DNA from: Alteromonas sp. KC3
Lineage (GTDB): Bacteria > Pseudomonadota > Gammaproteobacteria > Enterobacterales > Alteromonadaceae
Direction of reading: 5' to 3'
Length of the DNA stretch: 64,000 nt
NCBI RefSeq assembly: GCF_016756315.1
Contig: NZ_AP024235.1
Span: 4,464,001 to 4,528,000, forward strand
Each line of letters opens with the position of its first letter. Within the stretch, counting starts at the first letter, position 1. A model generated the notes under the pieces. That model was given only the letters and a program-made list of their open reading frames with translations, was not told the DNA's origin and made no database searches. The position numbers and the translations under genes were made by a program. Shown piece after piece: positions 1-64,000 of this stretch.

Positions 1-1
1 A

Positions 2-3000
2 AAGCCGGAACACCTTGCGCCTGATGTAAATGGCGTTGACCTGATAACAGGGAAGTACTACGCCGACTACCCAACATTAAGTATTCCAGCAGCTCCCAAT
101 CTGTCTTTTAAATCAGTACAGCAGTTTACAGGGATGCTAAACGTTACTTTATATAGAAATACTTCTAATACTACGCAGTTTATAGAGCGTACCGAAAAAA
201 TTTCATTAACTTATGGAAGAAGTGTTTCAGAATCGTTCACTTGTGTTACTCATGAGTGTTCGCCTTCAACGCCTACTGGCTCAAGATTGTTGAGCAACCT
301 CAATGGTAAAGTATTCGTTTACAAGCAAGGAAGTACAGGCATCCACGTTGTTTACAATCTGGAGTCGTCATTGTTCACTAACAACGACTTAACCAAGCCT
401 GAGCACACTGTTGGCAACTACTACATCAGTACAATTACATTCCCGAACGGCGAACGTTTAGATTTTGATTATGACACCTATACATATTCATATCCGTCAG
501 CTGTTGGTCAAAAAATTAAATACTATCGTCCAACAACTGTAACATCATCGACGGGTTACAAACTTGATATTACGTATAGAACAAACAACATTACCAACGG
601 CTGGGGCGATGTATCTACTGCTACCATAACAAAAGTTGGAAGTAGTGTAGCACTCGCTAAACATACCTACAGCAGTGGCAGCGTAACCGACTTAAATGGC
701 AGAACTTGGCAAACATCAGGTTTTGGTAATGGTCTTGGCTATTCAGATTACGCGGCGAATTACACACTAAAACAGCCCTCTTCCTCTATTAACCAGCTAC
801 ACATTACGTCTGCCAATCAAAACCACGGGCCAACCACCCATCAATTTTTTGTAACCAGTGTAAAAAGAGCTGGGCAAACCTTCAATTACGATTACTTAGC
901 TGCTGGAAGTGGCCTATCGGCTAGCACTCAGGTAAAGCAAGTTACAATTACGGGTCCAGAAGGGTATTTTCGCGACGTAGAGATAGGCGATTATGGCTCC
1001 TATGGCAGACGAATCACATCTGACACCGATGCACTAGGAAACACTACACAATATACGTGGGACAAAGGGTTAGTTAAAACCATCACCTTTCCGGAAGGTA
1101 ACCGCATTGCTTATCAGTACGACGGGCTAGGTAATATCACTAAAGTTACAACCTCCGTTAAACCAGGCCAATCAGGGTCAAATATAATAGAGCAGGCACA
1201 CTACCCAGTAAATTGTGCTGACCTTGTTTGTTTTAGACCTGATTGGACAAAAGATGCTGAGGGTAAAACAACAACTTATACCTTCGCCAGTCACGGCGGA
1301 ATGCTAACAAAAACAGAGCCTGTTGGCCAAAGCGGGCAGTCACGCATTACCACACAAGAGTGGGACACCAACAACGCTGGTATAACTCTTCTTCGCTCTG
1401 TATCTGTATGCGGTAGTCAAGAGTGCGGCACTGAGAAAGAGCAAATTACCCAATACGAGTATTGGAACGATACTGCATTACCGAAAACAATCACGCGAAC
1501 CAATGGCAAATTTTCAGCATCTGAAGTAACAACTTACACCTACTATGAGGATGGCCGAGTTAAAACGGCTGATGGCCCGTTAAGTGGAAGCAGCGATAAA
1601 ACGCACTATCGCTATGACGCATCGGGCCGTTTAACGTGGGAAATTGGCCCTAAAAACAGTAACAACCGCTACGTAACGAAGCGTACTACATATCGCAGTC
1701 AAGATAATCAGGCAAATGTTGTTGAAACTGGTACGTTAACCAGTACCACTTCGACTTCGCTGAGTGTGAAATCTAAAGTGGTAAATGGCTTTAACAGCTA
1801 TGGTTTACTAACGTCGAGAAAGAACTATTTAGGGAGCAGTATTGAAGGCTACCTGCAATTTAGTTACGACGGTTTAAACAGGCAAGAGTGCGCTGTTACA
1901 CGCATGAATAAGAGCCGCTTTAACTACAGTATGCCGTCTGCATGCCAACTTGGCCAAGAGGGTGACGAAGGACCAGACCGTATTGTAGTTACCACCTACA
2001 ATACAAATTCTAATGTAAGTACTATAACAGAAGGCGTTGGCACTTCTTCCGAAGGGCTGGAAGTGGCGTTTACTTATACCGATAATGGCCAACTGGCTTC
2101 TCGCAAAGACGGTAACGACAACACTACTGTGTACCAATACGACGGATTCGACCGTCTATATCGAACGACCTTTCCAGACAACACCTACGAACAGCATACC
2201 TACTACGCAGATGGTATGAAGCACAAGTGGCGCAAACGCGATGGCAACACATTTACCTATTACTACGATGCGTTAAATAATCCATCGTCTACATCGGTAC
2301 CTAACGAAACGAATATCACATATCACTATGATGGTTTAGGCAGACAAAAGAAAGTAGAACGCGGTAGTGCCTACATTGAAACTACCTACAACAGCCTTGG
2401 AAGGGTAAAAACAAGGAAGAAAAATGGTCGTACGTTAAGCTATGATTACTATCCTGGCGGGCAGCGTAAACGGCTTACCTACCCAGACGGATTTTATATT
2501 ACCTACAACTATAATAGCTCTGGTGCGCTTAACTCCATTAAAGAACGTGGTACAACTACACTTTTCTTTTTTGGATACGATGACCTAGATAACCCTGACG
2601 CCATTACGCGTTCCAATGGCAAAAATACGGCTATTGAAATTGATGCTATTGGTAGGTTGAAGCATTACGATCATACCGGTATCAACAATAGTAGCTTTAG
2701 CTATAACCCTGCAGGGCAGCTGATTACTCGAATGGTAACGTCTTCTGCGTTTCATACCACACTTCCGCGTTTGGGTAGGCAAGACTATGTAACTAACAAC
2801 CTCAACCAATACGATTACGTTGATGGTAAAGCACTGAATTACGATAACAACGGTAACCTTAAAAGTTTTGACGGTTGGAGCTATACTTTCGATGCGTTCA
2901 ACCGCCTCAAGCGCGCTTCTAAAAGCAGCCAAGTGGTCGAGTTAGACTACGATGCTGAAGGTATGCTAAACAGTGTTACAAGCGGTGGCAGTAAAACGAC

Positions 3001-3955
3001 CTTTTTATACGATGGCGATGCGCTTGTAGCGGAATATAATAACAGTGGTACTTTACTGCGTAGATATATTCACGGTTTAGGTGTAGACCAACCCTTATTG
3101 TGGTACGAAGGCAGTGGTACTTCAGACAAACGCTACCTACATGCTGATGAACGTGGTTCTATTATGGCCACCACGCGCCAGTCAGGTTCAATAATTAGAA
3201 CTTATAAGTACGGCCCTTTTGGTGAGTTACAAGACAACTATTCCGATAGATTTAGGTACACAGGTCAAATTCGCCTGCCAAATACTGACTTGTATTACTA
3301 CAAAGCACGGATTTATCATCCAAAGCTGGGAAGGTTCTTGCAAACTGACCCAGTGGGTTATGAAGACCAAATGAATCTATATGCCTATGTGGGGAATGAT
3401 CCTGTAAATTTAGTAGATCCAACAGGCAAAGTTGCTGAGTCGATCTGGGATGCGGCTAGCCTCAGCGTAGGGTTAGTTTCTTTAGGAAAAAATTTAGCAG
3501 CAGGAAACTGGTCTGCTGCTGGCATGGATGCGATTGGAGTAATTGCAGATGGAGCTGCTTTAGCGATTCCATTTGTTCCGGGCGGTGCTAGTATGGCGAT
3601 CAGCGGCTCAAGAGCAGGAGCAAACGCTCTTTCTGATAGTGCTATAGTATGCCGAGGGGGGAGTTGTACCGCTGATAGATTTGCAAACGGCTCAGGGGTA
3701 ACAACCGATGCAGCAGGAAATCTTGATGGAGTATCCGTTAATAGTGCAAACGGTGCTTCATTAGGAGAGCTTACTCAAGGTGTTCCTCATAACAGTGTTG
3801 GCGTTACAACAGTTGGAGATGTAAGGGCAGCAGGAGGTGATGTAATTGCGTCACCTACTAAAAACAACCCAAATCATGCTACCTTGTCAGGTGTTACAGC
3901 AGAGCAGGCTGAAAAGCTGATGACACCGACAGTGAAAAATCCAAATAAGAAGTGA
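2..3955 (+). CDS. RHS-repeat polymorphic toxin, 5' end outside window
   Basis: The reading frame is open from base 2, so the ATG at 134 is only an internal methionine and the true start lies upstream of the window. The visible 1317 codons contain many YD-type repeats (such as YQYDGLGNITK and YDGFDRLYR), followed by the conserved RHS core end (GRFLQTDPVGYED, then NLYAYVGNDPVNLVDPTGK) about 190 residues before the stop. Proteins of this family form a secreted shell enclosing a variable C-terminal toxin. After the core comes a hydrophobic Ala/Gly-rich stretch and then a polar tip with PHNSVGVTTVGDVRAAGGD and NPNHATLSG, which is probably the toxic domain; its activity is not recognised. A likely immunity gene starts 3 bases after the stop. 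Confidence 0.92.
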   Translation, partial: KPEHLAPDVNGVDLITGKYYADYPTLSIPAAPNLSFKSVQQFTGMLNVTLYRNTSNTTQFIERTEKISLTYGRSVSESFTCVTHECSPSTPTGSRLLSNLNGKVFVYKQGSTGIHVVYNLESSLFTNNDLTKPEHTVGNYYISTITFPNGERLDFDYDTYTYSYPSAVGQKIKYYRPTTVTSSTGYKLDITYRTNNITNGWGDVSTATITKVGSSVALAKHTYSSGSVTDLNGRTWQTSGFGNGLGYSDYAANYTLKQPSSSINQLHITSANQNHGPTTHQFFVTSVKRAGQTFNYDYLAAGSGLSASTQVKQVTITGPEGYFRDVEIGDYGSYGRRITSDTDALGNTTQYTWDKGLVKTITFPEGNRIAYQYDGLGNITKVTTSVKPGQSGSNIIEQAHYPVNCADLVCFRPDWTKDAEGKTTTYTFASHGGMLTKTEPVGQSGQSRITTQEWDTNNAGITLLRSVSVCGSQECGTEKEQITQYEYWNDTALPKTITRTNGKFSASEVTTYTYYEDGRVKTADGPLSGSSDKTHYRYDASGRLTWEIGPKNSNNRYVTKRTTYRSQDNQANVVETGTLTSTTSTSLSVKSKVVNGFNSYGLLTSRKNYLGSSIEGYLQFSYDGLNRQECAVTRMNKSRFNYSMPSACQLGQEGDEGPDRIVVTTYNTNSNVSTITEGVGTSSEGLEVAFTYTDNGQLASRKDGNDNTTVYQYDGFDRLYRTTFPDNTYEQHTYYADGMKHKWRKRDGNTFTYYYDALNNPSSTSVPNETNITYHYDGLGRQKKVERGSAYIETTYNSLGRVKTRKKNGRTLSYDYYPGGQRKRLTYPDGFYITYNYNSSGALNSIKERGTTTLFFFGYDDLDNPDAITRSNGKNTAIEIDAIGRLKHYDHTGINNSSFSYNPAGQLITRMVTSSAFHTTLPRLGRQDYVTNNLNQYDYVDGKALNYDNNGNLKSFDGWSYTFDAFNRLKRASKSSQVVELDYDAEGMLNSVTSGGSKTTFLYDGDALVAEYNNSGTLLRRYIHGLGVDQPLLWYEGSGTSDKRYLHADERGSIMATTRQSGSIIRTYKYGPFGELQDNYSDRFRYTGQIRLPNTDLYYYKARIYHPKLGRFLQTDPVGYEDQMNLYAYVGNDPVNLVDPTGKVAESIWDAASLSVGLVSLGKNLAAGNWSAAGMDAIGVIADGAALAIPFVPGGASMAISGSRAGANALSDSAIVCRGGSCTADRFANGSGVTTDAAGNLDGVSVNSANGASLGELTQGVPHNSVGVTTVGDVRAAGGDVIASPTKNNPNHATLSGVTAEQAEKLMTPTVKNPNKK

Positions 3956-3958
3956 TTT

Positions 3959-4240
3959 ATGGCAGATAACTACAAAATGTTAACTAATGATGAATTAGAT
4001 GAAATCGAGAGTAGAGTTTCTAAAGCTAGCAATGGCCCATGGATTTCATATGTTGAAGGGAGAGATCACACTAGTGGTTCCGATTTCATAATGACAGGTA
4101 TCGACTCATCGAGAGGTGAGGATATTGAGCTAACAGGTGCAACAATTCACGATCAAGACTTTATAGCCAATGCTAGGCAAGACGTCCCTCGTCTTTTAGA
4201 AGAAGTTCGATATTTGAGAAAGCAGTTAGGTATGACATAG
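3959..4240 (+). CDS. Small acidic protein, probable RHS immunity protein
   Basis: This 93-residue acidic protein starts 3 bases after the RHS stop, the usual place for the cognate immunity gene, and is followed by a terminator, so the pair forms one transcription unit. It shows the pattern LDEIESR, then GPW near residue 27, and near the C-terminus DQDFIANARQDVPRLLEEV. From memory, this D-x-x-FI-x-x-AR-x-D-V/I-P-x-LL pattern is common in small phage and actinobacterial hypothetical proteins. There is no signal peptide, consistent with cytoplasmic neutralisation of a toxin. The immunity role is inferred from position only. Confidence 0.7.
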   Translation: MADNYKMLTNDELDEIESRVSKASNGPWISYVEGRDHTSGSDFIMTGIDSSRGEDIELTGATIHDQDFIANARQDVPRLLEEVRYLRKQLGMT

Positions 4241-4267
4241 AACTTATTCATTAATGTTCTTGAATCC

Positions 4268-4294
4268 AAAGCCTCGCTAGTCGGGGCTTTATTA
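4268..4294 (+). terminator. Intrinsic terminator after RHS/immunity pair
   Basis: An AAAGCC/GGCTTT stem encloses a CTCGCTAGTCG-like loop and is followed by an AT-rich run. It separates the RHS unit from the ABC-3C-like cassette. Confidence 0.6.
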
Positions 4295-4334
4295 TATAGT
4301 ATGGCATTGAGGGAAAATTCATAAGGAATTGTTG

Positions 4335-5327
4335 ATGGATGTTCAACAAAAATTAGAGGCGCGTAAAGCCTTTAAATTACGTATTCATGAATCGCATGGA
4401 AATGCATTCGAAGATTTGTTTTGCGATGTGATGCGGGCATCAAATCAGGACTTTAAAAAAGTAAAACCTCAAGGACGCATTGGCGACAGAAAGAATGATG
4501 GCTTTATTCCAACTGAGGGAAAATATTATCAAGTTTATTCTCCTCAATCTCCATCAGGTAATCCTACTGCTGCGACTTCAAAGATAGAAGAAGATTTAGA
4601 CGGACTAATTTCATATTGGGGCAACGAGCATAATTATGAAATTAAGCAGTTCTATTTTGTATTTAATGATAAGTACCACGGGGCATACCCAGAAATATAC
4701 ACTACCCTAAACAGCGTTAAGAAAAAGTATAATCTTGAAGTATGTGATGTGTTTCTTTCTTCTGAGCTTGAAGATATATTCATAGGACTATCAGAAGATA
4801 ATATTGCTTCAATATGCGGTTACTATCCAAAACCAGAAGATATTGGCTTTATTGATAACTCAATAATTGCCGAGATTGTTGGTTATGTATCTCAAAACTA
4901 CAGTGGCTTTTCAGACTCAACCACCACCGAGCCTCCTGACTTTTACAACAAAATACATTTCAATAATTTAGGTAAAAATACTGCTAGGCACCTGAATATT
5001 GGCGCATATCAAGTAGGGTTTGTTGAGGATTATTTTAAATCGAATAGTCAATTTTCTCGCCAACAATCTAGAGACTCTTTGAATACAATGTATTTAAAGT
5101 ACTTAGATATAAATAATTCAGAAGTTTCAGTTTTAACAGGGTTATCTCAGTCTGATATTGTTTTTAAAAGTATGGTTGATGAAATTCTGCCAGCCAATTT
5201 AAATAACATGCAAAGGCGTGACTATGAGAGAAATGTTATTGCAGTGCTGTCATACTTTTTTGAGGCGTGTGATATTTTTGAAGAGCCGCCTGAAGACTAC
5301 GATCCGCAGGTAAGCGAATATGTTTAG
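4335..5327 (+). CDS. ABC-3C-type system protein with REase-like N-terminus
   Basis: This 330-residue protein is the first gene of a three-gene overlapping cassette. I chose the ATG at 4335 because AAGGA lies 7 bases upstream; a TTG at 4329 is in frame but too close to that site. The N-terminal 70 residues look like a PD-(D/E)XK fold: E26 in AFEDLF, then GDRKNDGF (D51/D55) and YYQVYSP with Q66 where a catalytic Glu would be expected. The C-terminal two thirds has no motif I can name. In ABC-three-component conflict systems, an effector-like protein is encoded before a small middle component and a DUF2326-type ATPase, which matches the order here. Whether the nuclease site is active is uncertain because the ExK motif is altered. 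Confidence 0.75.
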   Translation: MDVQQKLEARKAFKLRIHESHGNAFEDLFCDVMRASNQDFKKVKPQGRIGDRKNDGFIPTEGKYYQVYSPQSPSGNPTAATSKIEEDLDGLISYWGNEHNYEIKQFYFVFNDKYHGAYPEIYTTLNSVKKKYNLEVCDVFLSSELEDIFIGLSEDNIASICGYYPKPEDIGFIDNSIIAEIVGYVSQNYSGFSDSTTTEPPDFYNKIHFNNLGKNTARHLNIGAYQVGFVEDYFKSNSQFSRQQSRDSLNTMYLKYLDINNSEVSVLTGLSQSDIVFKSMVDEILPANLNNMQRRDYERNVIAVLSYFFEACDIFEEPPEDYDPQVSEYV

Positions 5328-5553
5328 CCCAAAGAAACATATACGATTGTCAGAATCCATTTTAGGCTTGGGAGCAAATGTCCTTAGCTTACTATCTCGC
5401 CCATTAAGCCCTGAACAGATTTATGACAGGTTGAAGAGCCTCAACCTGTTAATTAGCCACGATTTTGAACATATTATCTTAGCATTGGATTTTTTATATG
5501 CATGTGGAGCAATAGAGTTAAACGAACAAGGAAAAATAGTTAAATGCAGTTAA
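5320..5553 (+). CDS. ABC-3C middle component (MC6-like)
   Basis: The 77-residue protein overlaps the previous gene by 8 bases and the next by 10, implying translational coupling. It looks like a compact winged-helix-type fold: RLSESILGLGANVLSLL, then LSPEQIYDRL and a C-terminal ALDFLYACGAIEL ending. Size, position and this pattern match the small 'middle component' proteins described for ABC-three-component systems, which are thought to bridge effector and ATPase. Family assignment is from memory of the pattern; a profile search is needed to choose the exact subtype. Confidence 0.75.
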   Translation: MFSPKKHIRLSESILGLGANVLSLLSRPLSPEQIYDRLKSLNLLISHDFEHIILALDFLYACGAIELNEQGKIVKCS

Positions 5554-7265
5554 TTTCACTAGAGGCTAACAAATCATCCTTCAATACCGTATTTTTTAAT
5601 CCAGATGGTTTAACTTTAATTATTGGGAAAAGCACATCAACTGATAAAAGCAATACATACAACGGTGTGGGTAAATCATTGTTGCTGCAAATTGTTAATT
5701 TTTGTCTTGGTGCCAATAAGGTCCCTGCATTTGAAAAGCACTTGCCAGATTGGGAATTTACACTGAGTTTTAAAATTGACGGTAGACCATACACTGCGAA
5801 TCGTTCTACAAAAAAGCAAAATAAGATTTATTTGAACGATAAAGAGTTCGGGCAAGCGGCATTCAACGCTGAAATGGAAAAAATGCTTGTAGATATCCCT
5901 GAAAATTCTCCATATCTGACTTTTAGAACTGTCCTTTCTCGTTTTTATAGAATTGGTCGAGCTAGTTATGTTTCTAGCTTATCAACAGCAAAGGAGCAGG
6001 CTTTTTCATCTTTGGTTAATAATGCCTTCTTGCTTGAACTAGACCTTGATTATGTGTACCAAAAACGCACTACACGTAAGCGTTATCAAGAATTAGAGAA
6101 CTTCGAGAAGTCATTCAAAAAAGACCCTGTTATTAAAGAATACTATACAGGTGATTTAGACGTTGAATTTGAGATTTCGCGTCTAACTCAGGACGTAAGG
6201 AAGTTAGAATCTGATATTAAAAACTACAACGTGGCAGAAAACTACGCTGCTATTCAATCTGAAGCCGATGAAATGGCTGAAAAGCTGTCACAGATGAAAA
6301 ACAGGCTTTATTACTTAAGTACCTGTATTAAAAATATTAAACAAAGTATGAGTTTATATGAGGATATGGACTTAAATAAGGTCATTGACCTATACGGAGA
6401 AATAACTGATCTTTTTAAAGAAGGCACGCTTAGAACTCTCGAAAATGTCACAGATTTTCATCGAAGCATCCATTCAAAAAGAAGTGAGCGCTTAGCTAAA
6501 GAACTTAAGAAATTGACTGCTACGCACTTGGAAGAAGAAAAGAGCAAAAACAATTTGCAAAAAGCTTTTGATGAAAAAATGAAGTTGTTAGCAAACAGTC
6601 GTGCATTAGACTTTTTTGCCGCAATAAATGCTCAATTAACAGAGTTAAAGAGCAAACTGTCAAAACTTCAAGATTACAAAAATATCTCTACTCATTCCAA
6701 AAAAGAAATGGCAGAGGCCCTTAAAGACCTATCTAGTCAAGAAGTTATGGCTATTGAATATCTAGAAGCATATAAAGAGCAGAAACACCCTGTTTATTTA
6801 GGCTTTAGCGATTTAGCTAACGAGTTTTATCCTGAGGTTCCTGCTGGCATATCAATTCAAAATAATGAAGGTAACAATCAAGAGCGATTCAAAATAAGCG
6901 TAAAGATTCAGAATGATGCTTCAGATGGAATTAATGAAGTTAAAATTTTTTGCTTTGACTTAAACAACTTAATTAATTCTTCGGTTCATCATTTTCAAAG
7001 CCTTTTTCATGATAGCCGTATGTTTAGTGACATAGATCCAAGACAAAGAGCCATATTGTTGCAACGCGCCCACACAATAACTAAGGCAAAAGGCAAACAA
7101 TATATCGCTACAATAAATGAAGATCAGTTAACTTCGTTGAAAGATGTACTTAGCGAAGAAGAATATGAAGAAATCTTTGGCACGGTAAGACTTGAACTAA
7201 AAGATGATTCCCCAGAATCAAAGTTGCTTGGTGTTCAAATAGATATGCAATACGAAAAAGACTAG
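5544..7265 (+). CDS. DUF2326-type SMC/RecN-like ATPase (ABC-3C)
   Basis: This 573-residue cytoplasmic ATPase has a Walker A sequence GVGKS at residues 41-45, preceded by LTLIIGKS, as in SMC/RecF/RecN-like ABC ATPases. The middle (roughly 170-410) is rich in Lys, Glu and Leu with heptad character and is probably a coiled coil. The C-terminal third carries the second half of the ATPase head (DIDPRQRAILLQRAH, then KGKQYIATINEDQL). This split-head layout fits DUF2326 proteins. In the family model, the ATPase senses a nucleic-acid signal and licenses the effector. It is the last gene of its cassette and is followed by a terminator. Confidence 0.85.
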   Translation: MQLISLEANKSSFNTVFFNPDGLTLIIGKSTSTDKSNTYNGVGKSLLLQIVNFCLGANKVPAFEKHLPDWEFTLSFKIDGRPYTANRSTKKQNKIYLNDKEFGQAAFNAEMEKMLVDIPENSPYLTFRTVLSRFYRIGRASYVSSLSTAKEQAFSSLVNNAFLLELDLDYVYQKRTTRKRYQELENFEKSFKKDPVIKEYYTGDLDVEFEISRLTQDVRKLESDIKNYNVAENYAAIQSEADEMAEKLSQMKNRLYYLSTCIKNIKQSMSLYEDMDLNKVIDLYGEITDLFKEGTLRTLENVTDFHRSIHSKRSERLAKELKKLTATHLEEEKSKNNLQKAFDEKMKLLANSRALDFFAAINAQLTELKSKLSKLQDYKNISTHSKKEMAEALKDLSSQEVMAIEYLEAYKEQKHPVYLGFSDLANEFYPEVPAGISIQNNEGNNQERFKISVKIQNDASDGINEVKIFCFDLNNLINSSVHHFQSLFHDSRMFSDIDPRQRAILLQRAHTITKAKGKQYIATINEDQLTSLKDVLSEEEYEEIFGTVRLELKDDSPESKLLGVQIDMQYEKD

Positions 7266-7283
7266 CTTGCTCTCAATTCAAAG

Positions 7284-7308
7284 CCAGCGGAAGCTGGTTT
7301 TGTTTTTT
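7284..7308 (+). terminator. Intrinsic terminator after ABC-3C cassette
   Basis: CCAGC-GGAA-GCTGG tetraloop hairpin followed by TTTTGTTTTTT. Confidence 0.75.
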
Positions 7309-7313
7309 GGGGT

Positions 7314-7631
7314 TCAATGAAAATAGTCGTTTGGTGCCAAATTCAATTGGGTGATTTGCTCAGGCGAAAATCCGTGCCGAAGAAGTTCAAAATCTTTCAT
7401 CTGCACTTCTGCTTTTTTGCCTTCGCCAATAACTTGATAAAGGCTACCGCTAGCGGTTTTGATTAATTGATTGTTAGGTGAAATTTTCACTATTGATGAT
7501 GTGCTAATGTAAGAGTTTGTTGCGAATCGGTACGTCATGTCATCGACACATATACCCCATAAAATTTTCCCGATCATTTCTTCACCATCAAAAATAGAAA
7601 CGATGCGCCAGTCTTTAACAATTGTATTCAT
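7314..7631 (-). CDS. Hypothetical protein, 105 aa
   Basis: A small soluble protein convergent with the ABC-3C cassette. The ATG at 7631 is preferred over a TTG at 7637 because a GGAAC-like site lies about 7 bases before it. The sequence has a beta-rich N-terminal half and the pattern TASGSLYQV followed by LLRHGFSPEQI, which I have seen in small hypothetical proteins of proteobacterial accessory regions (possibly DUF6957-like, not certain). No catalytic motif, signal peptide or membrane segment is visible. Its position among RHS and conflict genes suggests an accessory role, but function is unknown. Confidence 0.6.
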   Translation of the reverse strand: MNTIVKDWRIVSIFDGEEMIGKILWGICVDDMTYRFATNSYISTSSIVKISPNNQLIKTASGSLYQVIGEGKKAEVQMKDFELLRHGFSPEQITQLNLAPNDYFH

Positions 7632-7735
7632 GATCAAAGTTCCGTAAAGATTTTAAGATGATCATAGATAAGTAGCTTTTAAAAAGATAACCAAAGCATG
7701 GATCTAATATCGACTTTATCACCCAGAAATTAGCG

Positions 7736-7942
7736 TTAGCGAAAGACTGCTGCTATGGTCATGCTGATCGTGTTTCGGCTTAGTAATTTTTGTTGTTCCA
7801 AACGGTGGTATTTGGTGTGCCATTCGGATGAGAATTTACAATGATCTACGCCACACCTAAAAGAACGACAGACACAACGAAAATCACAATGATAATAGGG
7901 AGTATCAAGCAAACTCACTTGACTCATACGTGATTGAGGCAT
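7736..7942 (-). pseudogene. REP-associated tyrosine transposase (RAYT) fragment
   Basis: The first 35 or so residues read QSRMSQVSLLDTPYYHC, then RCVCRSFRCGVDH, which is the hallmark N-terminus of IS200-like/RAYT transposases (family pattern TPYYHC..RCVRR.FLCG.DH). After GVDH the similarity ends abruptly and a stop follows at about 69 codons, against roughly 250-350 residues for an intact family member. The catalytic HUH pair and Tyr are therefore missing. It is a decayed remnant. The surrounding 7640-8217 contains no other gene that I can see. Confidence 0.7.
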
Positions 7943-8217
7943 CACACACCATCCTTGGCATGAGTTAAATAACTAACCTTAAGCGTAATTTGTTTTTGTT
8001 ATTTTCAAAAATTAGGTTGGGTGCCCATGTATTCCCCGCTCAACGCAAAAAGGTAACCTTTCGGGCATAGAGAGTGACTGTCTCGATGTTCCTAATGCAC
8101 TTCAAGTATCTCAACTGCTTCAATTTCATTATATAAATCGTTACTACCTCCCGCGCTTGTATATACTGTTTGATGAACAGGACTATACTAGACACTGCCG
8201 ACACACAGGGGGCTTTT

Positions 8218-8382
8218 ATGGGCAGGGAACTCTCAAAAATGCAAGATAGGAAACGGACAAAGTTTACGCCAAACATGGACAACTTTAAGATTAGCCTGAG
8301 CTACGAAGGTCTCTCACTTAAAAAGGAGAATGAAGAAAAAGATATTACCGAGTTGAAAAGAAAGTATTCCAGAAATCCTTAG
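8218..8382 (+). CDS. Small basic protein, possibly YhfG-like
   Basis: A 54-residue product starting at the ATG at 8218, preceded by AGGGGG at a good distance; in-frame ATGs at 8170 and 8173 lack a convincing ribosome site. The sequence contains NFKISLSYEGLSL followed by a charged helix ending ELKRKYSRNP. This 'NF..S...EG' pattern recalls YhfG, the small antitoxin-like partner of Fic proteins, but no fic gene is adjacent, so the similarity is tentative. It may be an orphan antitoxin or an unrelated small protein. Confidence 0.45.
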   Translation: MGRELSKMQDRKRTKFTPNMDNFKISLSYEGLSLKKENEEKDITELKRKYSRNP

Positions 8383-8519
8383 ACTGTGATGATGGCGCAA
8401 TTATCAAACAGCGTACACTCTCATAGTAAATTTTCTGACAGCAGTGTATTAATTTTTTCTGGCGTTAAATCTAGTGTTCGAGTCTCAGTGCCGACTGCTA
8501 CAAATTAAGTCACCACCGC

Positions 8520-9767
8520 TTACTCCCCGCACTCACGTACGCGCTCAGCGTAACGCACAGACACATAAGCAAGCGCAAAGAACACTAAAAAGCCCAGCCC
8601 AATTGGCATTAAGCTACCTGTTAGAAAACTATCGACAAACAGTGCAATTGGCACTGAAAAAAGGCTAGAGAAAGAGCCGATAATGGCTGCGCCTAAACCT
8701 GCCATTTCACCAAGTGGCTGCATGGCCATGGCGTTTAAATTGCCAAACAGAATACCTACAAAGAAAAAGCCAACAAACATTACGGCAACGGTCAGTGCGA
8801 TAGGAGGAAGTCCGTCGTAAGCATAAAGCAATGCAACATACACCACAGCGAATATGTTGACGCCTTTAAGGGCAAAACGACATAGTTTACGCATACCAAA
8901 ACGCATCACCATTGTGCCATTAAAGTACGATGCCAAACCAATTGAAAACGCTAAAGTTGCAAAGATATAGGGGAACCACTCACCCATATCGTAATACACG
9001 GTAAAGATGGTTTGCGAGGCACTTAAGTACGCAAGAAACGCCCCGAAAATACAGCCCATTGCGAAGGTATAACCCATGACTGATGGGTGAGTAAGAATAA
9101 ACTTAGACGATGCGAAAAACGCCTCCCATGAAAAGGCTTTGCGCTTTGCACGGGGCAGTGTTTCGCCTTGACGCGAGAAAAACCATAAACCCGACATAGT
9201 AGCGACCACTAAAAAGAGCGTAAAAATATGGAACCATGAGAACAAGTCCATTACCGTTTGCCCAATAATAGGCGCAAGCATTGGCACCAAAATAAAAACC
9301 ATCATAATAAATGACATGACGCGGGCCATGGCGTCGCCCACATAAAGGTCGCGGATTATGGCCATCGAGGCAATGCGCGGCCCAGACACGCCAAATGCTT
9401 GAACAATGCGCCCCACCAGCATTGTTTCAAGATTAGTCGCCATCATGCATACAAACGTACCTAGTGCAAAAATGCATAGTCCCACCAAAATAGTCAGTCT
9501 GCGCCCGCGGCTGTCGCTAAACGGTCCAAAGAACATTTGGCCAAACGCCATACCTACAAAAAACACCGTAACGATAAGGTGAGTTTCACTTGGATTTGAC
9601 ACATTAAGCGCATCACCAATTTGTATAAGCGCAGGCAGCATGGCGTCAATACTCAACGCCACAAGAGATGTCATTGTTGCCATCAAGGCAACAAATTCGA
9701 ACAAACCCAACGCGGGCTTTGTAACAACTGCCGTATCCTCAGATACGCTTTGTGATGTCTGCGGCAT
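8520..9767 (-). CDS. MFS multidrug efflux transporter, Bcr/CflA type
   Basis: A 415-residue inner membrane protein with about 12 hydrophobic segments. The loop between segments 2 and 3 carries the MFS motif A variant GPFSDSRGRRLTI, and segment 5 carries an antiporter-like GPRIASMAIIRDL. These features and the length fit the Bcr/CflA (DHA1) drug:proton antiporter group, which exports antibiotics or small metabolites. The first 25 residues are a polar cytoplasmic lead. It is monocistronic, transcribed away from the S9 peptidase terminator just upstream. The substrate cannot be told from sequence. Confidence 0.9.
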   Translation of the reverse strand: MPQTSQSVSEDTAVVTKPALGLFEFVALMATMTSLVALSIDAMLPALIQIGDALNVSNPSETHLIVTVFFVGMAFGQMFFGPFSDSRGRRLTILVGLCIFALGTFVCMMATNLETMLVGRIVQAFGVSGPRIASMAIIRDLYVGDAMARVMSFIMMVFILVPMLAPIIGQTVMDLFSWFHIFTLFLVVATMSGLWFFSRQGETLPRAKRKAFSWEAFFASSKFILTHPSVMGYTFAMGCIFGAFLAYLSASQTIFTVYYDMGEWFPYIFATLAFSIGLASYFNGTMVMRFGMRKLCRFALKGVNIFAVVYVALLYAYDGLPPIALTVAVMFVGFFFVGILFGNLNAMAMQPLGEMAGLGAAIIGSFSSLFSVPIALFVDSFLTGSLMPIGLGFLVFFALAYVSVRYAERVRECGE

Positions 9768-9796
9768 AAAATCTCGAAGTAGAAAAATGTGAGGGA

Positions 9797-9823
9797 ATAA
9801 AAAAGCGCGTTAAGACGCGCTTT
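9797..9823 (-). terminator. Intrinsic terminator of S9 peptidase gene
   Basis: Perfect 9-bp stem AAAGCGCGT/ACGCGCTTT with TAAG loop; on the minus strand it is followed by a T-rich run (TTTTTTATT). It ends transcription from the peptidase gene before the transporter gene. Confidence 0.8.
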
Positions 9824-9907
9824 CAATGTAGATAGTATAACCTATCCATGGTCAAAAAGCCGCCAACAATCGCTATATCTGTCGCGAAATCTAGCAGCTT
9901 TAACGGT

Positions 9908-11914
9908 TTACTCGCTCTGCGAAACCGATTGAGTTTCCATATTCGCTGCTGGATTTTGATGTAAATACATGTCTAAAAACGCATCCATTTCCTCAAAAAA
10001 GCGATGGCGATTGCGCTGAATCGAAAGTGAGTGATCACCACTTTCTAGTTCAACATACTTAAACGTCTTGTCGTAATCCTCAAGCTCTTCAGCCATATAT
10101 TGGCTTTGAAGTGGACGTACTACCCGATCTTCATCGCCATGAACCAGCAAAATTGGCGTCTTGATACCCTTAGCATTGTAGTACGGAGAACGCGCTTCTA
10201 GGTCGTCGAAGTCATCACCAATTTGGTTTTTAACAAATTCGTTATTAAGAAACTTTCGCGAGTGAATAACGATATGCTTCAATGAGCTCACACCAGCAAA
10301 GCTGACTGCACAGTTAAATAATTCAGGCGTTTTAACCGTTGCCATCAAAGCGGCATAACCACCATAGCTGGCGCCGACGATACACATATTGCCGTGCTCA
10401 GCATACCCTTGTTCAACCATCCAATTTGCCGCATCAGTAATATCGTCTTGCATAGCAAGACCCCAACCTTTCATCTGGCTTTGAGAAAAGCTATACCCGT
10501 ATCCTTTTGAGCCTCTGAAATTCGGGCGTAAAACCGCATAGCCTTTGTGGGTAAAATAGGCAGTCCAATAGTCAAATCCGCTGAAATCTCGCGCACCCGG
10601 TCCGCCATGAGGATGAATTATTGTAGGGAAAGGGCCTTCGCCTTTGGGCAAAGTTAAATACGCTTCAATTTCAACGCCATCTCTTGCTTTGTACTTAATA
10701 AGTTCATGATCAGATAGTGCAGCCGCATCAATTTGTGGGTACTGTTGGAAAACAAAATCAAGCGACCCTTTTTCGCGATTTCCCAAAAAAAATAAGCCCG
10801 GTTGAACATCAGACTCAGAATAAACAAGGTATACCTGCTCATCTCGACTAAAACTCACTAGGGTATTTTCGAAATTAGGTAGCCCCTTATTGATGCCTTT
10901 TTGCAGTCCTTTGAAACGGTCATCCCAATAACGACGGCCATTGTGCCACACCCCAACTACATCGTTAGTAACCGATGAGTAAATTAGGCTGCCACTTACA
11001 TCATAACCCTCATCTGAAAAGACCTCAGTATGTTCATTTGTTGTCAGGTTAAGCTTGAATATGGCTTGATAATCACCTTTATACCCTCGGTAATAAAGAA
11101 TATTGGGGTCCTTTGCAAATCCAAGTGGGTATTCCCCCTTTTCACGCATCGCGTTGTATGAAAACAGTGTGCGCCAATCATCACCCTCTTTTAGATAGAC
11201 ATTGCGTTCGCCTGAATCGAAGTCGAGCGAAACACCGACGCGAACGTTATGTTGCCTGTCAGTGAGCCAATCTCTTATTTTTTTCTTTCCTTTTTCGATG
11301 CGGCTTGTTGTACCCGTATTCACGTTAACTTTGTACACGGTAGGAAGGCCCAATGCTTCGGCATCTAGCTGAAGTAAGATGTGATCAGGGTCATCATCAA
11401 GCCAGTCGATTACATCATCATGGAACTGAGGAATATGTGTCGGGTTACCTGATTTTTGTCTTAGTCTGTCCCAACGAATAAGGTTAAACGGCCCTCTTCC
11501 ACCACCGTCAAAGCGCATGCTCAACAGTCGAGTATCATGTACCTTGGTTGTACCTCTGCGCGTTTCATAACGAGCACTCACAAGTAGCCGCTCGTCATTC
11601 ACCCATTTGTACCAACGAATTTTTACTTTTTCATTGTCAGAGCGCAGTAGGTAGTGCTTTTTTCCTTCAACCAAGTCATAGGTCGATAAAATAGCAAGGT
11701 CTTCAGGAGTAGATACATTTTGTACAAAGGCGAGCTTTGTACCACTTGGTGATAGGGCGGGTGCCCCATAGGCCGGTAAAGCACTAAAAGCTTCAAACGT
11801 TCGCAAGCCATTACTATCGGCTTTTGCGGTATCACCTGCCCAAGCAGAACGTGTTAGCAAAACCAAGAGAGAGATAATAACCCAGTGGTGGGTTGGCAGT
11901 TTCAACGTAGGCAT
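9908..11914 (-). CDS. S9-family prolyl oligopeptidase/acylaminoacyl peptidase
   Basis: A 668-residue protein with a signal peptide (hydrophobic core about residues 12-25, cleavage after SAWA), so probably periplasmic. The N-terminal 390 residues resemble a WD40/PD40-like beta propeller (YGAPALSPSGTKLAF). The C-terminal alpha/beta hydrolase domain has the oxyanion region HGGPGARD, nucleophile S516 in GASYGGY, D596 in HGDEDRVV and H628 in GDHSL, so the full catalytic triad is present. Such enzymes cleave short peptides, often after Pro or from acylated N-termini. Monocistronic, divergent from tamA with about 290 bases between. Confidence 0.93.
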   Translation of the reverse strand: MPTLKLPTHHWVIISLLVLLTRSAWAGDTAKADSNGLRTFEAFSALPAYGAPALSPSGTKLAFVQNVSTPEDLAILSTYDLVEGKKHYLLRSDNEKVKIRWYKWVNDERLLVSARYETRRGTTKVHDTRLLSMRFDGGGRGPFNLIRWDRLRQKSGNPTHIPQFHDDVIDWLDDDPDHILLQLDAEALGLPTVYKVNVNTGTTSRIEKGKKKIRDWLTDRQHNVRVGVSLDFDSGERNVYLKEGDDWRTLFSYNAMREKGEYPLGFAKDPNILYYRGYKGDYQAIFKLNLTTNEHTEVFSDEGYDVSGSLIYSSVTNDVVGVWHNGRRYWDDRFKGLQKGINKGLPNFENTLVSFSRDEQVYLVYSESDVQPGLFFLGNREKGSLDFVFQQYPQIDAAALSDHELIKYKARDGVEIEAYLTLPKGEGPFPTIIHPHGGPGARDFSGFDYWTAYFTHKGYAVLRPNFRGSKGYGYSFSQSQMKGWGLAMQDDITDAANWMVEQGYAEHGNMCIVGASYGGYAALMATVKTPELFNCAVSFAGVSSLKHIVIHSRKFLNNEFVKNQIGDDFDDLEARSPYYNAKGIKTPILLVHGDEDRVVRPLQSQYMAEELEDYDKTFKYVELESGDHSLSIQRNRHRFFEEMDAFLDMYLHQNPAANMETQSVSQSE

Positions 11915-12204
11915 AACAATCCTTGTTTATAGTGTTATAAACACTGTTTATTATTTTTCTTAAGGAACTAAGAGCACGCTCTAACCTCATAATTAAGCGA
12001 GTATACTAACGCAAAGGACAAAGTCCAAAATAGTTGCCATTAATGAGGTATTAGTGATCGTGACCGCGTAAATTTGATCTCTCGTCGAAGTTTGCAGATA
12101 CAAATCGTTGCTGTGTTATTATTGTGTTCGTTCAGAACATGGATTTTTATCTGTTTCACAATGTGTACCGCCATCTTGCGTTACCATAAGGATTTTGCTT
12201 TTTC

Positions 12205-14043
12205 ATGCCAGTTAACCGCCGTGGCGTCGTGACATATCGACCTCATTTTCTTACCTACCAGCCCACGTCATTTGGGCACAAAGCAAAGATGTTTAGGCAA
12301 TGTTGCGCGCTTTTGGCACTGTTTTTCATAGCAACTTGCAGCTGGGCCCAAGCCTCTATTACCTACGATATAAAAGGCGTTGAGCAAGATAAATTGCGCA
12401 ACAATGTTCGCGTGCATTTGGGTAATTTAGACGTTGAAAAAAACCTATTGACCGACCCTTATTGGCAAGATGAAGTGGCAGCCACAGTGGCCAAAGCAGT
12501 ACAACCGTTCGGGTATTACAACAGCGACACCAGTGTATCGGTCGGAGAAGGCGACAATGTTACGGTAACCGTTGCCCTTAATGCACCACTCACAATTAAC
12601 AAAGTTACGCGAGAAATTATTGGTGCTGGGCGTGAAGACAAGGCCTTTAGAGCACGCTTTAACTCACTTAAACTCAAAGAGGGTGATGTACTTGATCAAA
12701 CCGTCTACGAGTCATTTAAGTCATCCATGTTCAACTATGCCTTGTCTAACGGTTACTTCGACTATTTCTGGCAAGCCACTCGACTAGATTTAGTACGAGA
12801 AGAAAAACAGGCTAACGTTTTGTTAATCGCGCAAAGTGGGCCGCAGTATAAGTTTGGCGAGCTAAAGTTTATCGGTGAAGATAAAGCGCGCGCCATCATT
12901 GAACGTCTAAAACCCTTTAGTACTGGCGACGCTTACTCATCAGCCGTGCTGACAGATTTTAACCGTAGTTTAAACCAAGCGGGGTATTTCACCCGCGTTA
13001 TTGCACGCCCTGTGGTAAGCGAAGCTGACGGGCTACTTGTCCCTATTGAAGTATCACTGCTACATCGGCCAACCGACTCATTTAATGCATCTATTGGTGC
13101 GGCAACCGATACCGGGCCGCGGGTACGTTTGGGTTGGGAGCGTCCTTGGGTGAATAGTCGCGGTCACTCTATTTCATCAGATATTTTTATTTCGGCGCCC
13201 GAACAATCGGTTACTGCTGACTATCGGATACCGATGAAGAACATTACGCAAGATTACGCCAGTATCGAGGCGGGTTATCAGTTCATCGAATACAGTAATA
13301 CCTCGTTTGAAAGTGAAACACTCTCACTTGCAGGTCACCGCTATTGGCAAAAGAATAAGTCACCTTGGCAGCATGATGGCTCAGTCACATATTTGCGGGA
13401 AACCTATGACCAAGGCGAACTAAGTTCTAATACCACGTCACTTATTTTGCCCGGATACTCGTTAACCTACCGCGAAAAAGATGCCGAACTGAATATCAAC
13501 AATGGCATGTACTTACAAATGCTCGCGCAAGCTGGCAAGGAAGGATGGGGATCAGACATCGACTTTGCCAAAGCCGTGGTTGAAGCCATGCTTATCTACA
13601 CCGTTAATGATGTTCACCGTGTTACCGTACGTGGCGAGTTGGGCGCGATTAAAACCAACAGCTTTGATGAAGTTCCTACATCGTTACGCTTTTATGCGGG
13701 CGGGGACCAAAGCGTAAGAGGTTTTGATTTCCGTGAAATTTCACCCAAAGCGGAAGTGATTGACCCAGGCACAGGCGATCTTATTCGCGACTCTATTGGG
13801 GGTAAATTTCTAGCTACTTCAAGTATCGAATATGCCTATTTGTTTTCACCAAACTGGCGAGTTGCTGCTTTTGTTGATGTAGGTACGGCAACAAACGATA
13901 TTGATACCAAACTTACCTACAGCGTGGGGCCAGGTATTCATTGGCTTTCACCCATCGGGCCTGTGCGTTTTTATATTGCTCGCGGTATTGCGCCTGACGA
14001 AAAAACGTGGCAATTCCACCTAATGCTGGGACCTGAACTATGA
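12205..14043 (+). CDS. tamA: TamA, Omp85-family outer membrane assembly factor
   Basis: The protein has a signal peptide (FRQCCALLALFFIATC, cleavage near SWAQA), N-terminal POTRA domains (about residues 55-300) and a C-terminal 16-strand Omp85 barrel with the lid-loop motif RFYAGGDQSVRGFD and the ending IARGIAPDEKTWQFHLMLGPEL-like terminal strand. With TamB it forms the translocation and assembly module that inserts some outer membrane proteins and supports lipid transport. The ATG at 12205 gives 612 residues but puts 28 residues before the signal peptide; the ATG at 12289 would start directly at it and may be the real start. The stop overlaps the tamB start by 4 bases (ATGA). Confidence 0.93.
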   Translation: MPVNRRGVVTYRPHFLTYQPTSFGHKAKMFRQCCALLALFFIATCSWAQASITYDIKGVEQDKLRNNVRVHLGNLDVEKNLLTDPYWQDEVAATVAKAVQPFGYYNSDTSVSVGEGDNVTVTVALNAPLTINKVTREIIGAGREDKAFRARFNSLKLKEGDVLDQTVYESFKSSMFNYALSNGYFDYFWQATRLDLVREEKQANVLLIAQSGPQYKFGELKFIGEDKARAIIERLKPFSTGDAYSSAVLTDFNRSLNQAGYFTRVIARPVVSEADGLLVPIEVSLLHRPTDSFNASIGAATDTGPRVRLGWERPWVNSRGHSISSDIFISAPEQSVTADYRIPMKNITQDYASIEAGYQFIEYSNTSFESETLSLAGHRYWQKNKSPWQHDGSVTYLRETYDQGELSSNTTSLILPGYSLTYREKDAELNINNGMYLQMLAQAGKEGWGSDIDFAKAVVEAMLIYTVNDVHRVTVRGELGAIKTNSFDEVPTSLRFYAGGDQSVRGFDFREISPKAEVIDPGTGDLIRDSIGGKFLATSSIEYAYLFSPNWRVAAFVDVGTATNDIDTKLTYSVGPGIHWLSPIGPVRFYIARGIAPDEKTWQFHLMLGPEL

Positions 14044-17000
14044 AAAAACGTACGGTCTCTTTTATTATTTCATCGCCAATATTGCTGGTGGTGGCTATTT
14101 ATGCGCTTTTGATCAGCCCGTTGGGCGGCCCAACAGTAAAGGTAATAGCTAACACCTTTGTACCTAATCTAGCGATTGAACGCATTGAAGGCGGCTTCGC
14201 CGACGACCTAACTATTACTAATCTCACGTGGCACAATCCGCAGTGGAAGGTAGACATTGGTTATGCCTATGTGGATGTAACATGGCGCTGCTTATTTGAA
14301 CCTCGTGTATGTGCTAACGATATAGCTGTAAGCGATGCTCGCATTACACAAGTGTCTGCAGCCCCGACCGACGCTGATACTTCAGCACAGCCTGGCGAAA
14401 TAGTACTGCCATTGCCTATCGAGGTTGCTACGCTAACCTTAAGCAATATTAACCTATCGCTATTAAGTGCAGATATCGCGTTAGGGGAACTCACCCTTGA
14501 AGGGTTTGAAGGTAATGATGCTATTGTACTTGAGAGTCTAGCTGCTCAGCGCATAGCAATATCGCTCCCCGAGGAGAGCGAAACTACATCAGCGCCAAGT
14601 AAGCCAGAACCAGCCGCCTCTTCAGACTCTGCAATACCGGTCTCTTACTCGTTAAGTTACAGCGCACCTTCATTACCTGCGATAAGCGCACCTATGCCAA
14701 TCACTTTGGGTACCGTACTTCTTGAAGATGTGTCTTATGTGAAAGGCAATAGCCAACAAAAAATAAAGATGGCATCGCTTAGCGATGCGAGTTTCAAAGG
14801 CAATGATGTTGCGGTTGATTCGTTTATTGTTGTGCACCCTGACGCTGAGCTAAAAGGAAGTATTCAAGCGACTCTCGCTAACAACTTTACGCTGGAATCG
14901 GCCCTTAAGGTAAAAACCAAATTAGGCGATAGCGACCAAATGGTGACATTGGATGCCAAAGGCGCACTCGATGATTTGTCGCTCTCTGTTGCCGCCACTG
15001 GCGCAGTTCAGGCTAACGTTAATGTAACCGCCAACGTGCTTGACGACGCATTGCCAGTGGAGTTCACTGCGACCTGGGCACAGCAACCTATTCCCACCAT
15101 GGAAGACGCAACCCTTAAAGCCGGCGAGTTATCACTTACTGGCACCATGGGAGATTATATTTTAAAAGGCAACGGCGCTGCTGTGCTTCCTGATATTGGC
15201 GACGTGCCCGTTGCACTTGATGTAGTGCTTAAAAAACACAACATTTATGTTAACCAAGCCAATATTCAAGCCCTAGAAGGCAGTTTGGTGAACTCGGGCA
15301 CATTGTATTTAGACAAGGTCATTGCGTGGGAAGGCAAGACGGTACTCGATGAAGTGTCGGCCGCCCGCTTCAGTCAATATGCGCCAACGCGCTTAAAGGG
15401 TGAAGTTGACAGTATATTGCAGTACTCAGCACAAGGCGGCCTGCATGTAAGTCTTCGAGATATGAACATTGCAGGTGAACTGCAAGGAAAGCAGCTCCAC
15501 GTGAAAGGGAATGCGGTTTACTCAGGCCCCAGTGACTTATTTGTCACTAACGTTAGTGTTCAGCAAGATAAAAATACGATTAAAGCCGTCGCTCAAGTGC
15601 TTAACAAGCGCCACCTAAACGCCGATGTTGATGTGGATGTTGCACAAATTGAGACCCTTTATCCGGAAGTCTCTGGCGCTATCAAAGGTAATATAAAAGC
15701 CGCAGGACCTTGGCAAAACCCTAGAGCAGATGGTGCAATAAACATTAACGATATTCGCGTGTCATCAACCGTTTCAGCCGCAATGGCAGAGCAAGGCCCT
15801 ATAAATGGGCGCATTGCAATAGAGGGTGCGTACACGGATCATAAAGCAGACATCGCCCTTAATGTTCCAGAGCATCGAGTAAAACTGATGTTAGCTGGAG
15901 CATGGCAGAATAACCATTGGAAAGGCAGCATAAGCGAGACGCAATTAAAAGTGGCCAACATGCAATGGACCTTATCCCAACCTTTTAATGTCGATATTGG
16001 TACTGCACCTGTCACCGCTAATATTAGCGCGCATTGCTGGTCTTCTCGCAAAGAGGGAGAGCTTTGTATATCAAACGTAAACTATCAAGAGGACCGCGCA
16101 AGTTGGGATATTAACGCGTCAGCACTTCCCGTGGGTTTGTGGGCAAGCGAAATTGCACCTCATGTCGTGTCAGCGCCATCTAGTGCAACGCTTAACGTAA
16201 ACACCAAAGGTAGCTATTCGCCTAACGATCCAATTGATGCCACTTTTACTGCTTCACTTAGCGCTGCGCCATGGCAGTTGGGCCAAGAAAGACCACTGAC
16301 GTTAACCATTAACTCGGTAGAAACTACCGGAAGTATTAAGCAAGGGCAGCTTACTTCTACCTCGTTAATTTCCAGCGAAGATATTGGTGATGCCACACTT
16401 TCGTTAAATACACGGCCACTGGATGACAGAAAACCGTTAGAAGGTGAACTGTTAATGGAAGGATTGGACGTATCTCCCTTCAAGCCATTATCGCCCGCAA
16501 TACGCACCCTAACTGGGATATTAAATGGCAACATAACCTTGGGTGGTTACGTGGATGATCCGTCACTTTCCGGTGAGCTAAGCATAAGTAATGGCGCTAT
16601 TGATATTCAAGATACACCTGTTTCCCTTTCTGATTGGGAGCAGCAAGTAGTGCTTAACGGTCAAACGGCTGAGCTTGATGGAAAATTTGTATTAGGCGGT
16701 GGTAAGGGCTCACTGAAAGGCACCTTGGATTGGTCTGCCACGCCAAGTGCTGATTTTACGCTAAAAGGTAATGCCTTTGAGGTACGCCAACCTAATGTCC
16801 GCTTGCGACTTTCTCCCAATATCACAGTAATCGCCACCAAAGAGAAAGTGGATGTAACCGGTGATATCAATATTCCATGGGCTCGCATTGAAATAGAGTC
16901 GTTACCTGAAAGCGCTGTTTCGCCATCAAAGGACGTGCACTTGAGAGGCGAGCCACAGCGTGAAGAGCCCTTAGACATTGTACATGCATCCGTTTTGGTC

Positions 17001-17819
17001 AATATCGACAAAGCCAAAACTGAAGAAGTGAAGTTAGAGGCATTTGGCCTTACTGCCAGCCTGCACGGAGGCATTCGTGTGAACACGCAGCCGGCATTGG
17101 TGGGCTACGGCGACCTACAAATACTCAATGGTCGTTATAATGCGTATGGACAAAAGCTCATTATCCAAACCGGTGAAGTGCAGTTCAACGGCCCCATTGA
17201 CCAACCCATGCTGCTGGTAGAAGCGATTCGCGACCCAGCTAAAACCGACGACGATGTTATTGCAGGTATTCGCATTGATGGCGCTGCAGACTCACCCAGT
17301 ATTAACCTGTATTCAGAACCCGCCATGGACCAGCAGAGTGTTTTGTCTTACTTGCTGACCGGATCAGGTCCCAACTCACCCAATGCTGACCCGAATTACG
17401 CGGCCTTATTACTCGGGTTTGGTTTGTCGAATACTAAAACCCTTACCGGGCAAGTCGGTAATGCGCTGGGCATTGATGACTTCAGCTTAAGCACCAACGA
17501 AGATAGATTGTCGGTGACAGGGCAAATTAATGACAGGCTGTCCGTTGAATACAACGTTGATGTGGGCCTAAGTAATAACGACGCCAACAGTACGCTGCGT
17601 CGTCGTCAACTTCCACCAGATTTGGCGCTCAAATATCAACTGTTGCCCAGCTTGTATTTAGAGGCCATTCAAACCACGTTGGAAGACCAATCCGAATTCG
17701 CATTGGACTTATACTATGAATTTTTCCTTGGCGATAATAGAACACCGTCTAGCGACGAGGATGATGAAAGCGCGGATAAAGAAAGTGACGCCAACAAAGG
17801 TAACGAGAAAAACGAATAA
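14040..17819 (+). CDS. tamB: TamB, AsmA-like inter-membrane bridge protein
   Basis: A 1259-residue protein with one N-terminal membrane anchor (residues 7-27) and a very long repetitive beta-rich periplasmic part. The C-terminal DUF490/TamB domain is clear: LNGRYNAYGQKLIIQTGEV, ADSPSINLYSEPAMDQQSV, SYLLTG, then the Asp/Gln-rich end of the hydrophobic groove. It partners TamA, coupled by ATGA overlap. Unusually, the C-terminus ends in about 30 residues of Asp, Glu, Ser, Asn and Lys after the family's usual YEFFLGD ending; the DUF490 domain normally ends the protein, and this tail is not needed for the fold. The tail may be lineage specific. Confidence 0.93.
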   Translation: MKKRTVSFIISSPILLVVAIYALLISPLGGPTVKVIANTFVPNLAIERIEGGFADDLTITNLTWHNPQWKVDIGYAYVDVTWRCLFEPRVCANDIAVSDARITQVSAAPTDADTSAQPGEIVLPLPIEVATLTLSNINLSLLSADIALGELTLEGFEGNDAIVLESLAAQRIAISLPEESETTSAPSKPEPAASSDSAIPVSYSLSYSAPSLPAISAPMPITLGTVLLEDVSYVKGNSQQKIKMASLSDASFKGNDVAVDSFIVVHPDAELKGSIQATLANNFTLESALKVKTKLGDSDQMVTLDAKGALDDLSLSVAATGAVQANVNVTANVLDDALPVEFTATWAQQPIPTMEDATLKAGELSLTGTMGDYILKGNGAAVLPDIGDVPVALDVVLKKHNIYVNQANIQALEGSLVNSGTLYLDKVIAWEGKTVLDEVSAARFSQYAPTRLKGEVDSILQYSAQGGLHVSLRDMNIAGELQGKQLHVKGNAVYSGPSDLFVTNVSVQQDKNTIKAVAQVLNKRHLNADVDVDVAQIETLYPEVSGAIKGNIKAAGPWQNPRADGAININDIRVSSTVSAAMAEQGPINGRIAIEGAYTDHKADIALNVPEHRVKLMLAGAWQNNHWKGSISETQLKVANMQWTLSQPFNVDIGTAPVTANISAHCWSSRKEGELCISNVNYQEDRASWDINASALPVGLWASEIAPHVVSAPSSATLNVNTKGSYSPNDPIDATFTASLSAAPWQLGQERPLTLTINSVETTGSIKQGQLTSTSLISSEDIGDATLSLNTRPLDDRKPLEGELLMEGLDVSPFKPLSPAIRTLTGILNGNITLGGYVDDPSLSGELSISNGAIDIQDTPVSLSDWEQQVVLNGQTAELDGKFVLGGGKGSLKGTLDWSATPSADFTLKGNAFEVRQPNVRLRLSPNITVIATKEKVDVTGDINIPWARIEIESLPESAVSPSKDVHLRGEPQREEPLDIVHASVLVNIDKAKTEEVKLEAFGLTASLHGGIRVNTQPALVGYGDLQILNGRYNAYGQKLIIQTGEVQFNGPIDQPMLLVEAIRDPAKTDDDVIAGIRIDGAADSPSINLYSEPAMDQQSVLSYLLTGSGPNSPNADPNYAALLLGFGLSNTKTLTGQVGNALGIDDFSLSTNEDRLSVTGQINDRLSVEYNVDVGLSNNDANSTLRRRQLPPDLALKYQLLPSLYLEAIQTTLEDQSEFALDLYYEFFLGDNRTPSSDEDDESADKESDANKGNEKNE

Positions 17820-17822
17820 GCA

Positions 17823-17846
17823 CCATCGCCTTATTGAGGGCGATGG
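17823..17846. terminator. Hairpin between convergent tamB and membrane gene
   Basis: CCATCGCC/GGCGATGG perfect 8-bp stem with 8-base loop; it overlaps the last codons of the convergent gene. No strong T run on either strand, so termination is only likely. Confidence 0.4.
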
Positions 17847-18421
17847 TTAGCCATTTCCTGTAAGGTGTTTAGTTGTCGTTCAAAGCGCTGTTGGCGCTTA
17901 TGTGCCCACACACCCCACACAATCATAATTACGCTAATACCTGCAATTATTAGAGACATTCTGACGAGTTTTTCAGGAGGCACCTCTTGTGAAAAATACC
18001 GCTCAGCAAAGAAAACCGCCCCAAACACAATTGCAGACCAGGCAGAATGCTTGGTAATAAACGCTATTTTCACGTTGTTCTTTATCTGTTTGGTTAACTG
18101 CGTCAAATGATCAAGCGTTTGAGTATCTTTTGAAAATGCCGCAACACGCCTTAACCACAGTTGGTAACCCAGCAACGGAATGGCAAAAACAAGAATAAAG
18201 AGATTTATCATCTGCACAGTGAACGTGAGCTTATCCCAATAGGTATACAACATGTACAATGCAGGTACGAGGGCGAGCGAGTCGACCACCATAAACACGC
18301 GCTGTTTTTTTCGCTCGCTGCGCAAATTAGCTTTAACCGCCGTTAAATCTATTGAACTGACCGGCTGAGTTTGCCACAAAGCGGATAGATCATCGTTCAT
18401 TTCATCACCGTCATTATGCAT
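17831..18421 (-). CDS. Four-TM membrane protein, probable anti-sigma partner
   Basis: The 196-residue product begins with a short cytoplasmic part (NDDLSALWQTQPVSSIDL), then two hydrophobic segments (about 44-62 and 69-90), an amphipathic linker (about 95-120) and two more segments (about 125-140 and 150-172), ending in a basic tail. It overlaps the ECF sigma gene upstream by 8 bases, so both are translated together. ECF sigma factors are commonly held inactive by a membrane protein encoded directly downstream; the 'LWQ.QP' N-terminus is often seen in such partners. No zinc-binding HxxxCxxC motif is present, so it is not a classical ZAS anti-sigma factor. Confidence 0.7.
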   Translation of the reverse strand: MHNDGDEMNDDLSALWQTQPVSSIDLTAVKANLRSERKKQRVFMVVDSLALVPALYMLYTYWDKLTFTVQMINLFILVFAIPLLGYQLWLRRVAAFSKDTQTLDHLTQLTKQIKNNVKIAFITKHSAWSAIVFGAVFFAERYFSQEVPPEKLVRMSLIIAGISVIMIVWGVWAHKRQQRFERQLNTLQEMANHRPQ

Positions 18422-18920
18422 GGGGCGCCTCCTTTATCACACTTTGTTTTGCACGCTTTAAAATAACGCCCACATGATTTTTAGTTAAACCACAAACCTC
18501 GGCAATTTCATCGTAGCTCAACCCTTCAAGCGACAAGGTCAACACCTGCCGAGACTGCAAGGGCAGTGCTCGAACCGCAGTAAGTAACTGCTCTAGTGAT
18601 TGCTGCTGACTAGACACCACCTCTGGTGAGTGCTGTGCACTACAATAACCATCTGACCCCAGCTCATCGCTGTCGTAGTGGTGAGTATCTATACGTTTAA
18701 CTTGGCTTGCCACGTGAGTCACTGCGCGGTTATGGGCTATTTTGAGAATATAGGTTTTTACACTGCTATCACCATTGAAGCGCGCCAACCCCTGCCATAC
18801 TGCAATAGCAATTTCCTGTAATAACTCTTGTTGCATGGCGGGATTTGCCTCGTAACTGTTCGCTACCCTACTCAGCAATGCGCCATACTGTGAAAAAACC
18901 GCTTCGAAACCTTGCCCCAA
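18414..18920 (-). CDS. ECF-type RNA polymerase sigma factor
   Basis: A 168-residue sigma-70 family protein with region 2 (about 25-75: QELLQEIAIAVWQGLARF, then KTYILKIAHNRAVTH) and region 4 (about 110-160: LPLQSRQVLTLSLEGLSYDEIAEVCGL-type helix-turn-helix, then HVGVILKRA). The start is a TTG at 18920; an in-frame stop lies 21 bases upstream with AGGATAGGA between, so no ATG start is possible nearby. The linker is long and polar. It should direct polymerase to an unknown regulon, probably including its own operon with the membrane protein downstream. Confidence 0.9.
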   Translation of the reverse strand: MGQGFEAVFSQYGALLSRVANSYEANPAMQQELLQEIAIAVWQGLARFNGDSSVKTYILKIAHNRAVTHVASQVKRIDTHHYDSDELGSDGYCSAQHSPEVVSSQQQSLEQLLTAVRALPLQSRQVLTLSLEGLSYDEIAEVCGLTKNHVGVILKRAKQSVIKEAPHA

Positions 18921-19276
18921 TCTGGTGGATCCTATCCTTTATTTTTATTTGTTTTGCGCAGTGTAAAACTCAGAATTCATGAACCTAGTTTTAAGGCCAC
19001 ATTCAGCCTAATGTTCTTCATGGTATGTCGCATGCTTTTCAGCAAGCGTAATCTTCATCGCAGCGCTTCCCTTATTCTTAAGCCTTCTAAGAACGCGGTT
19101 ATTCTCTACAGTCAGCGTGTAGCGAATTTTATTACACACTTTTTTTTAAAATCGTTGTAATTTTTTTTAAATGGCGATGACTAGTGATAACGAAAGCGGT
19201 GCAACAGCCCCAAACTCTACGTTTAGGCGTTGCCAAAACACATAAAGACATAGTCAACACAACGAGGGAGAGCCTA
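18921..19276. other. Divergent intergenic region, sigma gene / PspB-like gene
   Basis: No coding region is convincing here. Two T tracts lie at about 19139-19150 and 19162-19170. The segment must hold promoters for both divergent genes, but I could not assign a -35/-10 pair with confidence. Confidence 0.4.
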
Positions 19277-19552
19277 ATGTCTACGTTAAGCCTTGTATTA
19301 TTACTAAGCGGTATCACATCTATTGCGCTCTTAGCGTGTTATCTTGATGCTAAATTTCAATGGCGGTTAAACGACTGGATGAATGGTCAGTGCAGCAATC
19401 CATTCATTGCAACCAACGCCTCGCAGCAAGCGCAGCGATTAAAAGAGAAAGACGCGCAAATTGAAAAGCTCATGGAGCGCATTGAAACGCTGGAAGCCAT
19501 CGTGACCGAACCTGCCTATGAGCTAAACAAGAAAATTAATGCGCTTAAATAG
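19277..19552 (+). CDS. PspB-like membrane coiled-coil protein
   Basis: A 91-residue protein starting at the ATG at 19277, with GAGGGAG 6 bases upstream; an ATG 93 bases earlier lacks such a site. One membrane segment (residues 3-22) is followed by a short basic linker and a C-terminal coiled coil (KEKDAQIEKLMERIETLEAI). This layout and the 'ERIETLE.I' pattern resemble phage shock protein B, which sits in the inner membrane and activates PspF-controlled stress genes. No pspA or pspC is adjacent, so it is an orphan; its neighbour is an ECF sigma factor, which may hint at an envelope-stress role. Confidence 0.65.
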   Translation: MSTLSLVLLLSGITSIALLACYLDAKFQWRLNDWMNGQCSNPFIATNASQQAQRLKEKDAQIEKLMERIETLEAIVTEPAYELNKKINALK

Positions 19553-19570
19553 TGATATTTTACACCGCGC

Positions 19571-20473
19571 CTAGTTTGGTATTGATGGGCGGCGCATAAA
19601 GCGTGGAATTTTCCCCATGGCTATCGCGTTGCCCATCAATACAATCACCACGCCAACCACAGATAGCATGGTCCACTGATACCCTTCAAAGAAGGTTGAT
19701 ATCAATAGCGCCACCATGGGATACACCAACACCACATAGGCCGCTTTATCAGCCCCCATTTGCTTGAGCAGTTTCATATACGCGCCGAACGCGAATACCG
19801 AACCAAACAGTGCCAGATAAACCAATGATAGATAAAAGCTTGTACTACTTGGAATAACTAACGTACCTGGCAGCAACAATGACGTAATAAAAAGCAATAT
19901 CATGGCGTAGGACATCGCATAAAAGTTCATCTGAATAACCGGTGTGCCGGCAGTAAGAATACGCTCGGAAATAACGTTTCCAATTGACGCACACAAGAAA
20001 CTTACAAAAGCGATGCCAAGACCCGTTGCAAGCGCGGCATCCATCGACACTTTTGAAAACTCGGGCACAAATAAACAAATGATGCCGCCAAGCCCGAACG
20101 TAGCCCCCACAACGACTTCTTTTCGAATAGGCTCTTTTAACCACCAGCGGCGTAACACCACGTTTATATAGATGATACACGAACTCATCAGTGCCAGTAG
20201 TGCGCTAATAATATGGGCTTGGGCAAGATACAGTAAGGTGTAATTAAGGCTATATAAGAATACGCCCACCGCGGCCATTTTAATGTGCACATGAACGGGA
20301 AGCGCCAACGGCAGACGCTTTATTAGGCAATACGCTCCTAAGCAGGCGGAAGCCAATAAGTAGCGAAGTGCAATCGCGAAGGTTTCAGAGGTATGCCCAA
20401 TTTGATAGGTTATCGCAATCCACGTAGAACCCCATATCAAGCAACACAACGAAAAAAGAGTAGCGTTATTCAT
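19571..20473 (-). CDS. DMT-superfamily EamA transporter
   Basis: A 300-residue protein with ten predicted membrane helices arranged as two EamA repeats (about 5-135 and 148-285). The first repeat starts with the typical CLIWGSTWIAI. Family members export amino acids, nucleobases or other metabolites across the inner membrane. It lies 18 bases downstream of the dehydrogenase gene and is probably the last gene of a three-gene operon with it and the thioesterase. Substrate unknown. Confidence 0.88.
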   Translation of the reverse strand: MNNATLFSLCCLIWGSTWIAITYQIGHTSETFAIALRYLLASACLGAYCLIKRLPLALPVHVHIKMAAVGVFLYSLNYTLLYLAQAHIISALLALMSSCIIYINVVLRRWWLKEPIRKEVVVGATFGLGGIICLFVPEFSKVSMDAALATGLGIAFVSFLCASIGNVISERILTAGTPVIQMNFYAMSYAMILLFITSLLLPGTLVIPSSTSFYLSLVYLALFGSVFAFGAYMKLLKQMGADKAAYVVLVYPMVALLISTFFEGYQWTMLSVVGVVIVLMGNAIAMGKIPRFMRRPSIPN

Positions 20474-20491
20474 TAACCAATTTTGTCCGTG

Positions 20492-21433
20492 CTAATTGCG
20501 TTGTAAAAAATGCGCAAGCTGTTGTATGGCACCATCAAAAAGCGTTTGTCTTGCACTTTGGCCAATCCATGCGTTATGTGGCGTGATCAATAAATTGGGT
20601 AACTGTGCATTAAGCAAAATGTGATCAGATGGAGGCGGCTCAACCGACAGTACATCAAGACCCGCGCCGCCAATGCGATTATGTATCAGCGCGTCAAGCA
20701 AGGCGGCTTCGTCTATTAACCCGCCGCGGGCGGTATTAATTAAAAAGCAACTCGATTTCATTAACGATAACGTGCGTTTATTAATGAGCTTTTCATTGTC
20801 CTTAGTAAGTGGACAGTGAAGTGATACTACATCGGCATTTGGCAGTAAGCTTTCAAGCGAAGGTCTAGGATCATCGTTTTTACCAGGGCGCCCAGCAATA
20901 CTCACGTGCATTCCCAATGCACAGAGCAGGCTTTCCATGCGCTGACCAAGCGCTCCGTGACCAACAATAACCGCATGCTTGCCAGCCAGTTCAACAACAG
21001 GGCGATGATTAAGACAAAAATGCGCAGAGCGTGCCCATTCACCATCTGTCACATCGCGCTGATAATTAACAAACTGAGTTGCCAAATTGAGCAGTAGTGT
21101 TACAGCGTGCTGAGCCACACTGTCAGTGCCATACCCTTCAACATTCTTCACCTCTATCCCTTTCTCGCGGCAGTATTCAAGGTCGATGTTGTTCATACCG
21201 GTAGCAGTAACACCAATATAGCGAAGCGCCTTTGCGTGACTCAGTGCCGCTTCATTCAATACCACTTTATTCACTAAAAGGGCATGGGCATCCGCTATTC
21301 GAGAGATAACCTCTTCTGATTGCGTGCGGTCATGTAAGGTAACGTTTGCATCCAGTGATTCAAGGGCATGCGTATCAAGCGTATCTAAGTCCAGCGTTTC
21401 AGCATCAAGAAAAACCACATTTGGCTTGCTCAT
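20492..21433 (-). CDS. D-2-hydroxyacid dehydrogenase (NAD-dependent)
   Basis: A 313-residue enzyme with a split catalytic domain and a Rossmann domain: GHGALGQRMESLL binds NAD(P), NTARGGLIDE contains the substrate-binding Arg, and TPHNAWIG contains the catalytic His, with the Glu in between (VEPPP). The family reduces 2-oxo acids such as hydroxypyruvate or glyoxylate to D-2-hydroxy acids. The closest pattern is the glycerate/hydroxypyruvate reductase group, but specificity is inferred. Its ATG overlaps the stop of the thioesterase gene (4 bases). Confidence 0.9.
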   Translation of the reverse strand: MSKPNVVFLDAETLDLDTLDTHALESLDANVTLHDRTQSEEVISRIADAHALLVNKVVLNEAALSHAKALRYIGVTATGMNNIDLEYCREKGIEVKNVEGYGTDSVAQHAVTLLLNLATQFVNYQRDVTDGEWARSAHFCLNHRPVVELAGKHAVIVGHGALGQRMESLLCALGMHVSIAGRPGKNDDPRPSLESLLPNADVVSLHCPLTKDNEKLINKRTLSLMKSSCFLINTARGGLIDEAALLDALIHNRIGGAGLDVLSVEPPPSDHILLNAQLPNLLITPHNAWIGQSARQTLFDGAIQQLAHFLQRN

Positions 21434-21867
21434 AGCACTTCACATATCGACTCGAGTGCCGCCTTAATTTTTACGGGAATTGGAATTGCTTTGTCTGACT
21501 TTTTATCAACAAAAACATGCACAAACTGGCCGTGAGCAACACGTCGCTTACTTTCACCGGCATAGACCGACAGCCCATAGGTTACTGAACTTCGACCAAT
21601 TTTAGCCACGCGCAAACCAACATAAATGGTTTCAGGGTAAGCGGCTGGCGCAATATACTGACATTGGCTACTAACAACATAGGCCACTGATTTACCGTTA
21701 TGAATGTCTAAACCACCTTCTTCAATTAAAAAGCGATTTACCGCGGTATCAAAAAAACCGTAATACACCACATTGTTGATGTGCCCGTAAGCGTCGTTGT
21801 CTTGCCAACGGGTGGCAATAGTCACCTGATAAGGATAGTCAGCAAGTGTTGGCGTGATATCAGTCAT
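21430..21867 (-). CDS. Acyl-CoA thioesterase, 4HBT/YbgC-like
   Basis: A hot-dog fold protein of 145 residues, starting at the ATG at 21867 because AAGGAG lies 4 bases upstream; a start 30 bases further upstream is possible but has no ribosome site. The motif RWQDNDAYGHINNVVYYGFFD includes the catalytic Asp of YbgC/4-hydroxybenzoyl-CoA thioesterases. It hydrolyses acyl-CoA thioesters in the cytoplasm. First gene of an apparent operon with the dehydrogenase and the EamA transporter. Confidence 0.9.
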   Translation of the reverse strand: MTDITPTLADYPYQVTIATRWQDNDAYGHINNVVYYGFFDTAVNRFLIEEGGLDIHNGKSVAYVVSSQCQYIAPAAYPETIYVGLRVAKIGRSSVTYGLSVYAGESKRRVAHGQFVHVFVDKKSDKAIPIPVKIKAALESICEVL

Positions 21868-21953
21868 ACGGCTCCTTGGTGCATTTAACCTAACCATAAA
21901 ATATGGGCATTTTAGTTAGGCATTGAAATTGGGCATCGTGCTTTGGGGTGCGT

Positions 21954-23051
21954 TTAGTAAAGCACCATGTCATCGCGATGAATTGCCTCGTCAGCTGTCT
22001 CATAACCTAACACATTGGCGATGTCTTTCGACTTTTTCCCTTTTATAGCCATTAAGTCTTTTGCGTTATACAAGCACAGACCTTTCGCCACAATATAACC
22101 GTCGCACACCACTTCTACGGCATCGCCTTGTTCAAAATGCCCCGTTACGTTGATGATCCCTGACGGCAAAAGCGACGCGCCTTTTTGCACTAACGCGGCT
22201 TTTGCACCAGCATCAATTTCTATCTTTCCCGCCGTTTTTAGGGTGTGTGTTAACCACAAGCGCCTTGCATTTGCTGGCGTACTACTCGCGCTAAACAACG
22301 TCCCTGGTACCTTGCCTTCAATTAACGCATCGAAAGTGTCACCTTTTCTACCGTTAACAATGAGCGTTTGAATACCACTGTTGGTGCATTTTTCGGCCGC
22401 TTCTATCTTGGTACGCATGCCTCCTGTTCCTACAGACGTGCCTGCGCCCCCGGCTAAACCATAAATACTTGCGTCTATCGTATCGACTTGTGGAATGAGC
22501 GTCGCATTGGGGTCTTTGCGCGGATCGGCGGTGTACAGCCCATCAATGTCAGAGCAAATAATCAAAGTATCAGCTTGGGCCACTAATGCGGTGTATGCCC
22601 CTAAGTTGTCATTGTCACCCACTTTCAGCTCATTCACGGCAACGGTATCGTTTTCGTTCACAATGGGAAGAGCATTGTGGTTAAGTATTTCACGTAAGGT
22701 ATTTTTGATATTCACGTAGCGCGTGCGGTCGCGCAGGTCGTCAGCCGTTAGCAATACCTGTGCGCACGGAAAATCAAAAAAACGCTGCCAGTTGGCCATC
22801 ATCAAGGTCTGACCTATTGCTGCCATGGCTTGTTTTTCTGCAATTGACGCATTGTGGCGAATTTTCACTTTGCTGCGCCCTGCGGCCACGCTACCTGATG
22901 AAACTAGGATAACTTCTTTGCCTGCTTCGCGACTTGCAGTAATAAAACGTGCCAGCGCAAGTAAATAACGACCACTACACTCATTGCCCTCTGGTGCAAT
23001 AAGGGCACTACCAACTTTGATGACAGCACGCTGCCAAGAGAAACGATTCAT
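21954..23051 (-). CDS. proB: Glutamate 5-kinase
   Basis: A 365-residue enzyme that phosphorylates glutamate to gamma-glutamyl phosphate, the first step of proline synthesis. The amino acid kinase domain (about 8-255) shows VIKVGSALI, the SSGSVAAGR loop, NENDTVAV and GTGGMRTKIEAA; a C-terminal PUA domain (about 275-355) contains SLLPSGI and GLCLYNAKDL. Full family length. proA is not adjacent, unlike in many relatives. Confidence 0.96.
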   Translation of the reverse strand: MNRFSWQRAVIKVGSALIAPEGNECSGRYLLALARFITASREAGKEVILVSSGSVAAGRSKVKIRHNASIAEKQAMAAIGQTLMMANWQRFFDFPCAQVLLTADDLRDRTRYVNIKNTLREILNHNALPIVNENDTVAVNELKVGDNDNLGAYTALVAQADTLIICSDIDGLYTADPRKDPNATLIPQVDTIDASIYGLAGGAGTSVGTGGMRTKIEAAEKCTNSGIQTLIVNGRKGDTFDALIEGKVPGTLFSASSTPANARRLWLTHTLKTAGKIEIDAGAKAALVQKGASLLPSGIINVTGHFEQGDAVEVVCDGYIVAKGLCLYNAKDLMAIKGKKSKDIANVLGYETADEAIHRDDMVLY

Positions 23052-23242
23052 AACGGGAAGTAAAAAGAAAACAAGAGCTCAAGAATACGACAGTTGGCGT
23101 GTGATGCAAAACGTTCTGTTACAGATTTTTTGCGTTAAAAGATGGTTAGTTTACGGTCAAAAACTGGATTCATTTGCCTAGCCCGATATACTAGCCGTGT
23201 TATTTTATAACAATTCTAACTTACAAGTTGCAAGGAACCTGC

Positions 23243-25717
23243 ATGAGCACCGCAAAACGACACTTAATCTGGCTTGCGCCAGTGTTGTCTATGCTGATTT
23301 CTCTTCCAAGTGCAAACGCCGCCATTAAACAAACTAAAGGCGACTTTGAAGATAAATTCCGTCAGCTGGACGAAGTTCTCCCAACACCAAACGTATACCG
23401 TAACGCAGCGGGTGAGCCGGGACATCAGTACTGGCAGCAACAAGTAGATTACGACATTGACGTAAAGCTACTTGAAGACAAGCGCCGTATTGAAGCGAAA
23501 GAAACCATTACGTATCACAACAATTCACCAGATACCCTTAAGTATTTGTGGATTCAGTTAGACCAAAACAAATTCCGCGACGATTCTATGTCGGCGCTAA
23601 CCACTACATTTGGCGGCATTGGCAACCGCGGTCCAGGTACCCAAGCAGCAAGTGGCGACAAACCAGCTAAATTGAGCATGGGTGCACTGCGCCGTCAGCA
23701 GTTCGTTGATGATAATGAGCTTGGTTACACTATTTCTCGCGTTGAAGATAAGTCAGGTAACGACTTACGTCACACTATTGTTGGCACCTTGATGCGTGTT
23801 GACCTTGCTAAGCCGCTAGCGCCTGGTAAGAAAGTAACGTTTGATATCGATTTTGCTTTTAACATTGTTGAAGAAGACGCGGTATCTGCACGTGCAGGTT
23901 ACGAGCACTTCCCAGATGATGAGCGCGAAGGTGGTAACGATATCTTCTTGCTTGCACAGTGGTTCCCTCGTCTTGCGGCATACACCGACTACGAAGCATG
24001 GACTAACAAAGAGTTTATTGGCCGTGGTGAGTTCACGCTAGAATTCGGTAACTACGAAGTTGATATTACTGTACCGGCAGACCACATCGTATCGTCAACG
24101 GGTGTACTACAAAACCCGAAAGACGTGCTAACCAAAACACAACGCGACCGTCTTAAGAAGGCAGAAAAAGCAGACCGTATCGTATTCATCGTAACCCCTG
24201 AAGAAGCGATTGAAAACGAGAAGGAAGGTACCTCTAAGCTTAAGACGTGGACGTTCAAAGCTGACAACGTACGTGATTTTGCTTGGGCATCGTCTCGCAA
24301 ATTCGCTTGGGATGCGCGCGGCTATCAGCAGGGCGGTGACACACAGCCACTTGTTATGGCAATGTCATTCTACCCGAAAGAGGGCGGTGAGCTTTGGCAG
24401 AAATACTCTACCGAATCCATCATCCACACCATGGATGTATACAGCCGCTTTAGCTTTGACTACCCGTACCCGGTAGCACAGTCAGTAAATGGCCCAGTAG
24501 GTGGTATGGAATATCCAATGATTACCTTCAACGGCCCACGTACTGAGCTTCGCGATGACGGTTCTCGCACATACTCTTTGGCTGAGAAGCGCTTCCTCAT
24601 TGGCGTTGTTATTCACGAAGTAGGTCACATTTATTTCCCAATGACGGTTAACTCTGATGAGCGCCAGTGGACATGGATGGATGAAGGCCTTAACAGCTTC
24701 CTAGACGGTGTAGCAGGTCGCGAATGGGATCCAACCATTCCTTGGGGCGTTGAGCCACGTGACATCACTGGTTACATGAAGTCTCAAACGCAAGTACCTA
24801 TTATGACGCAGTCTGACTCAGTATTGCGTTTAGGCCCTAACGCTTACACTAAACCAGCCGTTGCACTGAATATTCTACGTGAAACTATTCTTGGTCGTGA
24901 GTTGTTTGACTTCGCGTTTAAAGAGTACGCACAACGTTGGATGTTTAAGCGTCCTACACCTTCAGATTTCTTCCGCACAATGGAAGAAGCATCAGGTGTT
25001 GATCTAGACTGGTTCTGGCGCGGCTGGTTCTATACCACTGACCACGTAGACATTAGCCTAGACAGCGTTTATAAGCTGCGTTTAGACACTGAAGATCCAG
25101 ATATCGACTTCGCCCGTGAGCGTGATGCTGAAATGGAAAAACCAAAGTCACTTACCGACATTCGCAATAAAGAAGAAGGTAAAGAACTGTGGGTTGACCG
25201 CTTTGAAGATATCCGCGATTACTACGACGAAAACGACCGTTACACAGTAACCAACAAAGAACGCAATAAGTACAAGAAATTCCTAAAAGGTCTTGAGCCA
25301 TGGGAACGTAAAGCCTTTGAGCGCGCGGTGAAGGAAGACAAAAACTACTACGTGCTAGATTTTAGCAACAAAGGTGGTTTGGTTATGCCAATTATTCTTG
25401 AACTGACATTTGAAGATGGCAGTAAAGAAGAAATGCGCATTCCAGCTGAGATTTGGCGTCGTACTCCTAAAGCGGTAAGCAAGCTTATCGTGACGGACAA
25501 AGACAAAGAATTAGTTAGCGTAACGGTTGACCCACACTGGGAAACAGCAGACGTTGATGTGGAAAATAACCACTACCCACGTCGCATCATCCCATCGCGT
25601 ATTGAGGCGTACAAGAATAAGCCGCGCAATACTTACGAGTACCGCGACTTGATGCATGATTCAAAGACCGAGCTAGATAAAGACGAAGACAAAGAAGAGG
25701 ACAAAGATGACGAATAA
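23243..25717 (+). CDS. M1-family zinc metallopeptidase, exported
   Basis: An 824-residue protein; the ATG at 23243 has AAGGA 6 bases upstream. A signal peptide (about 1-27, ending PSANA) points to the periplasm or outer surface. The zinc site is HEVGH (H458, E459, H462) with the third ligand E481 in WMDEGLNSF, spaced as in M1 aminopeptidases; GGMEYPM upstream is the exopeptidase-type GxMEN-like motif. The C-terminus (last 20 residues) is almost all Asp, Glu and Lys. The gene overlaps the next one by 11 bases, so both are co-translated. Confidence 0.93.
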   Translation: MSTAKRHLIWLAPVLSMLISLPSANAAIKQTKGDFEDKFRQLDEVLPTPNVYRNAAGEPGHQYWQQQVDYDIDVKLLEDKRRIEAKETITYHNNSPDTLKYLWIQLDQNKFRDDSMSALTTTFGGIGNRGPGTQAASGDKPAKLSMGALRRQQFVDDNELGYTISRVEDKSGNDLRHTIVGTLMRVDLAKPLAPGKKVTFDIDFAFNIVEEDAVSARAGYEHFPDDEREGGNDIFLLAQWFPRLAAYTDYEAWTNKEFIGRGEFTLEFGNYEVDITVPADHIVSSTGVLQNPKDVLTKTQRDRLKKAEKADRIVFIVTPEEAIENEKEGTSKLKTWTFKADNVRDFAWASSRKFAWDARGYQQGGDTQPLVMAMSFYPKEGGELWQKYSTESIIHTMDVYSRFSFDYPYPVAQSVNGPVGGMEYPMITFNGPRTELRDDGSRTYSLAEKRFLIGVVIHEVGHIYFPMTVNSDERQWTWMDEGLNSFLDGVAGREWDPTIPWGVEPRDITGYMKSQTQVPIMTQSDSVLRLGPNAYTKPAVALNILRETILGRELFDFAFKEYAQRWMFKRPTPSDFFRTMEEASGVDLDWFWRGWFYTTDHVDISLDSVYKLRLDTEDPDIDFARERDAEMEKPKSLTDIRNKEEGKELWVDRFEDIRDYYDENDRYTVTNKERNKYKKFLKGLEPWERKAFERAVKEDKNYYVLDFSNKGGLVMPIILELTFEDGSKEEMRIPAEIWRRTPKAVSKLIVTDKDKELVSVTVDPHWETADVDVENNHYPRRIIPSRIEAYKNKPRNTYEYRDLMHDSKTELDKDEDKEEDKDDE

Positions 25718-26264
25718 GTTGTCTTTGGCATTAAAGCAGGGCACTTCAGCCCTGCTTGCCAGTCTTGTTGTCTTAACAGTGATTTGTGCTAGCTTTTTTA
25801 GTGCACAGCTACAAGCGCATCAAATTAAAGCCGCTATTACCACAGTATTGTTTAATCAACGCACTGAAAATATTGAAGTCATGCACCGCTTTAATCTTCA
25901 TGATGCAGAACACGCGGTAAAAGCCTTGTTCGACAAGCATGCTGATATTATGGATGACATAGATACTCAGCAAGCATTTGCCGACTACGTGGCCAAGCAT
26001 TTTGCTATTTTAAATAGTGAAGGTGAACCTCTGGCACTGGCTAAAGTTGGATTTGAAGTAGAAGGCAAGCATTTCTGGGTATACCAAGAAACAGCTGAGC
26101 CACCAGCGCTTGAAGGCTTAAAGATTCGCCATGACGCGCTGCGCGACTTATGGCCAAAACAAGTCAACACGATAAACGTTGAAGGTAAAGGCGATATAAA
26201 AACCTTAACGTTTGCAGACAGCGTAAATTTGCTTGAGGTCAGCTTTAAAGGCCATCAACACTAA
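25707..26264 (+). CDS. DUF6702-like exported protein
   Basis: A 185-residue protein with an N-terminal membrane/signal segment (about 13-36, ending LQAHQ) and a beta-rich rest. The start HQIKAAITTVLFNQRTENIEVMHRF is typical of a small family that occurs next to M1 peptidases and HupE-like proteins (DUF6702). It overlaps the peptidase gene and probably works with it in the periplasm. Function unknown. Confidence 0.75.
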   Translation: MTNKLSLALKQGTSALLASLVVLTVICASFFSAQLQAHQIKAAITTVLFNQRTENIEVMHRFNLHDAEHAVKALFDKHADIMDDIDTQQAFADYVAKHFAILNSEGEPLALAKVGFEVEGKHFWVYQETAEPPALEGLKIRHDALRDLWPKQVNTINVEGKGDIKTLTFADSVNLLEVSFKGHQH

Positions 26265-26291
26265 ACTTATTAGCACGTTCTTAATAGATTG

Positions 26292-26322
26292 AAAGCCCGC
26301 ACTAAGTCGCGGGCTTTTTTAT
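26292..26322 (+). terminator. Intrinsic terminator after peptidase operon
   Basis: AAAGCCCGC/GCGGGCTTT perfect 9-bp stem, 8-base loop, then TTTTTTATT. Confidence 0.9.
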
Positions 26323-26371
26323 TACATTAAGTATGTGAGACTGAAGTCGTATAGTGTTTTTGGGTTAACTT

Positions 26372-26385
26372 CACTAACGTTAGTG
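26372..26385. promoter_or_regulatory. Perfect palindrome CACTAACGTTAGTG
   Basis: A 14-bp perfect palindrome 28 bases before the start of the small membrane gene; it could be an operator. The same 14-mer also occurs inside tamB (15545-15558), so chance is possible. Confidence 0.3.
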
Positions 26386-26413
26386 TGGGTAAATAAACAC
26401 GTAAGGGCTTAGT

Positions 26414-26812
26414 ATGAGCAACAGCGTAGCTTCTTCAATAAACACGACGACAAAACGCGTTCAATCTCGCAGTGAAAGAAAGCGTAGGTCAACTAACGCT
26501 AAAAGTAGCGATACGCCAAAGACGCCAATTGTTCAAGCTGAGCCCGCTAACGCCAGCAACAACGCCTTTGCAAACAAGAAAAACATCATGTGGGTGCTAT
26601 TGAGCGGCGCCATGGCACTTACGTTTATCATCATGCTGTTTTTGCCTAATACCGGTATGGGCAGTGGCCTCATTGCTACCTATTCTGCCATGTTGTGGTG
26701 CGGCTTCTTTGGTGCTTCGCTGTGGCGATATCGCAATGCAAGCGGGTGGGCCGGCTTTGCCTATGGTAGCGTTGTAGGTTTTGTTATCCAGTTCATTTCC
26801 CAGTTGATGTAA
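26414..26812 (+). CDS. Small membrane protein of unknown function
   Basis: A 132-residue protein with a long basic and polar N-terminal tail (about 1-55, rich in Ser, Thr, Arg and Lys) and three hydrophobic segments (about 57-76, 82-98 and 110-130). AAGGG lies before the ATG. No family is recognised. The N-terminal tail is low in complexity and likely disordered. Confidence 0.7.
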   Translation: MSNSVASSINTTTKRVQSRSERKRRSTNAKSSDTPKTPIVQAEPANASNNAFANKKNIMWVLLSGAMALTFIIMLFLPNTGMGSGLIATYSAMLWCGFFGASLWRYRNASGWAGFAYGSVVGFVIQFISQLM

Positions 26813-26990
26813 CACTCAATACGTGACACTTATGCCTATATTGGCAACGATAAGTGGCCACTTGCTCAAGTAAGTGAAAGTCGCCGCCAATACATTGAAT
26901 CAAAGTCTTTATACTACTGTCGTAAGTTAGAGTAATCACGAACGCCCTTGCTCGCGTAGTAACAGGGTACATTGTTTTATGAGTTAGCGT

Positions 26991-28328
26991 ATGACAGATA
27001 AACCTACTTCTCGGCCTACCAAGGCTATTCCATCCTCTCGGCTCTCTCGCGTCACCCGATTGGGCACACTGGCCGGAAAAATAGCAACAAGCGTAGTAAC
27101 ACAAGGTGCCGGTCAACTGCTCAAAGGAGAGAAGCCGGTACTGTCGTCACTGCTATTAACCCCTAAAAACATTGGTAATATTGCCGATCAGCTCGCGACT
27201 ATGCGTGGTGCAGCGATGAAGCTAGGCCAGCTTATTTCAATGGATGCAGGCGACTTTCTCCCTCCAGAACTTGCGGTGATTTTGGGGCGCCTTCGCGAAG
27301 ATGCCGATCCTATGCCCAAAACTCAACTCATCGAAACATTAGCAGCCTCGTGGGGCGAGAACTGGCAAGCATCGTTATTGTATTTTTCCTTCGCGCCTGT
27401 TGCTGCAGCGTCTATAGGTCAGGTTCACAAAGCCATTACGATGGATGGCAAAATGCTAGCCGTGAAAGTGCAATATCCCGGCGTAAAAAAGAGTATCGAC
27501 AGTGATGTTGATAATGTAGCGTCACTGATTAAGTTAACGGGTTTGGTGCCAAAATCACTGAACATCTCGCCACTGCTTAGCGAGGCTAAGCTACAGTTAC
27601 ACCAAGAAGCCGATTACCAGCGTGAAGCAACCATGCTCATGCGCTATCGCAGTTATTTAGAAGACAACACGCATTTTGTTATTCCTGCTACTTATCCTCC
27701 ACTAACGTCTGATACTGTGCTTGCCATGGACTATATCGAGGCAGTAGATCTGGATATTCTTCAAAGCGAACCCCAAGCAGTCAGAGACAAATTAATGACA
27801 GCGCTCATGGCACTTTTCTTCAACGAGGTTTTTAATTTCAAGCTGTTGCAAAGTGACCCTAATTTAGCCAATTACAAATACAAAAGTGAAACGCAGCAAA
27901 TTGTATTACTTGATTTTGGTGCGACTCGAGAAGTACCCGACGCCATTGCAGTGCACTATCAAGCATTGTTAAACAGCGCTGCAGACAATAACGTTGAAGA
28001 AATGCGACGAGCAGCAATGGCCATCGGCTTAATTGATGACAGTCATAGCGAAGCGCAAGTTACCGCAGTTATCAACATAGGCATGGAAGCCTGTGAAGCA
28101 ATTAGAAGCGACGAGCCTTATGATTTTGGTAACAGCGACCTGATTACTCGGTTACATGACAAAGGGATGGCGCTTACTATGGAGCATAACTTTTGGCATA
28201 CGCCACCTGCAGATGCACTATTTATCCACCGCAAACTAGGCGGGCTATTCCTACTCGCCAAACGCTTGAGCGCAAGAGTTGATATGCGAAAAGCGGCCGC
28301 GCCTTGGCTTGAGGCAAATAACGCCTAG
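26991..28328 (+). CDS. ABC1/UbiB-family atypical kinase-like protein
   Basis: A 445-residue protein of the ABC1 (AarF/UbiB/ADCK) family. The family-specific KLGQLISMD motif (about 77-85), the Ala-rich nucleotide loop AAASIGQVH, the AVKVQYPGV lysine and the LLDFGATREV metal-binding site are all present. The catalytic loop reads SDPNLANY instead of the usual DPHPGNF: the Asp and Asn are kept, while His and Gly are changed. Family members support ubiquinone synthesis or quinone handling. It lacks the C-terminal membrane helices of UbiB and is away from the ubi genes, so it is a paralogue rather than UbiB itself. Confidence 0.88.
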   Translation: MTDKPTSRPTKAIPSSRLSRVTRLGTLAGKIATSVVTQGAGQLLKGEKPVLSSLLLTPKNIGNIADQLATMRGAAMKLGQLISMDAGDFLPPELAVILGRLREDADPMPKTQLIETLAASWGENWQASLLYFSFAPVAAASIGQVHKAITMDGKMLAVKVQYPGVKKSIDSDVDNVASLIKLTGLVPKSLNISPLLSEAKLQLHQEADYQREATMLMRYRSYLEDNTHFVIPATYPPLTSDTVLAMDYIEAVDLDILQSEPQAVRDKLMTALMALFFNEVFNFKLLQSDPNLANYKYKSETQQIVLLDFGATREVPDAIAVHYQALLNSAADNNVEEMRRAAMAIGLIDDSHSEAQVTAVINIGMEACEAIRSDEPYDFGNSDLITRLHDKGMALTMEHNFWHTPPADALFIHRKLGGLFLLAKRLSARVDMRKAAAPWLEANNA

Positions 28329-28379
28329 CTAACACCTTCGCTATCATAGGGCGAAAAAGGTGCTATAAGGCAGGGTTCA

Positions 28380-28688
28380 CTAATAGGGAAGTTCCATACT
28401 AAATGGCAGCGCCATTTGTTCAGCACTTTTGGGTGGATTACCTATCATTTCATCGTAAGGGGTGTCGTGTTTCATGACCGCTTTTGCAACGCTGCAATGT
28501 GCAAATGCTTCTCGAATATGGCCGGCGCTAAAAAAACGCATTGGTTTATCTTTTGTGTCGTACACCATACCGCTTTTATCGCCAATAGAAAGATAAACAA
28601 GATAAACGTTCATCTCGTAAGATTGCACTTCCAAATAATCGATTGCCGTCGGCGTATCTTCAATATCTTTAAAATAGAACTTATGCAT
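28380..28688 (-). CDS. DUF6482-like hypothetical protein
   Basis: A 102-residue protein with a GAGGT site 8 bases before the ATG. The pattern YLVYLSIGDKSGMVYD, then HIREAF and the C-terminal DTPYDEMIGNP matches the small DUF6482-type proteins of marine gammaproteobacteria (from memory). Soluble, no signal peptide. Function unknown. Confidence 0.7.
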   Translation of the reverse strand: MHKFYFKDIEDTPTAIDYLEVQSYEMNVYLVYLSIGDKSGMVYDTKDKPMRFFSAGHIREAFAHCSVAKAVMKHDTPYDEMIGNPPKSAEQMALPFSMELPY

Positions 28689-28820
28689 ACATACCTCATT
28701 AAGCTTAACGCTAGGGCATGCACTGTGGTTGATAATACATGACGTGCGGTATGTTAAACTTTGGGGACATACCGCTACGAAATAATGCTTTGCGCTTACC
28801 TAGCGTAGTAGGTAATTACG

Positions 28821-30071
28821 TTAGGCGAGGTTATCAGGTTCAGTGGGCAGGACCGCTTCTTCAAGCGGTGGGCGATGCTGAGTATGACGCACGGCATTAG
28901 CTAACATGAATAAACTTGCGAACGAACACAGAGTATAAACAATTGCCGCAACACCCATGCCGCCAGCGACCCACATCAGTGGAAATACGAGTAGACGGGG
29001 TCCTTCCATTGCCAGTGACATTTTTGACTGAGACAGGATGAACCCATTTTGAATACTCATAACAATAACAGTTGCAACGGCTATGAGTTGGTGACTAGTA
29101 GGCAATGCATTAATATTTAGCAATAAATATAGCGTTACACCTAGCATAATCAGGTGCTGAACAAGACTGTAGCGCGTTACTGCTTTGTGTAGTTTTGGAT
29201 GGTATTTTTTAAATTCACTCAACGGCTTTTTTTCCTGCACGAAGCGCATAGATACATCTTCAGGTCGCCACCCTGTGCGACCAAACCATACGCGGAATTT
29301 ATCTTTCCATGACCGAGTGTAATAGCTGTCCCTCGCTAATTGACTGTAAATTTGTAAGTTGGCCCATATAGGGTTAAAGCTTTTAAGTGCACCGCGTATT
29401 CCATACACCGGTGGCTCCTCGTCAAGCTCGGGAATAAAAGTACCAAAAAGGCGATCCCAAAGAATAAATACCCCGCCGTAATTCTTATCAATATAGACGC
29501 GGTTTTGCGCGTGATGTACGCGATGGTTAGACGGCGTAACAAAGACGTACTCCATCCAGCCTAAGGTTTTGATATGCTGCGTGTGTACCCAGAATTGATA
29601 CACCAAATTAAGTGCCCCAACCGTAATAATCATCTCGGGCTCAAATCCTACTAAAGCCAATGGCAGATAGAACACCCAACTAAACAAGGCACCGCTGGTT
29701 TGTCTTAATGCTGTAGTAAGGTTGTAGTCTTCGCTTGAGTGATGCACAACATGTGCTGCCCACAAGATACTCATCTCGTGGCCCATTCGATGGTTCCAAT
29801 AGTAAAAAAAGTCGTAAGCGACAAAAGCAATTACCCATACCCACCATGCATCTGGCAAGGAGAACAACGCAATGGCGTCGTATACTAAAACATAGATGGT
29901 AAACGGAATGAGTTGGTGGCCGATGGCAACGACGCGAGACAAAACCCCAGCGCTTAAACTGGTTATGGCGTCGTTCGTGCGATAGTGCCCCGTTTTTCTT
30001 TTGTAATCGACATAAAGCTCAATGCCAATTAACAGAAAAAACAGTGGGATAGCGAATAATATTACGGTCAT
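28821..30071 (-). CDS. Sterol desaturase/fatty acid hydroxylase family protein
   Basis: A 416-residue integral membrane protein with the three His boxes of the di-iron hydroxylase superfamily: HRMGHE, HVVHHS and HRVHHA. Several membrane helices precede and follow them; the C-terminal 110 residues add a further membrane part after the domain. Such enzymes insert oxygen in or desaturate lipid chains. In gammaproteobacteria the substrate is usually unknown (lipid, ornithine lipid or carotenoid), and nothing nearby fixes it. Confidence 0.9.
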   Translation of the reverse strand: MTVILFAIPLFFLLIGIELYVDYKRKTGHYRTNDAITSLSAGVLSRVVAIGHQLIPFTIYVLVYDAIALFSLPDAWWVWVIAFVAYDFFYYWNHRMGHEMSILWAAHVVHHSSEDYNLTTALRQTSGALFSWVFYLPLALVGFEPEMIITVGALNLVYQFWVHTQHIKTLGWMEYVFVTPSNHRVHHAQNRVYIDKNYGGVFILWDRLFGTFIPELDEEPPVYGIRGALKSFNPIWANLQIYSQLARDSYYTRSWKDKFRVWFGRTGWRPEDVSMRFVQEKKPLSEFKKYHPKLHKAVTRYSLVQHLIMLGVTLYLLLNINALPTSHQLIAVATVIVMSIQNGFILSQSKMSLAMEGPRLLVFPLMWVAGGMGVAAIVYTLCSFASLFMLANAVRHTQHRPPLEEAVLPTEPDNLA

Positions 30072-30346
30072 ACCAATACATTAAACTATACAAGCACAAA
30101 TGTTAAACAATTGTTTTATAAATAGCTGCTCTATTTACATTTTAAACGGCTACTTTCTTTTACAGTGAACATGGTTAATTCGCAAATTACGACATAAAAG
30201 CAATCGAAAAGTGGCTTTTTGACGTTTAAATCTTCATGAAAAGAGGAATTTACACAACAAGGGAACATTTCTCTTGCTTGAACTTCTAATATTAGGTGTT
30301 ATCTCTGATAGTATTAGAAAAGGATAGTTTTCGTAGCGGAGTCAAT

Positions 30347-31207
30347 ATGAGCGAGTCGTCAGAAAAGAAATCGTTAGGCCCACATTTTATTATTGTTGGT
30401 GTTCTTCTCATCGTTATTTTGGCTGTAGTGTTTTGGCCAAGCGACAAAGAGCCTGAGGTGGTAGAAGCCCCTGAGCCGGAAGTCGTTCAGCCTGAAGAAA
30501 CGCCTACCATAGAGCCAGAAGTATTCGAAACACAACCTGTTGCGCCTACTGTTGAACTTGAAGAGAAAGACGAAGTTGAACCCCTTCCAGAGGTTGTTGA
30601 CGAAAAGCCTGAACCACTAGATTCGAGTGACCCTGCGATCAAGTCGTCACTTATTAACAGTTCTTCGGCCGATGAAGACACCGTCAATCGAATGTTAGTG
30701 AATGAAGGTTTGTTGCAACGCTTTGTCGTTTCAGCGACTAATTTGGCCAACAATGAAATGGCACCAAACCATCAATTACTCACGCCTCCTGAACAAAGTT
30801 TCCGCGTTTATTCGCAAGCGGGTAAACAGTGGATTGATGCCGCTAGTTACAAACGCTATACCCCCTATGTGGATATGCTGGAATCGTTTGACAACGAAGC
30901 CTTATTAAACGTTTATGCTATTTATAAAGGCGATATCCAAGCCAAATACGCGGAAATTGGTAATCCTGACCAGGACTTTAATGAAGTACTGTTAGACGCC
31001 ATTGACCAATTACTCGATACGCCAGAAGTGCCTGTGCCGGTTGAAGTGTACACCGACTCAGTTGCTTATAAATATGCTGATGAACGTTTAGAAAATCTTA
31101 ATGAGCCACAAAAGCAATTACTGCGAACAGGCCCAGATAATATGCGTCGTATTAAAGCAAAATTGCGCGAGCTTAAAGTTTTGGTTGAAGAGCGTGGATC
31201 TAACTAG
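30347..31207 (+). CDS. DUF3014 membrane-anchored protein
   Basis: A 286-residue protein starting at the ATG at 30347 (GCGGAG upstream). One membrane helix (about 14-33) is followed by a Pro/Glu/Val-rich linker (about 37-100) and a conserved C-terminal domain with VNEGLLQRFVVSATNLAN and YTPYVDMLESFD. This matches DUF3014, a periplasmic domain of unknown function. It overlaps the DUF1285 gene by 14 bases; the pair is commonly found together in this group. Confidence 0.88.
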   Translation: MSESSEKKSLGPHFIIVGVLLIVILAVVFWPSDKEPEVVEAPEPEVVQPEETPTIEPEVFETQPVAPTVELEEKDEVEPLPEVVDEKPEPLDSSDPAIKSSLINSSSADEDTVNRMLVNEGLLQRFVVSATNLANNEMAPNHQLLTPPEQSFRVYSQAGKQWIDAASYKRYTPYVDMLESFDNEALLNVYAIYKGDIQAKYAEIGNPDQDFNEVLLDAIDQLLDTPEVPVPVEVYTDSVAYKYADERLENLNEPQKQLLRTGPDNMRRIKAKLRELKVLVEERGSN

Positions 31208-31778
31208 ATTTCAACAGCAGTTAAAGGGCACGTCTTCTAAGACGCGCTCTTTGCCGCCTGTCGAAAAATGGGATCCTGATTTTTGTGGTGACATTAATCT
31301 AACCATTGCATTAGATGGCCGATGGTTTTATGAAGGAAGCCCTATAGGTAGGGCAAGCCTTGTTCAATTATTTGCGTCGGTACTCAAAAGAGAAGGCGAC
31401 AATTACTTTTTGGTTACCCCAGTAGAAAAAGTGGGGATTACGGTTGAAGATACGCCTTTTTTGGTCACGCAATGGCAGAAAACTACAGCCAAAGACACTA
31501 ATCAGGCCTACTATTTATTCACCACACAAACCGGCGATGAAATACGCCTAGACGACCCTGCTCAATTAACGCTTCGCGTTCCACCTAAAGCAATTCAAGA
31601 TGCCGATGCCACACCTATTCCTTACCTTTGTGTGCGACGCAACCTCTGGGCCAGGCTTCATCAAAATGTCTATTATCAATTGCTAGAACAGGCAGAGGAA
31701 ACTACCACGGCAACTGGCACGCAATTTTCTATCACAAGTGGCAATAGCACGTTCGTTATTGGTGAAGTAAACGCATAA
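31194..31778 (+). CDS. DUF1285 protein
   Basis: A 194-residue cytoplasmic protein. I chose the GTG at 31194 because the family starts shortly before LPPVEKWDPDFCGDI; an ATG at 31101 would add 31 residues read across the DUF3014 gene that look unlike the family. Conserved parts include DGRWFYEGSPIGR, YFLVTPVEKV and the C-terminal VRRNLWARLHQNVYYQL. The fold is known from structural genomics, function is not. Confidence 0.88.
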   Translation: MDLTRFQQQLKGTSSKTRSLPPVEKWDPDFCGDINLTIALDGRWFYEGSPIGRASLVQLFASVLKREGDNYFLVTPVEKVGITVEDTPFLVTQWQKTTAKDTNQAYYLFTTQTGDEIRLDDPAQLTLRVPPKAIQDADATPIPYLCVRRNLWARLHQNVYYQLLEQAEETTTATGTQFSITSGNSTFVIGEVNA

Positions 31779-31846
31779 CCGCAATTAAGTGTATTAATTA
31801 GCAACACTTTCGTTATAGTTTACAAAACAACCAAAAGAACACATCA

Positions 31847-33139
31847 ATGAAAAAGACCCTATTATCGCTAGGACTCGCCCTGAGTCTTTCATCGCTTTGC
31901 ACAAGTTCTGTAGCTGACACCTTAATTCACGCAGGTAAAGCTTTTACCGGCACATCCTCAACCCTGCTAGAAAAGGTGACTATCGTTGTAGATGGCAACA
32001 AGATTAAGGCCATTCAAAAAGGTTTTGTTGAGGCCGGTGAAGGTGATGAGGTTATTGACCTAAAAGGTCATACTGTTATGCCGGGGTTAATGGACATGCA
32101 TGTTCACTTATCATCACAACACGGCGGCCCGCAAACCTATTTAGAACGCTTTTCTCTTAACGAAGCTGATTATGCACTGCGCGGTGCAAACTATGCACAA
32201 GTTACACTTGAGGCTGGCTTTACCACAGTACGTAATTTAGGTGATAGCTATAACGAAACAATTGCACTTCGCAATGCCATTTCAAAAGGCATTGCAACCG
32301 GCCCACGCATTTATACCGGTGGAAAATCGATTGCTACAACGGGTGGGCACGCCGATCCAAGTAATGGTTTTGCGCATTTACTGCGCCCTGATGTCGGGCC
32401 AACACAAGGAGTAGTTAATGGAGAGGTGGAAGCTCGAGAAGCGGTGCGAACGCGCTATCAAGACGGTGCAGATGTTATCAAAATTACCGCTACAGGTGGT
32501 GTATTGAGCGTGGCAAAAAGCGGCCAAAACCCGCAGTTTATGACCGATGAACTCGACGCCATTGTGCAAACCGCAAAAGATTATGGCATGACGGTAGCGG
32601 TCCACGCCCACGGTAAAGAAGGGATGAAACGCGCTATTGAAGCAGGCGTTGATTCCATTGAACACGGCACCTACATGGACGATGAAATTCGCGCACTAAT
32701 GAAAAAGAGAGGCACATACTACGTGCCAACTATATTGGCAGGTAAGTTCGTCGCTGAAAAAGCGAAAATAGATGGCTTTTTCCCAGAATTGGTTAGACCT
32801 AAAGCGGCTGCCATAGGCCCATTAATTCAAAAAACCTTTGAACGTGCTCATAAGGCGGGCGTGAAAATTGCTTTTGGTACAGACAGTGGAGTTTCAGCCC
32901 ACGGTGATAATGCCAAAGAGTTTGCGCTTATGGTGGAAGCGGGTATGACACCTGCCAATGCATTACTTAGCGCGACTGTAAATAGTGCAGAACTCCTTGG
33001 TATTAGCGACATACTGGGCTCGTTATCTGAAGGTAAATTGGCCGACATCGTGGCAGTATCGGGCAACCCTCTAGAAGACATCTCTGTGATGGAATCGGTG
33101 TCTTTTGTAATGAAAGATGGGGTTGTTTACAAACAATAG
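31847..33139 (+). CDS. Exported metal-dependent amidohydrolase
   Basis: A 430-residue TIM-barrel hydrolase with a signal peptide (about 1-23, ending SSVA). Metal site: H85 and H87 in MDMHVHLS, H253/H255 in VAVHAHG, H273 in IEHGT and D346 in FGTDSG; a Lys in [10 protein letters not shown] is the likely carboxylated bridge. The pattern is that of the Xaa-Pro dipeptidase/imidazolonepropionase-related subgroup, which in marine bacteria includes exported peptidases acting on proline dipeptides. Substrate inferred only. The YqaA gene follows after 16 bases. Confidence 0.92.
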
Positions 33140-33155
33140 AAAATGAAAGGGTTAC

Positions 33156-33743
33156 ATGGCACTCGGTAAGAAAGTAAAAAAGAAAACCAAGCAACTGGTT
33201 GACTCAAAGCACATGTTAAAAGGCATTACCTTTGCGTCATTTCTCGAGTCCACTATCGTACCCATTCCACTAGAAGCGGTTATGGTGCCATTAATGCAGG
33301 CTAGACGAGAATCACTCTGGCAAATCGCATTAATGGCTACTATCGGCTGTGTTTTAGGGGCAATATTTGGTTATGCCTTGGGTTATTACCTATTTGACCT
33401 TGTCGGGCAATGGGCAATAGACACCTTTTTTAGCCAATCCCAGTTTGATAGCGTTAAAACCAAAATGGAAAACCAAGGCTTTTGGTTTGTGATGACGTTG
33501 GGCATCGCGCCCATTCCTTTTCAAGTTGCCATGCTTGCCGCAGGTGCCACCCAATATTCTCTCGGGCTCTTTTTGCTCGCAACTGTGATAGCACGTTCGT
33601 TGCGTTATTTCGGCCTAGCAGCTGTGGTGTACTACACCGGTGATAAAGCAGAGCAACTCATTAAGCGCTACAGAATGAAAGCCGTTATCGCAATTACGTT
33701 GGTGGTATTGCTGTTGTGGTGGCTATCCAATTTAATTCGTTAG
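33156..33743 (+). CDS. YqaA/DedA-like membrane protein
   Basis: A 195-residue protein with a basic N-terminus and several hydrophobic segments. The re-entrant motif FLESTIVPIPLEAVMVPL and the second GIAPIPFQVAMLAAGA are typical of the SNARE-associated/VTT (DedA, YqaA) family, thought to move lipids between membrane leaflets. AAGGG lies just before the ATG; probably co-transcribed with the amidohydrolase. Confidence 0.87.
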   Translation: MALGKKVKKKTKQLVDSKHMLKGITFASFLESTIVPIPLEAVMVPLMQARRESLWQIALMATIGCVLGAIFGYALGYYLFDLVGQWAIDTFFSQSQFDSVKTKMENQGFWFVMTLGIAPIPFQVAMLAAGATQYSLGLFLLATVIARSLRYFGLAAVVYYTGDKAEQLIKRYRMKAVIAITLVVLLLWWLSNLIR

Positions 33744-33816
33744 CACTTTCGGGCGTACACAGTCTGCTATAATTTCACTGTCGATTAACGGGATAGATTT
33801 TTTCAACTTTACATTT

Positions 33817-33835
33817 GATAATAATTCTCATTTGC
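33817..33835 (+). promoter_or_regulatory. Putative Fur box
   Basis: The 19-mer GATAATAATTCTCATTTGC matches the GATAATGATAATCATTATC consensus at 14 positions. It ends 31 bases before the next start codon, which suggests iron-dependent repression of the two small genes that follow. Confidence 0.6.
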
Positions 33836-33865
33836 ACTAATGTAAGAAAAAAAGGAGGTGCAAAT

Positions 33866-34327
33866 ATGAATTCCCAGCGATTATGCCCTGTTTACCGAAA
33901 GTGGTTACAACTACACCCAGCTAACGCTCGCGCGCATCGACTAAGCTTACAAATTCAGGCACAAGAAGCCCATCAACAAGGCAAAAGCGCGTTTGCCCGT
34001 GACAAGTGTTATCAAGCATTTGAAACAGCAAAGGTCGTGCTGACTGCGCTGCAACCGGTGTCGAAAAGCAATATTAGCACCGCCTATAACGACATCATTT
34101 CATTTGGCGCTTTGGGTATGTATTTGTCATCTTTACTTCAACGCGCATACAAAAAACATGAAGCTCACGAGGTGTTACAAGAGTGTCAGCAACTCCTTAT
34201 TGCGGTGATGCCACTACATGCAGCCAATCCTTCTGTTTGCCGTCTGATAAGCGCGGTTCAGCATTGTGTAGACAGCAAGGGCTTACCGCCTAATACACTG
34301 CCAGTGCCAAACGTGGCTTGTCACTAA
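33866..34327 (+). CDS. Unknown protein, likely iron-regulated
   Basis: A 153-residue, mostly helical protein starting at the ATG at 33866, with a near-perfect AAGGAGGT site. An upstream ATG at 33815 would read through the Fur box and is rejected. It has five Cys (one each in QRLCPVY, DKCYQ, LQECQQ, SVCRL and QHCVD), many Gln and His, and no signal peptide. The helical repeat-like pattern (HPANARAHRLSLQIQAQ) suggests TPR-like packing. I do not recognise a family. The Fur box and the next small Cys/His-bearing gene suggest a role in iron homeostasis. Confidence 0.75.
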   Translation: MNSQRLCPVYRKWLQLHPANARAHRLSLQIQAQEAHQQGKSAFARDKCYQAFETAKVVLTALQPVSKSNISTAYNDIISFGALGMYLSSLLQRAYKKHEAHEVLQECQQLLIAVMPLHAANPSVCRLISAVQHCVDSKGLPPNTLPVPNVACH

Positions 34328-34365
34328 AATTCTTTAAGTAAAAGACATGTAGCAAGGAGAACATT

Positions 34366-34545
34366 ATGCCTTCACAAAAGCATGATCACGAAGACAGCTT
34401 TATTGCGTTAAACGTTAGAGCTTCTGTGCTTAAGAAGATGCTCAGCGGTGAGAACTTACATATGAGCGACATACATTGTACCTGCTCTCAAAGCAAACAA
34501 GCGTTACAACGGCTTTTACTGCAAGCCGTTAGTACAAGCAAATAA
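34366..34545 (+). CDS. 59-residue unknown protein, second Fur-unit gene
   Basis: A small gene with an AAGGAG site 6 bases before its ATG, 38 bases after the previous stop. The product starts PSQKHDHEDSFIALNVRA, then MSDIHCTCSQSKQALQRLLLQA, with HxH-like and CxC motifs that could bind metal. The strong ribosome site, the clean stop and the shared strand with the Fur-box gene support it as real. Family unknown. Confidence 0.65.
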   Translation: MPSQKHDHEDSFIALNVRASVLKKMLSGENLHMSDIHCTCSQSKQALQRLLLQAVSTSK

Positions 34546-34644
34546 TGCGGAATGCCTAAAAAACAGACGTGATTGGATCGAAACTTGAAGGTCATTTGGA
34601 AACGACGCCCTATTTTGGCTAGTCTCACCACCTAAGGAAGACCA

Positions 34645-35454
34645 ATGACAAATGATTCTAAATGGTATCATCGCATAGCGAGAGCGGGCTACAGCGCTAA
34701 AACAATCATGTACGTTATGCTAGGTACATTCATTCTGTCATCGGTAATTAATTCACTTAATCGTGAAAAGGCGACTCAATCGCAAGTTTTTGAAACCCTA
34801 AAAGAACAACCTTTCGGGCAGTTCTTGCTTGGCGGGCTAGTTATAGGTTTAGCGTGTTACGCCTTATGGCGGTGGCTACAAACCTTCACTGAGTCAACGT
34901 CCAACGACGATAGTAAACTTAAAGCCACTATCACTAAATGCTTCTTTTTTATCTCCGGATTATTTTACATGGCTGCCGCATTTGTCGGCGCCAAAATACT
35001 GTTTTCGTGGCGTCAAAGCCAGTCAGGTGACTCAAAAGACAGCAGCCAAGAAATCAGTAGTTATTTGATGCAATTTGAGTGGGGCCTGCTTTTGGTCGCT
35101 GCCATAGGAGTAGGCATAATTGTTTTCTCTGGCATTCAATTCAAGCATGCCTACACGAAAGACTTTTTAGAAAAATTTACTATGAGCTCACTAAGCAGTG
35201 GGATACAGAAAAGTATTTCATTTAGCGGACGCATGGGTTATGTCGCGCGGGGCGTTGTTTATTTAGTAGTAGGTGGATTTTTTATTTTAGCGGCGTTAGT
35301 GAGCAACCCATCTGAGGCAGGAGGATTACAGAAAGTGCTATCAACTCTCATGGAACAGCCATTTGGACCGTATCTAATTGCTGGCGTAGGAGCAGGGTTT
35401 GTAATGTTTGGACTTTATTGTGGCCTAGAGGCCAAATACCGCGACTTAGAATAG
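34645..35454 (+). CDS. DUF1206 membrane protein
   Basis: A 269-residue protein with six membrane helices arranged as three two-helix repeats; each repeat begins with a R-x-GY-x-A/AR pattern (IARAGYSAKTIMY, SGRMGYVARGVVY) and contains a QPFG motif (KEQPFGQFLL, MEQPFGPYLI). This repeat is diagnostic of DUF1206. It is an inner membrane protein of unknown function. AAGGAAG precedes the ATG. Confidence 0.9.
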   Translation: MTNDSKWYHRIARAGYSAKTIMYVMLGTFILSSVINSLNREKATQSQVFETLKEQPFGQFLLGGLVIGLACYALWRWLQTFTESTSNDDSKLKATITKCFFFISGLFYMAAAFVGAKILFSWRQSQSGDSKDSSQEISSYLMQFEWGLLLVAAIGVGIIVFSGIQFKHAYTKDFLEKFTMSSLSSGIQKSISFSGRMGYVARGVVYLVVGGFFILAALVSNPSEAGGLQKVLSTLMEQPFGPYLIAGVGAGFVMFGLYCGLEAKYRDLE

Positions 35455-35458
35455 AAGA

Positions 35459-35480
35459 GGCGCTACGCGCGCCCCTTTTT
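35459..35480 (+). terminator. Terminator between convergent genes
   Basis: GGCGC-TACGC-GCGCC hairpin followed by CCTTTTT; lies over the last codons of tusA. Confidence 0.5.
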
Positions 35481-35723
35481 AATGACATATTGATAGGGCA
35501 TCTCATCAGTTTGCGATGCCACTAGCGTATGGTCCATAAACCGACAAAAGCTTGGAATATCTCTTGCCGTAGATGGATCATCAGCGGTCACAGAAAGTGT
35601 CTCGCCATCGGCCAATTTACGAATATTTAGGCGGACCATCATCACAGGTTCAGGACAACGCAGCCCTAGTGCATCAAGATGCGTATTCGCATCACTGAAT
35701 GCTTTTGCGAAATCAGATGCCAT
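35463..35723 (-). CDS. tusA: TusA sulfurtransferase
   Basis: An 86-residue SirA/TusA-fold protein starting at the ATG at 35723; longer in-frame starts would read through pyrE. The [15 protein letters not shown] motif holds the active Cys that carries persulfide sulfur for tRNA 2-thiouridine synthesis. It overlaps the end of pyrE by 11 bases, an unusual coupling for a sulfur carrier. Confidence 0.9.
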
Positions 35724-36354
35724 AGCTTTCACGGTACTTATTGATAGCACTAATTTGCGCGTCGTGATCACCTTGTTCAGTAAGATAAGCGACCACATCT
35801 GCAAGTGACACAATAGAGATGACTTGCGTGTTAAAGTCTCGCTCAACTTCCTGAATAGCAGATAACTCGCCGTTTCCGCGTTCTTGTCTATCAAGAGCAA
35901 TAAGCACACCAGATAGGCTCGCTTGCTGCTGCTCTATAAGCGCCATCGACTCGCGAATAGCAGTGCCCGCGGTTATCACATCATCGACCAACATTACGCG
36001 CCCTTCAAGTGGGCTACCGACTAAATTGCCGCCTTCACCATGGGTTTTGGCTTCTTTGCGGTTGAAACAGTAAGGCACATCGAGGCCGTGTGAGTCAGCA
36101 AGAGCAACAGCCGTGGTCGTTGCAATAGGAATGCCTTTGTAAGCTGGCCCAAAAAGTACGTCAAACTCTACACCCGCATCCATAAGTGCATCAGCGTAAA
36201 AACGCCCCAACTTCGCCAAATCTCCGCCGCGATTAAACAAACCAGCATTGAAGAAATACGGGCTAACGCGACCAGACTTCAGCGTAAACTCACCAAACTT
36301 CAGTACGCCACGGGCAATAGCAAACTCAATAAAATCTCGCTGAAACGCTTTCAT
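35713..36354 (-). CDS. pyrE: Orotate phosphoribosyltransferase
   Basis: A 213-residue enzyme that joins orotate and PRPP to give OMP in pyrimidine synthesis. Seen: [37 protein letters not shown] and the PRPP loop [13 protein letters not shown]. Full length. It is located 10 bases after rph, as in many gammaproteobacteria, where rph transcription controls pyrE. Confidence 0.97.
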
Positions 36355-36363
36355 AATAACCTC

Positions 36364-37077
36364 TTACGCCAATGCTGCTTTTTGAATATCGAACAACTCA
36401 CGCAAACCGTGCTTACCAATTTTCAACATTTCGTCAAGTTCTTCAAACGAGAATGGTTCGCCCTCTGCCGTACCTTGTACTTCGATAAGCTTGCCAGTTT
36501 CTGTCATCACAATATTCATGTCTGTTTCAGCTGCTGAGTCTTCGGTGTATTCCAAATCAGCAATAGGCATTCCTTCGTAGATACCCACTGAAAGCGCTGC
36601 AATCATATGCTTAAGCGGGTTGGTCTTAATAATGCCCTTGCTGCGCATAAAAGTAAGTGCATCAACTAACGCAACACATGCACCGGTAATTGAAGCAGTA
36701 CGCGTACCGCCATCAGCTTGAATAACATCACAGTCTAGCGTGATAGTGTTTTCGCCCAACAATTGCAAATCAACAGCAGCGCGAAGAGAACGTGCGATAA
36801 GACGTTGAATTTCAAGCGTACGGCCACCTTGCTTACCACGTGCAGCTTCGCGTCCACTGCGCGTGTGCGTTGCGCGAGGTAGCATGCTGTATTCCGCCGT
36901 GATCCAACCTTTACCTTGGCCTTTCATAAAGCGCGGTACACCTTCTTCTACCGTCGCATTACACAACACCTTAGTGTTACCAAACTCCACCAGCACAGAG
37001 CCTTCAGCGTGGCATGTGTATTGACGGGTAATTGTAACAGGGCGAATTTGACTGGCGGTTCTGCCGCTTGGACGCAT
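36364..37077 (-). CDS. rph: Ribonuclease PH
   Basis: A 237-residue phosphorolytic 3'-5' exoribonuclease that trims tRNA 3' ends. The ATG at 37077 gives the family start [16 protein letters not shown] and has GGAG 6 bases upstream; a GTG 12 bases earlier would fall on that site. Conserved parts: RVMKG-like [22 protein letters not shown] (phosphate-binding region), [22 protein letters not shown]. pyrE follows directly. Confidence 0.97.
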
Positions 37078-37342
37078 AGTGTTCTCCACAACGTAAATGC
37101 TAAAAAGGGGGGCGATGAATGCATTATTTATCTGCTACAAGCAAGTTTAATAATGCACAGCGCAATAATGTCGCTAAGTATAACGCAATACCCCTAACCG
37201 TTAAAAACGAACTTTGTATAGAAATAAGGTTTTGTGCGCTAATATAAAGAGTACAAGAAAACCTGTCCGTGAAGATATTGTATACAACACGTTCCATTCG
37301 CGTTGTTTTTGCAGGTTTTCATATTTAATTTTAAGGAATTTT

Positions 37343-38206
37343 ATGATTTACAGCATGACTGCCTTCGCACGCGTAGAGACCAAGAAAGACTGGGGTTCCG
37401 CGGTGTGGGAAATTCGTTCAGTGAACCAACGCTTTTTAGAAACCTATTTTCGCTTACCTGAACAATTTCGTTCTTTAGAGCCGGTACTTAGAGAGCGATT
37501 TCGCAAAAAGCTGGCGCGCGGAAAAGTAGAGTGCGCTTTGCGTTTTACTGCAAACGATGCGGCTGTAACGAAGTTGAGTTTAAACGAAGAATTGGCCAAG
37601 CAAGTGCTTCACGCTGCAGACTGGGTGCAATCTCATGGACAATCTACCGGCGTTAACCCACTAGACGTGCTGCGCTGGCCTGGTGTTATTGCCGCTGAAG
37701 AAACCGATATGGATACCATTCACGGTGATGTTATGGCGGCATTCGACAAAGCCCTAACCGACTTTATCAGTGCCCGTGCGACTGAAGGTGAAGCGCTAAA
37801 AGGTATGATTACACAGCGTCTTGATGCTATTGAGGCCGAAGTCGAAAAAGTAACCGCTAAAATGCCAGAAATTATGGTATGGCAGCGCGAAAAAGTGCAA
37901 GCCCGTTTTGAAGAAGCGAAAGTTGAGCTAGACGCCGGTCGTTTCGAGCAAGAAATGATTATGCTTGCTCAAAAAGTGGATGTAGCCGAAGAGTTAGATC
38001 GCCTTAATGCACACGTTGCAGAAACGCGTAACATTCTTAAAAAAGGCGGAGCAGTAGGGCGTCGTTTAGACTTTATGATGCAAGAATTTAATCGCGAATC
38101 GAACACGCTGGGTTCGAAGTCAATTAGTACTGAGATCACGCAATCAGCTGTTGAGCTTAAGGTACTTATTGAGCAAATGCGCGAGCAAATTCAGAATATA
38201 GAATAA
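37343..38206 (+). CDS. yicC: YicC endoribonuclease
   Basis: A 287-residue protein; the ATG at 37343 has AAGGA 5 bases upstream and gives the family start MIYSMTAFARVE. The N-terminal YicC domain (SVNQRFLETYFRLPE) and C-terminal DUF1727-type domain (DVAEELDRLNAHVAE, GRRLDFMMQEFNRE, NTLGSK) are complete, ending in EQMREQIQNIE. YicC is an RNase involved in sRNA turnover. Its last codons seem to be the attachment site of the island that follows; the reading frame is restored by the island. Confidence 0.95.
   Translation: MIYSMTAFARVETKKDWGSAVWEIRSVNQRFLETYFRLPEQFRSLEPVLRERFRKKLARGKVECALRFTANDAAVTKLSLNEELAKQVLHAADWVQSHGQSTGVNPLDVLRWPGVIAAEETDMDTIHGDVMAAFDKALTDFISARATEGEALKGMITQRLDAIEAEVEKVTAKMPEIMVWQREKVQARFEEAKVELDAGRFEQEMIMLAQKVDVAEELDRLNAHVAETRNILKKGGAVGRRLDFMMQEFNRESNTLGSKSISTEITQSAVELKVLIEQMREQIQNIE
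38192..38206 (+). repeat. Putative attL core (yicC end)
   Basis: CAGAATATAGAATAA, the last four codons and stop of yicC; matches 52025-52039 in 13 of 15 positions. Confidence 0.5.
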
Positions 38207-38236
38207 TATCCATTTGAGTCCAAACACCTCCGCTAG

Positions 38237-38260
38237 AGCCCAGTAATACTGGGCTTTTGT
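38237..38260 (+). terminator. Intrinsic terminator after yicC
   Basis: AGCCCAGT-AAT-ACTGGGCT perfect stem followed by TTTGTGTTTTT. Confidence 0.85.
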
Positions 38261-38310
38261 GTTTTTAACGTCCAAATATTTTTGAATAATTTAGGCCAAA
38301 AATACAAAAA

Positions 38311-38356
38311 AGTGGTAGTGCGAGTGGTAGTTCGGTGGTGACCCGAGTGGTGACCC
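38311..38356 (+). repeat. Tandem arm-type repeats, left end of island
   Basis: Four units of 11-12 bases: AGTGGTAGTGCG, AGTGGTAGTTCG, GTGGTGACCCG, AGTGGTGACCC. They lie 55 bases before the integrase start and match the right-end copy at 51915-51944 (26 of 30 positions for the first 30 bases). Likely integrase arm-binding sites. Confidence 0.55.
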
Positions 38357-38410
38357 ACTAGCCGAGTCACCAATGTCGTCCAAATAACCCTATTATTTTG
38401 GAGGATATAA

Positions 38411-39606
38411 ATGTTAACCGAAGCGCAACTAAAATCTATCATTAAAGAGGCCGACCCAGTTCGGGGAATAGGAGATAAGGATGGCCTGTTTTTCTCATTG
38501 ACCAAATCGGGATATGCCAGTTTTAAATTCCGCTATCAGATAAATGGTCGGCGAGCCATTATCACCATCGGGCCATATCCTGCACTTTCTCTGAAAGAAG
38601 CTAGGCAGAAAGCAGTGGCTCTTCGCCACCAGCTAGCTAACAATATTGACCAGCTATGGAAAAGCGAAGAGCTGAACATCAAGCAAGACAGACTTTAGAT
38701 GCCGTATTTGAGCACTACTTTGAAACCATCATCGAGTCACGCTACTCACATGCTGAGCGTTTAAAGCGTCTTTATGAAATGAATCTAAAAAAGCCATTGG
38801 GCAAGCGAAGTATATCGGAGATAAATGGCTTGGAGATTTCGGATGTACTGCAGAAAATCAAAAAAGGCACACGAACAAAAGCACCGAGACCTTCGATAGC
38901 AAATAAATCGCTTTATTTACTGAAGGCGTAATTTAAACATGCTGTTAAGCTCGATTTAATTCGCCATAACCTAGCCCTATCCTTCACAGCTATGGATGCA
39001 GGCGGTGAAGAAAGGCCAAAAGATACCTATTTAAACGAAAAACAAATCAGACAGTTTTTCGACATAGCCGAAGCAGCAGGCACCGCCTTTAGTAGAGATA
39101 ACTACCTAGCAACCTGCTTGCTGTTTTGTACGGCAACTAGAAAGATGGAACTGTTAGGCGCTAAGTGGGAAGAATTCGACTTTGACGAGTTGTTGTGGAC
39201 AATTCCAGCGGAGCGCACAAAACCACGTCGAGAGTTCTTAGTTCCACTCTCACCACAAGTCATCGTTTGGCTTGATGAACTAAAAATAAGAGCCTGTGGC
39301 AGCGAGTACGTGTTTCCGGCAAGAAAGCAAAGTCGTATTCCTCATGTTTACCACGACACGTTAAACCACGCATTCAAGAATCTAAATCTACCGTTTGCAT
39401 TAGCACCACATGATATCCGCAGAACAACAGGAACATTGCTAGCAAAACTAGGCGTATCCGATCAGGTCGCTGAGATTTGCTTAAACCATAAACTACCAAA
39501 GATGCAGCACATCTATAACAAGTACTCTTTCTTGCCAGAAAAACGTGAGGCTCTTCTGATGCTATCTGAAACTTTTTGCAAATGCTTACCTAAAGAAGAG
39601 CAGTGA
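38411..39606 (+). pseudogene. P4-type tyrosine integrase, disrupted
   Basis: A GGAGG site precedes the ATG at 38411. The arm-binding N-terminal domain (DUF4102-like; GLFFSLTKSGYASFKFRY, then IGPYPALSLKEARQKA) runs to about 38665, where the frame shifts by one base near the sequence for NNIDQ/MEKRRAEHQ. In the second frame a TAA at 38929 interrupts LLKA/FKHAVKLDLI, after which the catalytic domain continues in the same frame: Arg in CTATRKMEL, HDIRR, NHKLP and Tyr in HIYNKYS. So there is one frameshift and one nonsense codon; the catalytic residues themselves are intact. The whole gene would code for about 395 residues, a normal length. Confidence 0.85.
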
Positions 39607-39607
39607 T

Positions 39608-39805
39608 ATGAAACGTTTAACAGATAAGAGGCTTGTTGAAACAATCCAAGACTTAAAACATTGGGATGGTTATCCACCTACAACAGAATATATCGTTCAA
39701 ACCTTTCCCATGCTGGAAGAAGAAACGGTTAAGCGTGCTTTAATTAGGGTATGTAATAGAGGAAAGATCCAAAAACAAGGAAGTCACTGGTACATATGTA
39801 CATGA
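39608..39805 (+). CDS. Small hypothetical protein, winged-helix-like
   Basis: A 65-residue basic protein starting 2 bases after the integrase stop. LVETIQDLKHWDGYPPTTEYIVQ, then ETVKRALIRVCNRGKI and a GSHWYIC ending look like a small winged helix (helix-turn-helix plus beta hairpin). It may be an excisionase- or AlpA-like regulator or just a fragment. No named family recognised. Confidence 0.55.
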   Translation: MKRLTDKRLVETIQDLKHWDGYPPTTEYIVQTFPMLEEETVKRALIRVCNRGKIQKQGSHWYICT

Positions 39806-39943
39806 GAGAAAACGGAGCTTTAACATAAAAAGTTGCAGGCACTTTCTAGAGGCGCCTGCTGACTATCAGAACAAGCGTAATCAAACTTAACTGTTGCCCA
39901 CATCAATAACAACTAACAATATCTTTTTCTTCTATACAGCTTG

Positions 39944-40978
39944 TTAGGCATTGAGGCGATTTAAGTGGGCTAAATATGCTAAAGGAAGAGCTGATGCTCT
40001 TTTACGCTCAGCTCTGATACTATTCAAAGCTTGGTAAGCTGTTGCTACAAAAGATAAGCCAGCGCCAGTATATGCAGCTTTGTTACCAGTGTCTGTTGCT
40101 ATCATTGCTAACCCTGACCCAAATAGTGGGGCTATTGAGCCAAAACTAATTTTCGACCATGAAGGCTTCATTGCATCAATTATTTGTTCTTTTTCATATT
40201 TGCAATCTTCAATAAAACCCGCAGTGGCTTCAATCCTATCGTTAGGATCATTTAATAAAGCTATTTGTGCTGATTCATTTTCTACTTTTCTACGTAGGGT
40301 TGGTAACAAATGACCATGATCAGTTTTAAATTGTGCTAATTTATCTAAATCGATAGGTTCATTTGGAATTGGCAATAGCCCATTAATGATTACATCATTA
40401 GCTTTTCTTTGATGATTAAACCTTGGATTCTCTCGTCTGAAATGGCCAAGAAAATTAGAGTATTTAAATTCACTTGTGATTGGTGCTGCGTTGACATCTT
40501 TAACACCACCTAAGCAAATAGCTAAATATGCCATGAACATGTTTGCGACTCGAGTATCCATTTCGAACCAAGCCCCATCTATCCTTCTAGCTAAACCTTC
40601 TTGTATAAGGAAATCTGGCAAGTGCCCAAGTTTTTCCACATGTAAATTTGCTCTAGGAACTAACTTTTCTTGGTGAACTCTGCCGCTGAGTGAAAAAGTT
40701 CTAATCGGATTTTCGCGATATCTCCTTACCTTTGGCTGTAAATATCTTATGAAACTACTTTCGAATTCAGGAATCTCATACAAGTAGTTAGATGGAAAGA
40801 CTTGCTCTACGAGATCTCTTTCTAATAGAGCTCTCATAAAGCCACTGAGTTGCTCTGGGCGGTCGATATGATCCATTGGAACAATAGAGCTCAGTTTGTC
40901 CCAATATAGAAGACTTTTAATAGTCCAGCTATTTTCTGGGATCGAAATATATGGAAAATATAACGCGTTATTTCGCAT
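39944..40978 (-). CDS. DUF6236-like protein
   Basis: A 344-residue protein from the ATG at 40978; a start 75 bases upstream is possible but its extra residues look unlike the family. The N-terminus NALYFPYISIPENSW, then SLLYWDKLSSIVP, matches the DUF6236 family (from memory), which is common in genomic islands. There is a weakly hydrophobic stretch about 90 residues from the end (SIAPLFGSGLAMIATDTG) followed by a basic tail. Function unknown; possibly linked to defence by location only. Confidence 0.7.
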   Translation of the reverse strand: MRNNALYFPYISIPENSWTIKSLLYWDKLSSIVPMDHIDRPEQLSGFMRALLERDLVEQVFPSNYLYEIPEFESSFIRYLQPKVRRYRENPIRTFSLSGRVHQEKLVPRANLHVEKLGHLPDFLIQEGLARRIDGAWFEMDTRVANMFMAYLAICLGGVKDVNAAPITSEFKYSNFLGHFRRENPRFNHQRKANDVIINGLLPIPNEPIDLDKLAQFKTDHGHLLPTLRRKVENESAQIALLNDPNDRIEATAGFIEDCKYEKEQIIDAMKPSWSKISFGSIAPLFGSGLAMIATDTGNKAAYTGAGLSFVATAYQALNSIRAERKRASALPLAYLAHLNRLNA

Positions 40979-41876
40979 AATGAACAAAACTCCATTTCTG
41001 TTTAACATGTTAACAATGAACAGACAATTCTTTTGAATCAGTAACTTGCTCACTTTTCTGAGTATGCTATAGATACCAAACTTTATAATACCTAGCTACT
41101 AAATTGATTCATTTTCTTTCAACCTTATTGCTTTGAAACAATTTAGGATTAGCTTTTAAAAACTGGTACTTAACTAGGCTGTGTTCAAGTTAGTGTTAGT
41201 TATTCTTTCTAATTGAATCGACGGTAATTTCCAAAGCCACCAAACATAAGTTAAATAAATTCTCTCAATGCACTTCCAATATTTGTTCAACCCTTAATAT
41301 AAGTACAACCAATACTTTTTAATCGTTCTCCTTAGCTAGACCTCACCACACTTGGCCTACAAGAATTCAAGGCTTTTTTTAGAAAAGGAGAACGTCTTCT
41401 CTTTTAGCCTTGCAAATTACTTTTGAAATTCCCACCTTAACACTGGACAAAAAACAACCTTCAACTCTCTAGGCCTTATATATAAAAGGCTTCAAGCTTA
41501 ACGTGTCCATAATTGTGTCAAAAGCTATCCCGTTCCTAAAATATTCGCGAACAATCTAACCGGAGTGAATAAATGGTTTTACGTGAACGCGTCGAGCATG
41601 GCGAGCAAAAGCTCAATAAGCTGAAGCGAGAGTGTAAACCTCTCCTAAATTAGCTGACCACCATACTCAGTTATTTCAACAACTTGTCAAAAAACAAGTG
41701 TAATAGTTAGGAACTTAGCTTTTCAAAACAACCAACTGTCTTGTCACGACATAAAGAAACACAGATAAAGTAACAAAACCTATATATTTTTTGTTATATA
41801 AACTCTACTGTTTAGCTTTTTATAAATGTTTCGTCCTAGTATCATCACTTTCGGAATTTTAAAGTGGTAAATAAGA
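40979..41876. other. AT-rich gap with hairpins, no clear gene
   Basis: About 900 bases without a convincing gene. It contains a long imperfect hairpin at 41369-41411 (AAGGCT/AGCCTT ends, AAAAGGAGA/TCTTCTCTTTT inside), a second AAGGC/GCCTT-like repeat at about 41470-41495, and a short open frame at 41573-41653. The stretch from 41730 to 41876 is very AT-rich, with TATATAAAC-like boxes, and probably holds the methyltransferase promoter. An inverted TGTC..GACA motif at about 41733-41750 could be an operator. Confidence 0.4.
41573..41653 (+). other. 26-codon open frame, possible gene remnant
   Basis: ATG preceded by CCGGAGTGA, reading VLRERVEHGEQKLNKLKREC and ending after 26 codons. The good ribosome site and charged helical sequence suggest the 5' end of a lost gene rather than chance, but no family can be named. 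Confidence 0.3.
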
Positions 41877-43412
41877 TTGAATAAGAAAGATAAAGTTCTG
41901 GTAATAGACCTATTTGCAGGCCCAGGCGGCTTGGGTGAAGGTATTTCTGCTACGACAGATAAAAATGGTAAAAAACCTTTCGATATTCGTATATCTGTAG
42001 AAAAGGAACCTTCGGCTCATAAAACTTTAACAACCAGATCATTCTTTCGAAAAATCAGAACGATGCCAAAGGGCATGGAAAACTATAATCTATATTTACA
42101 AGGAAAATTATCCCGCGAAGAGCTATTTGCAAAATTTCCGGAGCAATCTGAACTTGCTCTAAATGAGACATTAGAAGGCCCTAAAGCTCTTGGTGAAGAT
42201 AATAAACTAATTCATAGCCGTATCGAAAAGCTGATTAGTGACCATAATGGACCTAAGGTAGTCATTGGTGGGCCACCATGCCAAGCTTACTCACTTGCAG
42301 GAAGATCTCGCAACGCAGGAATAGAAGATTATAAAGCTGAAAAAGACCATCGTAATTTCTTATATTTAGAATATTTAAAAGTACTATCAATTGCTCAACC
42401 AGATGTTTTCGTGATGGAAAATGTTAGGGGCATCCTTTCCGCAAAGATTAATGGTAAAGTAATGTTTCCTCAAATACTCAAGGACTTGAGAAAACCTGGG
42501 AGAGTTACCAAGATTAAAGGTGTACCAGGATATAAAATCTATTCGTTGGTTGCTCCAGCAGAAAATCCTAATAATCCTCAATATAAAAACTCTTCTGACT
42601 TTTTGATCAGAGCCGAAAATTATGGCATCCCCCAAGCTAGACATCGGGTAATTTTATTAGGGGTTAGAGAAGACTTAAATTGTATCCCAAAAACAATTAG
42701 TGAAATAAAAAGACAAGTAACCGTTGAGGAGGCAATAGCAGATCTTCCAGCTCTTAGGAGCGGCTTTTCCAAGCAAAAAGATATTCAATCTGATTGGGAA
42801 AAACAAATTAAGAATAACTCTAAGACACTTATAAAGTTATTACGAGAAAAGTTTGGGGAAGAGGCTGCATCAAACCTAAAACTTCCCCCAATAAAAGGAC
42901 TCCCTCGTTCATGTTCTGAAAAAGCGGTAACTAAACCTAAAATGCCAAACGATATCAAAGAATGGTACTTAACGGACTCACCTAAAACCGTTCTTAATCA
43001 TGAAACCAGAGGCCATATGACATCTGATTTACTGCGTTATGGGTATAGTGCTGCATTCACTAAACTGAACAATGGCGTATCACCTAAGTCTAGGGACTTT
43101 CCTGCTGAGCTTGCACCAGAACACGAAAATTGGAGCTCTGGCTCACATGCTGACAGATTTAGAACACAGGCTGCAAATAAACCTGCAACCACCGTTACGA
43201 GCCATATCTCGAAAGATGGTCACTACTTCATACATTATGACCCTCAGCAATGCCGCAGTCTTACAGTACGAGAAGCAGCCCGTCTTCAAACCTTCCCTGA
43301 CAATTACTTATTTGAAGGAAATAGGACACAACAATATGTTCAAGTTGGTAATGCAGTTCCTCCTTTTTTAGCCTTGCAGATTGGAAAAGTCATATTGGAA
43401 CTTTTGACCTGA
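41877..43412 (+). CDS. C5-cytosine DNA methyltransferase
   Basis: A 511-residue m5C methyltransferase. The start is TTG at 41877, because an in-frame stop lies 9 bases upstream and no ATG is available before motif I. Motifs in order: I (VIDLFAGPGGLGEG, 9-22), IV (GGPPCQAYS, catalytic C135), VI (MENVRG, E181), VIII (QARHR, 253-257) and X (QVGNAVPPF, 489-497). The target-recognition region (about 260-480) is long and Lys-rich. The family transfers a methyl group from SAM to cytosine C5 in a specific DNA sequence. It converges on the ATPase/FtsK operon with 51 bases between, suggesting a modification partner for it. Confidence 0.95.
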   Translation: MNKKDKVLVIDLFAGPGGLGEGISATTDKNGKKPFDIRISVEKEPSAHKTLTTRSFFRKIRTMPKGMENYNLYLQGKLSREELFAKFPEQSELALNETLEGPKALGEDNKLIHSRIEKLISDHNGPKVVIGGPPCQAYSLAGRSRNAGIEDYKAEKDHRNFLYLEYLKVLSIAQPDVFVMENVRGILSAKINGKVMFPQILKDLRKPGRVTKIKGVPGYKIYSLVAPAENPNNPQYKNSSDFLIRAENYGIPQARHRVILLGVREDLNCIPKTISEIKRQVTVEEAIADLPALRSGFSKQKDIQSDWEKQIKNNSKTLIKLLREKFGEEAASNLKLPPIKGLPRSCSEKAVTKPKMPNDIKEWYLTDSPKTVLNHETRGHMTSDLLRYGYSAAFTKLNNGVSPKSRDFPAELAPEHENWSSGSHADRFRTQAANKPATTVTSHISKDGHYFIHYDPQQCRSLTVREAARLQTFPDNYLFEGNRTQQYVQVGNAVPPFLALQIGKVILELLT

Positions 43413-43463
43413 CCATTTTTTCGAAAAAACTTATGGAATCATATACATTATCTAATAATGCCT

Positions 43464-46400
43464 TCATGTTTTGGCACATTGAATACGAGTTAGTTTCCCT
43501 TCCATTTTAATCAGTGCATCCCCTTTGCCATTGAGAGTTTCTGCACCGGCTTCATCAATTATTACTCTGCTTTCTGTTGCACTCTTCACTCTTAAAGCTA
43601 ATTGTGCCGGTAAGTTTGATCTTAAATTGGTGCTAATAACCTCTGCACTAGGTTTTTGTGTAGCTATTATTACGTGAATACCTGCCGCCCTTGCTTTTTG
43701 AGCTAGCCTTTTTAAATACCCTTCAATAGTTTTTTTACTTTCCTTCTCCGAAGTTAAATCTGCATATTCATCAAGCACAACCACCCACCAAGGAATCTTA
43801 CTTTCTTCATCCACAATTGCGTTATATTCGGGTAATGATCTTGTTTTTAAGGATTTCAACTTGATGTATCTACTTTGCATTTCTGCAACGGCCATTTCAA
43901 GTAGTGCTATTGCATCTGTATCATCCCACCCTATAGAGCCTTCTAAATGAGGATCATCTTCATATTGCTGCAATTCTGTCCCTTTAGGATCAACGAGCAT
44001 GATTCTTAACTCTTGTTCAGAGTAGTATTCAATTAAACCATCTAGAATCGTATTTAATGCTTCGGACTTCCCGCTTCCAGTTGTGCCTCCAATTAAGAGA
44101 TGCGGACAATTAGAAGATGAAAAGTTTATATCTACGATTTTACCGTAAGTGTCTTCGCCAATAGGTGCAGCTAATTGATCTGTAGGCCGCCTCCATTCCT
44201 TCCAAATATCTTTTGCACTAACAAAATATCTATCTTCTTGCTTCTTAGGGACATCAATTGTTACAAAACCTTGATGATTGCCAAACCTAATATTTTGATC
44301 TTGTTCAAGTGCAAGAGCTAACTTTAATACATCAGCTTTTTCATATAATTTCTTCGGAGCAACTGCATTACCTGGTTTGAGTCGATATAAAATTGAGGCA
44401 GGCCCTTCAACAAACCTCATGCTTTTATCTTCAGGTTGCTGAACCGAAACACCAAATTCACCAAATTTATCAAGAACTACCTGATATCTATTGATCAGTT
44501 CATCTTCGGATAATGACTTTTTAATGAATGAATCTTTTGGCTGAGATTCTTTATTGATGAGCTTTTCACTTAAGTTAGATTCAATTGAAGCTTCTTTTTC
44601 TGAGTGTTTTGTTTCGTCGGGAAGCACTAAACTATTACCCAAATTTGCATTATCTTTATTATCTATTTTTAAGCTTTTAGCATGACCTGAAATTAAGTCT
44701 AGAATCTGTTCTTGGTAAGATTTGACAACAAAAATATCTCCCTCTTTAAATGGAGATATTAATTGTCCCTGTTCTAAATAACAGCAAATTGAAAACAGCC
44801 CTTTCACATTTCTGAGTTGATAATTACCGTTTCTAAAGTCTTGGCGTGTTTTTTCTGGTAACTTACGTTTTTTGTCATCAACTTCAGCTTGAGATAGACC
44901 AAATATCATTCTCGCTTCAGGGTTCACACTTTCCATTGCTGTTAAAAGGTGCTCTCTCCATAGTCGAGCATCTATTGCTTCTGTTTCAGTTTCAATTATA
45001 GTCTCAATCAACTCTAAAGAGGCTTTAACTTGCTCAACCCCATGTGAATCGAAGCTCTGCCTAAACTTGCCTTCTACAATTAAAGCATCTACATACAATT
45101 CTTCTTCTTTAACTTCTAAAGTCAATCTGCATAGATCTGCTCTTGTTGTATTTCGGCCAGGAAACCACTCAGGGTGCTCGTCTAGAGAAATCCAAATTAC
45201 AGCGCCATCCGAAATTTGAGAGGGGAAATAGAGATCAGATAAATGAGTGGCAATCATTAACCCTAAGATTTCTTCTGTTACTCTCGAGATTCCCATGGCT
45301 TTAAGTACCAATTGGGGTGATACCTTTCGAGTATTTTCATATACTCTGCTGGCCAAAACACTGAGTTCTTGGTCAGTAGGAAGATGTTCCGTTTTTTGAA
45401 GTATATTCCGGAGCTTTCTTTCTAGACGGTTGATTATAAATTTTTTACCAGAATTTGATGAAACTATTAGTGTGTATAAGCTGTTTGTACCTACTTTATT
45501 TCTTACAGTTAAAATATCAGGCTTTGGTTCTAAGTTTTCCACTTGAGACCTACTCAAATACCTTTCTAAAATAACTACCCAATGCGCCAATTCATGAAGC
45601 TGCTCATAAAGCTTTGCTGTTTCCTGAAAACTTATCTTTAACTCTACATAGTCTGTATTTTCAGGTTGTTGCTTTGAAACTGCACCAGATCGTACTTCTC
45701 TAACCACCATGGTAGACCAGTTCTTCAAAAGAACATCGGAATCCCTAGGTAACATTGATACAGAAATTTCTCCACCGTCTTGTCCTCCATATAAACAATT
45801 TGGACTATCAAGTAGCGTATCAAATCTCCCTTCTCGATCTTCTGGTGGTTCTGTATTGTGCTGCACATTAAGTTGATCTTTGAGCAAACCAGGTACCAAA
45901 GCTACGTCAAAACTTTGTTCTCTTAAAGAGCTTGGAATAACATTAGGGCCTTCTAAGTCGTAGAGCCTTAATTGTAATGGTGGGAAAAGCTCGTTCCCTT
46001 CACTGATTCTATTTTCCGTTGGTAAATCTTCAAAATTTAAAATTACTTCTTCCCAGAGTCTCTTAGGAGATAAAACATGCAAATTAATTTTCGTAGACTT
46101 AAATTCACCTTTTCGAATTTCTTTTATTAACTCAGAAGCAAATCTTCCACTTTGCTGAAGTATCAATAAAAGCTGCAAACCATCCTGCTTGTATGGATGC
46201 GCTTCTAAATATGTTTTGACTTGTTTAGCTAATTCAATTATCGAAGGGTAGTCTAAAACCCCACCTTTACTAAATCTGTGCTTTGTGCCTAAAGGAGCAA
46301 ATTCTTCACACCAACCTTGCTCACCAGTAGCAAATAGTAAATTCCGTTCCTTAGTCGCTAAAATTGGCGGTTGCTGATGTGGTGATAAATCCGAAAGCCA

Positions 46401-48485
46401 GTTAATGTACAAACTATCGTTAAGTGGATTTAATTTTAAATTTCCAGAAAGAGCTAGATTGGCATTTTGTTCGGACTCTTCAAAATATTTTGAAATCCAA
46501 CGCAGTCGCAGAGGGTGATTAGGTAACATGAGTCTTTTCTCATTACCTATATCTATAACATCTCTAGATAATAAAAATGATAGCTCTTCATGAGTTTTAC
46601 CAAACGGAACATAAGTATGTTTGGCTTCATCCACTAAAACTTCCCATTTATCGATCAGTTCATTTATAAATTCTCTATTTAAGCCGTATTTCTTTGATGA
46701 TTCACAAAAATTTAAATTATCTTCAGCTAAAGTAGACAAGATGTGCTCATTTTCCTGCAACTCTGTTGACACATCCACTAGACAATCTTCGATAGTCAAT
46801 GTTCGATTGCAAATATTAAGTAGCCAGTCATCTATGCCAATATCCTGAGGTAACTTAATCGTTTTGAAATAACTCAAGTTGGGCTGTTCAAAACACCAAA
46901 TCCAACTCAATGCTAAATAAGGGTAATAACTAGGTAACCATTCATAATTACTAGAAATATCAAGTTCTGTTCCATCAGATAAATCCCTAACCACGAACTC
47001 TAAAGGTATTGCTTTCCAATCAACAGATACTTCCTCTTCATAAACATCACTATTTTGAGAAAGACGAGGCGGTTGCTTAGGCTGGACTAAACATTCTTCA
47101 ATTGAAAACTCGAACCCTTCTGTATTTATCCTAGAAGCTTCAGCAACAGACTTTAGAGTTGAACCATAAATAAAAGCAAATAATCCAATTGAAGGATTTG
47201 TTACATCTCCAGCTTTACCAAGCCTGAGTTCAATTTCACATTGCGAGTTACCGTAGTTTGGGTAAAAGTCTCTAGCGATTTCAGTTAACTTTATTAAAGG
47301 ATTAATAAAGTTCTCAGGAGTTGGGAAAGCTACCTTATCCACCATTCTTTTTGTCTGCTTAGATAAAAAGTCTGCTAATGGGATACCACTTTCTATTGAA
47401 TCTGCTTTTAACAATTCTAATGCAGAGTCTTGGATTCGTTCATTCAACCCACTCTTAATGTTTAAGCTTAAGAACTGCTCCAATTCTTTAGGTGTGTTAG
47501 TAGATAACTCTTGTTCGACCCTATCACCCAACTGCAATCCTTTTACATCCTTTGCAAACAACTGTTCAAAAATTCTAAAGGGAATTTCCTTCCTTATATC
47601 CAATCTTCTTGTTTTACTATATTCAAGACAAAGTTCCTTCCAAACTTGCTGTCTCTCTAGAGGGTATTCATTACCTTGGATATCTTTAAAAGACAAAGAT
47701 GAACAAATCTTATAAACGTCTTCCGGCTCTATGTCTGTATTATTCGACGTTGCTAATTCAGCATATGAAAGATTCAGCTCTAACCTACGAGCTATACTCG
47801 AGTCTGACTTTCCCTCACTCCAAAATTCATCGGGAAACAAACCTAGATAAACTAAATTCCTGCCAATTAATTCAACCTGTTTTTCAAGTGTGTGATTAGA
47901 GCCTTCTAATTTAAAAGATTCACAACACCCCAATACGAAATTGACAAATCTTCTCACTGGAACTTGAGTTTTATGAGGATGCAATAAGTTCAAAACATCT
48001 AAAAGCTTTTGAGTAAACAAGTCTGGAGCTGCTGAACCATTTTCTAATGTTAACTCCCAACATTTCGCAATAATTACTTTTGGAATATCAATTTCATCTT
48101 TGAAAAAATTATCAAGAAAATTTCTATCTTGAAAAGTAAAAATATTTTTTAACCCTTGCTCATCGCTTTCTGTTTTTGTTTCTAAATAAACTAAACCGCT
48201 ATCATTATTATTTCTATACCAAGTAATGGAACGTCCACTATCTGCTCTATATTCGTCGGGGTAATCTTTATCAGCATCGCCCGCAATAAGAACTTTTACT
48301 TTTTGCTCCCCTTGAGAGTGAGACACTTTGTTCCATACATTAATAAATTCTATAATTTCATTTTTGAGAAGGTTTTTAATCCTAAAACACTTGTGCGATA
48401 CGTCTTTTTGTGACGCAAATATTTTCAAAACAATTTCAACTACTGTCTCAGATATAACTGTTTCAGCTTTACTTATGACTGTCAT
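43464..48485 (-). CDS. Giant FtsK-type motor with nuclease-like motif (DptH-like)
   Basis: A 1673-residue protein. The C-terminal 250 residues are an FtsK/HerA-type ATPase: Walker A GGTTGSGKS (K1473), VDPKGTEL (D1499), Walker B VVVLDEY (D1572, E1573), then IIATQKPS and LPAQLALRV. In the middle, D1117 in TRADLCRL followed by E1138-G-K1140 gives a D-x20-ExK arrangement typical of PD-(D/E)XK nucleases; this is my reading, not proven. The N-terminal 1000 residues have no recognised motif. Length and C-terminal motor recall DptH of the DNA-phosphorothioate restriction system. It starts 4 bases inside the upstream gene, so is translationally coupled. Last gene of its operon. Confidence 0.8.
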   Translation of the reverse strand: MTVISKAETVISETVVEIVLKIFASQKDVSHKCFRIKNLLKNEIIEFINVWNKVSHSQGEQKVKVLIAGDADKDYPDEYRADSGRSITWYRNNNDSGLVYLETKTESDEQGLKNIFTFQDRNFLDNFFKDEIDIPKVIIAKCWELTLENGSAAPDLFTQKLLDVLNLLHPHKTQVPVRRFVNFVLGCCESFKLEGSNHTLEKQVELIGRNLVYLGLFPDEFWSEGKSDSSIARRLELNLSYAELATSNNTDIEPEDVYKICSSLSFKDIQGNEYPLERQQVWKELCLEYSKTRRLDIRKEIPFRIFEQLFAKDVKGLQLGDRVEQELSTNTPKELEQFLSLNIKSGLNERIQDSALELLKADSIESGIPLADFLSKQTKRMVDKVAFPTPENFINPLIKLTEIARDFYPNYGNSQCEIELRLGKAGDVTNPSIGLFAFIYGSTLKSVAEASRINTEGFEFSIEECLVQPKQPPRLSQNSDVYEEEVSVDWKAIPLEFVVRDLSDGTELDISSNYEWLPSYYPYLALSWIWCFEQPNLSYFKTIKLPQDIGIDDWLLNICNRTLTIEDCLVDVSTELQENEHILSTLAEDNLNFCESSKKYGLNREFINELIDKWEVLVDEAKHTYVPFGKTHEELSFLLSRDVIDIGNEKRLMLPNHPLRLRWISKYFEESEQNANLALSGNLKLNPLNDSLYINWLSDLSPHQQPPILATKERNLLFATGEQGWCEEFAPLGTKHRFSKGGVLDYPSIIELAKQVKTYLEAHPYKQDGLQLLLILQQSGRFASELIKEIRKGEFKSTKINLHVLSPKRLWEEVILNFEDLPTENRISEGNELFPPLQLRLYDLEGPNVIPSSLREQSFDVALVPGLLKDQLNVQHNTEPPEDREGRFDTLLDSPNCLYGGQDGGEISVSMLPRDSDVLLKNWSTMVVREVRSGAVSKQQPENTDYVELKISFQETAKLYEQLHELAHWVVILERYLSRSQVENLEPKPDILTVRNKVGTNSLYTLIVSSNSGKKFIINRLERKLRNILQKTEHLPTDQELSVLASRVYENTRKVSPQLVLKAMGISRVTEEILGLMIATHLSDLYFPSQISDGAVIWISLDEHPEWFPGRNTTRADLCRLTLEVKEEELYVDALIVEGKFRQSFDSHGVEQVKASLELIETIIETETEAIDARLWREHLLTAMESVNPEARMIFGLSQAEVDDKKRKLPEKTRQDFRNGNYQLRNVKGLFSICCYLEQGQLISPFKEGDIFVVKSYQEQILDLISGHAKSLKIDNKDNANLGNSLVLPDETKHSEKEASIESNLSEKLINKESQPKDSFIKKSLSEDELINRYQVVLDKFGEFGVSVQQPEDKSMRFVEGPASILYRLKPGNAVAPKKLYEKADVLKLALALEQDQNIRFGNHQGFVTIDVPKKQEDRYFVSAKDIWKEWRRPTDQLAAPIGEDTYGKIVDINFSSSNCPHLLIGGTTGSGKSEALNTILDGLIEYYSEQELRIMLVDPKGTELQQYEDDPHLEGSIGWDDTDAIALLEMAVAEMQSRYIKLKSLKTRSLPEYNAIVDEESKIPWWVVVLDEYADLTSEKESKKTIEGYLKRLAQKARAAGIHVIIATQKPSAEVISTNLRSNLPAQLALRVKSATESRVIIDEAGAETLNGKGDALIKMEGKLTRIQCAKT

Positions 48486-49777
48486 TTCAGGCCTCCAGTT
48501 CCTACCATTCGAGTTGCATCAGAGTACTCTGTAAGCAAGCCTGCAGCTTGCATCTGAATTGCAAAATGATTTTCGTTATCCTCAAAAACACTAGAATCGA
48601 ATGACTCTAAAAGACCACTTTTTTCAGCAGCTTTCCTACCTATTACTAACTTACACTTCTCAAACAACCAGTCATCGACGAAAGCTTCATAAGGGATCTC
48701 CGATGATTTATTTACAGCAGCAAGTACTAATGTTTCAGTTAATTCCAGTCCAAGTGTAAAATGACGTCGTCCTCGCCAAGCATTCAGAAGTTTAATTGTT
48801 GCTGCAGAAGCCCAAAAGAAACTTCTCAACATATTCTTTTGTTTATCCTTTAGCTCTTTGCCTTCTGAGGCTTTACTCGACGCATTTAGAATATTATTTT
48901 CAATATCTTTAAAACATCTCTGTGAAGCTCTGCGGAGTTGAACGTGAGAAGAGCCACAATCGCAAATGATAAAAGAGTGTTCTTGTCCAAGAAATTTACT
49001 AGCTCTTCGGTGTTGTATTAATAACAACCAAAATGCAGTCCAACTGATTAATGCTTTAATTCTTGCAACCGCAGATAGTTCATGATGTTCCAATATATTA
49101 ACCACACCGTCTCTCAATAATTCCTCGTCCTCATCATTAAAAAGCACACTCTCAGCTTCGATAAGATCTTCATTGGAACTATCACTAACGTAACTTTGTT
49201 TCAGTAAAGTATTAGCTAACTTTTCTAACGCACTCTGCTCGCTTTCAGCATACAATGCTAAAAAACCAGCACGGCTTCGAGCTAGTCTTTCTGTATTATT
49301 GTCTTTCCTAAGGATATGGTATACAAGTGCTCCTCCGCCCCTAAGGTACTTCCTTTCCACTAGAATTTTTCCGCCGCGTTTACGAGCATCCCAGTGAATT
49401 AGAGATTGAGTAAATGGAAAAAAGTGAGCTCTATCCCAGCCTGGCTTTTTTGATGTACTAGGAATTGGCAATTGAAGACAATTTAAAAGCTGTCTGACAG
49501 CCTCTTCAGTTTCAGGATTAAATAAAACTTTTTGCTTTGTATCTAAATCTGAGAAAGATTCATCCCAAACTATCCGTCTTGCAAAGTCATGAGCTCTTTT
49601 TCTTACAGAAACCTTTTCTGTGCTTGGTAATAGATCTTCATTAACAACACCAAATACTAAATTTAATAATTCCAATCCTGGGTAATGTCCAGCACCGTCA
49701 TATACAAGAACCCCTCCAAAAATGCTTTTAGATATATCAGGCCCTGTTATTTGTGTTTCTTGCTCGAAGTTCGACAT
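48482..49777 (-). CDS. Middle protein of the operon (DptG-position), unknown family
   Basis: A 431-residue soluble protein with no motif I can name with certainty. The middle part has SFIICDCGSSHVQLRRASQRCF, with Cys in CDC and RCF, and the C-terminal part is helical. It begins at an ATG that overlaps the stop of the ATPase gene (TAATG) and ends 4 bases inside the FtsK gene. Position and length fit DptG of dptFGH operons, which is poorly characterised. Assignment by synteny only. Confidence 0.7.
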   Translation of the reverse strand: MSNFEQETQITGPDISKSIFGGVLVYDGAGHYPGLELLNLVFGVVNEDLLPSTEKVSVRKRAHDFARRIVWDESFSDLDTKQKVLFNPETEEAVRQLLNCLQLPIPSTSKKPGWDRAHFFPFTQSLIHWDARKRGGKILVERKYLRGGGALVYHILRKDNNTERLARSRAGFLALYAESEQSALEKLANTLLKQSYVSDSSNEDLIEAESVLFNDEDEELLRDGVVNILEHHELSAVARIKALISWTAFWLLLIQHRRASKFLGQEHSFIICDCGSSHVQLRRASQRCFKDIENNILNASSKASEGKELKDKQKNMLRSFFWASAATIKLLNAWRGRRHFTLGLELTETLVLAAVNKSSEIPYEAFVDDWLFEKCKLVIGRKAAEKSGLLESFDSSVFEDNENHFAIQMQAAGLLTEYSDATRMVGTGGLK

Positions 49778-51606
49778 TAGAGACTGCCTCCTATCTGAAT
49801 AACTCCTTCATCAATTGATATAGAGCGCATTTTCCCATTTATAAACAAGGGAATATTCCCTTCTTCAGATACATGTTGCTGAGTTATGCTACCTAAAAAG
49901 GTTTTAATACGCCTAAGGTCATGTGCATAGAACTCTTCAGCAACATACCCAGAACTAGCCCGTGCAATACAGTCAAATACCATTAGGTTGAGCGGAAAGT
50001 CGAAAGGTTTGAGGTTTCTATCTTCGATTCGAAATACAATATGCCTGTCTAACCAATCGACACTGGAGCTGATATCATATAGTCCATCACTTGTATTCCA
50101 TGCGTTATTCATGGAGAGAATCTTGATTAATGTCGTGGGAATTTTTTTAGCTATAATTGCAGTGTGGCCAACACTTGAAGTAAAGGATGGGTCTACTATA
50201 TGTAAAGTAGTTTCGTCGTCACCTATTTGTAACCCTTGAATAGTGTGGAGACCTGCAATAAGTTTATTCTTAACGGTTTTCATCTTGGTTGCAGTCATAT
50301 TCCCTGCTAATACCTCAATAAAGTCATTACCGTGTTCAAAACCCAATAGACCCATTTCCTGAACACCCTGATCTTCAAAATATAACTTCCTACGTATACT
50401 CTGAACTAGCTCTTGAATAAATATCGCTTCATTATTTTGTTCTCTTTTACTTCTTGGGTCACTTATAACTTCATCAATGCCATTTGATGCGTCTACATTT
50501 ATAACTTTACCTCTGGATCTATAAGTAAATTGTAAATCTATTGAATTTGGTTCAAATATTCCTTGTTCATTTATAAGCTTTTCATCAACCTCTCTTAGAG
50601 ACTTCTTACCAGGGTCTAATAAATTTATATTACTTAATACCGATATTTTTTTTAATTTATCAGAACTGATCTCAGGTGGTGTTTTAAAAAGTAAATTATA
50701 GTAAGCATAATTACTCTGCCATCCAGCTTTTTTCTTTCTAAGGTTTTGATGAACATCTAAACAACCTAAGCCACCCGTTAAAAAATATGCAATAGCCATC
50801 AATATCTCACGAATAGTGATAACTGCCCCCAACCTTTCAGCCGTTGCAAAAAGTAATTCTATTCGGTTTAATCTGATAGAGGCTTTTTTGGATTCTCTAT
50901 GTGAGAGTTGATTACGATTAAATAAGATAGGGCAATGCTCTTTACTGTCACAGCTCTGGCAGGTAGACCACCTTTTCCCGTCAACCCATGCTTTCATAGC
51001 CATTGAAACTAAACTTTGATCATTAGTAGAAGCTACAGATTGATAATTCAAATTAACAATATGAACCAAGCCACTATGGGAAGAGACACCATCTTTGAAA
51101 GAGTCTTTAAATTGTTTTAACAATTCTTGGCTGTTTGATAAATCTTTTCCATATTCTAGAATTGCTCTCAATCGTCCTTCGTTTGCACATACAATAGTTG
51201 TTCTGTCATCATTCAAAGCTTTTTCAATATGCTCGGAAGCAATATCTACTCCCATTTCAGAGAAATCTTTATATATTCTGAGTGGTTGTCCAGTATTGTT
51301 AATATCTATAAATTGCTTTCCATCACATTGTGTATTTATGATGTCACGCGCCTCTTTCTGACTACAAGAAAAATGATATTCTATTAAACGCCTGCAAAGG
51401 TGTGTTTTTCCATGCCCCGCATCTCCAGTCAGAATAATCAACCGAGCTTTATCTTTTACTGATTTTTTTAAATAAGCTAGTGCTTTAGTCTCTAAATTTA
51501 GTGAATCATCAGTTGTTTGATATTCTTCATATATTTGATCATGAGAAGGATTGAAGGGCAAATAGCGATGTAATCGTTCAACGTGGGCATTTACTTTGTT
51601 AACCAT
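49777..51606 (-). CDS. P-loop ATPase with Cys cluster (DptF-position)
   Basis: A 609-residue protein. The ATG at 51606 is preferred; a TTG at 51621 would lie on the GGAG ribosome site. Walker A is GDAGHGKTH (61-69, K67). TIVCANEGRLRAI (about 137-149) looks like a sensor/Walker B-adjacent segment. A C216-x2-C219-x5-C225 cluster (CQSCDSKEHC) could bind zinc. The remainder is helical. First gene of the operon; size and order resemble dptF, but the P-loop sequence differs from what I recall of DptF, so it may be a different AAA/STAND-like ATPase. Confidence 0.8.
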   Translation of the reverse strand: MVNKVNAHVERLHRYLPFNPSHDQIYEEYQTTDDSLNLETKALAYLKKSVKDKARLIILTGDAGHGKTHLCRRLIEYHFSCSQKEARDIINTQCDGKQFIDINNTGQPLRIYKDFSEMGVDIASEHIEKALNDDRTTIVCANEGRLRAILEYGKDLSNSQELLKQFKDSFKDGVSSHSGLVHIVNLNYQSVASTNDQSLVSMAMKAWVDGKRWSTCQSCDSKEHCPILFNRNQLSHRESKKASIRLNRIELLFATAERLGAVITIREILMAIAYFLTGGLGCLDVHQNLRKKKAGWQSNYAYYNLLFKTPPEISSDKLKKISVLSNINLLDPGKKSLREVDEKLINEQGIFEPNSIDLQFTYRSRGKVINVDASNGIDEVISDPRSKREQNNEAIFIQELVQSIRRKLYFEDQGVQEMGLLGFEHGNDFIEVLAGNMTATKMKTVKNKLIAGLHTIQGLQIGDDETTLHIVDPSFTSSVGHTAIIAKKIPTTLIKILSMNNAWNTSDGLYDISSSVDWLDRHIVFRIEDRNLKPFDFPLNLMVFDCIARASSGYVAEEFYAHDLRRIKTFLGSITQQHVSEEGNIPLFINGKMRSISIDEGVIQIGGSL

Positions 51607-52024
51607 CCTTGTAGACTCCAAAATTTGAGGTATTTGATATCAGTAAATATAGTTATACCTTATCATTTAAAAGAACTCTAAAAAATACACTAACCCATTA
51701 ATATCTAAATTAAATAATTCCTATTCTATAATTTTGAAAAATTTATTCTAACATCGAAAAGTGTGATTCAATTCAAAAAAAATCTGTTAGTTTAAACATC
51801 GTATGTAAAATCAACCGTAAGATATAGCTAATTAACCTAAACCATAATCAGTTCACAAAATATCTTATTTGATATGGGTAGATGTAAAACCATATCGCTT
51901 TGAACAAATTAAAAATGGTAGCGCGAGTGGTAGTTCAGTGTTGATCTTTCCGAGACGGCATTGCTGAAAGGCTTGATTTTATTGGGCTACAGAGGCACTC
52001 TGGATATTGTTCTTCGTTGAGATC
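51607..52024. other. Right end of island, non-coding
   Basis: No gene is visible. It holds the promoter region of the ATPase operon (very AT-rich up to about 51900), the right arm-type repeats (51915-51944) and about 80 bases of non-coding sequence before the attR core. Confidence 0.5.
51915..51944 (+). repeat. Arm-type repeat, right end of island
   Basis: ATGGTAGCGCG, AGTGGTAGTTC, AGTGTTGA; 26 of 30 positions match 38312-38341 in the same orientation, with a 14-base identical core GCGAGTGGTAGTTC. Confidence 0.55.
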
Positions 52025-52039
52025 CAGAATATTGAGTAA
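52025..52039 (+). repeat. Putative attR core
   Basis: CAGAATATTGAGTAA reads IQNIE-stop like the yicC end when put in frame with it, and matches 38192-38206 at 13 of 15 positions. Confidence 0.5.
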
Positions 52040-52046
52040 AGCATTA

Positions 52047-52078
52047 GGCTCCGCTTTGTGAAGCGGAGCCTTTTGATT
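52047..52078 (+). terminator. Strong terminator, probably original yicC terminator
   Basis: GGCTCCGCTT-TGTG-AAGCGGAGCC, a perfect 10-bp stem, followed by TTTTGATTTTTTT on the plus strand. There is no plus-strand gene before it other than yicC, interrupted by the island. Confidence 0.75.
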
Positions 52079-52081
52079 TTT

Positions 52082-53260
52082 TTAAAATACGAAATTAACC
52101 GCCACTCTTGCCAGTGTCGCGTCTAAGCTGCTATCTACGTCATCTGAACGTCTTGATACCTCAGCCTTAATTGCCATTCCCGCAGTAATGTCATAACGAA
52201 GCGATGCGGTAACAACGGAGTATTCCGACAATTGAGATTGCTGACTGCCAATGGCAAGTGCCGTCAACGCACCGGCCACATCGGCAGGTAAGCCAGAAGC
52301 TGCGATAGCGGCAATACTGTCACTATATTTAACGTCTCCAGAGGATTCGAAGTTTTCATAAGTGAGTGCAGGCGTCCATTTACCAAAGCGCGCGCCCACG
52401 GTGACATAATATGCTTCGTCATCGTTGGCGAAGGTATTATCTACAGATATTTCTGTGTATTCAGCACCAATGAAATAATCGAAATTATCGTACATTAGGC
52501 TGAAGCCGATAAATTCACCGGTATCCTCTTCAATCCGCAGCGAGTCTGCCAAATCAACAAACCCTAGTGCCTCTAAACTATCAAAACCGTTACCCAGTGC
52601 CTGCGCTGTTTCATTCGCAGACTTGGTAAGGTCTATTGTATTAGTTGTTCGGCCAAAAACACTACGTAGTGTTAGCGTCTCGCTACTCACTTGTGCTGAC
52701 ACCAAAACGGTATTGTCACCAACATTGTCCGCCCCAAGGGTTGTGCCTTTAAATTGCCCAAAAGCGACATCGAACATGTAGTCCCAGCCACCTGTATAAC
52801 CCGTCTTCGACAGCTTCACGCCGTCAAGGTTGTTAAATGGCACGTCATACACAACACCGGGTGCAGTAATCCAGTGATAGGTATATCCAACGTCCAACGA
52901 CGAAGAATAAGTAAACAGCGGTAATCGAGAGCGTCCCGCCACTAAGGTTAGCGATGGTGTAATTTTATAGCTTAGATAAGCCCATTCAAAATCAACGTCA
53001 TAATCTTCGCTACCTCGGCCTAGTACCTGAGCAGTAGCAGACAATTTGTCAGAAATATCTGACGATACCTGCAAAGCAAACAAACTTTCGTTGCTGAAAT
53101 CAGGATCATCGTCATAACCCAAAAAAGTATCATCCGATGAAGTGGCACCAACAACCACGTTTCCAAACCCATTAATTCTTACTTTGTCTGCGGCAGTTGA
53201 CGATAGTGATAATGATGAAGCAGTTAGCAGCACTGTTAAGCGCAATAAATTAGATTTCAT
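52082..53260 (-). CDS. Outer membrane porin-like beta-barrel protein
   Basis: A 392-residue exported protein (signal peptide about 1-23, ending STAA). The sequence alternates beta strands throughout and ends in Phe (VAVNFVF), the usual outer-membrane insertion signal. RINGFGNVVVGA at the start and the SYKITPSLTLVAGRSRLPLF segment resemble trimeric porins of the phosphate-selective type. It lies 10 bases downstream of the PstS-like gene and is probably co-transcribed, suggesting anion or phosphate uptake. Confidence 0.85.
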   Translation of the reverse strand: MKSNLLRLTVLLTASSLSLSSTAADKVRINGFGNVVVGATSSDDTFLGYDDDPDFSNESLFALQVSSDISDKLSATAQVLGRGSEDYDVDFEWAYLSYKITPSLTLVAGRSRLPLFTYSSSLDVGYTYHWITAPGVVYDVPFNNLDGVKLSKTGYTGGWDYMFDVAFGQFKGTTLGADNVGDNTVLVSAQVSSETLTLRSVFGRTTNTIDLTKSANETAQALGNGFDSLEALGFVDLADSLRIEEDTGEFIGFSLMYDNFDYFIGAEYTEISVDNTFANDDEAYYVTVGARFGKWTPALTYENFESSGDVKYSDSIAAIAASGLPADVAGALTALAIGSQQSQLSEYSVVTASLRYDITAGMAIKAEVSRRSDDVDSSLDATLARVAVNFVF

Positions 53261-53270
53261 GGTGTCGCTC

Positions 53271-53684
53271 CTATTTTGTAAACACTACTTTTACGCCGTC
53301 TGAAACTTGCGCAGCATCAACGTATCCAATTGCGTTTTTGTTATTCGCGACTAAATCTAGAACGCTAGCATCATTGCCAACTTCTTTTGGAGGCGTTCCT
53401 TTACCAGTAAAAATTTGTTTCGACCAATAACTTTTTACTTGCGCCGTGCTTCGCCCCAGCACGCTGCTATTAAAATTATCAACGGAACTACCCGCGCCAA
53501 TATTGATTGGCAACGCTTCACTACCGTCGGGGAATTGACTGTTTTTTCCTAAATACAGGCGCTCTACCACGCCTTGATCTATAGCGGAAGAGTTGGAAGG
53601 ATGAACAATGACGGCAATTTCAGCCGTAGCAGATAAACTCATGGCGCTTGCAACCAACAACCAAGCAAGTGATTTTTTAGGCAT
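53271..53684 (-). CDS. PstS-like small periplasmic binding protein
   Basis: A 137-residue protein starting at the ATG at 53684 that opens a clean signal peptide (ending SATA). The body matches the small PBP-like (PstS) domain: EIAVIVHPSN, then VVERLYLGK, FPDGSEALPIN, VKSYWSKQIFTGKG and KNAIGYVDAAQV. Such short forms are found beside porins in marine bacteria and may bind phosphate or another oxyanion. First gene of the two-gene operon with the porin. Confidence 0.82.
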   Translation of the reverse strand: MPKKSLAWLLVASAMSLSATAEIAVIVHPSNSSAIDQGVVERLYLGKNSQFPDGSEALPINIGAGSSVDNFNSSVLGRSTAQVKSYWSKQIFTGKGTPPKEVGNDASVLDLVANNKNAIGYVDAAQVSDGVKVVFTK

Positions 53685-53870
53685 TATGTGCTCTCTCAAA
53701 AAGATAGTGTGTATTGTCCTTGTGATCTTTGATTCTTGTAAGAACAAACAATGACTATCCCTGTCTCGCTTTTTGAGTGTTGTCGTAGTTTTTAAATTCG
53801 TCCAGTTTATACACTGATTTTTTAGTATTTTTTCGTTAACAAGAAGCCAAATAACGTTGAAGACGTAGCC

Positions 53871-55411
53871 TTATTTTAAATAGTGCTCAAGAAACCGCGC
53901 ATGGGAAGGTAAAGACGCTACCTGCTGCATGACCTGCTGCTTTAACCCTGTCATAAATTGTTTTAATGCCGCCTCACTCATTTCATCTGCAACACGATGA
54001 TATTGCTTGGGTAGCATGCCTTGCCCCATTAATACTTGAGTCCAAGAATCAACGCGGAATATGTCACCATCGTCAAGAAACACGCGGCCAGTTTGTTCAA
54101 ACAAACGTAATTTATGCGTAAGCGACAGGGGAATATCCATGCGCTGACATTGTTGCCAAAACGGACTATCGTGTCGGTTCGTTACCTTATAATGCATGAC
54201 GATAAAATCGAGGATGGCGTCCATCTCGCTGGTAAATTTAGCGTTGTACTCATCAATTGCACTTTGCGTAACACCGTCAAATGGGAATAACCGCATCAAT
54301 CTCACAAGCCCCGTCATAATTAGGTGAATACTTGTAGATTCTAACGGCTCGATAAAGCCACTTGCTAACCCCAAAGCCACACAGTTTTTATTCCAACCCT
54401 TGCGCCGCTTGCGGGGTAAAGCGAATAACACGAGGGCTGTTAATAGGGTCACCCGACACCTGCGCTTTTAGTGTTGCTATCGCTTTTTCATCACTCATAA
54501 AGCGACTGCAATACACAAGACCATTTCCCATTCTCTCTTGTAACGGTATCTGCCACTGCCAACCCGCTTCATGAGCGATGCTTTTGGTAAGGCAATGGGG
54601 GTTGGGTAAGCGTCGTTTGCATAGCTACTGCACTATCGCAGAGTAAGAAGTGACGCCAGTCGTCATAGCCTGTGTGCAAGGTTTCTTCGATAAGTAACCC
54701 CTTAAAGCCTGTACAATCAATAAAGAAGTCGCCTTTTATTTCACTATTGTCAGCAAGATTCAGTGACGTGATATTACCTGACGTTGGGCATTGCTGTACT
54801 CGATTGATATCACCTTCGATATGCGTCACGCCCGCATCAATGGCAAGTTGTTTCAAGAATCGTCCATAGGCCACCGCATCGAAGTGATAAGCAAAATTAA
54901 GCGGGACGGTATCGGAAGAAGCAAACTTGCCTTGTTTTGCTGCTAACAATTCAGGGCAATAGTCTCCGAACTCACCAGCAAAACCATAGTCTTTCGCCCG
55001 TAACCAAAATGATGAAATTCACCCGCCCAGCACTCTCTGCCGGTAATGCCGAATGAGTGAATATAGCTATGAGATTTTTCGCGCCAGTTTTGAAATTCAA
55101 TACCCAGTTTAAAGGTGGCTTGCGTCGCACGCATAAACGCCTTTTCATCAATACCGAGAAGCTTGTGAAAGGTGCGAATAGGGGGAATAGTTGCCTCTCC
55201 CACACCTACAATGCCAATATTTTGATTCAACCAATGTTACTGATATGGATTTCCCTAATAACCGCGACAGGGCAGTGGCCGCCATCCATCCCGCGGTGCC
55301 ACCACCTGCAATTACTACTTGTTTTACAGGTGACTGGATAGCTGAGGAGTCTGGCAAAGAATCAAAATGCGCTTGCCCTTGTGTGGTGCTCTCACTATCT
55401 AATGGCGGCAT
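53871..55411 (-). pseudogene. Tryptophan-halogenase-like flavoprotein (2), frameshifted
   Basis: About 513 codons, broken by four single-base frameshifts. Reading from the start at 55411: FAD motif [12 protein letters not shown], then near 55222 an extra A after LVES before [14 protein letters not shown]; near 55006 a missing T in FHHF/W; near 54600 an extra C before the GWQWQIPL halogenase motif (W-x-W-x-I-P); near 54415 an extra C before [22 protein letters not shown]. All lie in homopolymer runs. The family are FADH2-dependent halogenase-like proteins found with TonB receptors. The 5' end overlaps the previous gene by 17 bases. Confidence 0.85.
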
Positions 55412-56971
55412 GTGCGTGCTCCTCTGAATACTGCGCACTAAGCTGGGTTAGGAGCGCTCGGTTAGTGGGTAAACCTGCTAAGTAAGCCTGTTGAGTTTGC
55501 ACTAGCTTATTTCGTAATGCTTGTGCTTTACGTGCAGTTTCTGCTGTCATTGCAGTAGCCGGCATTGCCGTGTTAAATCCCATGCCATACAAAACATATT
55601 GATAGCTTGCAGAGGGGAAAATTTCTTCATTTTCAATTAAATCTAAGCGAGAAGGGCTTTGATAACGCCAAATCTCTAATAACTCTTCAAGCGAACCAGG
55701 GAATACTAGACGGCTCGCGCTGTGCCAACCAATAGGGCTCTGTGCGATCGCTAAGGACATAGTGCAGTTTTAAAAATCAATAACGCGCTGCCAGCGGTAC
55801 GTAAAACGCGAATTGTAACGCTTTGCGACAAGTTCCATATGTCTACGGTTTTGTGGAAACGCATCGCATAACATGCGCAAACCTAGCTCGACCATAGCGA
55901 TGGCAGATGCCTCAAGTGGCTCAACGAATCCGGACGACATGCCCAAACTTAAACAGTTTTTAACCCAAAATTGCTGTCGATATCCGGGTGAAAAACGCAG
56001 CGTTCTAACATCGTTTTTTTGAATATTCTCTGGGTAGCGCAGACTTACCTGATTGAGCAAGGTATCTATAGCAGCCTTTCGCTAGTTAGCGTATCCGCAT
56101 ACACCAGCCCTATGCCGCGCCTGTGCTGAAGGCCAATATCCCATGTCCACCCATTAGATTGCGCTGTTGCGATTGTGGTGCTGCTAATAGCGTTATCGTT
56201 TTCTGCATAAGGTACTTGTACTGCCACCGCTCTGTTGTTGATAAGCGTGTGCTCTACACTTTGCCACGGTACTTTGTAGTGCTTCTCAATAAGCACTCCT
56301 TGCTGGCCAGAACAGTCAATAAACAGATCGCCCTTAATGCTATTCCCATCACCTGTCGTAACAAATTGAATAAACCCATTATCGCAAGTATTTACCTGTG
56401 CGATATGCGCTTGCTGATAGTGCACATTCAGCTTTTCAATACAGTGCTTTTTAAGCAACAACGCCAATGCTGAAGCATCAAAATGATAGCCATAATTCAG
56501 CACATGGGCATATTCGGGGGTACTTAACTGCTTGGGCGCTCGTCCGGCGTGGCATAGCGCAGCTTGCAAAGAAAAAGCATCTTGATATTCATCATCTTTT
56601 GCAAAGGTTTGCCAGCACGCGTGAATATCAAGTTCATTGTAACCATTTGGAACGGTAAAAGGGTGGTAGTAAATATGCGGTTTGTCAGTAGCGTTTCGCC
56701 AGTTTACAAAGGACGAACCTTGTTTGAACGATGCAGAGCACGTCGTTAAAAAATCACTTTCGCTGATACCAATATCGATAAGGGTGTCTCGCAATGATGG
56801 CCATGAGCCTTCACCTACACCTATTGTTGGTATATTAGGTGATTCAATTAACGTTACGTTAATTGAAGAATGAAGCTTTGACGCTAAAACGCCTGCAGCT
56901 AACCATCCAGCCGTTCCACCACCAACGATGACGACGTTTTTCACCTCTTGGGTTACATCATCTTGCGCCAT
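55395..56971 (-). pseudogene. Tryptophan-halogenase-like flavoprotein (1), frameshifted
   Basis: About 525 codons. The FAD motif VVIVGGGTAGWLAAG opens the protein, followed by LIESPNIPTIGVGEGS, with the expected GWTWDIGL in place of the usual W-x-W-x-I-P, and later KNCLSLGMSSGFVEPLE. Two frameshifts: near 56078 (ADTLTSE then AAIDTLLNQVSLRY in the next frame) and near 55772, where a missing T in a T run turns VIDFLKLHY into a stop. The first gene of the minus-strand group downstream of the TonB receptor gene (112 bases). Probably part of the sugar or aromatic-compound utilisation locus. Confidence 0.85.
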
Positions 56972-57022
56972 AACAATTACATCGTAAATAAAACTAAAAT
57001 TACACTATCAAAGTTTACCTAG

Positions 57023-57066
57023 GGTAAAAAGCCCCGCTAACACGCAACCCAATACATGCTAGCGGG
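57023..57066 (-). terminator. Terminator after TonB receptor gene
   Basis: CCCGCTA/TAGCGGG 7-bp stem with a 20-base loop, followed on the minus strand by GGCTTTTTACC. Confidence 0.6.
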
Positions 57067-57082
57067 TAACACACCCCACAGT

Positions 57083-60000
57083 TTAAAACTTGTAGCGTAC
57101 TCCAAGGGCATATCGAGCACCTAGCTCGTCGATTTGCCATAGCATTGCGCTTGTTCTTCCATGCCTGCGAATGTTCTCTTCAGTGACATTAATACCTTCA
57201 AGCGATACAGTAAGGTCTTCATTCACGTCATAAGACACACTAAAGTCTATTTGTGAATAAGACTCGGTGTAACCCGGCTCGTTAATATACTGAGAGGTAG
57301 TATCCAAGAATTTATCTCGCCAGTTGTACGCAACACGTGCTTGCAGCGCGTCTTTTTCGTACATGAAGATTAAGTTAGCCGTATCGCTTAGCCCAACAAG
57401 AGCAAACTGAGTGATTGATGGGTTTGCATCATTATCAAAGCCGATATCCCCCGTTACCGTGGTGTAGTTTGCAAGTACACCGAATCCGCTGTCACCAAAG
57501 AAGTGCTGTGCCGCAAGTTCGAAACCGTAGATATTCGCCGCTTTGTTATTAACAGGCTTTGAATTGATAAAGGTAATCAGTGGATCATCACTATTCGGTA
57601 ACACATCAAACTGTTGTTCGAATTGTTCATCGGTAAGCGAGTTGTAATCGATGCCGTTCTCAATAGCCGCAACCATGTTAAATAGCGACGTATCATTCAC
57701 TGGGATCCCACGCGCCTCTAGCTCAGCGCGAGCTTGTTGTGCTCTAGGACCAGCAGTGACATCGCGAAGACCAAATACGCTCTCTTCTACTTGCTCGTTA
57801 CCGATAAAGTTTTTAACCCGCTTATCATAGAAGCCTACTGACACATAGCTCGTTTCGTCGAAATAGTATTCTAGTGATAAGTCTACGTTATCAGATTCAA
57901 GTGGTATCAGTGACGGGTTACCCGAACTAGCCGTTGCAGTAATACTATCGCTTAGTAGCGTAGGTCCACTTTGTGGCGATACTGATGCAGCAGCGCTTAA
58001 GTTATTGTAGGTCGGTCGGGCAATAGTTTTGCTATACGAGAAGCGGGCAATAACGTTTTCCACCACTTCAATATCAAAGTCGAGTGCTGGCAACACGTGA
58101 TCGTAACTGGCTTCTACAGCCACATCTTCCATATCGCTACCAAAACGCACGTTAAAGTCATTATTACCTTCCCACGCAATGCCGCTTGGTAAGCTAATGT
58201 TGGCAATAGAGGTCACGTCGGTATTCTCATATCGAACGCCAGTGAGTAGGTTATACTCCATGCCATTGAGCTCACCGGATAAATCGAGTTCGAAGTACAC
58301 CGCAGTAATATCTTCTTCAATGGTCCGGTTTGTTGCAAATGGGTTGTTGGCTAAAAAGTCAAAGCCATACTCTTGCGCGGCGAACGCGCCAATCTGAGCA
58401 ACGCTACCTGTAAAGCCCTGAGAAAACATACCCTCAGTATTGAAGTCACTAAATTCACTGGCAAGGTCAAGTGGCGTTAGAGAGCCTGCAGGCAACTCGC
58501 CTGGGTTTTCAATACCCCAGTTACCCATAGTATGACGCGTAAGTGATTGTAATGAGGTACTTTCCATAGAGCGAGATTCAATACCAAAATTGATGCTGCC
58601 CGTATCCATTGCATAGCTACCGTCAATTCGCGCCTGTGTTATTTCGGTATCTTGAGATGAGAAATTCATATCAAGAATAGAGGTGCCTACATCATCTTGA
58701 TCGAGAACGCCGTTACCATTTAGGTTGTCGCGTGCTACATCGTCAAAATCAACGAACATAATGGGGAATTCACCCGTAAAGTCTACACCTTGACCTCTTA
58801 CTACGTTGGCACCTAGCCCCAAGTTAGTCCAAGTACCGTAAGGCGCGTCTGGACGACCCTCTGCCGTTGAATTGTGCACATCAAAGACAAGTGTTAAATC
58901 ATCATTAACAAAGTATTCGACGTTCAAACCGATAGACTTATTCTCATTCACTTGATTTAGTTCTTGAAGGGCTAAGCCTAAGTCGCGCGGAAGTAAATCG
59001 CGGCGCTCCTGCGAGATCAACACAGGTGTTTTTACTGTCTCATCATCAAAAGTTAACTCTGCAAAGTAACGATCATCCATCCAAATAGACTGTTCAGCTC
59101 GCGCCTCATACAAGTCTTGGCGTGAGTACGTATAATCTAGGGTAGCAGTCACTTTTTCTGATGGAGCGTACTGGAAAGTAAGTTGTGCGTTGGTTCTTTC
59201 ACGCTCTCTGTCAGCCATGTAATAACGAAGGTCTGAGGGAATAGCAAAAAGCTGCCCTAATGCCGGAGCGTTGTTTAAAACTACAGGGTCGCCGCTTGCT
59301 GGATTAGCAGGGTCTGGTGATTGCGGCACAGTGCCATCGAATTCATTAACGCGCCATTGGTTTACGAAAGCACCTTGTGCAGCACTATCACGCTGCTGGA
59401 AAGAACCGGTGAAGGTGAAACCAAAGGTTCGATCGTCATTTAAGTAGTTAATAAAGCCTGACATTTCAGGCGTTACATCATCGCCTACACGATTAGTAGT
59501 ATCATGCAGTGCTTTGGCACCTACACTGGCAGTTAAACCTGATTCAGCTGCGCTAAAAGGACGCGCCGTTTTAATATTAACCGTTGCACCAATACCACCG
59601 GTTGCAATACTTGCTCGGCCAGTTTTATACACTTCTACCGCTCTGATACTCTCTGACGCAAGATCTGAAAACTCAAACGCTCGAGAATTTGGAGTGCCAC
59701 CACCGCCAGGCAACGCAGAACCTGGCATTGTCCTGCCATTTAATGTGACCATATTGAAGTCTGGTCCAAAGCCACGTGCTGTTACTTGGCTACCTTCACC
59801 ATTATTACGGTTAATTGAAATACCTGTAATACGCTGGAGTGATTCCGCTAAATTGGTGTCCGGGAATTTACCAATATCTTCAGCAGATATGGCATCTACG
59901 ACCCCTGCAGAGTCACGCTTAATTCCCATTGACTCTTGGACACTACCTCGAATTCCCGATACTTGTATAACTTCAATATTATCGTTGTCCGACGTTTCTT

Positions 60001-60094
60001 GTGCCATAAGCGGCGCGGTTAGTCCTGTCCCAAGGATAAGGGACAAACTCGCTGCGACTTTGGTTTTATGCGGTGTTATTAGTTTCACAGTCAA
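57083..60094 (-). CDS. TonB-dependent receptor, carbohydrate-type
   Basis: A 1003-residue outer membrane receptor. The start is TTG at 60094 or GTG at 60088; both follow a GAAAGAGAGA ribosome site and give a signal peptide ending LMAQE. The plug domain shows VVDAISAEDIGKFPDTNLAESLQ and VTARGFG and LNGRT; the barrel ends in LGVRYKF. Length and the 'IGKFPDxN' plug pattern fit the large marine sugar-type receptors. It should import beta-glucosides or oligosaccharides using TonB energy. Divergent from the GH1 operon, with three shared LacI-type operators between. Confidence 0.92.
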   Translation of the reverse strand: MTVKLITPHKTKVAASLSLILGTGLTAPLMAQETSDNDNIEVIQVSGIRGSVQESMGIKRDSAGVVDAISAEDIGKFPDTNLAESLQRITGISINRNNGEGSQVTARGFGPDFNMVTLNGRTMPGSALPGGGGTPNSRAFEFSDLASESIRAVEVYKTGRASIATGGIGATVNIKTARPFSAAESGLTASVGAKALHDTTNRVGDDVTPEMSGFINYLNDDRTFGFTFTGSFQQRDSAAQGAFVNQWRVNEFDGTVPQSPDPANPASGDPVVLNNAPALGQLFAIPSDLRYYMADRERERTNAQLTFQYAPSEKVTATLDYTYSRQDLYEARAEQSIWMDDRYFAELTFDDETVKTPVLISQERRDLLPRDLGLALQELNQVNENKSIGLNVEYFVNDDLTLVFDVHNSTAEGRPDAPYGTWTNLGLGANVVRGQGVDFTGEFPIMFVDFDDVARDNLNGNGVLDQDDVGTSILDMNFSSQDTEITQARIDGSYAMDTGSINFGIESRSMESTSLQSLTRHTMGNWGIENPGELPAGSLTPLDLASEFSDFNTEGMFSQGFTGSVAQIGAFAAQEYGFDFLANNPFATNRTIEEDITAVYFELDLSGELNGMEYNLLTGVRYENTDVTSIANISLPSGIAWEGNNDFNVRFGSDMEDVAVEASYDHVLPALDFDIEVVENVIARFSYSKTIARPTYNNLSAAASVSPQSGPTLLSDSITATASSGNPSLIPLESDNVDLSLEYYFDETSYVSVGFYDKRVKNFIGNEQVEESVFGLRDVTAGPRAQQARAELEARGIPVNDTSLFNMVAAIENGIDYNSLTDEQFEQQFDVLPNSDDPLITFINSKPVNNKAANIYGFELAAQHFFGDSGFGVLANYTTVTGDIGFDNDANPSITQFALVGLSDTANLIFMYEKDALQARVAYNWRDKFLDTTSQYINEPGYTESYSQIDFSVSYDVNEDLTVSLEGINVTEENIRRHGRTSAMLWQIDELGARYALGVRYKF

Positions 60095-60140
60095 TCTCTC
60101 TTTCAGTGTGCTTTTGTTTGTTGCTGATCCCTAGCGCTCC

Positions 60141-60156
60141 GAGAAAGGGCTTTCTC
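60141..60156. promoter_or_regulatory. LacI-type operator copy 3
   Basis: GAGAAAG-GG-CTTTCTC, two 7-bp arms with a changed centre (GG in place of CG); 47 bases upstream of the TonB receptor start. Confidence 0.65.
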
Positions 60157-60183
60157 AAAGAGAAACAACGAAGCCCGGATAAA

Positions 60184-60199
60184 AGAAAGCGCTTTCTCA
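60184..60199. promoter_or_regulatory. LacI-type operator copy 2
   Basis: AGAAAGCGCTTTCTCA; inner GAAAGCGCTTTC perfect palindrome. About 43 bases (roughly four helical turns) from copy 3. Confidence 0.75.
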
Positions 60200-60387
60200 A
60201 AGGTAATCCAACACCCTCGCCAGATCAACACATTTTTTACATTTAGTTCACAGCAGTCAGCATTAAAACGGGCAAACCTAAAACTAAATCAATTATATCA
60301 ATAAATTAAGTTAATGAGACTCATAAAACAAAAGTAGAAAAAATCCACAGATTTTATTGATTAATTAACAAATAAATTAAAAACATT

Positions 60388-60405
60388 TGAGAAAGCGCTT
60401 TCTCA
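60388..60405. promoter_or_regulatory. LacI-type operator copy 1
   Basis: TGAGAAAGCGCTTTCTCA, an 18-bp perfect palindrome with the central CG typical of LacI/GalR proteins. A possible -10 TATAAA at 60423-60428 puts the operator over the -35 region of the GH1 promoter, consistent with repression. Confidence 0.85.
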
Positions 60406-60508
60406 TTAAGTGTTTCATGTGCTATAAATTCGGCAGGTTACCGTTGAAGAGCAGTTCTCCTTCATTGGCTTAGATGGAAAAAGAAGAACAGAAACTAGGG
60501 TTTAACAA

Positions 60509-61849
60509 ATGAACAGCATCACGCTTCCCGCTAACAGTCCGCTATTAAGTAAAGATTTTATATTCGGATCAGCAACCTCGAGTTTCCAAATAGAGGGCGA
60601 TATTGAAAATCGTTTGGAATGTATCTGGGACACATTTTGTGAGCGCCCCGGAGCAATAGCTGATAATTCAAATGGTGCTATTGCTTGCGATCATATAAAT
60701 CGCTGGGAAGAAGACCTCGACATACTAGTCGACTTGGGCGTGGACGCGTACCGGTTGTCAATCTCGTGGCCCAGAGTCATTGACGAGGAAGGCGAATTAA
60801 TTGAAAAGGGTGTGAAGTTCTACTCGACACTTATTGATGCGTTAAACGCGAAGGGAATTAAACCCTTTGTCACACTATATCATTGGGATCTTCCTCAATA
60901 TTTGGAAGATAAGGGCGGGTGGTTGTTCAGACAAACAGCGTATGCGTTTGAAAACTACGTCGATAAGATTACCACTGTACTGGGCACAAGGGTGTATTCA
61001 TACGCCACTTTCAATGAACCATTTTGTAGCGCCTATCTAGGGTATGAAATAGGAGTACATGCACCAGGAAGAGTGGGCCGCGCAAATGGACGCACAGCAG
61101 CACACCACATTTTGCTTGCACACGGTTTAGGAATGAAAGTACTGCGCCGCAATGTACCTAATTGCCAAGCCGGTATTGTACTAAATTTTACACCTTGTTA
61201 TCCAAATACCGATAGCGATGCGGATAAGCACGCGACCCGTGTCGCCGATGAATACATTAATCAATGGTACATGCAGCCTGTTATGGAAGGTGCTTATCCT
61301 GATGTTCTTCACTCACTCCCTATACAAGATAGACCACCCATTGAAGAAGGCGACATGGCGCTTATTTGTCAGCCCATCGACTTTATTGGTATTAATTTCT
61401 ACACGCGTTTGCATTATTCCGCCCCAAAAGACAAAGACACATTATTTTTTGAGCATAGTCACCGGGGGCCTTTAACGGACATTGGTTGGGAAATATATCC
61501 TCAAGCGCTTCATGATCTATTGACATCGCTTCACAAGAGATATGTGTTGCCGCCTGTCTTTATCACCGAAAATGGTGCTGCAATGAAGGATGTGATAGAA
61601 CAAGGTGTTGTGAATGACACCGACCGAATTTCCTATTACCACCATCATCTAAACATGGTCGACAAAGCCATGAAAGAAGGTGTTGAAGTAAGTGGTTACT
61701 TTGCATGGAGCCTTTTAGATAACTTCGAATGGGCAGAAGGTTATGAAAAGCGATTCGGGCTAGTACATGTCGACTTTAACACGCAAAAGCGTACCTTGAA
61801 GCAAAGTGCGCTGGCCTACAAAAAGCTTATAGCAAGCCGAAACAAATAA
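60509..61849 (+). CDS. GH1 beta-glucosidase
   Basis: A 446-residue enzyme of glycoside hydrolase family 1. Acid/base Glu is E170 in ATFNEP; nucleophile is E354 in FITENGA; both are in the correct spacing for the (beta/alpha)8 fold. FGSATSSFQIEG at the start and LLDNFEWAEGYEKRFGL near the end are family signatures. No signal peptide, so it acts in the cytoplasm on imported beta-glucosides such as cellobiose or laminaribiose. First gene of an operon with the symporter 20 bases downstream, under the palindromic operator. Confidence 0.95.
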   Translation: MNSITLPANSPLLSKDFIFGSATSSFQIEGDIENRLECIWDTFCERPGAIADNSNGAIACDHINRWEEDLDILVDLGVDAYRLSISWPRVIDEEGELIEKGVKFYSTLIDALNAKGIKPFVTLYHWDLPQYLEDKGGWLFRQTAYAFENYVDKITTVLGTRVYSYATFNEPFCSAYLGYEIGVHAPGRVGRANGRTAAHHILLAHGLGMKVLRRNVPNCQAGIVLNFTPCYPNTDSDADKHATRVADEYINQWYMQPVMEGAYPDVLHSLPIQDRPPIEEGDMALICQPIDFIGINFYTRLHYSAPKDKDTLFFEHSHRGPLTDIGWEIYPQALHDLLTSLHKRYVLPPVFITENGAAMKDVIEQGVVNDTDRISYYHHHLNMVDKAMKEGVEVSGYFAWSLLDNFEWAEGYEKRFGLVHVDFNTQKRTLKQSALAYKKLIASRNK

Positions 61850-61869
61850 ATGGGCAGTGGAGACATCAC

Positions 61870-63444
61870 ATGGAATACAAACTGACTCTAAAAGAGAAAT
61901 TAGGCTATGGCGCAGGCGATGCTGCTGCTAACTTAGTTTGGCGAGGTGCGCTCGCCTACCTAGCTGTATTTTACACAGATACTTTCGGTATTACTGCAGC
62001 CGCGGCTGCGATGTTATTTCTTGTGGTAAGACTGTCTGATGGTGTGACTGATATCATCATGGGCATGATAGCTGACAGAACCAATACGAAAATGGGAAAA
62101 TTCAGGCCGTGGATCTTAGGTTCAACCCCATTTTTAGGGCTTTTCATGGTGCTCTGTTTTACAACGCCGGACTTTTCCTATGAAGGAAAGCTCATCTACG
62201 CCTATCTGACGTATATCGGGCTTACCTTGGCATATACGGTAAACAATGTGCCTTACTCTGCATTAATGGGCGTTATGACAAGCGATGATAACGAGCGCAC
62301 GAGTTTGTCCGGCTATCGGTTTGCTGGTGCTTTTCTAGGTGGATTACTTGTAATGGGTTGCTTACCCATGTTGGTAGAGTGGCTAGGGCAAGGACAAAAC
62401 GCACTAGGGTATCAATACACAATGTGGCTATTTGCTCTATTACTTATGCTTTTAATGACGGTTACCGTCGTAACCACCAAAGAGCGCGTAACATTGCAAT
62501 CTTCGCAATCTTCTGTCACTGCCGACTCAAATAGGCACACCAACACGTTAGCGCAAGAGCTCAAAGACTTAACAAAACAACTCCCGCTGATACTCATACC
62601 TCTTGGTGCCATTACCGCTTTCTTCTATTTTAGAAATTTAATTACTGGTGGTATTTTCATATTAGCCATGCTGGTTAGCGTATTAGTCGTTAGGCAACTA
62701 CTCAATAACAAGTCAACAAGACGTAGCCGAACACAACAAGACATTATTGATTTGTTATCAAATAAACCCTGGCTCATCCTTTTAGGTATGGGGTTTCTGA
62801 CTATGATGTTTAACGGTATTAAGTATGGTGTTATTGCCTACTATTTTAAGTACTACATGAACAGCGAGCTCTTAACGGGATACTTCTTTATCGGCTTACT
62901 AGTCGTGTCTATTTTAGGTGCGCTGGCTACACCAAAGCTTGCCAGCCTTTTCGGTCGAAAACGCTTATTTATTCTTTCACTCGTTGTGAGTAGTTTGCTT
63001 ACCTGTGCTATCTATTTTGTTCCTCAAGGAAGCGTTATTGGCATATTTACTTTGGGCTGTAGTGCAGAGTTCTTTGCTGCGATTTTACCCACACTTTTCT
63101 TTTCAATGCTTGGAGATTCAGCAGATTACAGCGAATACCGTACAGGTAGAAGGGCGACAGGTCTTGTTTATTCGGCAGGGTCGTTTGTACAAAAGACTGG
63201 TGGCGGTTTTGCCGGGGCACTTGTTTTGCTGGTTTTAGGAAGCTATGGCTACAATGGCTTAGATGCCTCAACAATCGAACAGACGCTACCAGGCATGCAA
63301 GCACTGATGAGCTGGATACCTGCTTGTTTTGGCTTTGCAGGTGCGCTTCTTATAGGGTTTTACCCGTTAGATGACAAGAAACAGCAGGAAGTTACCGTTG
63401 CGTTACGCACTCGACGTAGCGAACAAGCGCCAATAGCGGCATAA
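61870..63444 (+). CDS. GPH-family sugar:cation symporter
   Basis: A 524-residue inner membrane protein with about 12 hydrophobic segments. KLGYGAGDAAANLVW and the loop DGVTDIIMGMIADRT, then KFRPWIL, are hallmarks of the glycoside-pentoside-hexuronide (MelB-type) family. Imports the sugar with Na+ or H+. There is a central loop of about 100 residues with several charged stretches (about 200-290). Co-transcribed with the GH1 gene and followed by the regulator. Confidence 0.92.
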   Translation: MEYKLTLKEKLGYGAGDAAANLVWRGALAYLAVFYTDTFGITAAAAAMLFLVVRLSDGVTDIIMGMIADRTNTKMGKFRPWILGSTPFLGLFMVLCFTTPDFSYEGKLIYAYLTYIGLTLAYTVNNVPYSALMGVMTSDDNERTSLSGYRFAGAFLGGLLVMGCLPMLVEWLGQGQNALGYQYTMWLFALLLMLLMTVTVVTTKERVTLQSSQSSVTADSNRHTNTLAQELKDLTKQLPLILIPLGAITAFFYFRNLITGGIFILAMLVSVLVVRQLLNNKSTRRSRTQQDIIDLLSNKPWLILLGMGFLTMMFNGIKYGVIAYYFKYYMNSELLTGYFFIGLLVVSILGALATPKLASLFGRKRLFILSLVVSSLLTCAIYFVPQGSVIGIFTLGCSAEFFAAILPTLFFSMLGDSADYSEYRTGRRATGLVYSAGSFVQKTGGGFAGALVLLVLGSYGYNGLDASTIEQTLPGMQALMSWIPACFGFAGALLIGFYPLDDKKQQEVTVALRTRRSEQAPIAA

Positions 63445-63492
63445 TGCAGTTAAGCATTATCAAAATAATTAAAACATTGAGGTTTTATCGGC

Positions 63493-64000
63493 GTGGCTAC
63501 CATTTATCAAGTTGCAGAAAGGGCAGGAGTATCACTATCCACGGTCTCGCGAGTATTAAACGGTAAGTCGACGGTAAACCCTGCTTTAAAGGCAAAGGTT
63601 GATAAGGCGGTTGCAGAGCTCAATTATCGTCCTAATTCAGTTGCCCGCTCACTAGCGAACAATAGAACAGATAGTATTGGCGTACTTGTACCTGAGTTAA
63701 ATGCGCCCTTTTTTGGCGACTTAATGCAAGCGGTGGAATCAACTTGTCGTGCAGCGGATAAGCACGTCATTATTACGGTAGGAAAAAATTGTCTGGCTAC
63801 CGAGCAAGATGCTGTGGAATTTCTAATAAGCCGAAACTGTGATGCACTTATCATGCACGCTGAAGCGCTATCCGATGAATACCTTCTTGAGCTTAACAGT
63901 AAAAAGCTCCCCATTGCGTTGGTTAACAGGCAAGTTGAGGGTATTGAAGAAGCGTGCACTGTTTTAGACAATGAGAAAGGGGGCTATTTGGCCACCCGCC
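63493..64000 (+). CDS. LacI-family transcriptional regulator, 3' end outside window
   Basis: 169 codons visible from a GTG at 63493. The HTH is clear: IYQVAERAGVSLSTVSRVLNG, then NPALKAKV and LNYRPNSVARSLA with the hinge helix, followed by the start of the periplasmic-binding-like sensor domain (DSIGVLVPELNAPFFGDLMQAVE). It probably binds the three GAGAAAG/CTTTCTC palindromes at 60.1-60.4 kb and is released by the sugar. Confidence 0.92.
   Translation, partial: MATIYQVAERAGVSLSTVSRVLNGKSTVNPALKAKVDKAVAELNYRPNSVARSLANNRTDSIGVLVPELNAPFFGDLMQAVESTCRAADKHVIITVGKNCLATEQDAVEFLISRNCDALIMHAEALSDEYLLELNSKKLPIALVNRQVEGIEEACTVLDNEKGGYLATR

What the first reader, a model, noticed from the sequence alone, without database searches (positions are those of the whole stretch)
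41877..51606. C5 methyltransferase facing a DptFGH-like operon: candidate modification-restriction system
A cytosine C5 methyltransferase converges on a tightly overlapping operon of P-loop ATPase (609 aa), unknown protein (431 aa) and giant FtsK-motor protein (1673 aa). Gene order and sizes resemble dptF-dptG-dptH, which restrict DNA lacking phosphorothioate marks. No dndA-E genes are present anywhere in the window; the methyltransferase takes that place. This suggests that m5C methylation, rather than sulfur modification, marks self DNA. The ATPase P-loop (GDAGHGKTH) differs from my memory of DptF, so the group may be a separate, undescribed family. The three genes and methyltransferase are alone on an island with a broken integrase.
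Basis: partly seen in the sequence, partly recalled or inferred. Interest (0 to 1): 0.9.

Follow-up and report, generated by a model that had tools for sequence, protein, structure and literature searches.

The report
Methylation-guarded cousin of sulfur-based DNA defence
A mobile island in a bacterial chromosome carries a DNA-cutting trio related to defence complexes that normally spare sulfur-marked DNA, but here and in most relatives found it sits beside a cytosine methylating enzyme instead, suggesting that ordinary methylation marks the cell's own DNA.

The parts
38304..38347 (.). left island-end repeat (attachment-site-like)
   Evidence: imperfect direct repeat with 51904-51954; 14-base core at 38320 and 51923, + strand, nowhere else in the window
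38410..39606 (+). broken tyrosine-recombinase gene (in-frame stop near 38699; catalytic-domain ORF 38992-39606)
   Evidence: (PF00589 E 1.2e-20)
39944..41053 (-). 369-aa ORF of unknown function, island passenger; weak DUF6236 match below its cut-off
41877..43412 (+). C5-cytosine DNA methyltransferase with motifs I, IV (GPPCQ), VI (ENV), VIII (QARHR) and X (GNAV): proposed self-marking enzyme
   Evidence: (best PADLOC model DrmMII 9e-97)
43464..48485 (-). H: 1673-aa proposed nuclease-translocase, SspH-like, remote DndH homologue
45030..45272 (-). PD-(D/E)xK-type residues of H (E1072, D1117, E1138-x-K1140, Q1152)
   Evidence: invariant in the sets aligned; fold model; nucleases in the top rows, modest Z
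43647..44201 (-). FtsK/HerA motor domain of H (Walker A about 1467-1474, Walker B DE 1572-1573)
   Evidence: (PF01580 E 2.6e-34)
48482..49777 (-). G: 431 aa, SspG-like, DndG-like fold; proposed DNA/modification reader
   Evidence: (pLDDT 93.2)
49777..51606 (-). F: 609-aa P-loop ATPase (GDAGHGKT) with conserved CxxC...C, SspF-like (a TTG at 51621 would give 614 aa)
51904..51954 (.). right island-end repeat (attachment-site-like)

Best explanation
A mobile modification-restriction system in which m5C takes the role that phosphorothioate has in SspBCD-SspFGH. The C5 MTase methylates host DNA. F (P-loop ATPase), G (DNA-binding, DndG-like fold) and H (PD-(D/E)xK-type nuclease plus FtsK motor) form a complex that scans DNA by translocation and damages DNA lacking the m5C mark. 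Shown here by computation: protein families, conserved catalytic residues, H likeness to DndH, G fold match, conserved closeness to C5 MTases, absence of detected PT genes, common group in trees. Inferred: complex formation, translocation, cleavage, that m5C inhibits rather than activates it, and phage defence. How sites are matched is open. Because unrelated MTases are exchanged beside near-identical trios, I favour a readout of m5C with relaxed sequence demand (or its density) over a single hard-wired site.
For: 41 of 48 F-seeded relatives have a C5 MTase in the stretch held (up to 10 kb before F, usually about 3.5 kb after H) and 0 of 48 have a match to SspA-D; of 12 trios that have Ssp genes, 0 have a C5 MTase (the seed search, used F alone). 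The 12 were labelled PT-linked because of their Ssp genes, so only their lack of C5 MTase is a test. 42 of 44 flanking MTases lie within 2 kb and 35 within 1 kb, up- or downstream, in several orientations. Counting only loci with a recurrent MTase family, 37 of 48 (clusters). Chance: about 0.5% per 22-kb stretch at this genome's density (1 per 4.56 Mb), a few per cent at the densest of six other genomes. L041 has a short remnant of one MTase family beside a full MTase of another, which looks like a partner swap. L009, whose F begins 529 bases into its contig, has an MTase of the window's family on another contig, 56% identical to that of L014, a locus of the same H subgroup. Nuclease-type residues identical in 45 m5C-clade (window included), 11 PT-linked and 4 MADS-like H. 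G model best match DndG. H profile against DndH E 1.7e-6. Trees. SspFGH damages non-PT DNA and is toxic without PT genes (PMC8092258, text parts 1-3 of 5 read).
Confidence: 0.64

Rival explanations
1. The trio is an m5C-activated effector, as SspE is PT-activated: the MTase mark switches it on against invaders rather than protecting host DNA.
For: SspE, paired with the same SspABCD, needs PT to act (PMC8092258, text parts 1-3 read). Adjacency would look the same.
Against: The closest characterised relatives, SspFGH, and also DndFGH, attack unmarked DNA and harm cells lacking the mark (PMC8092258). The remnant beside a second MTase in L041 suggests replacement rather than simple loss, which fits protection better; one case only.
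Confidence: 0.1
2. The C5 MTase is the specificity subunit of the complex, as in BREX or Type I systems: it guides both methylation and restriction, and the trio is inert without it.
For: The trio is nearly constant while the MTase recognition region varies (L013/L015: F, G, H 89, 94, 90% against 31%), the pattern of variable specificity subunits.
Against: Three recurrent and six singleton MTase families, 318-628 aa long, pair with the trio, which argues against a conserved docking surface; many of the MTase genes are in divergent or convergent units (30 of 44).
Confidence: 0.16
3. The MTase is a solitary or ordinary Type II methylase that gathers with the trio in defence islands; the trio is a standalone system, as published for DndFGH.
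For: PMC10853773 (abstract and sections 11, 18-22, 25, 26 read) calls DndFGH standalone, without an inbuilt modification module. L002, L005 and L023 could be such cases. The far side of each MTase was not scanned systematically for a partner nuclease gene.
Against: 41 of 48 against 0 of 12 PT-linked and 0 of 4 MADS-like loci; 35 of 44 MTases lie within 1 kb of the trio.
Confidence: 0.07
4. Decayed or silent cargo on a dead island.
For: The integrase is broken.
Against: All four genes are intact open frames with the catalytic residues in place.
Confidence: 0.03

Closest known systems
SspFGH (Wang et al. 2021, PMC8092258)
   Same: Three-gene order, sizes, PADLOC SspF/G/H matches (1.8e-57, 3.3e-18, 5.8e-87; the last owes much to the motor, but PDLC02803 matches H 950-1180 outside it at 6.6e-16), identical nuclease and motor residues
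   Different: SspFGH is paired with SspBCD phosphorothioation; here no Ssp match in 48 of 48 relatives and a C5 MTase in 41 of 48; separate group in three trees
DndFGH / DptFGH
   Different: No Dnd/Dpt model matches window F, G or H; DndC absent from this genome, present in a same-genus control
MADS (mad1-8; recalled, Maestri et al. 2024, not in the library)
   Same: PADLOC mad8 matches H (4.3e-26, motor region); FGH-like trio beside a base methylase (L102, L105)
   Different: L102 and L105 carry an annotated N-6 methylase and a kinase fused to F; here a C5 MTase and no kinase
DISARM (DrmMII methylase)
   Same: Window MTase's best PADLOC model is DrmMII (9e-97)
   Different: No Drm model among the matches of F, G, H, the 369-aa ORF or the integrase
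CxC-ABC ATPase/DndE systems with cytosine methylases (PMC10853773)
   Same: Published case of cytosine methylase replacing PT genes in a Dnd-type system
   Different: There the substitution concerns the DndD/E modification core with an HKD-helicase nuclease, not the FGH trio (abstract and passages seen)

Membership tests
SspFGH restriction module | F, G, H proteins match SspF, SspG, SspH models in one operon | tested here: met
   (E 1.8e-57, 3.3e-18, 5.8e-87; H also 6.6e-16 outside the motor); order and overlaps
SspFGH restriction module | Linked SspBCD phosphorothioation genes | tested here: not met
   0 of 48 relatives by tblastn with SspA-D of one locus, which detects at least one Ssp gene in 12 of 12 PT-linked loci; SspC and SspD queries empty in G000
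SspFGH restriction module | Damages DNA lacking the mark; toxic without modification genes | not testable with these tools
   needs expression in a laboratory host
DndFGH (DptFGH) | Sequence match to DndF/G/H models | tested here: not met
   none listed for window F, G or H in PADLOC or NCBIfam; a DndFGH locus of the genus (L154) matches strongly
DndFGH (DptFGH) | Remote homology or shared fold: H and G | tested here: met
DndFGH (DptFGH) | Remote homology: F | tested here: inconclusive
   no hhalign match to one DptF sequence
Modification-restriction system with C5 methylation | C5 MTase conserved beside the restriction genes | tested here: met
   41 of 48 loci, 37 of 48 counting recurrent families only; 9 of 9 flanking MTases tested match PF00145
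Modification-restriction system with C5 methylation | m5C protects DNA from the nuclease | not testable with these tools
   needs methylome and cleavage assays
MADS | N6 methylase, specificity subunit and kinase-fused F (features as annotated in L102, L105) | tested here: not met
   F is 609 aa without kinase match; the island's methylase is PF00145
DISARM | DrmA, DrmB, DrmC beside DrmMII | tested here: not met
   none matched by F, G, H, the 369-aa ORF or the integrase; none in 30 of 40 other window ORFs
BREX / Pgl | PglZ, PglX, BrxC/PglY | tested here: not met
   none for the same five proteins (of the MTase's 58 matches only the best 25 were shown); none in 30 of 40 other window ORFs

The most novel reading that the evidence does not exclude
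FGH trios form one restriction chassis whose self mark is interchangeable: phosphorothioate (Ssp, Dnd), a base methylated by N-6 methylases (MADS-like) and m5C (this clade). In the m5C clade the trio reads methylation with little sequence demand, so that any of several unrelated C5 methylases can serve as the self mark, unlike in classical restriction-modification.
Probability: 0.3. Interest if true: 0.85.

Novelty: new variant of a known kind. Interest (0 to 1): 0.66.

Why it matters
The published view of DndFGH that I read is a standalone system without its own modification module (PMC10853773), and of SspFGH a sulfur-dependent one (PMC8092258). If this pairing is real, a widespread clade of such trios has a simple, clonable partner mark, and the question of how FGH complexes tell self from non-self becomes testable with ordinary methylases and m5C-free laboratory strains instead of partial, heterogeneous phosphorothioation. 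The exchange of methylases beside near-identical trios also challenges the rule that restriction and modification must share one fixed site.

Tried and rejected
Rejected: the trio as a plain DptFGH member (no Dnd model matches; hhalign of G and F against single DptG and DptF empty, though one sequence is a weak template). Rejected: DISARM and BREX/Pgl. Led nowhere: viral-contig scan (82 pattern matches, none a relative); phage records (no match to G); plasmid records gave 14 remote matches, none covering 80% of F, of which I looked at 9 (six with Ssp genes, three MADS-like) and left H3, H5, H9, H12, H13 unread; TIGR03236 rang nowhere, which shows nothing; PDLC02806 rang in 375 of 398 genomes, mostly by the FtsK motor, and its three full-length matches proved PT-linked; solved-structure sequence searches found nothing for G and nothing significant for F or the H piece. 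A hunt for a recognition-domain-like region in F, G, H that varies with MTase type, on 14 pairs, found only a linker near H 1280-1320, variable in every pair. First ORF maps missed two MTases (L016, L021) because longer overlapping frames were kept; tblastn recovered them.

Rows dropped: L050 (80-residue match) left out of the 48. L040's H is identical to L039's and both contigs bear the same strain name; L040 is kept in the 48 (without it 40 of 47) but left out of fold alignments and the F and G trees. Seven further close Streptomyces rows left out of the F and G trees. A length filter removed 4 of 62 F and 1 of 60 G. PT_L066 is in the H tree only, on a very long branch outside the PT clade. 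L068 was fetched and holds no trio. Trees are quick searches with long-branch warnings. The tree label 'm5C' covers all F-seeded loci, also those without an MTase. The PT-linked set is defined by its Ssp genes. Odds: after mending that control statement I lowered the best explanation from 0.70 to 0.64 and set the rivals so that all sum to 1.

Literature: 'not found' rests (open-licence PMC full text; 129 and 130 listed only part of their hits). PMC8092258: text parts 1-3 of 5 and passages. PMC10853773: abstract, sections 11, 18-22, 25, 26 and passages; its supplementary neighbourhood tables were not available, so such loci may be listed there. PMC12839542, PMC12707154, PMC9252829: passages only. 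The MADS paper is recalled, not seen. That HamA, PaqCI and McrC are PD-(D/E)xK nucleases is recalled.

Full report
What is there. The window lies at 4464001-4528000 of a single 4.56-Mb contig. Between imperfect direct repeats at 38304-38347 and 51904-51954 lies a mostly low-GC stretch with a broken integrase, a 369-aa ORF of unknown function, a C5 MTase on the + strand and, converging on it, an overlapping H-G-F operon. Of 40 genomes sampled from the genus only this one has G, and in 10 of 10 relatives fetched no island DNA matched in the 20 kb beside the left-flank gene, so the island looks like a recent arrival.

The association. A scan of one genome per species with an alignment of F alone gave 49 loci; one is an 80-residue match and was left out. 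Of the other 48, 41 have a C5 MTase in the stretch held and none has an Ssp match. The 7 without: L009 and L019 begin at most 528 bases before F; L045 and L046 end inside or just after F; L048 is a broken locus with only a fragment of an MTase; L024 and L032 are complete and lack it. The genomes of L009, L019, L024 and L032 have C5 MTases elsewhere; L009's is of the window's family, those of L024 and L032 are nearest to the second MTase of L022. C5 MTases are common (10 of 14 control genomes), so presence elsewhere is weak evidence. For contrast, of 12 trios labelled PT-linked because they have Ssp genes, none has a C5 MTase, nor have 4 MADS-like loci. 42 of 44 flanking MTases lie within 2 kb of the trio; all 44 divide into 20 upstream divergent, 12 upstream same strand, 10 downstream convergent and 2 downstream same strand. 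Nine of nine tested match PF00145. Three loci are equivocal (L002, L005, L023); counting only loci with an MTase family that recurs, 37 of 48 remain. Hosts by record title include Gamma-, Beta- and Alphaproteobacteria, Actinomycetes, a Desulfobacteraceae MAG and a Verrucomicrobiia MAG, each with at least one positive locus.

One clade, many methylases. In H, F and G trees the F-seeded trios fall on one side of a branch (SH-aLRT 100, 99 and 94), PT-linked and MADS-like trios on others (quick trees, long-branch warnings; PT_L066, in the H tree only, strays). Because the loci were gathered by likeness to F, the grouping itself is expected; the MTase content was not selected for. MTases fall into three recurrent families and six singletons. 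L013 and L015 have F, G and H 89, 94 and 90% identical, but MTases with 31% identical recognition regions and different positions. L041 carries one MTase family plus a short remnant of another, beside a trio whose G and H are 90% identical to those of L026. In 14 pairs compared no part of the trio varies with MTase type except a linker variable in all of them. The mark-making enzyme is exchanged while the restriction machine stays.

How it most likely works. By analogy with SspFGH, which damages non-PT DNA and harms cells without PT genes (PMC8092258), the MTase marks self DNA and the trio scans, probably by its FtsK motor, and cuts DNA without m5C. Inferred steps: complex, scanning, cleavage, polarity. 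The exchange of methylases means either that the trio reads m5C with little sequence demand, or that the MTase itself steers the trio, or that all these enzymes share a common core site; the data do not decide. The rivals differ in one simple test, toxicity of F-G-H alone in an m5C-free laboratory strain.

Sulfur genes. DndC is absent from this genome and present in the same-genus control G536, which also has the DndFGH locus L154. SspC and SspD queries found nothing in this genome.

Known or new. PMC10853773 describes DndFGH as decoupled from PT modification and lacking an inbuilt modification module; the cytosine methylases it reports, in the sections and passages I saw, belong to CxC-ATPase/DndE systems, not to FGH trios. 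PMC8092258 surveyed SspFGH starting from SspBCD, so an m5C-linked clade would be missed. My searches showed no report of this pairing; subscription journals, preprints and supplements are not covered. I file it as a new variant of a known kind.

Noticed in passing
window 4329-7265 +: Two neighbouring ORFs in another low-GC stretch match PADLOC's candidate defence models PDC-M68A (2.1e-12) and PDC-M68B (6.8e-88; weak LmuB 2.6e-7): a second candidate defence locus in the window.
   Followed up: no
L041: 8095-9138 and 9439-9578: A cluster-2 C5 MTase stands beside a short remnant of the cluster-0 MTase usual in relatives: a likely partner replacement next to an intact FGH trio.
   Followed up: partly
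L002: 18220-20385: A C5 MTase of an unusual type (PEC where others have PCQ) lies 3 bases from an AspBHI-type restriction gene beside the trio most similar to the window's; possibly a nested second restriction-modification pair.
   Followed up: partly
L102, L105 (plasmids of Piscinibacter and Bacteroides) and L106 (Rhizobium): FGH-like trios with an F-like ATPase in a protein annotated as kinase or NERD, beside annotated N-6 or other DNA methyltransferases: MADS-like relatives on plasmids.
   Followed up: partly
L154, L157, L158 (G536, same genus as the window): A DndFGH locus (530, 434, 1712 aa) with a dndC gene nearby occurs in the same genus.
   Followed up: partly
L104: 10070-12790: SspF of a PT-linked trio is interrupted by an IS5-family transposase gene.
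   Followed up: no
window 53871-55760 -: A series of short in-line ORFs that look (from memory) like a tryptophan halogenase broken into pieces; similar DNA is present in several genomes of the genus.
   Followed up: no
L070, L121, L122, L123: Four PT-linked trios have the annotated 'DNA phosphorothioation-associated putative methyltransferase' or a relative of it nearby, and no C5 MTase.
   Followed up: no
L026, L022, L030: Three actinobacterial loci carry two different C5 MTases around one trio.
   Followed up: no
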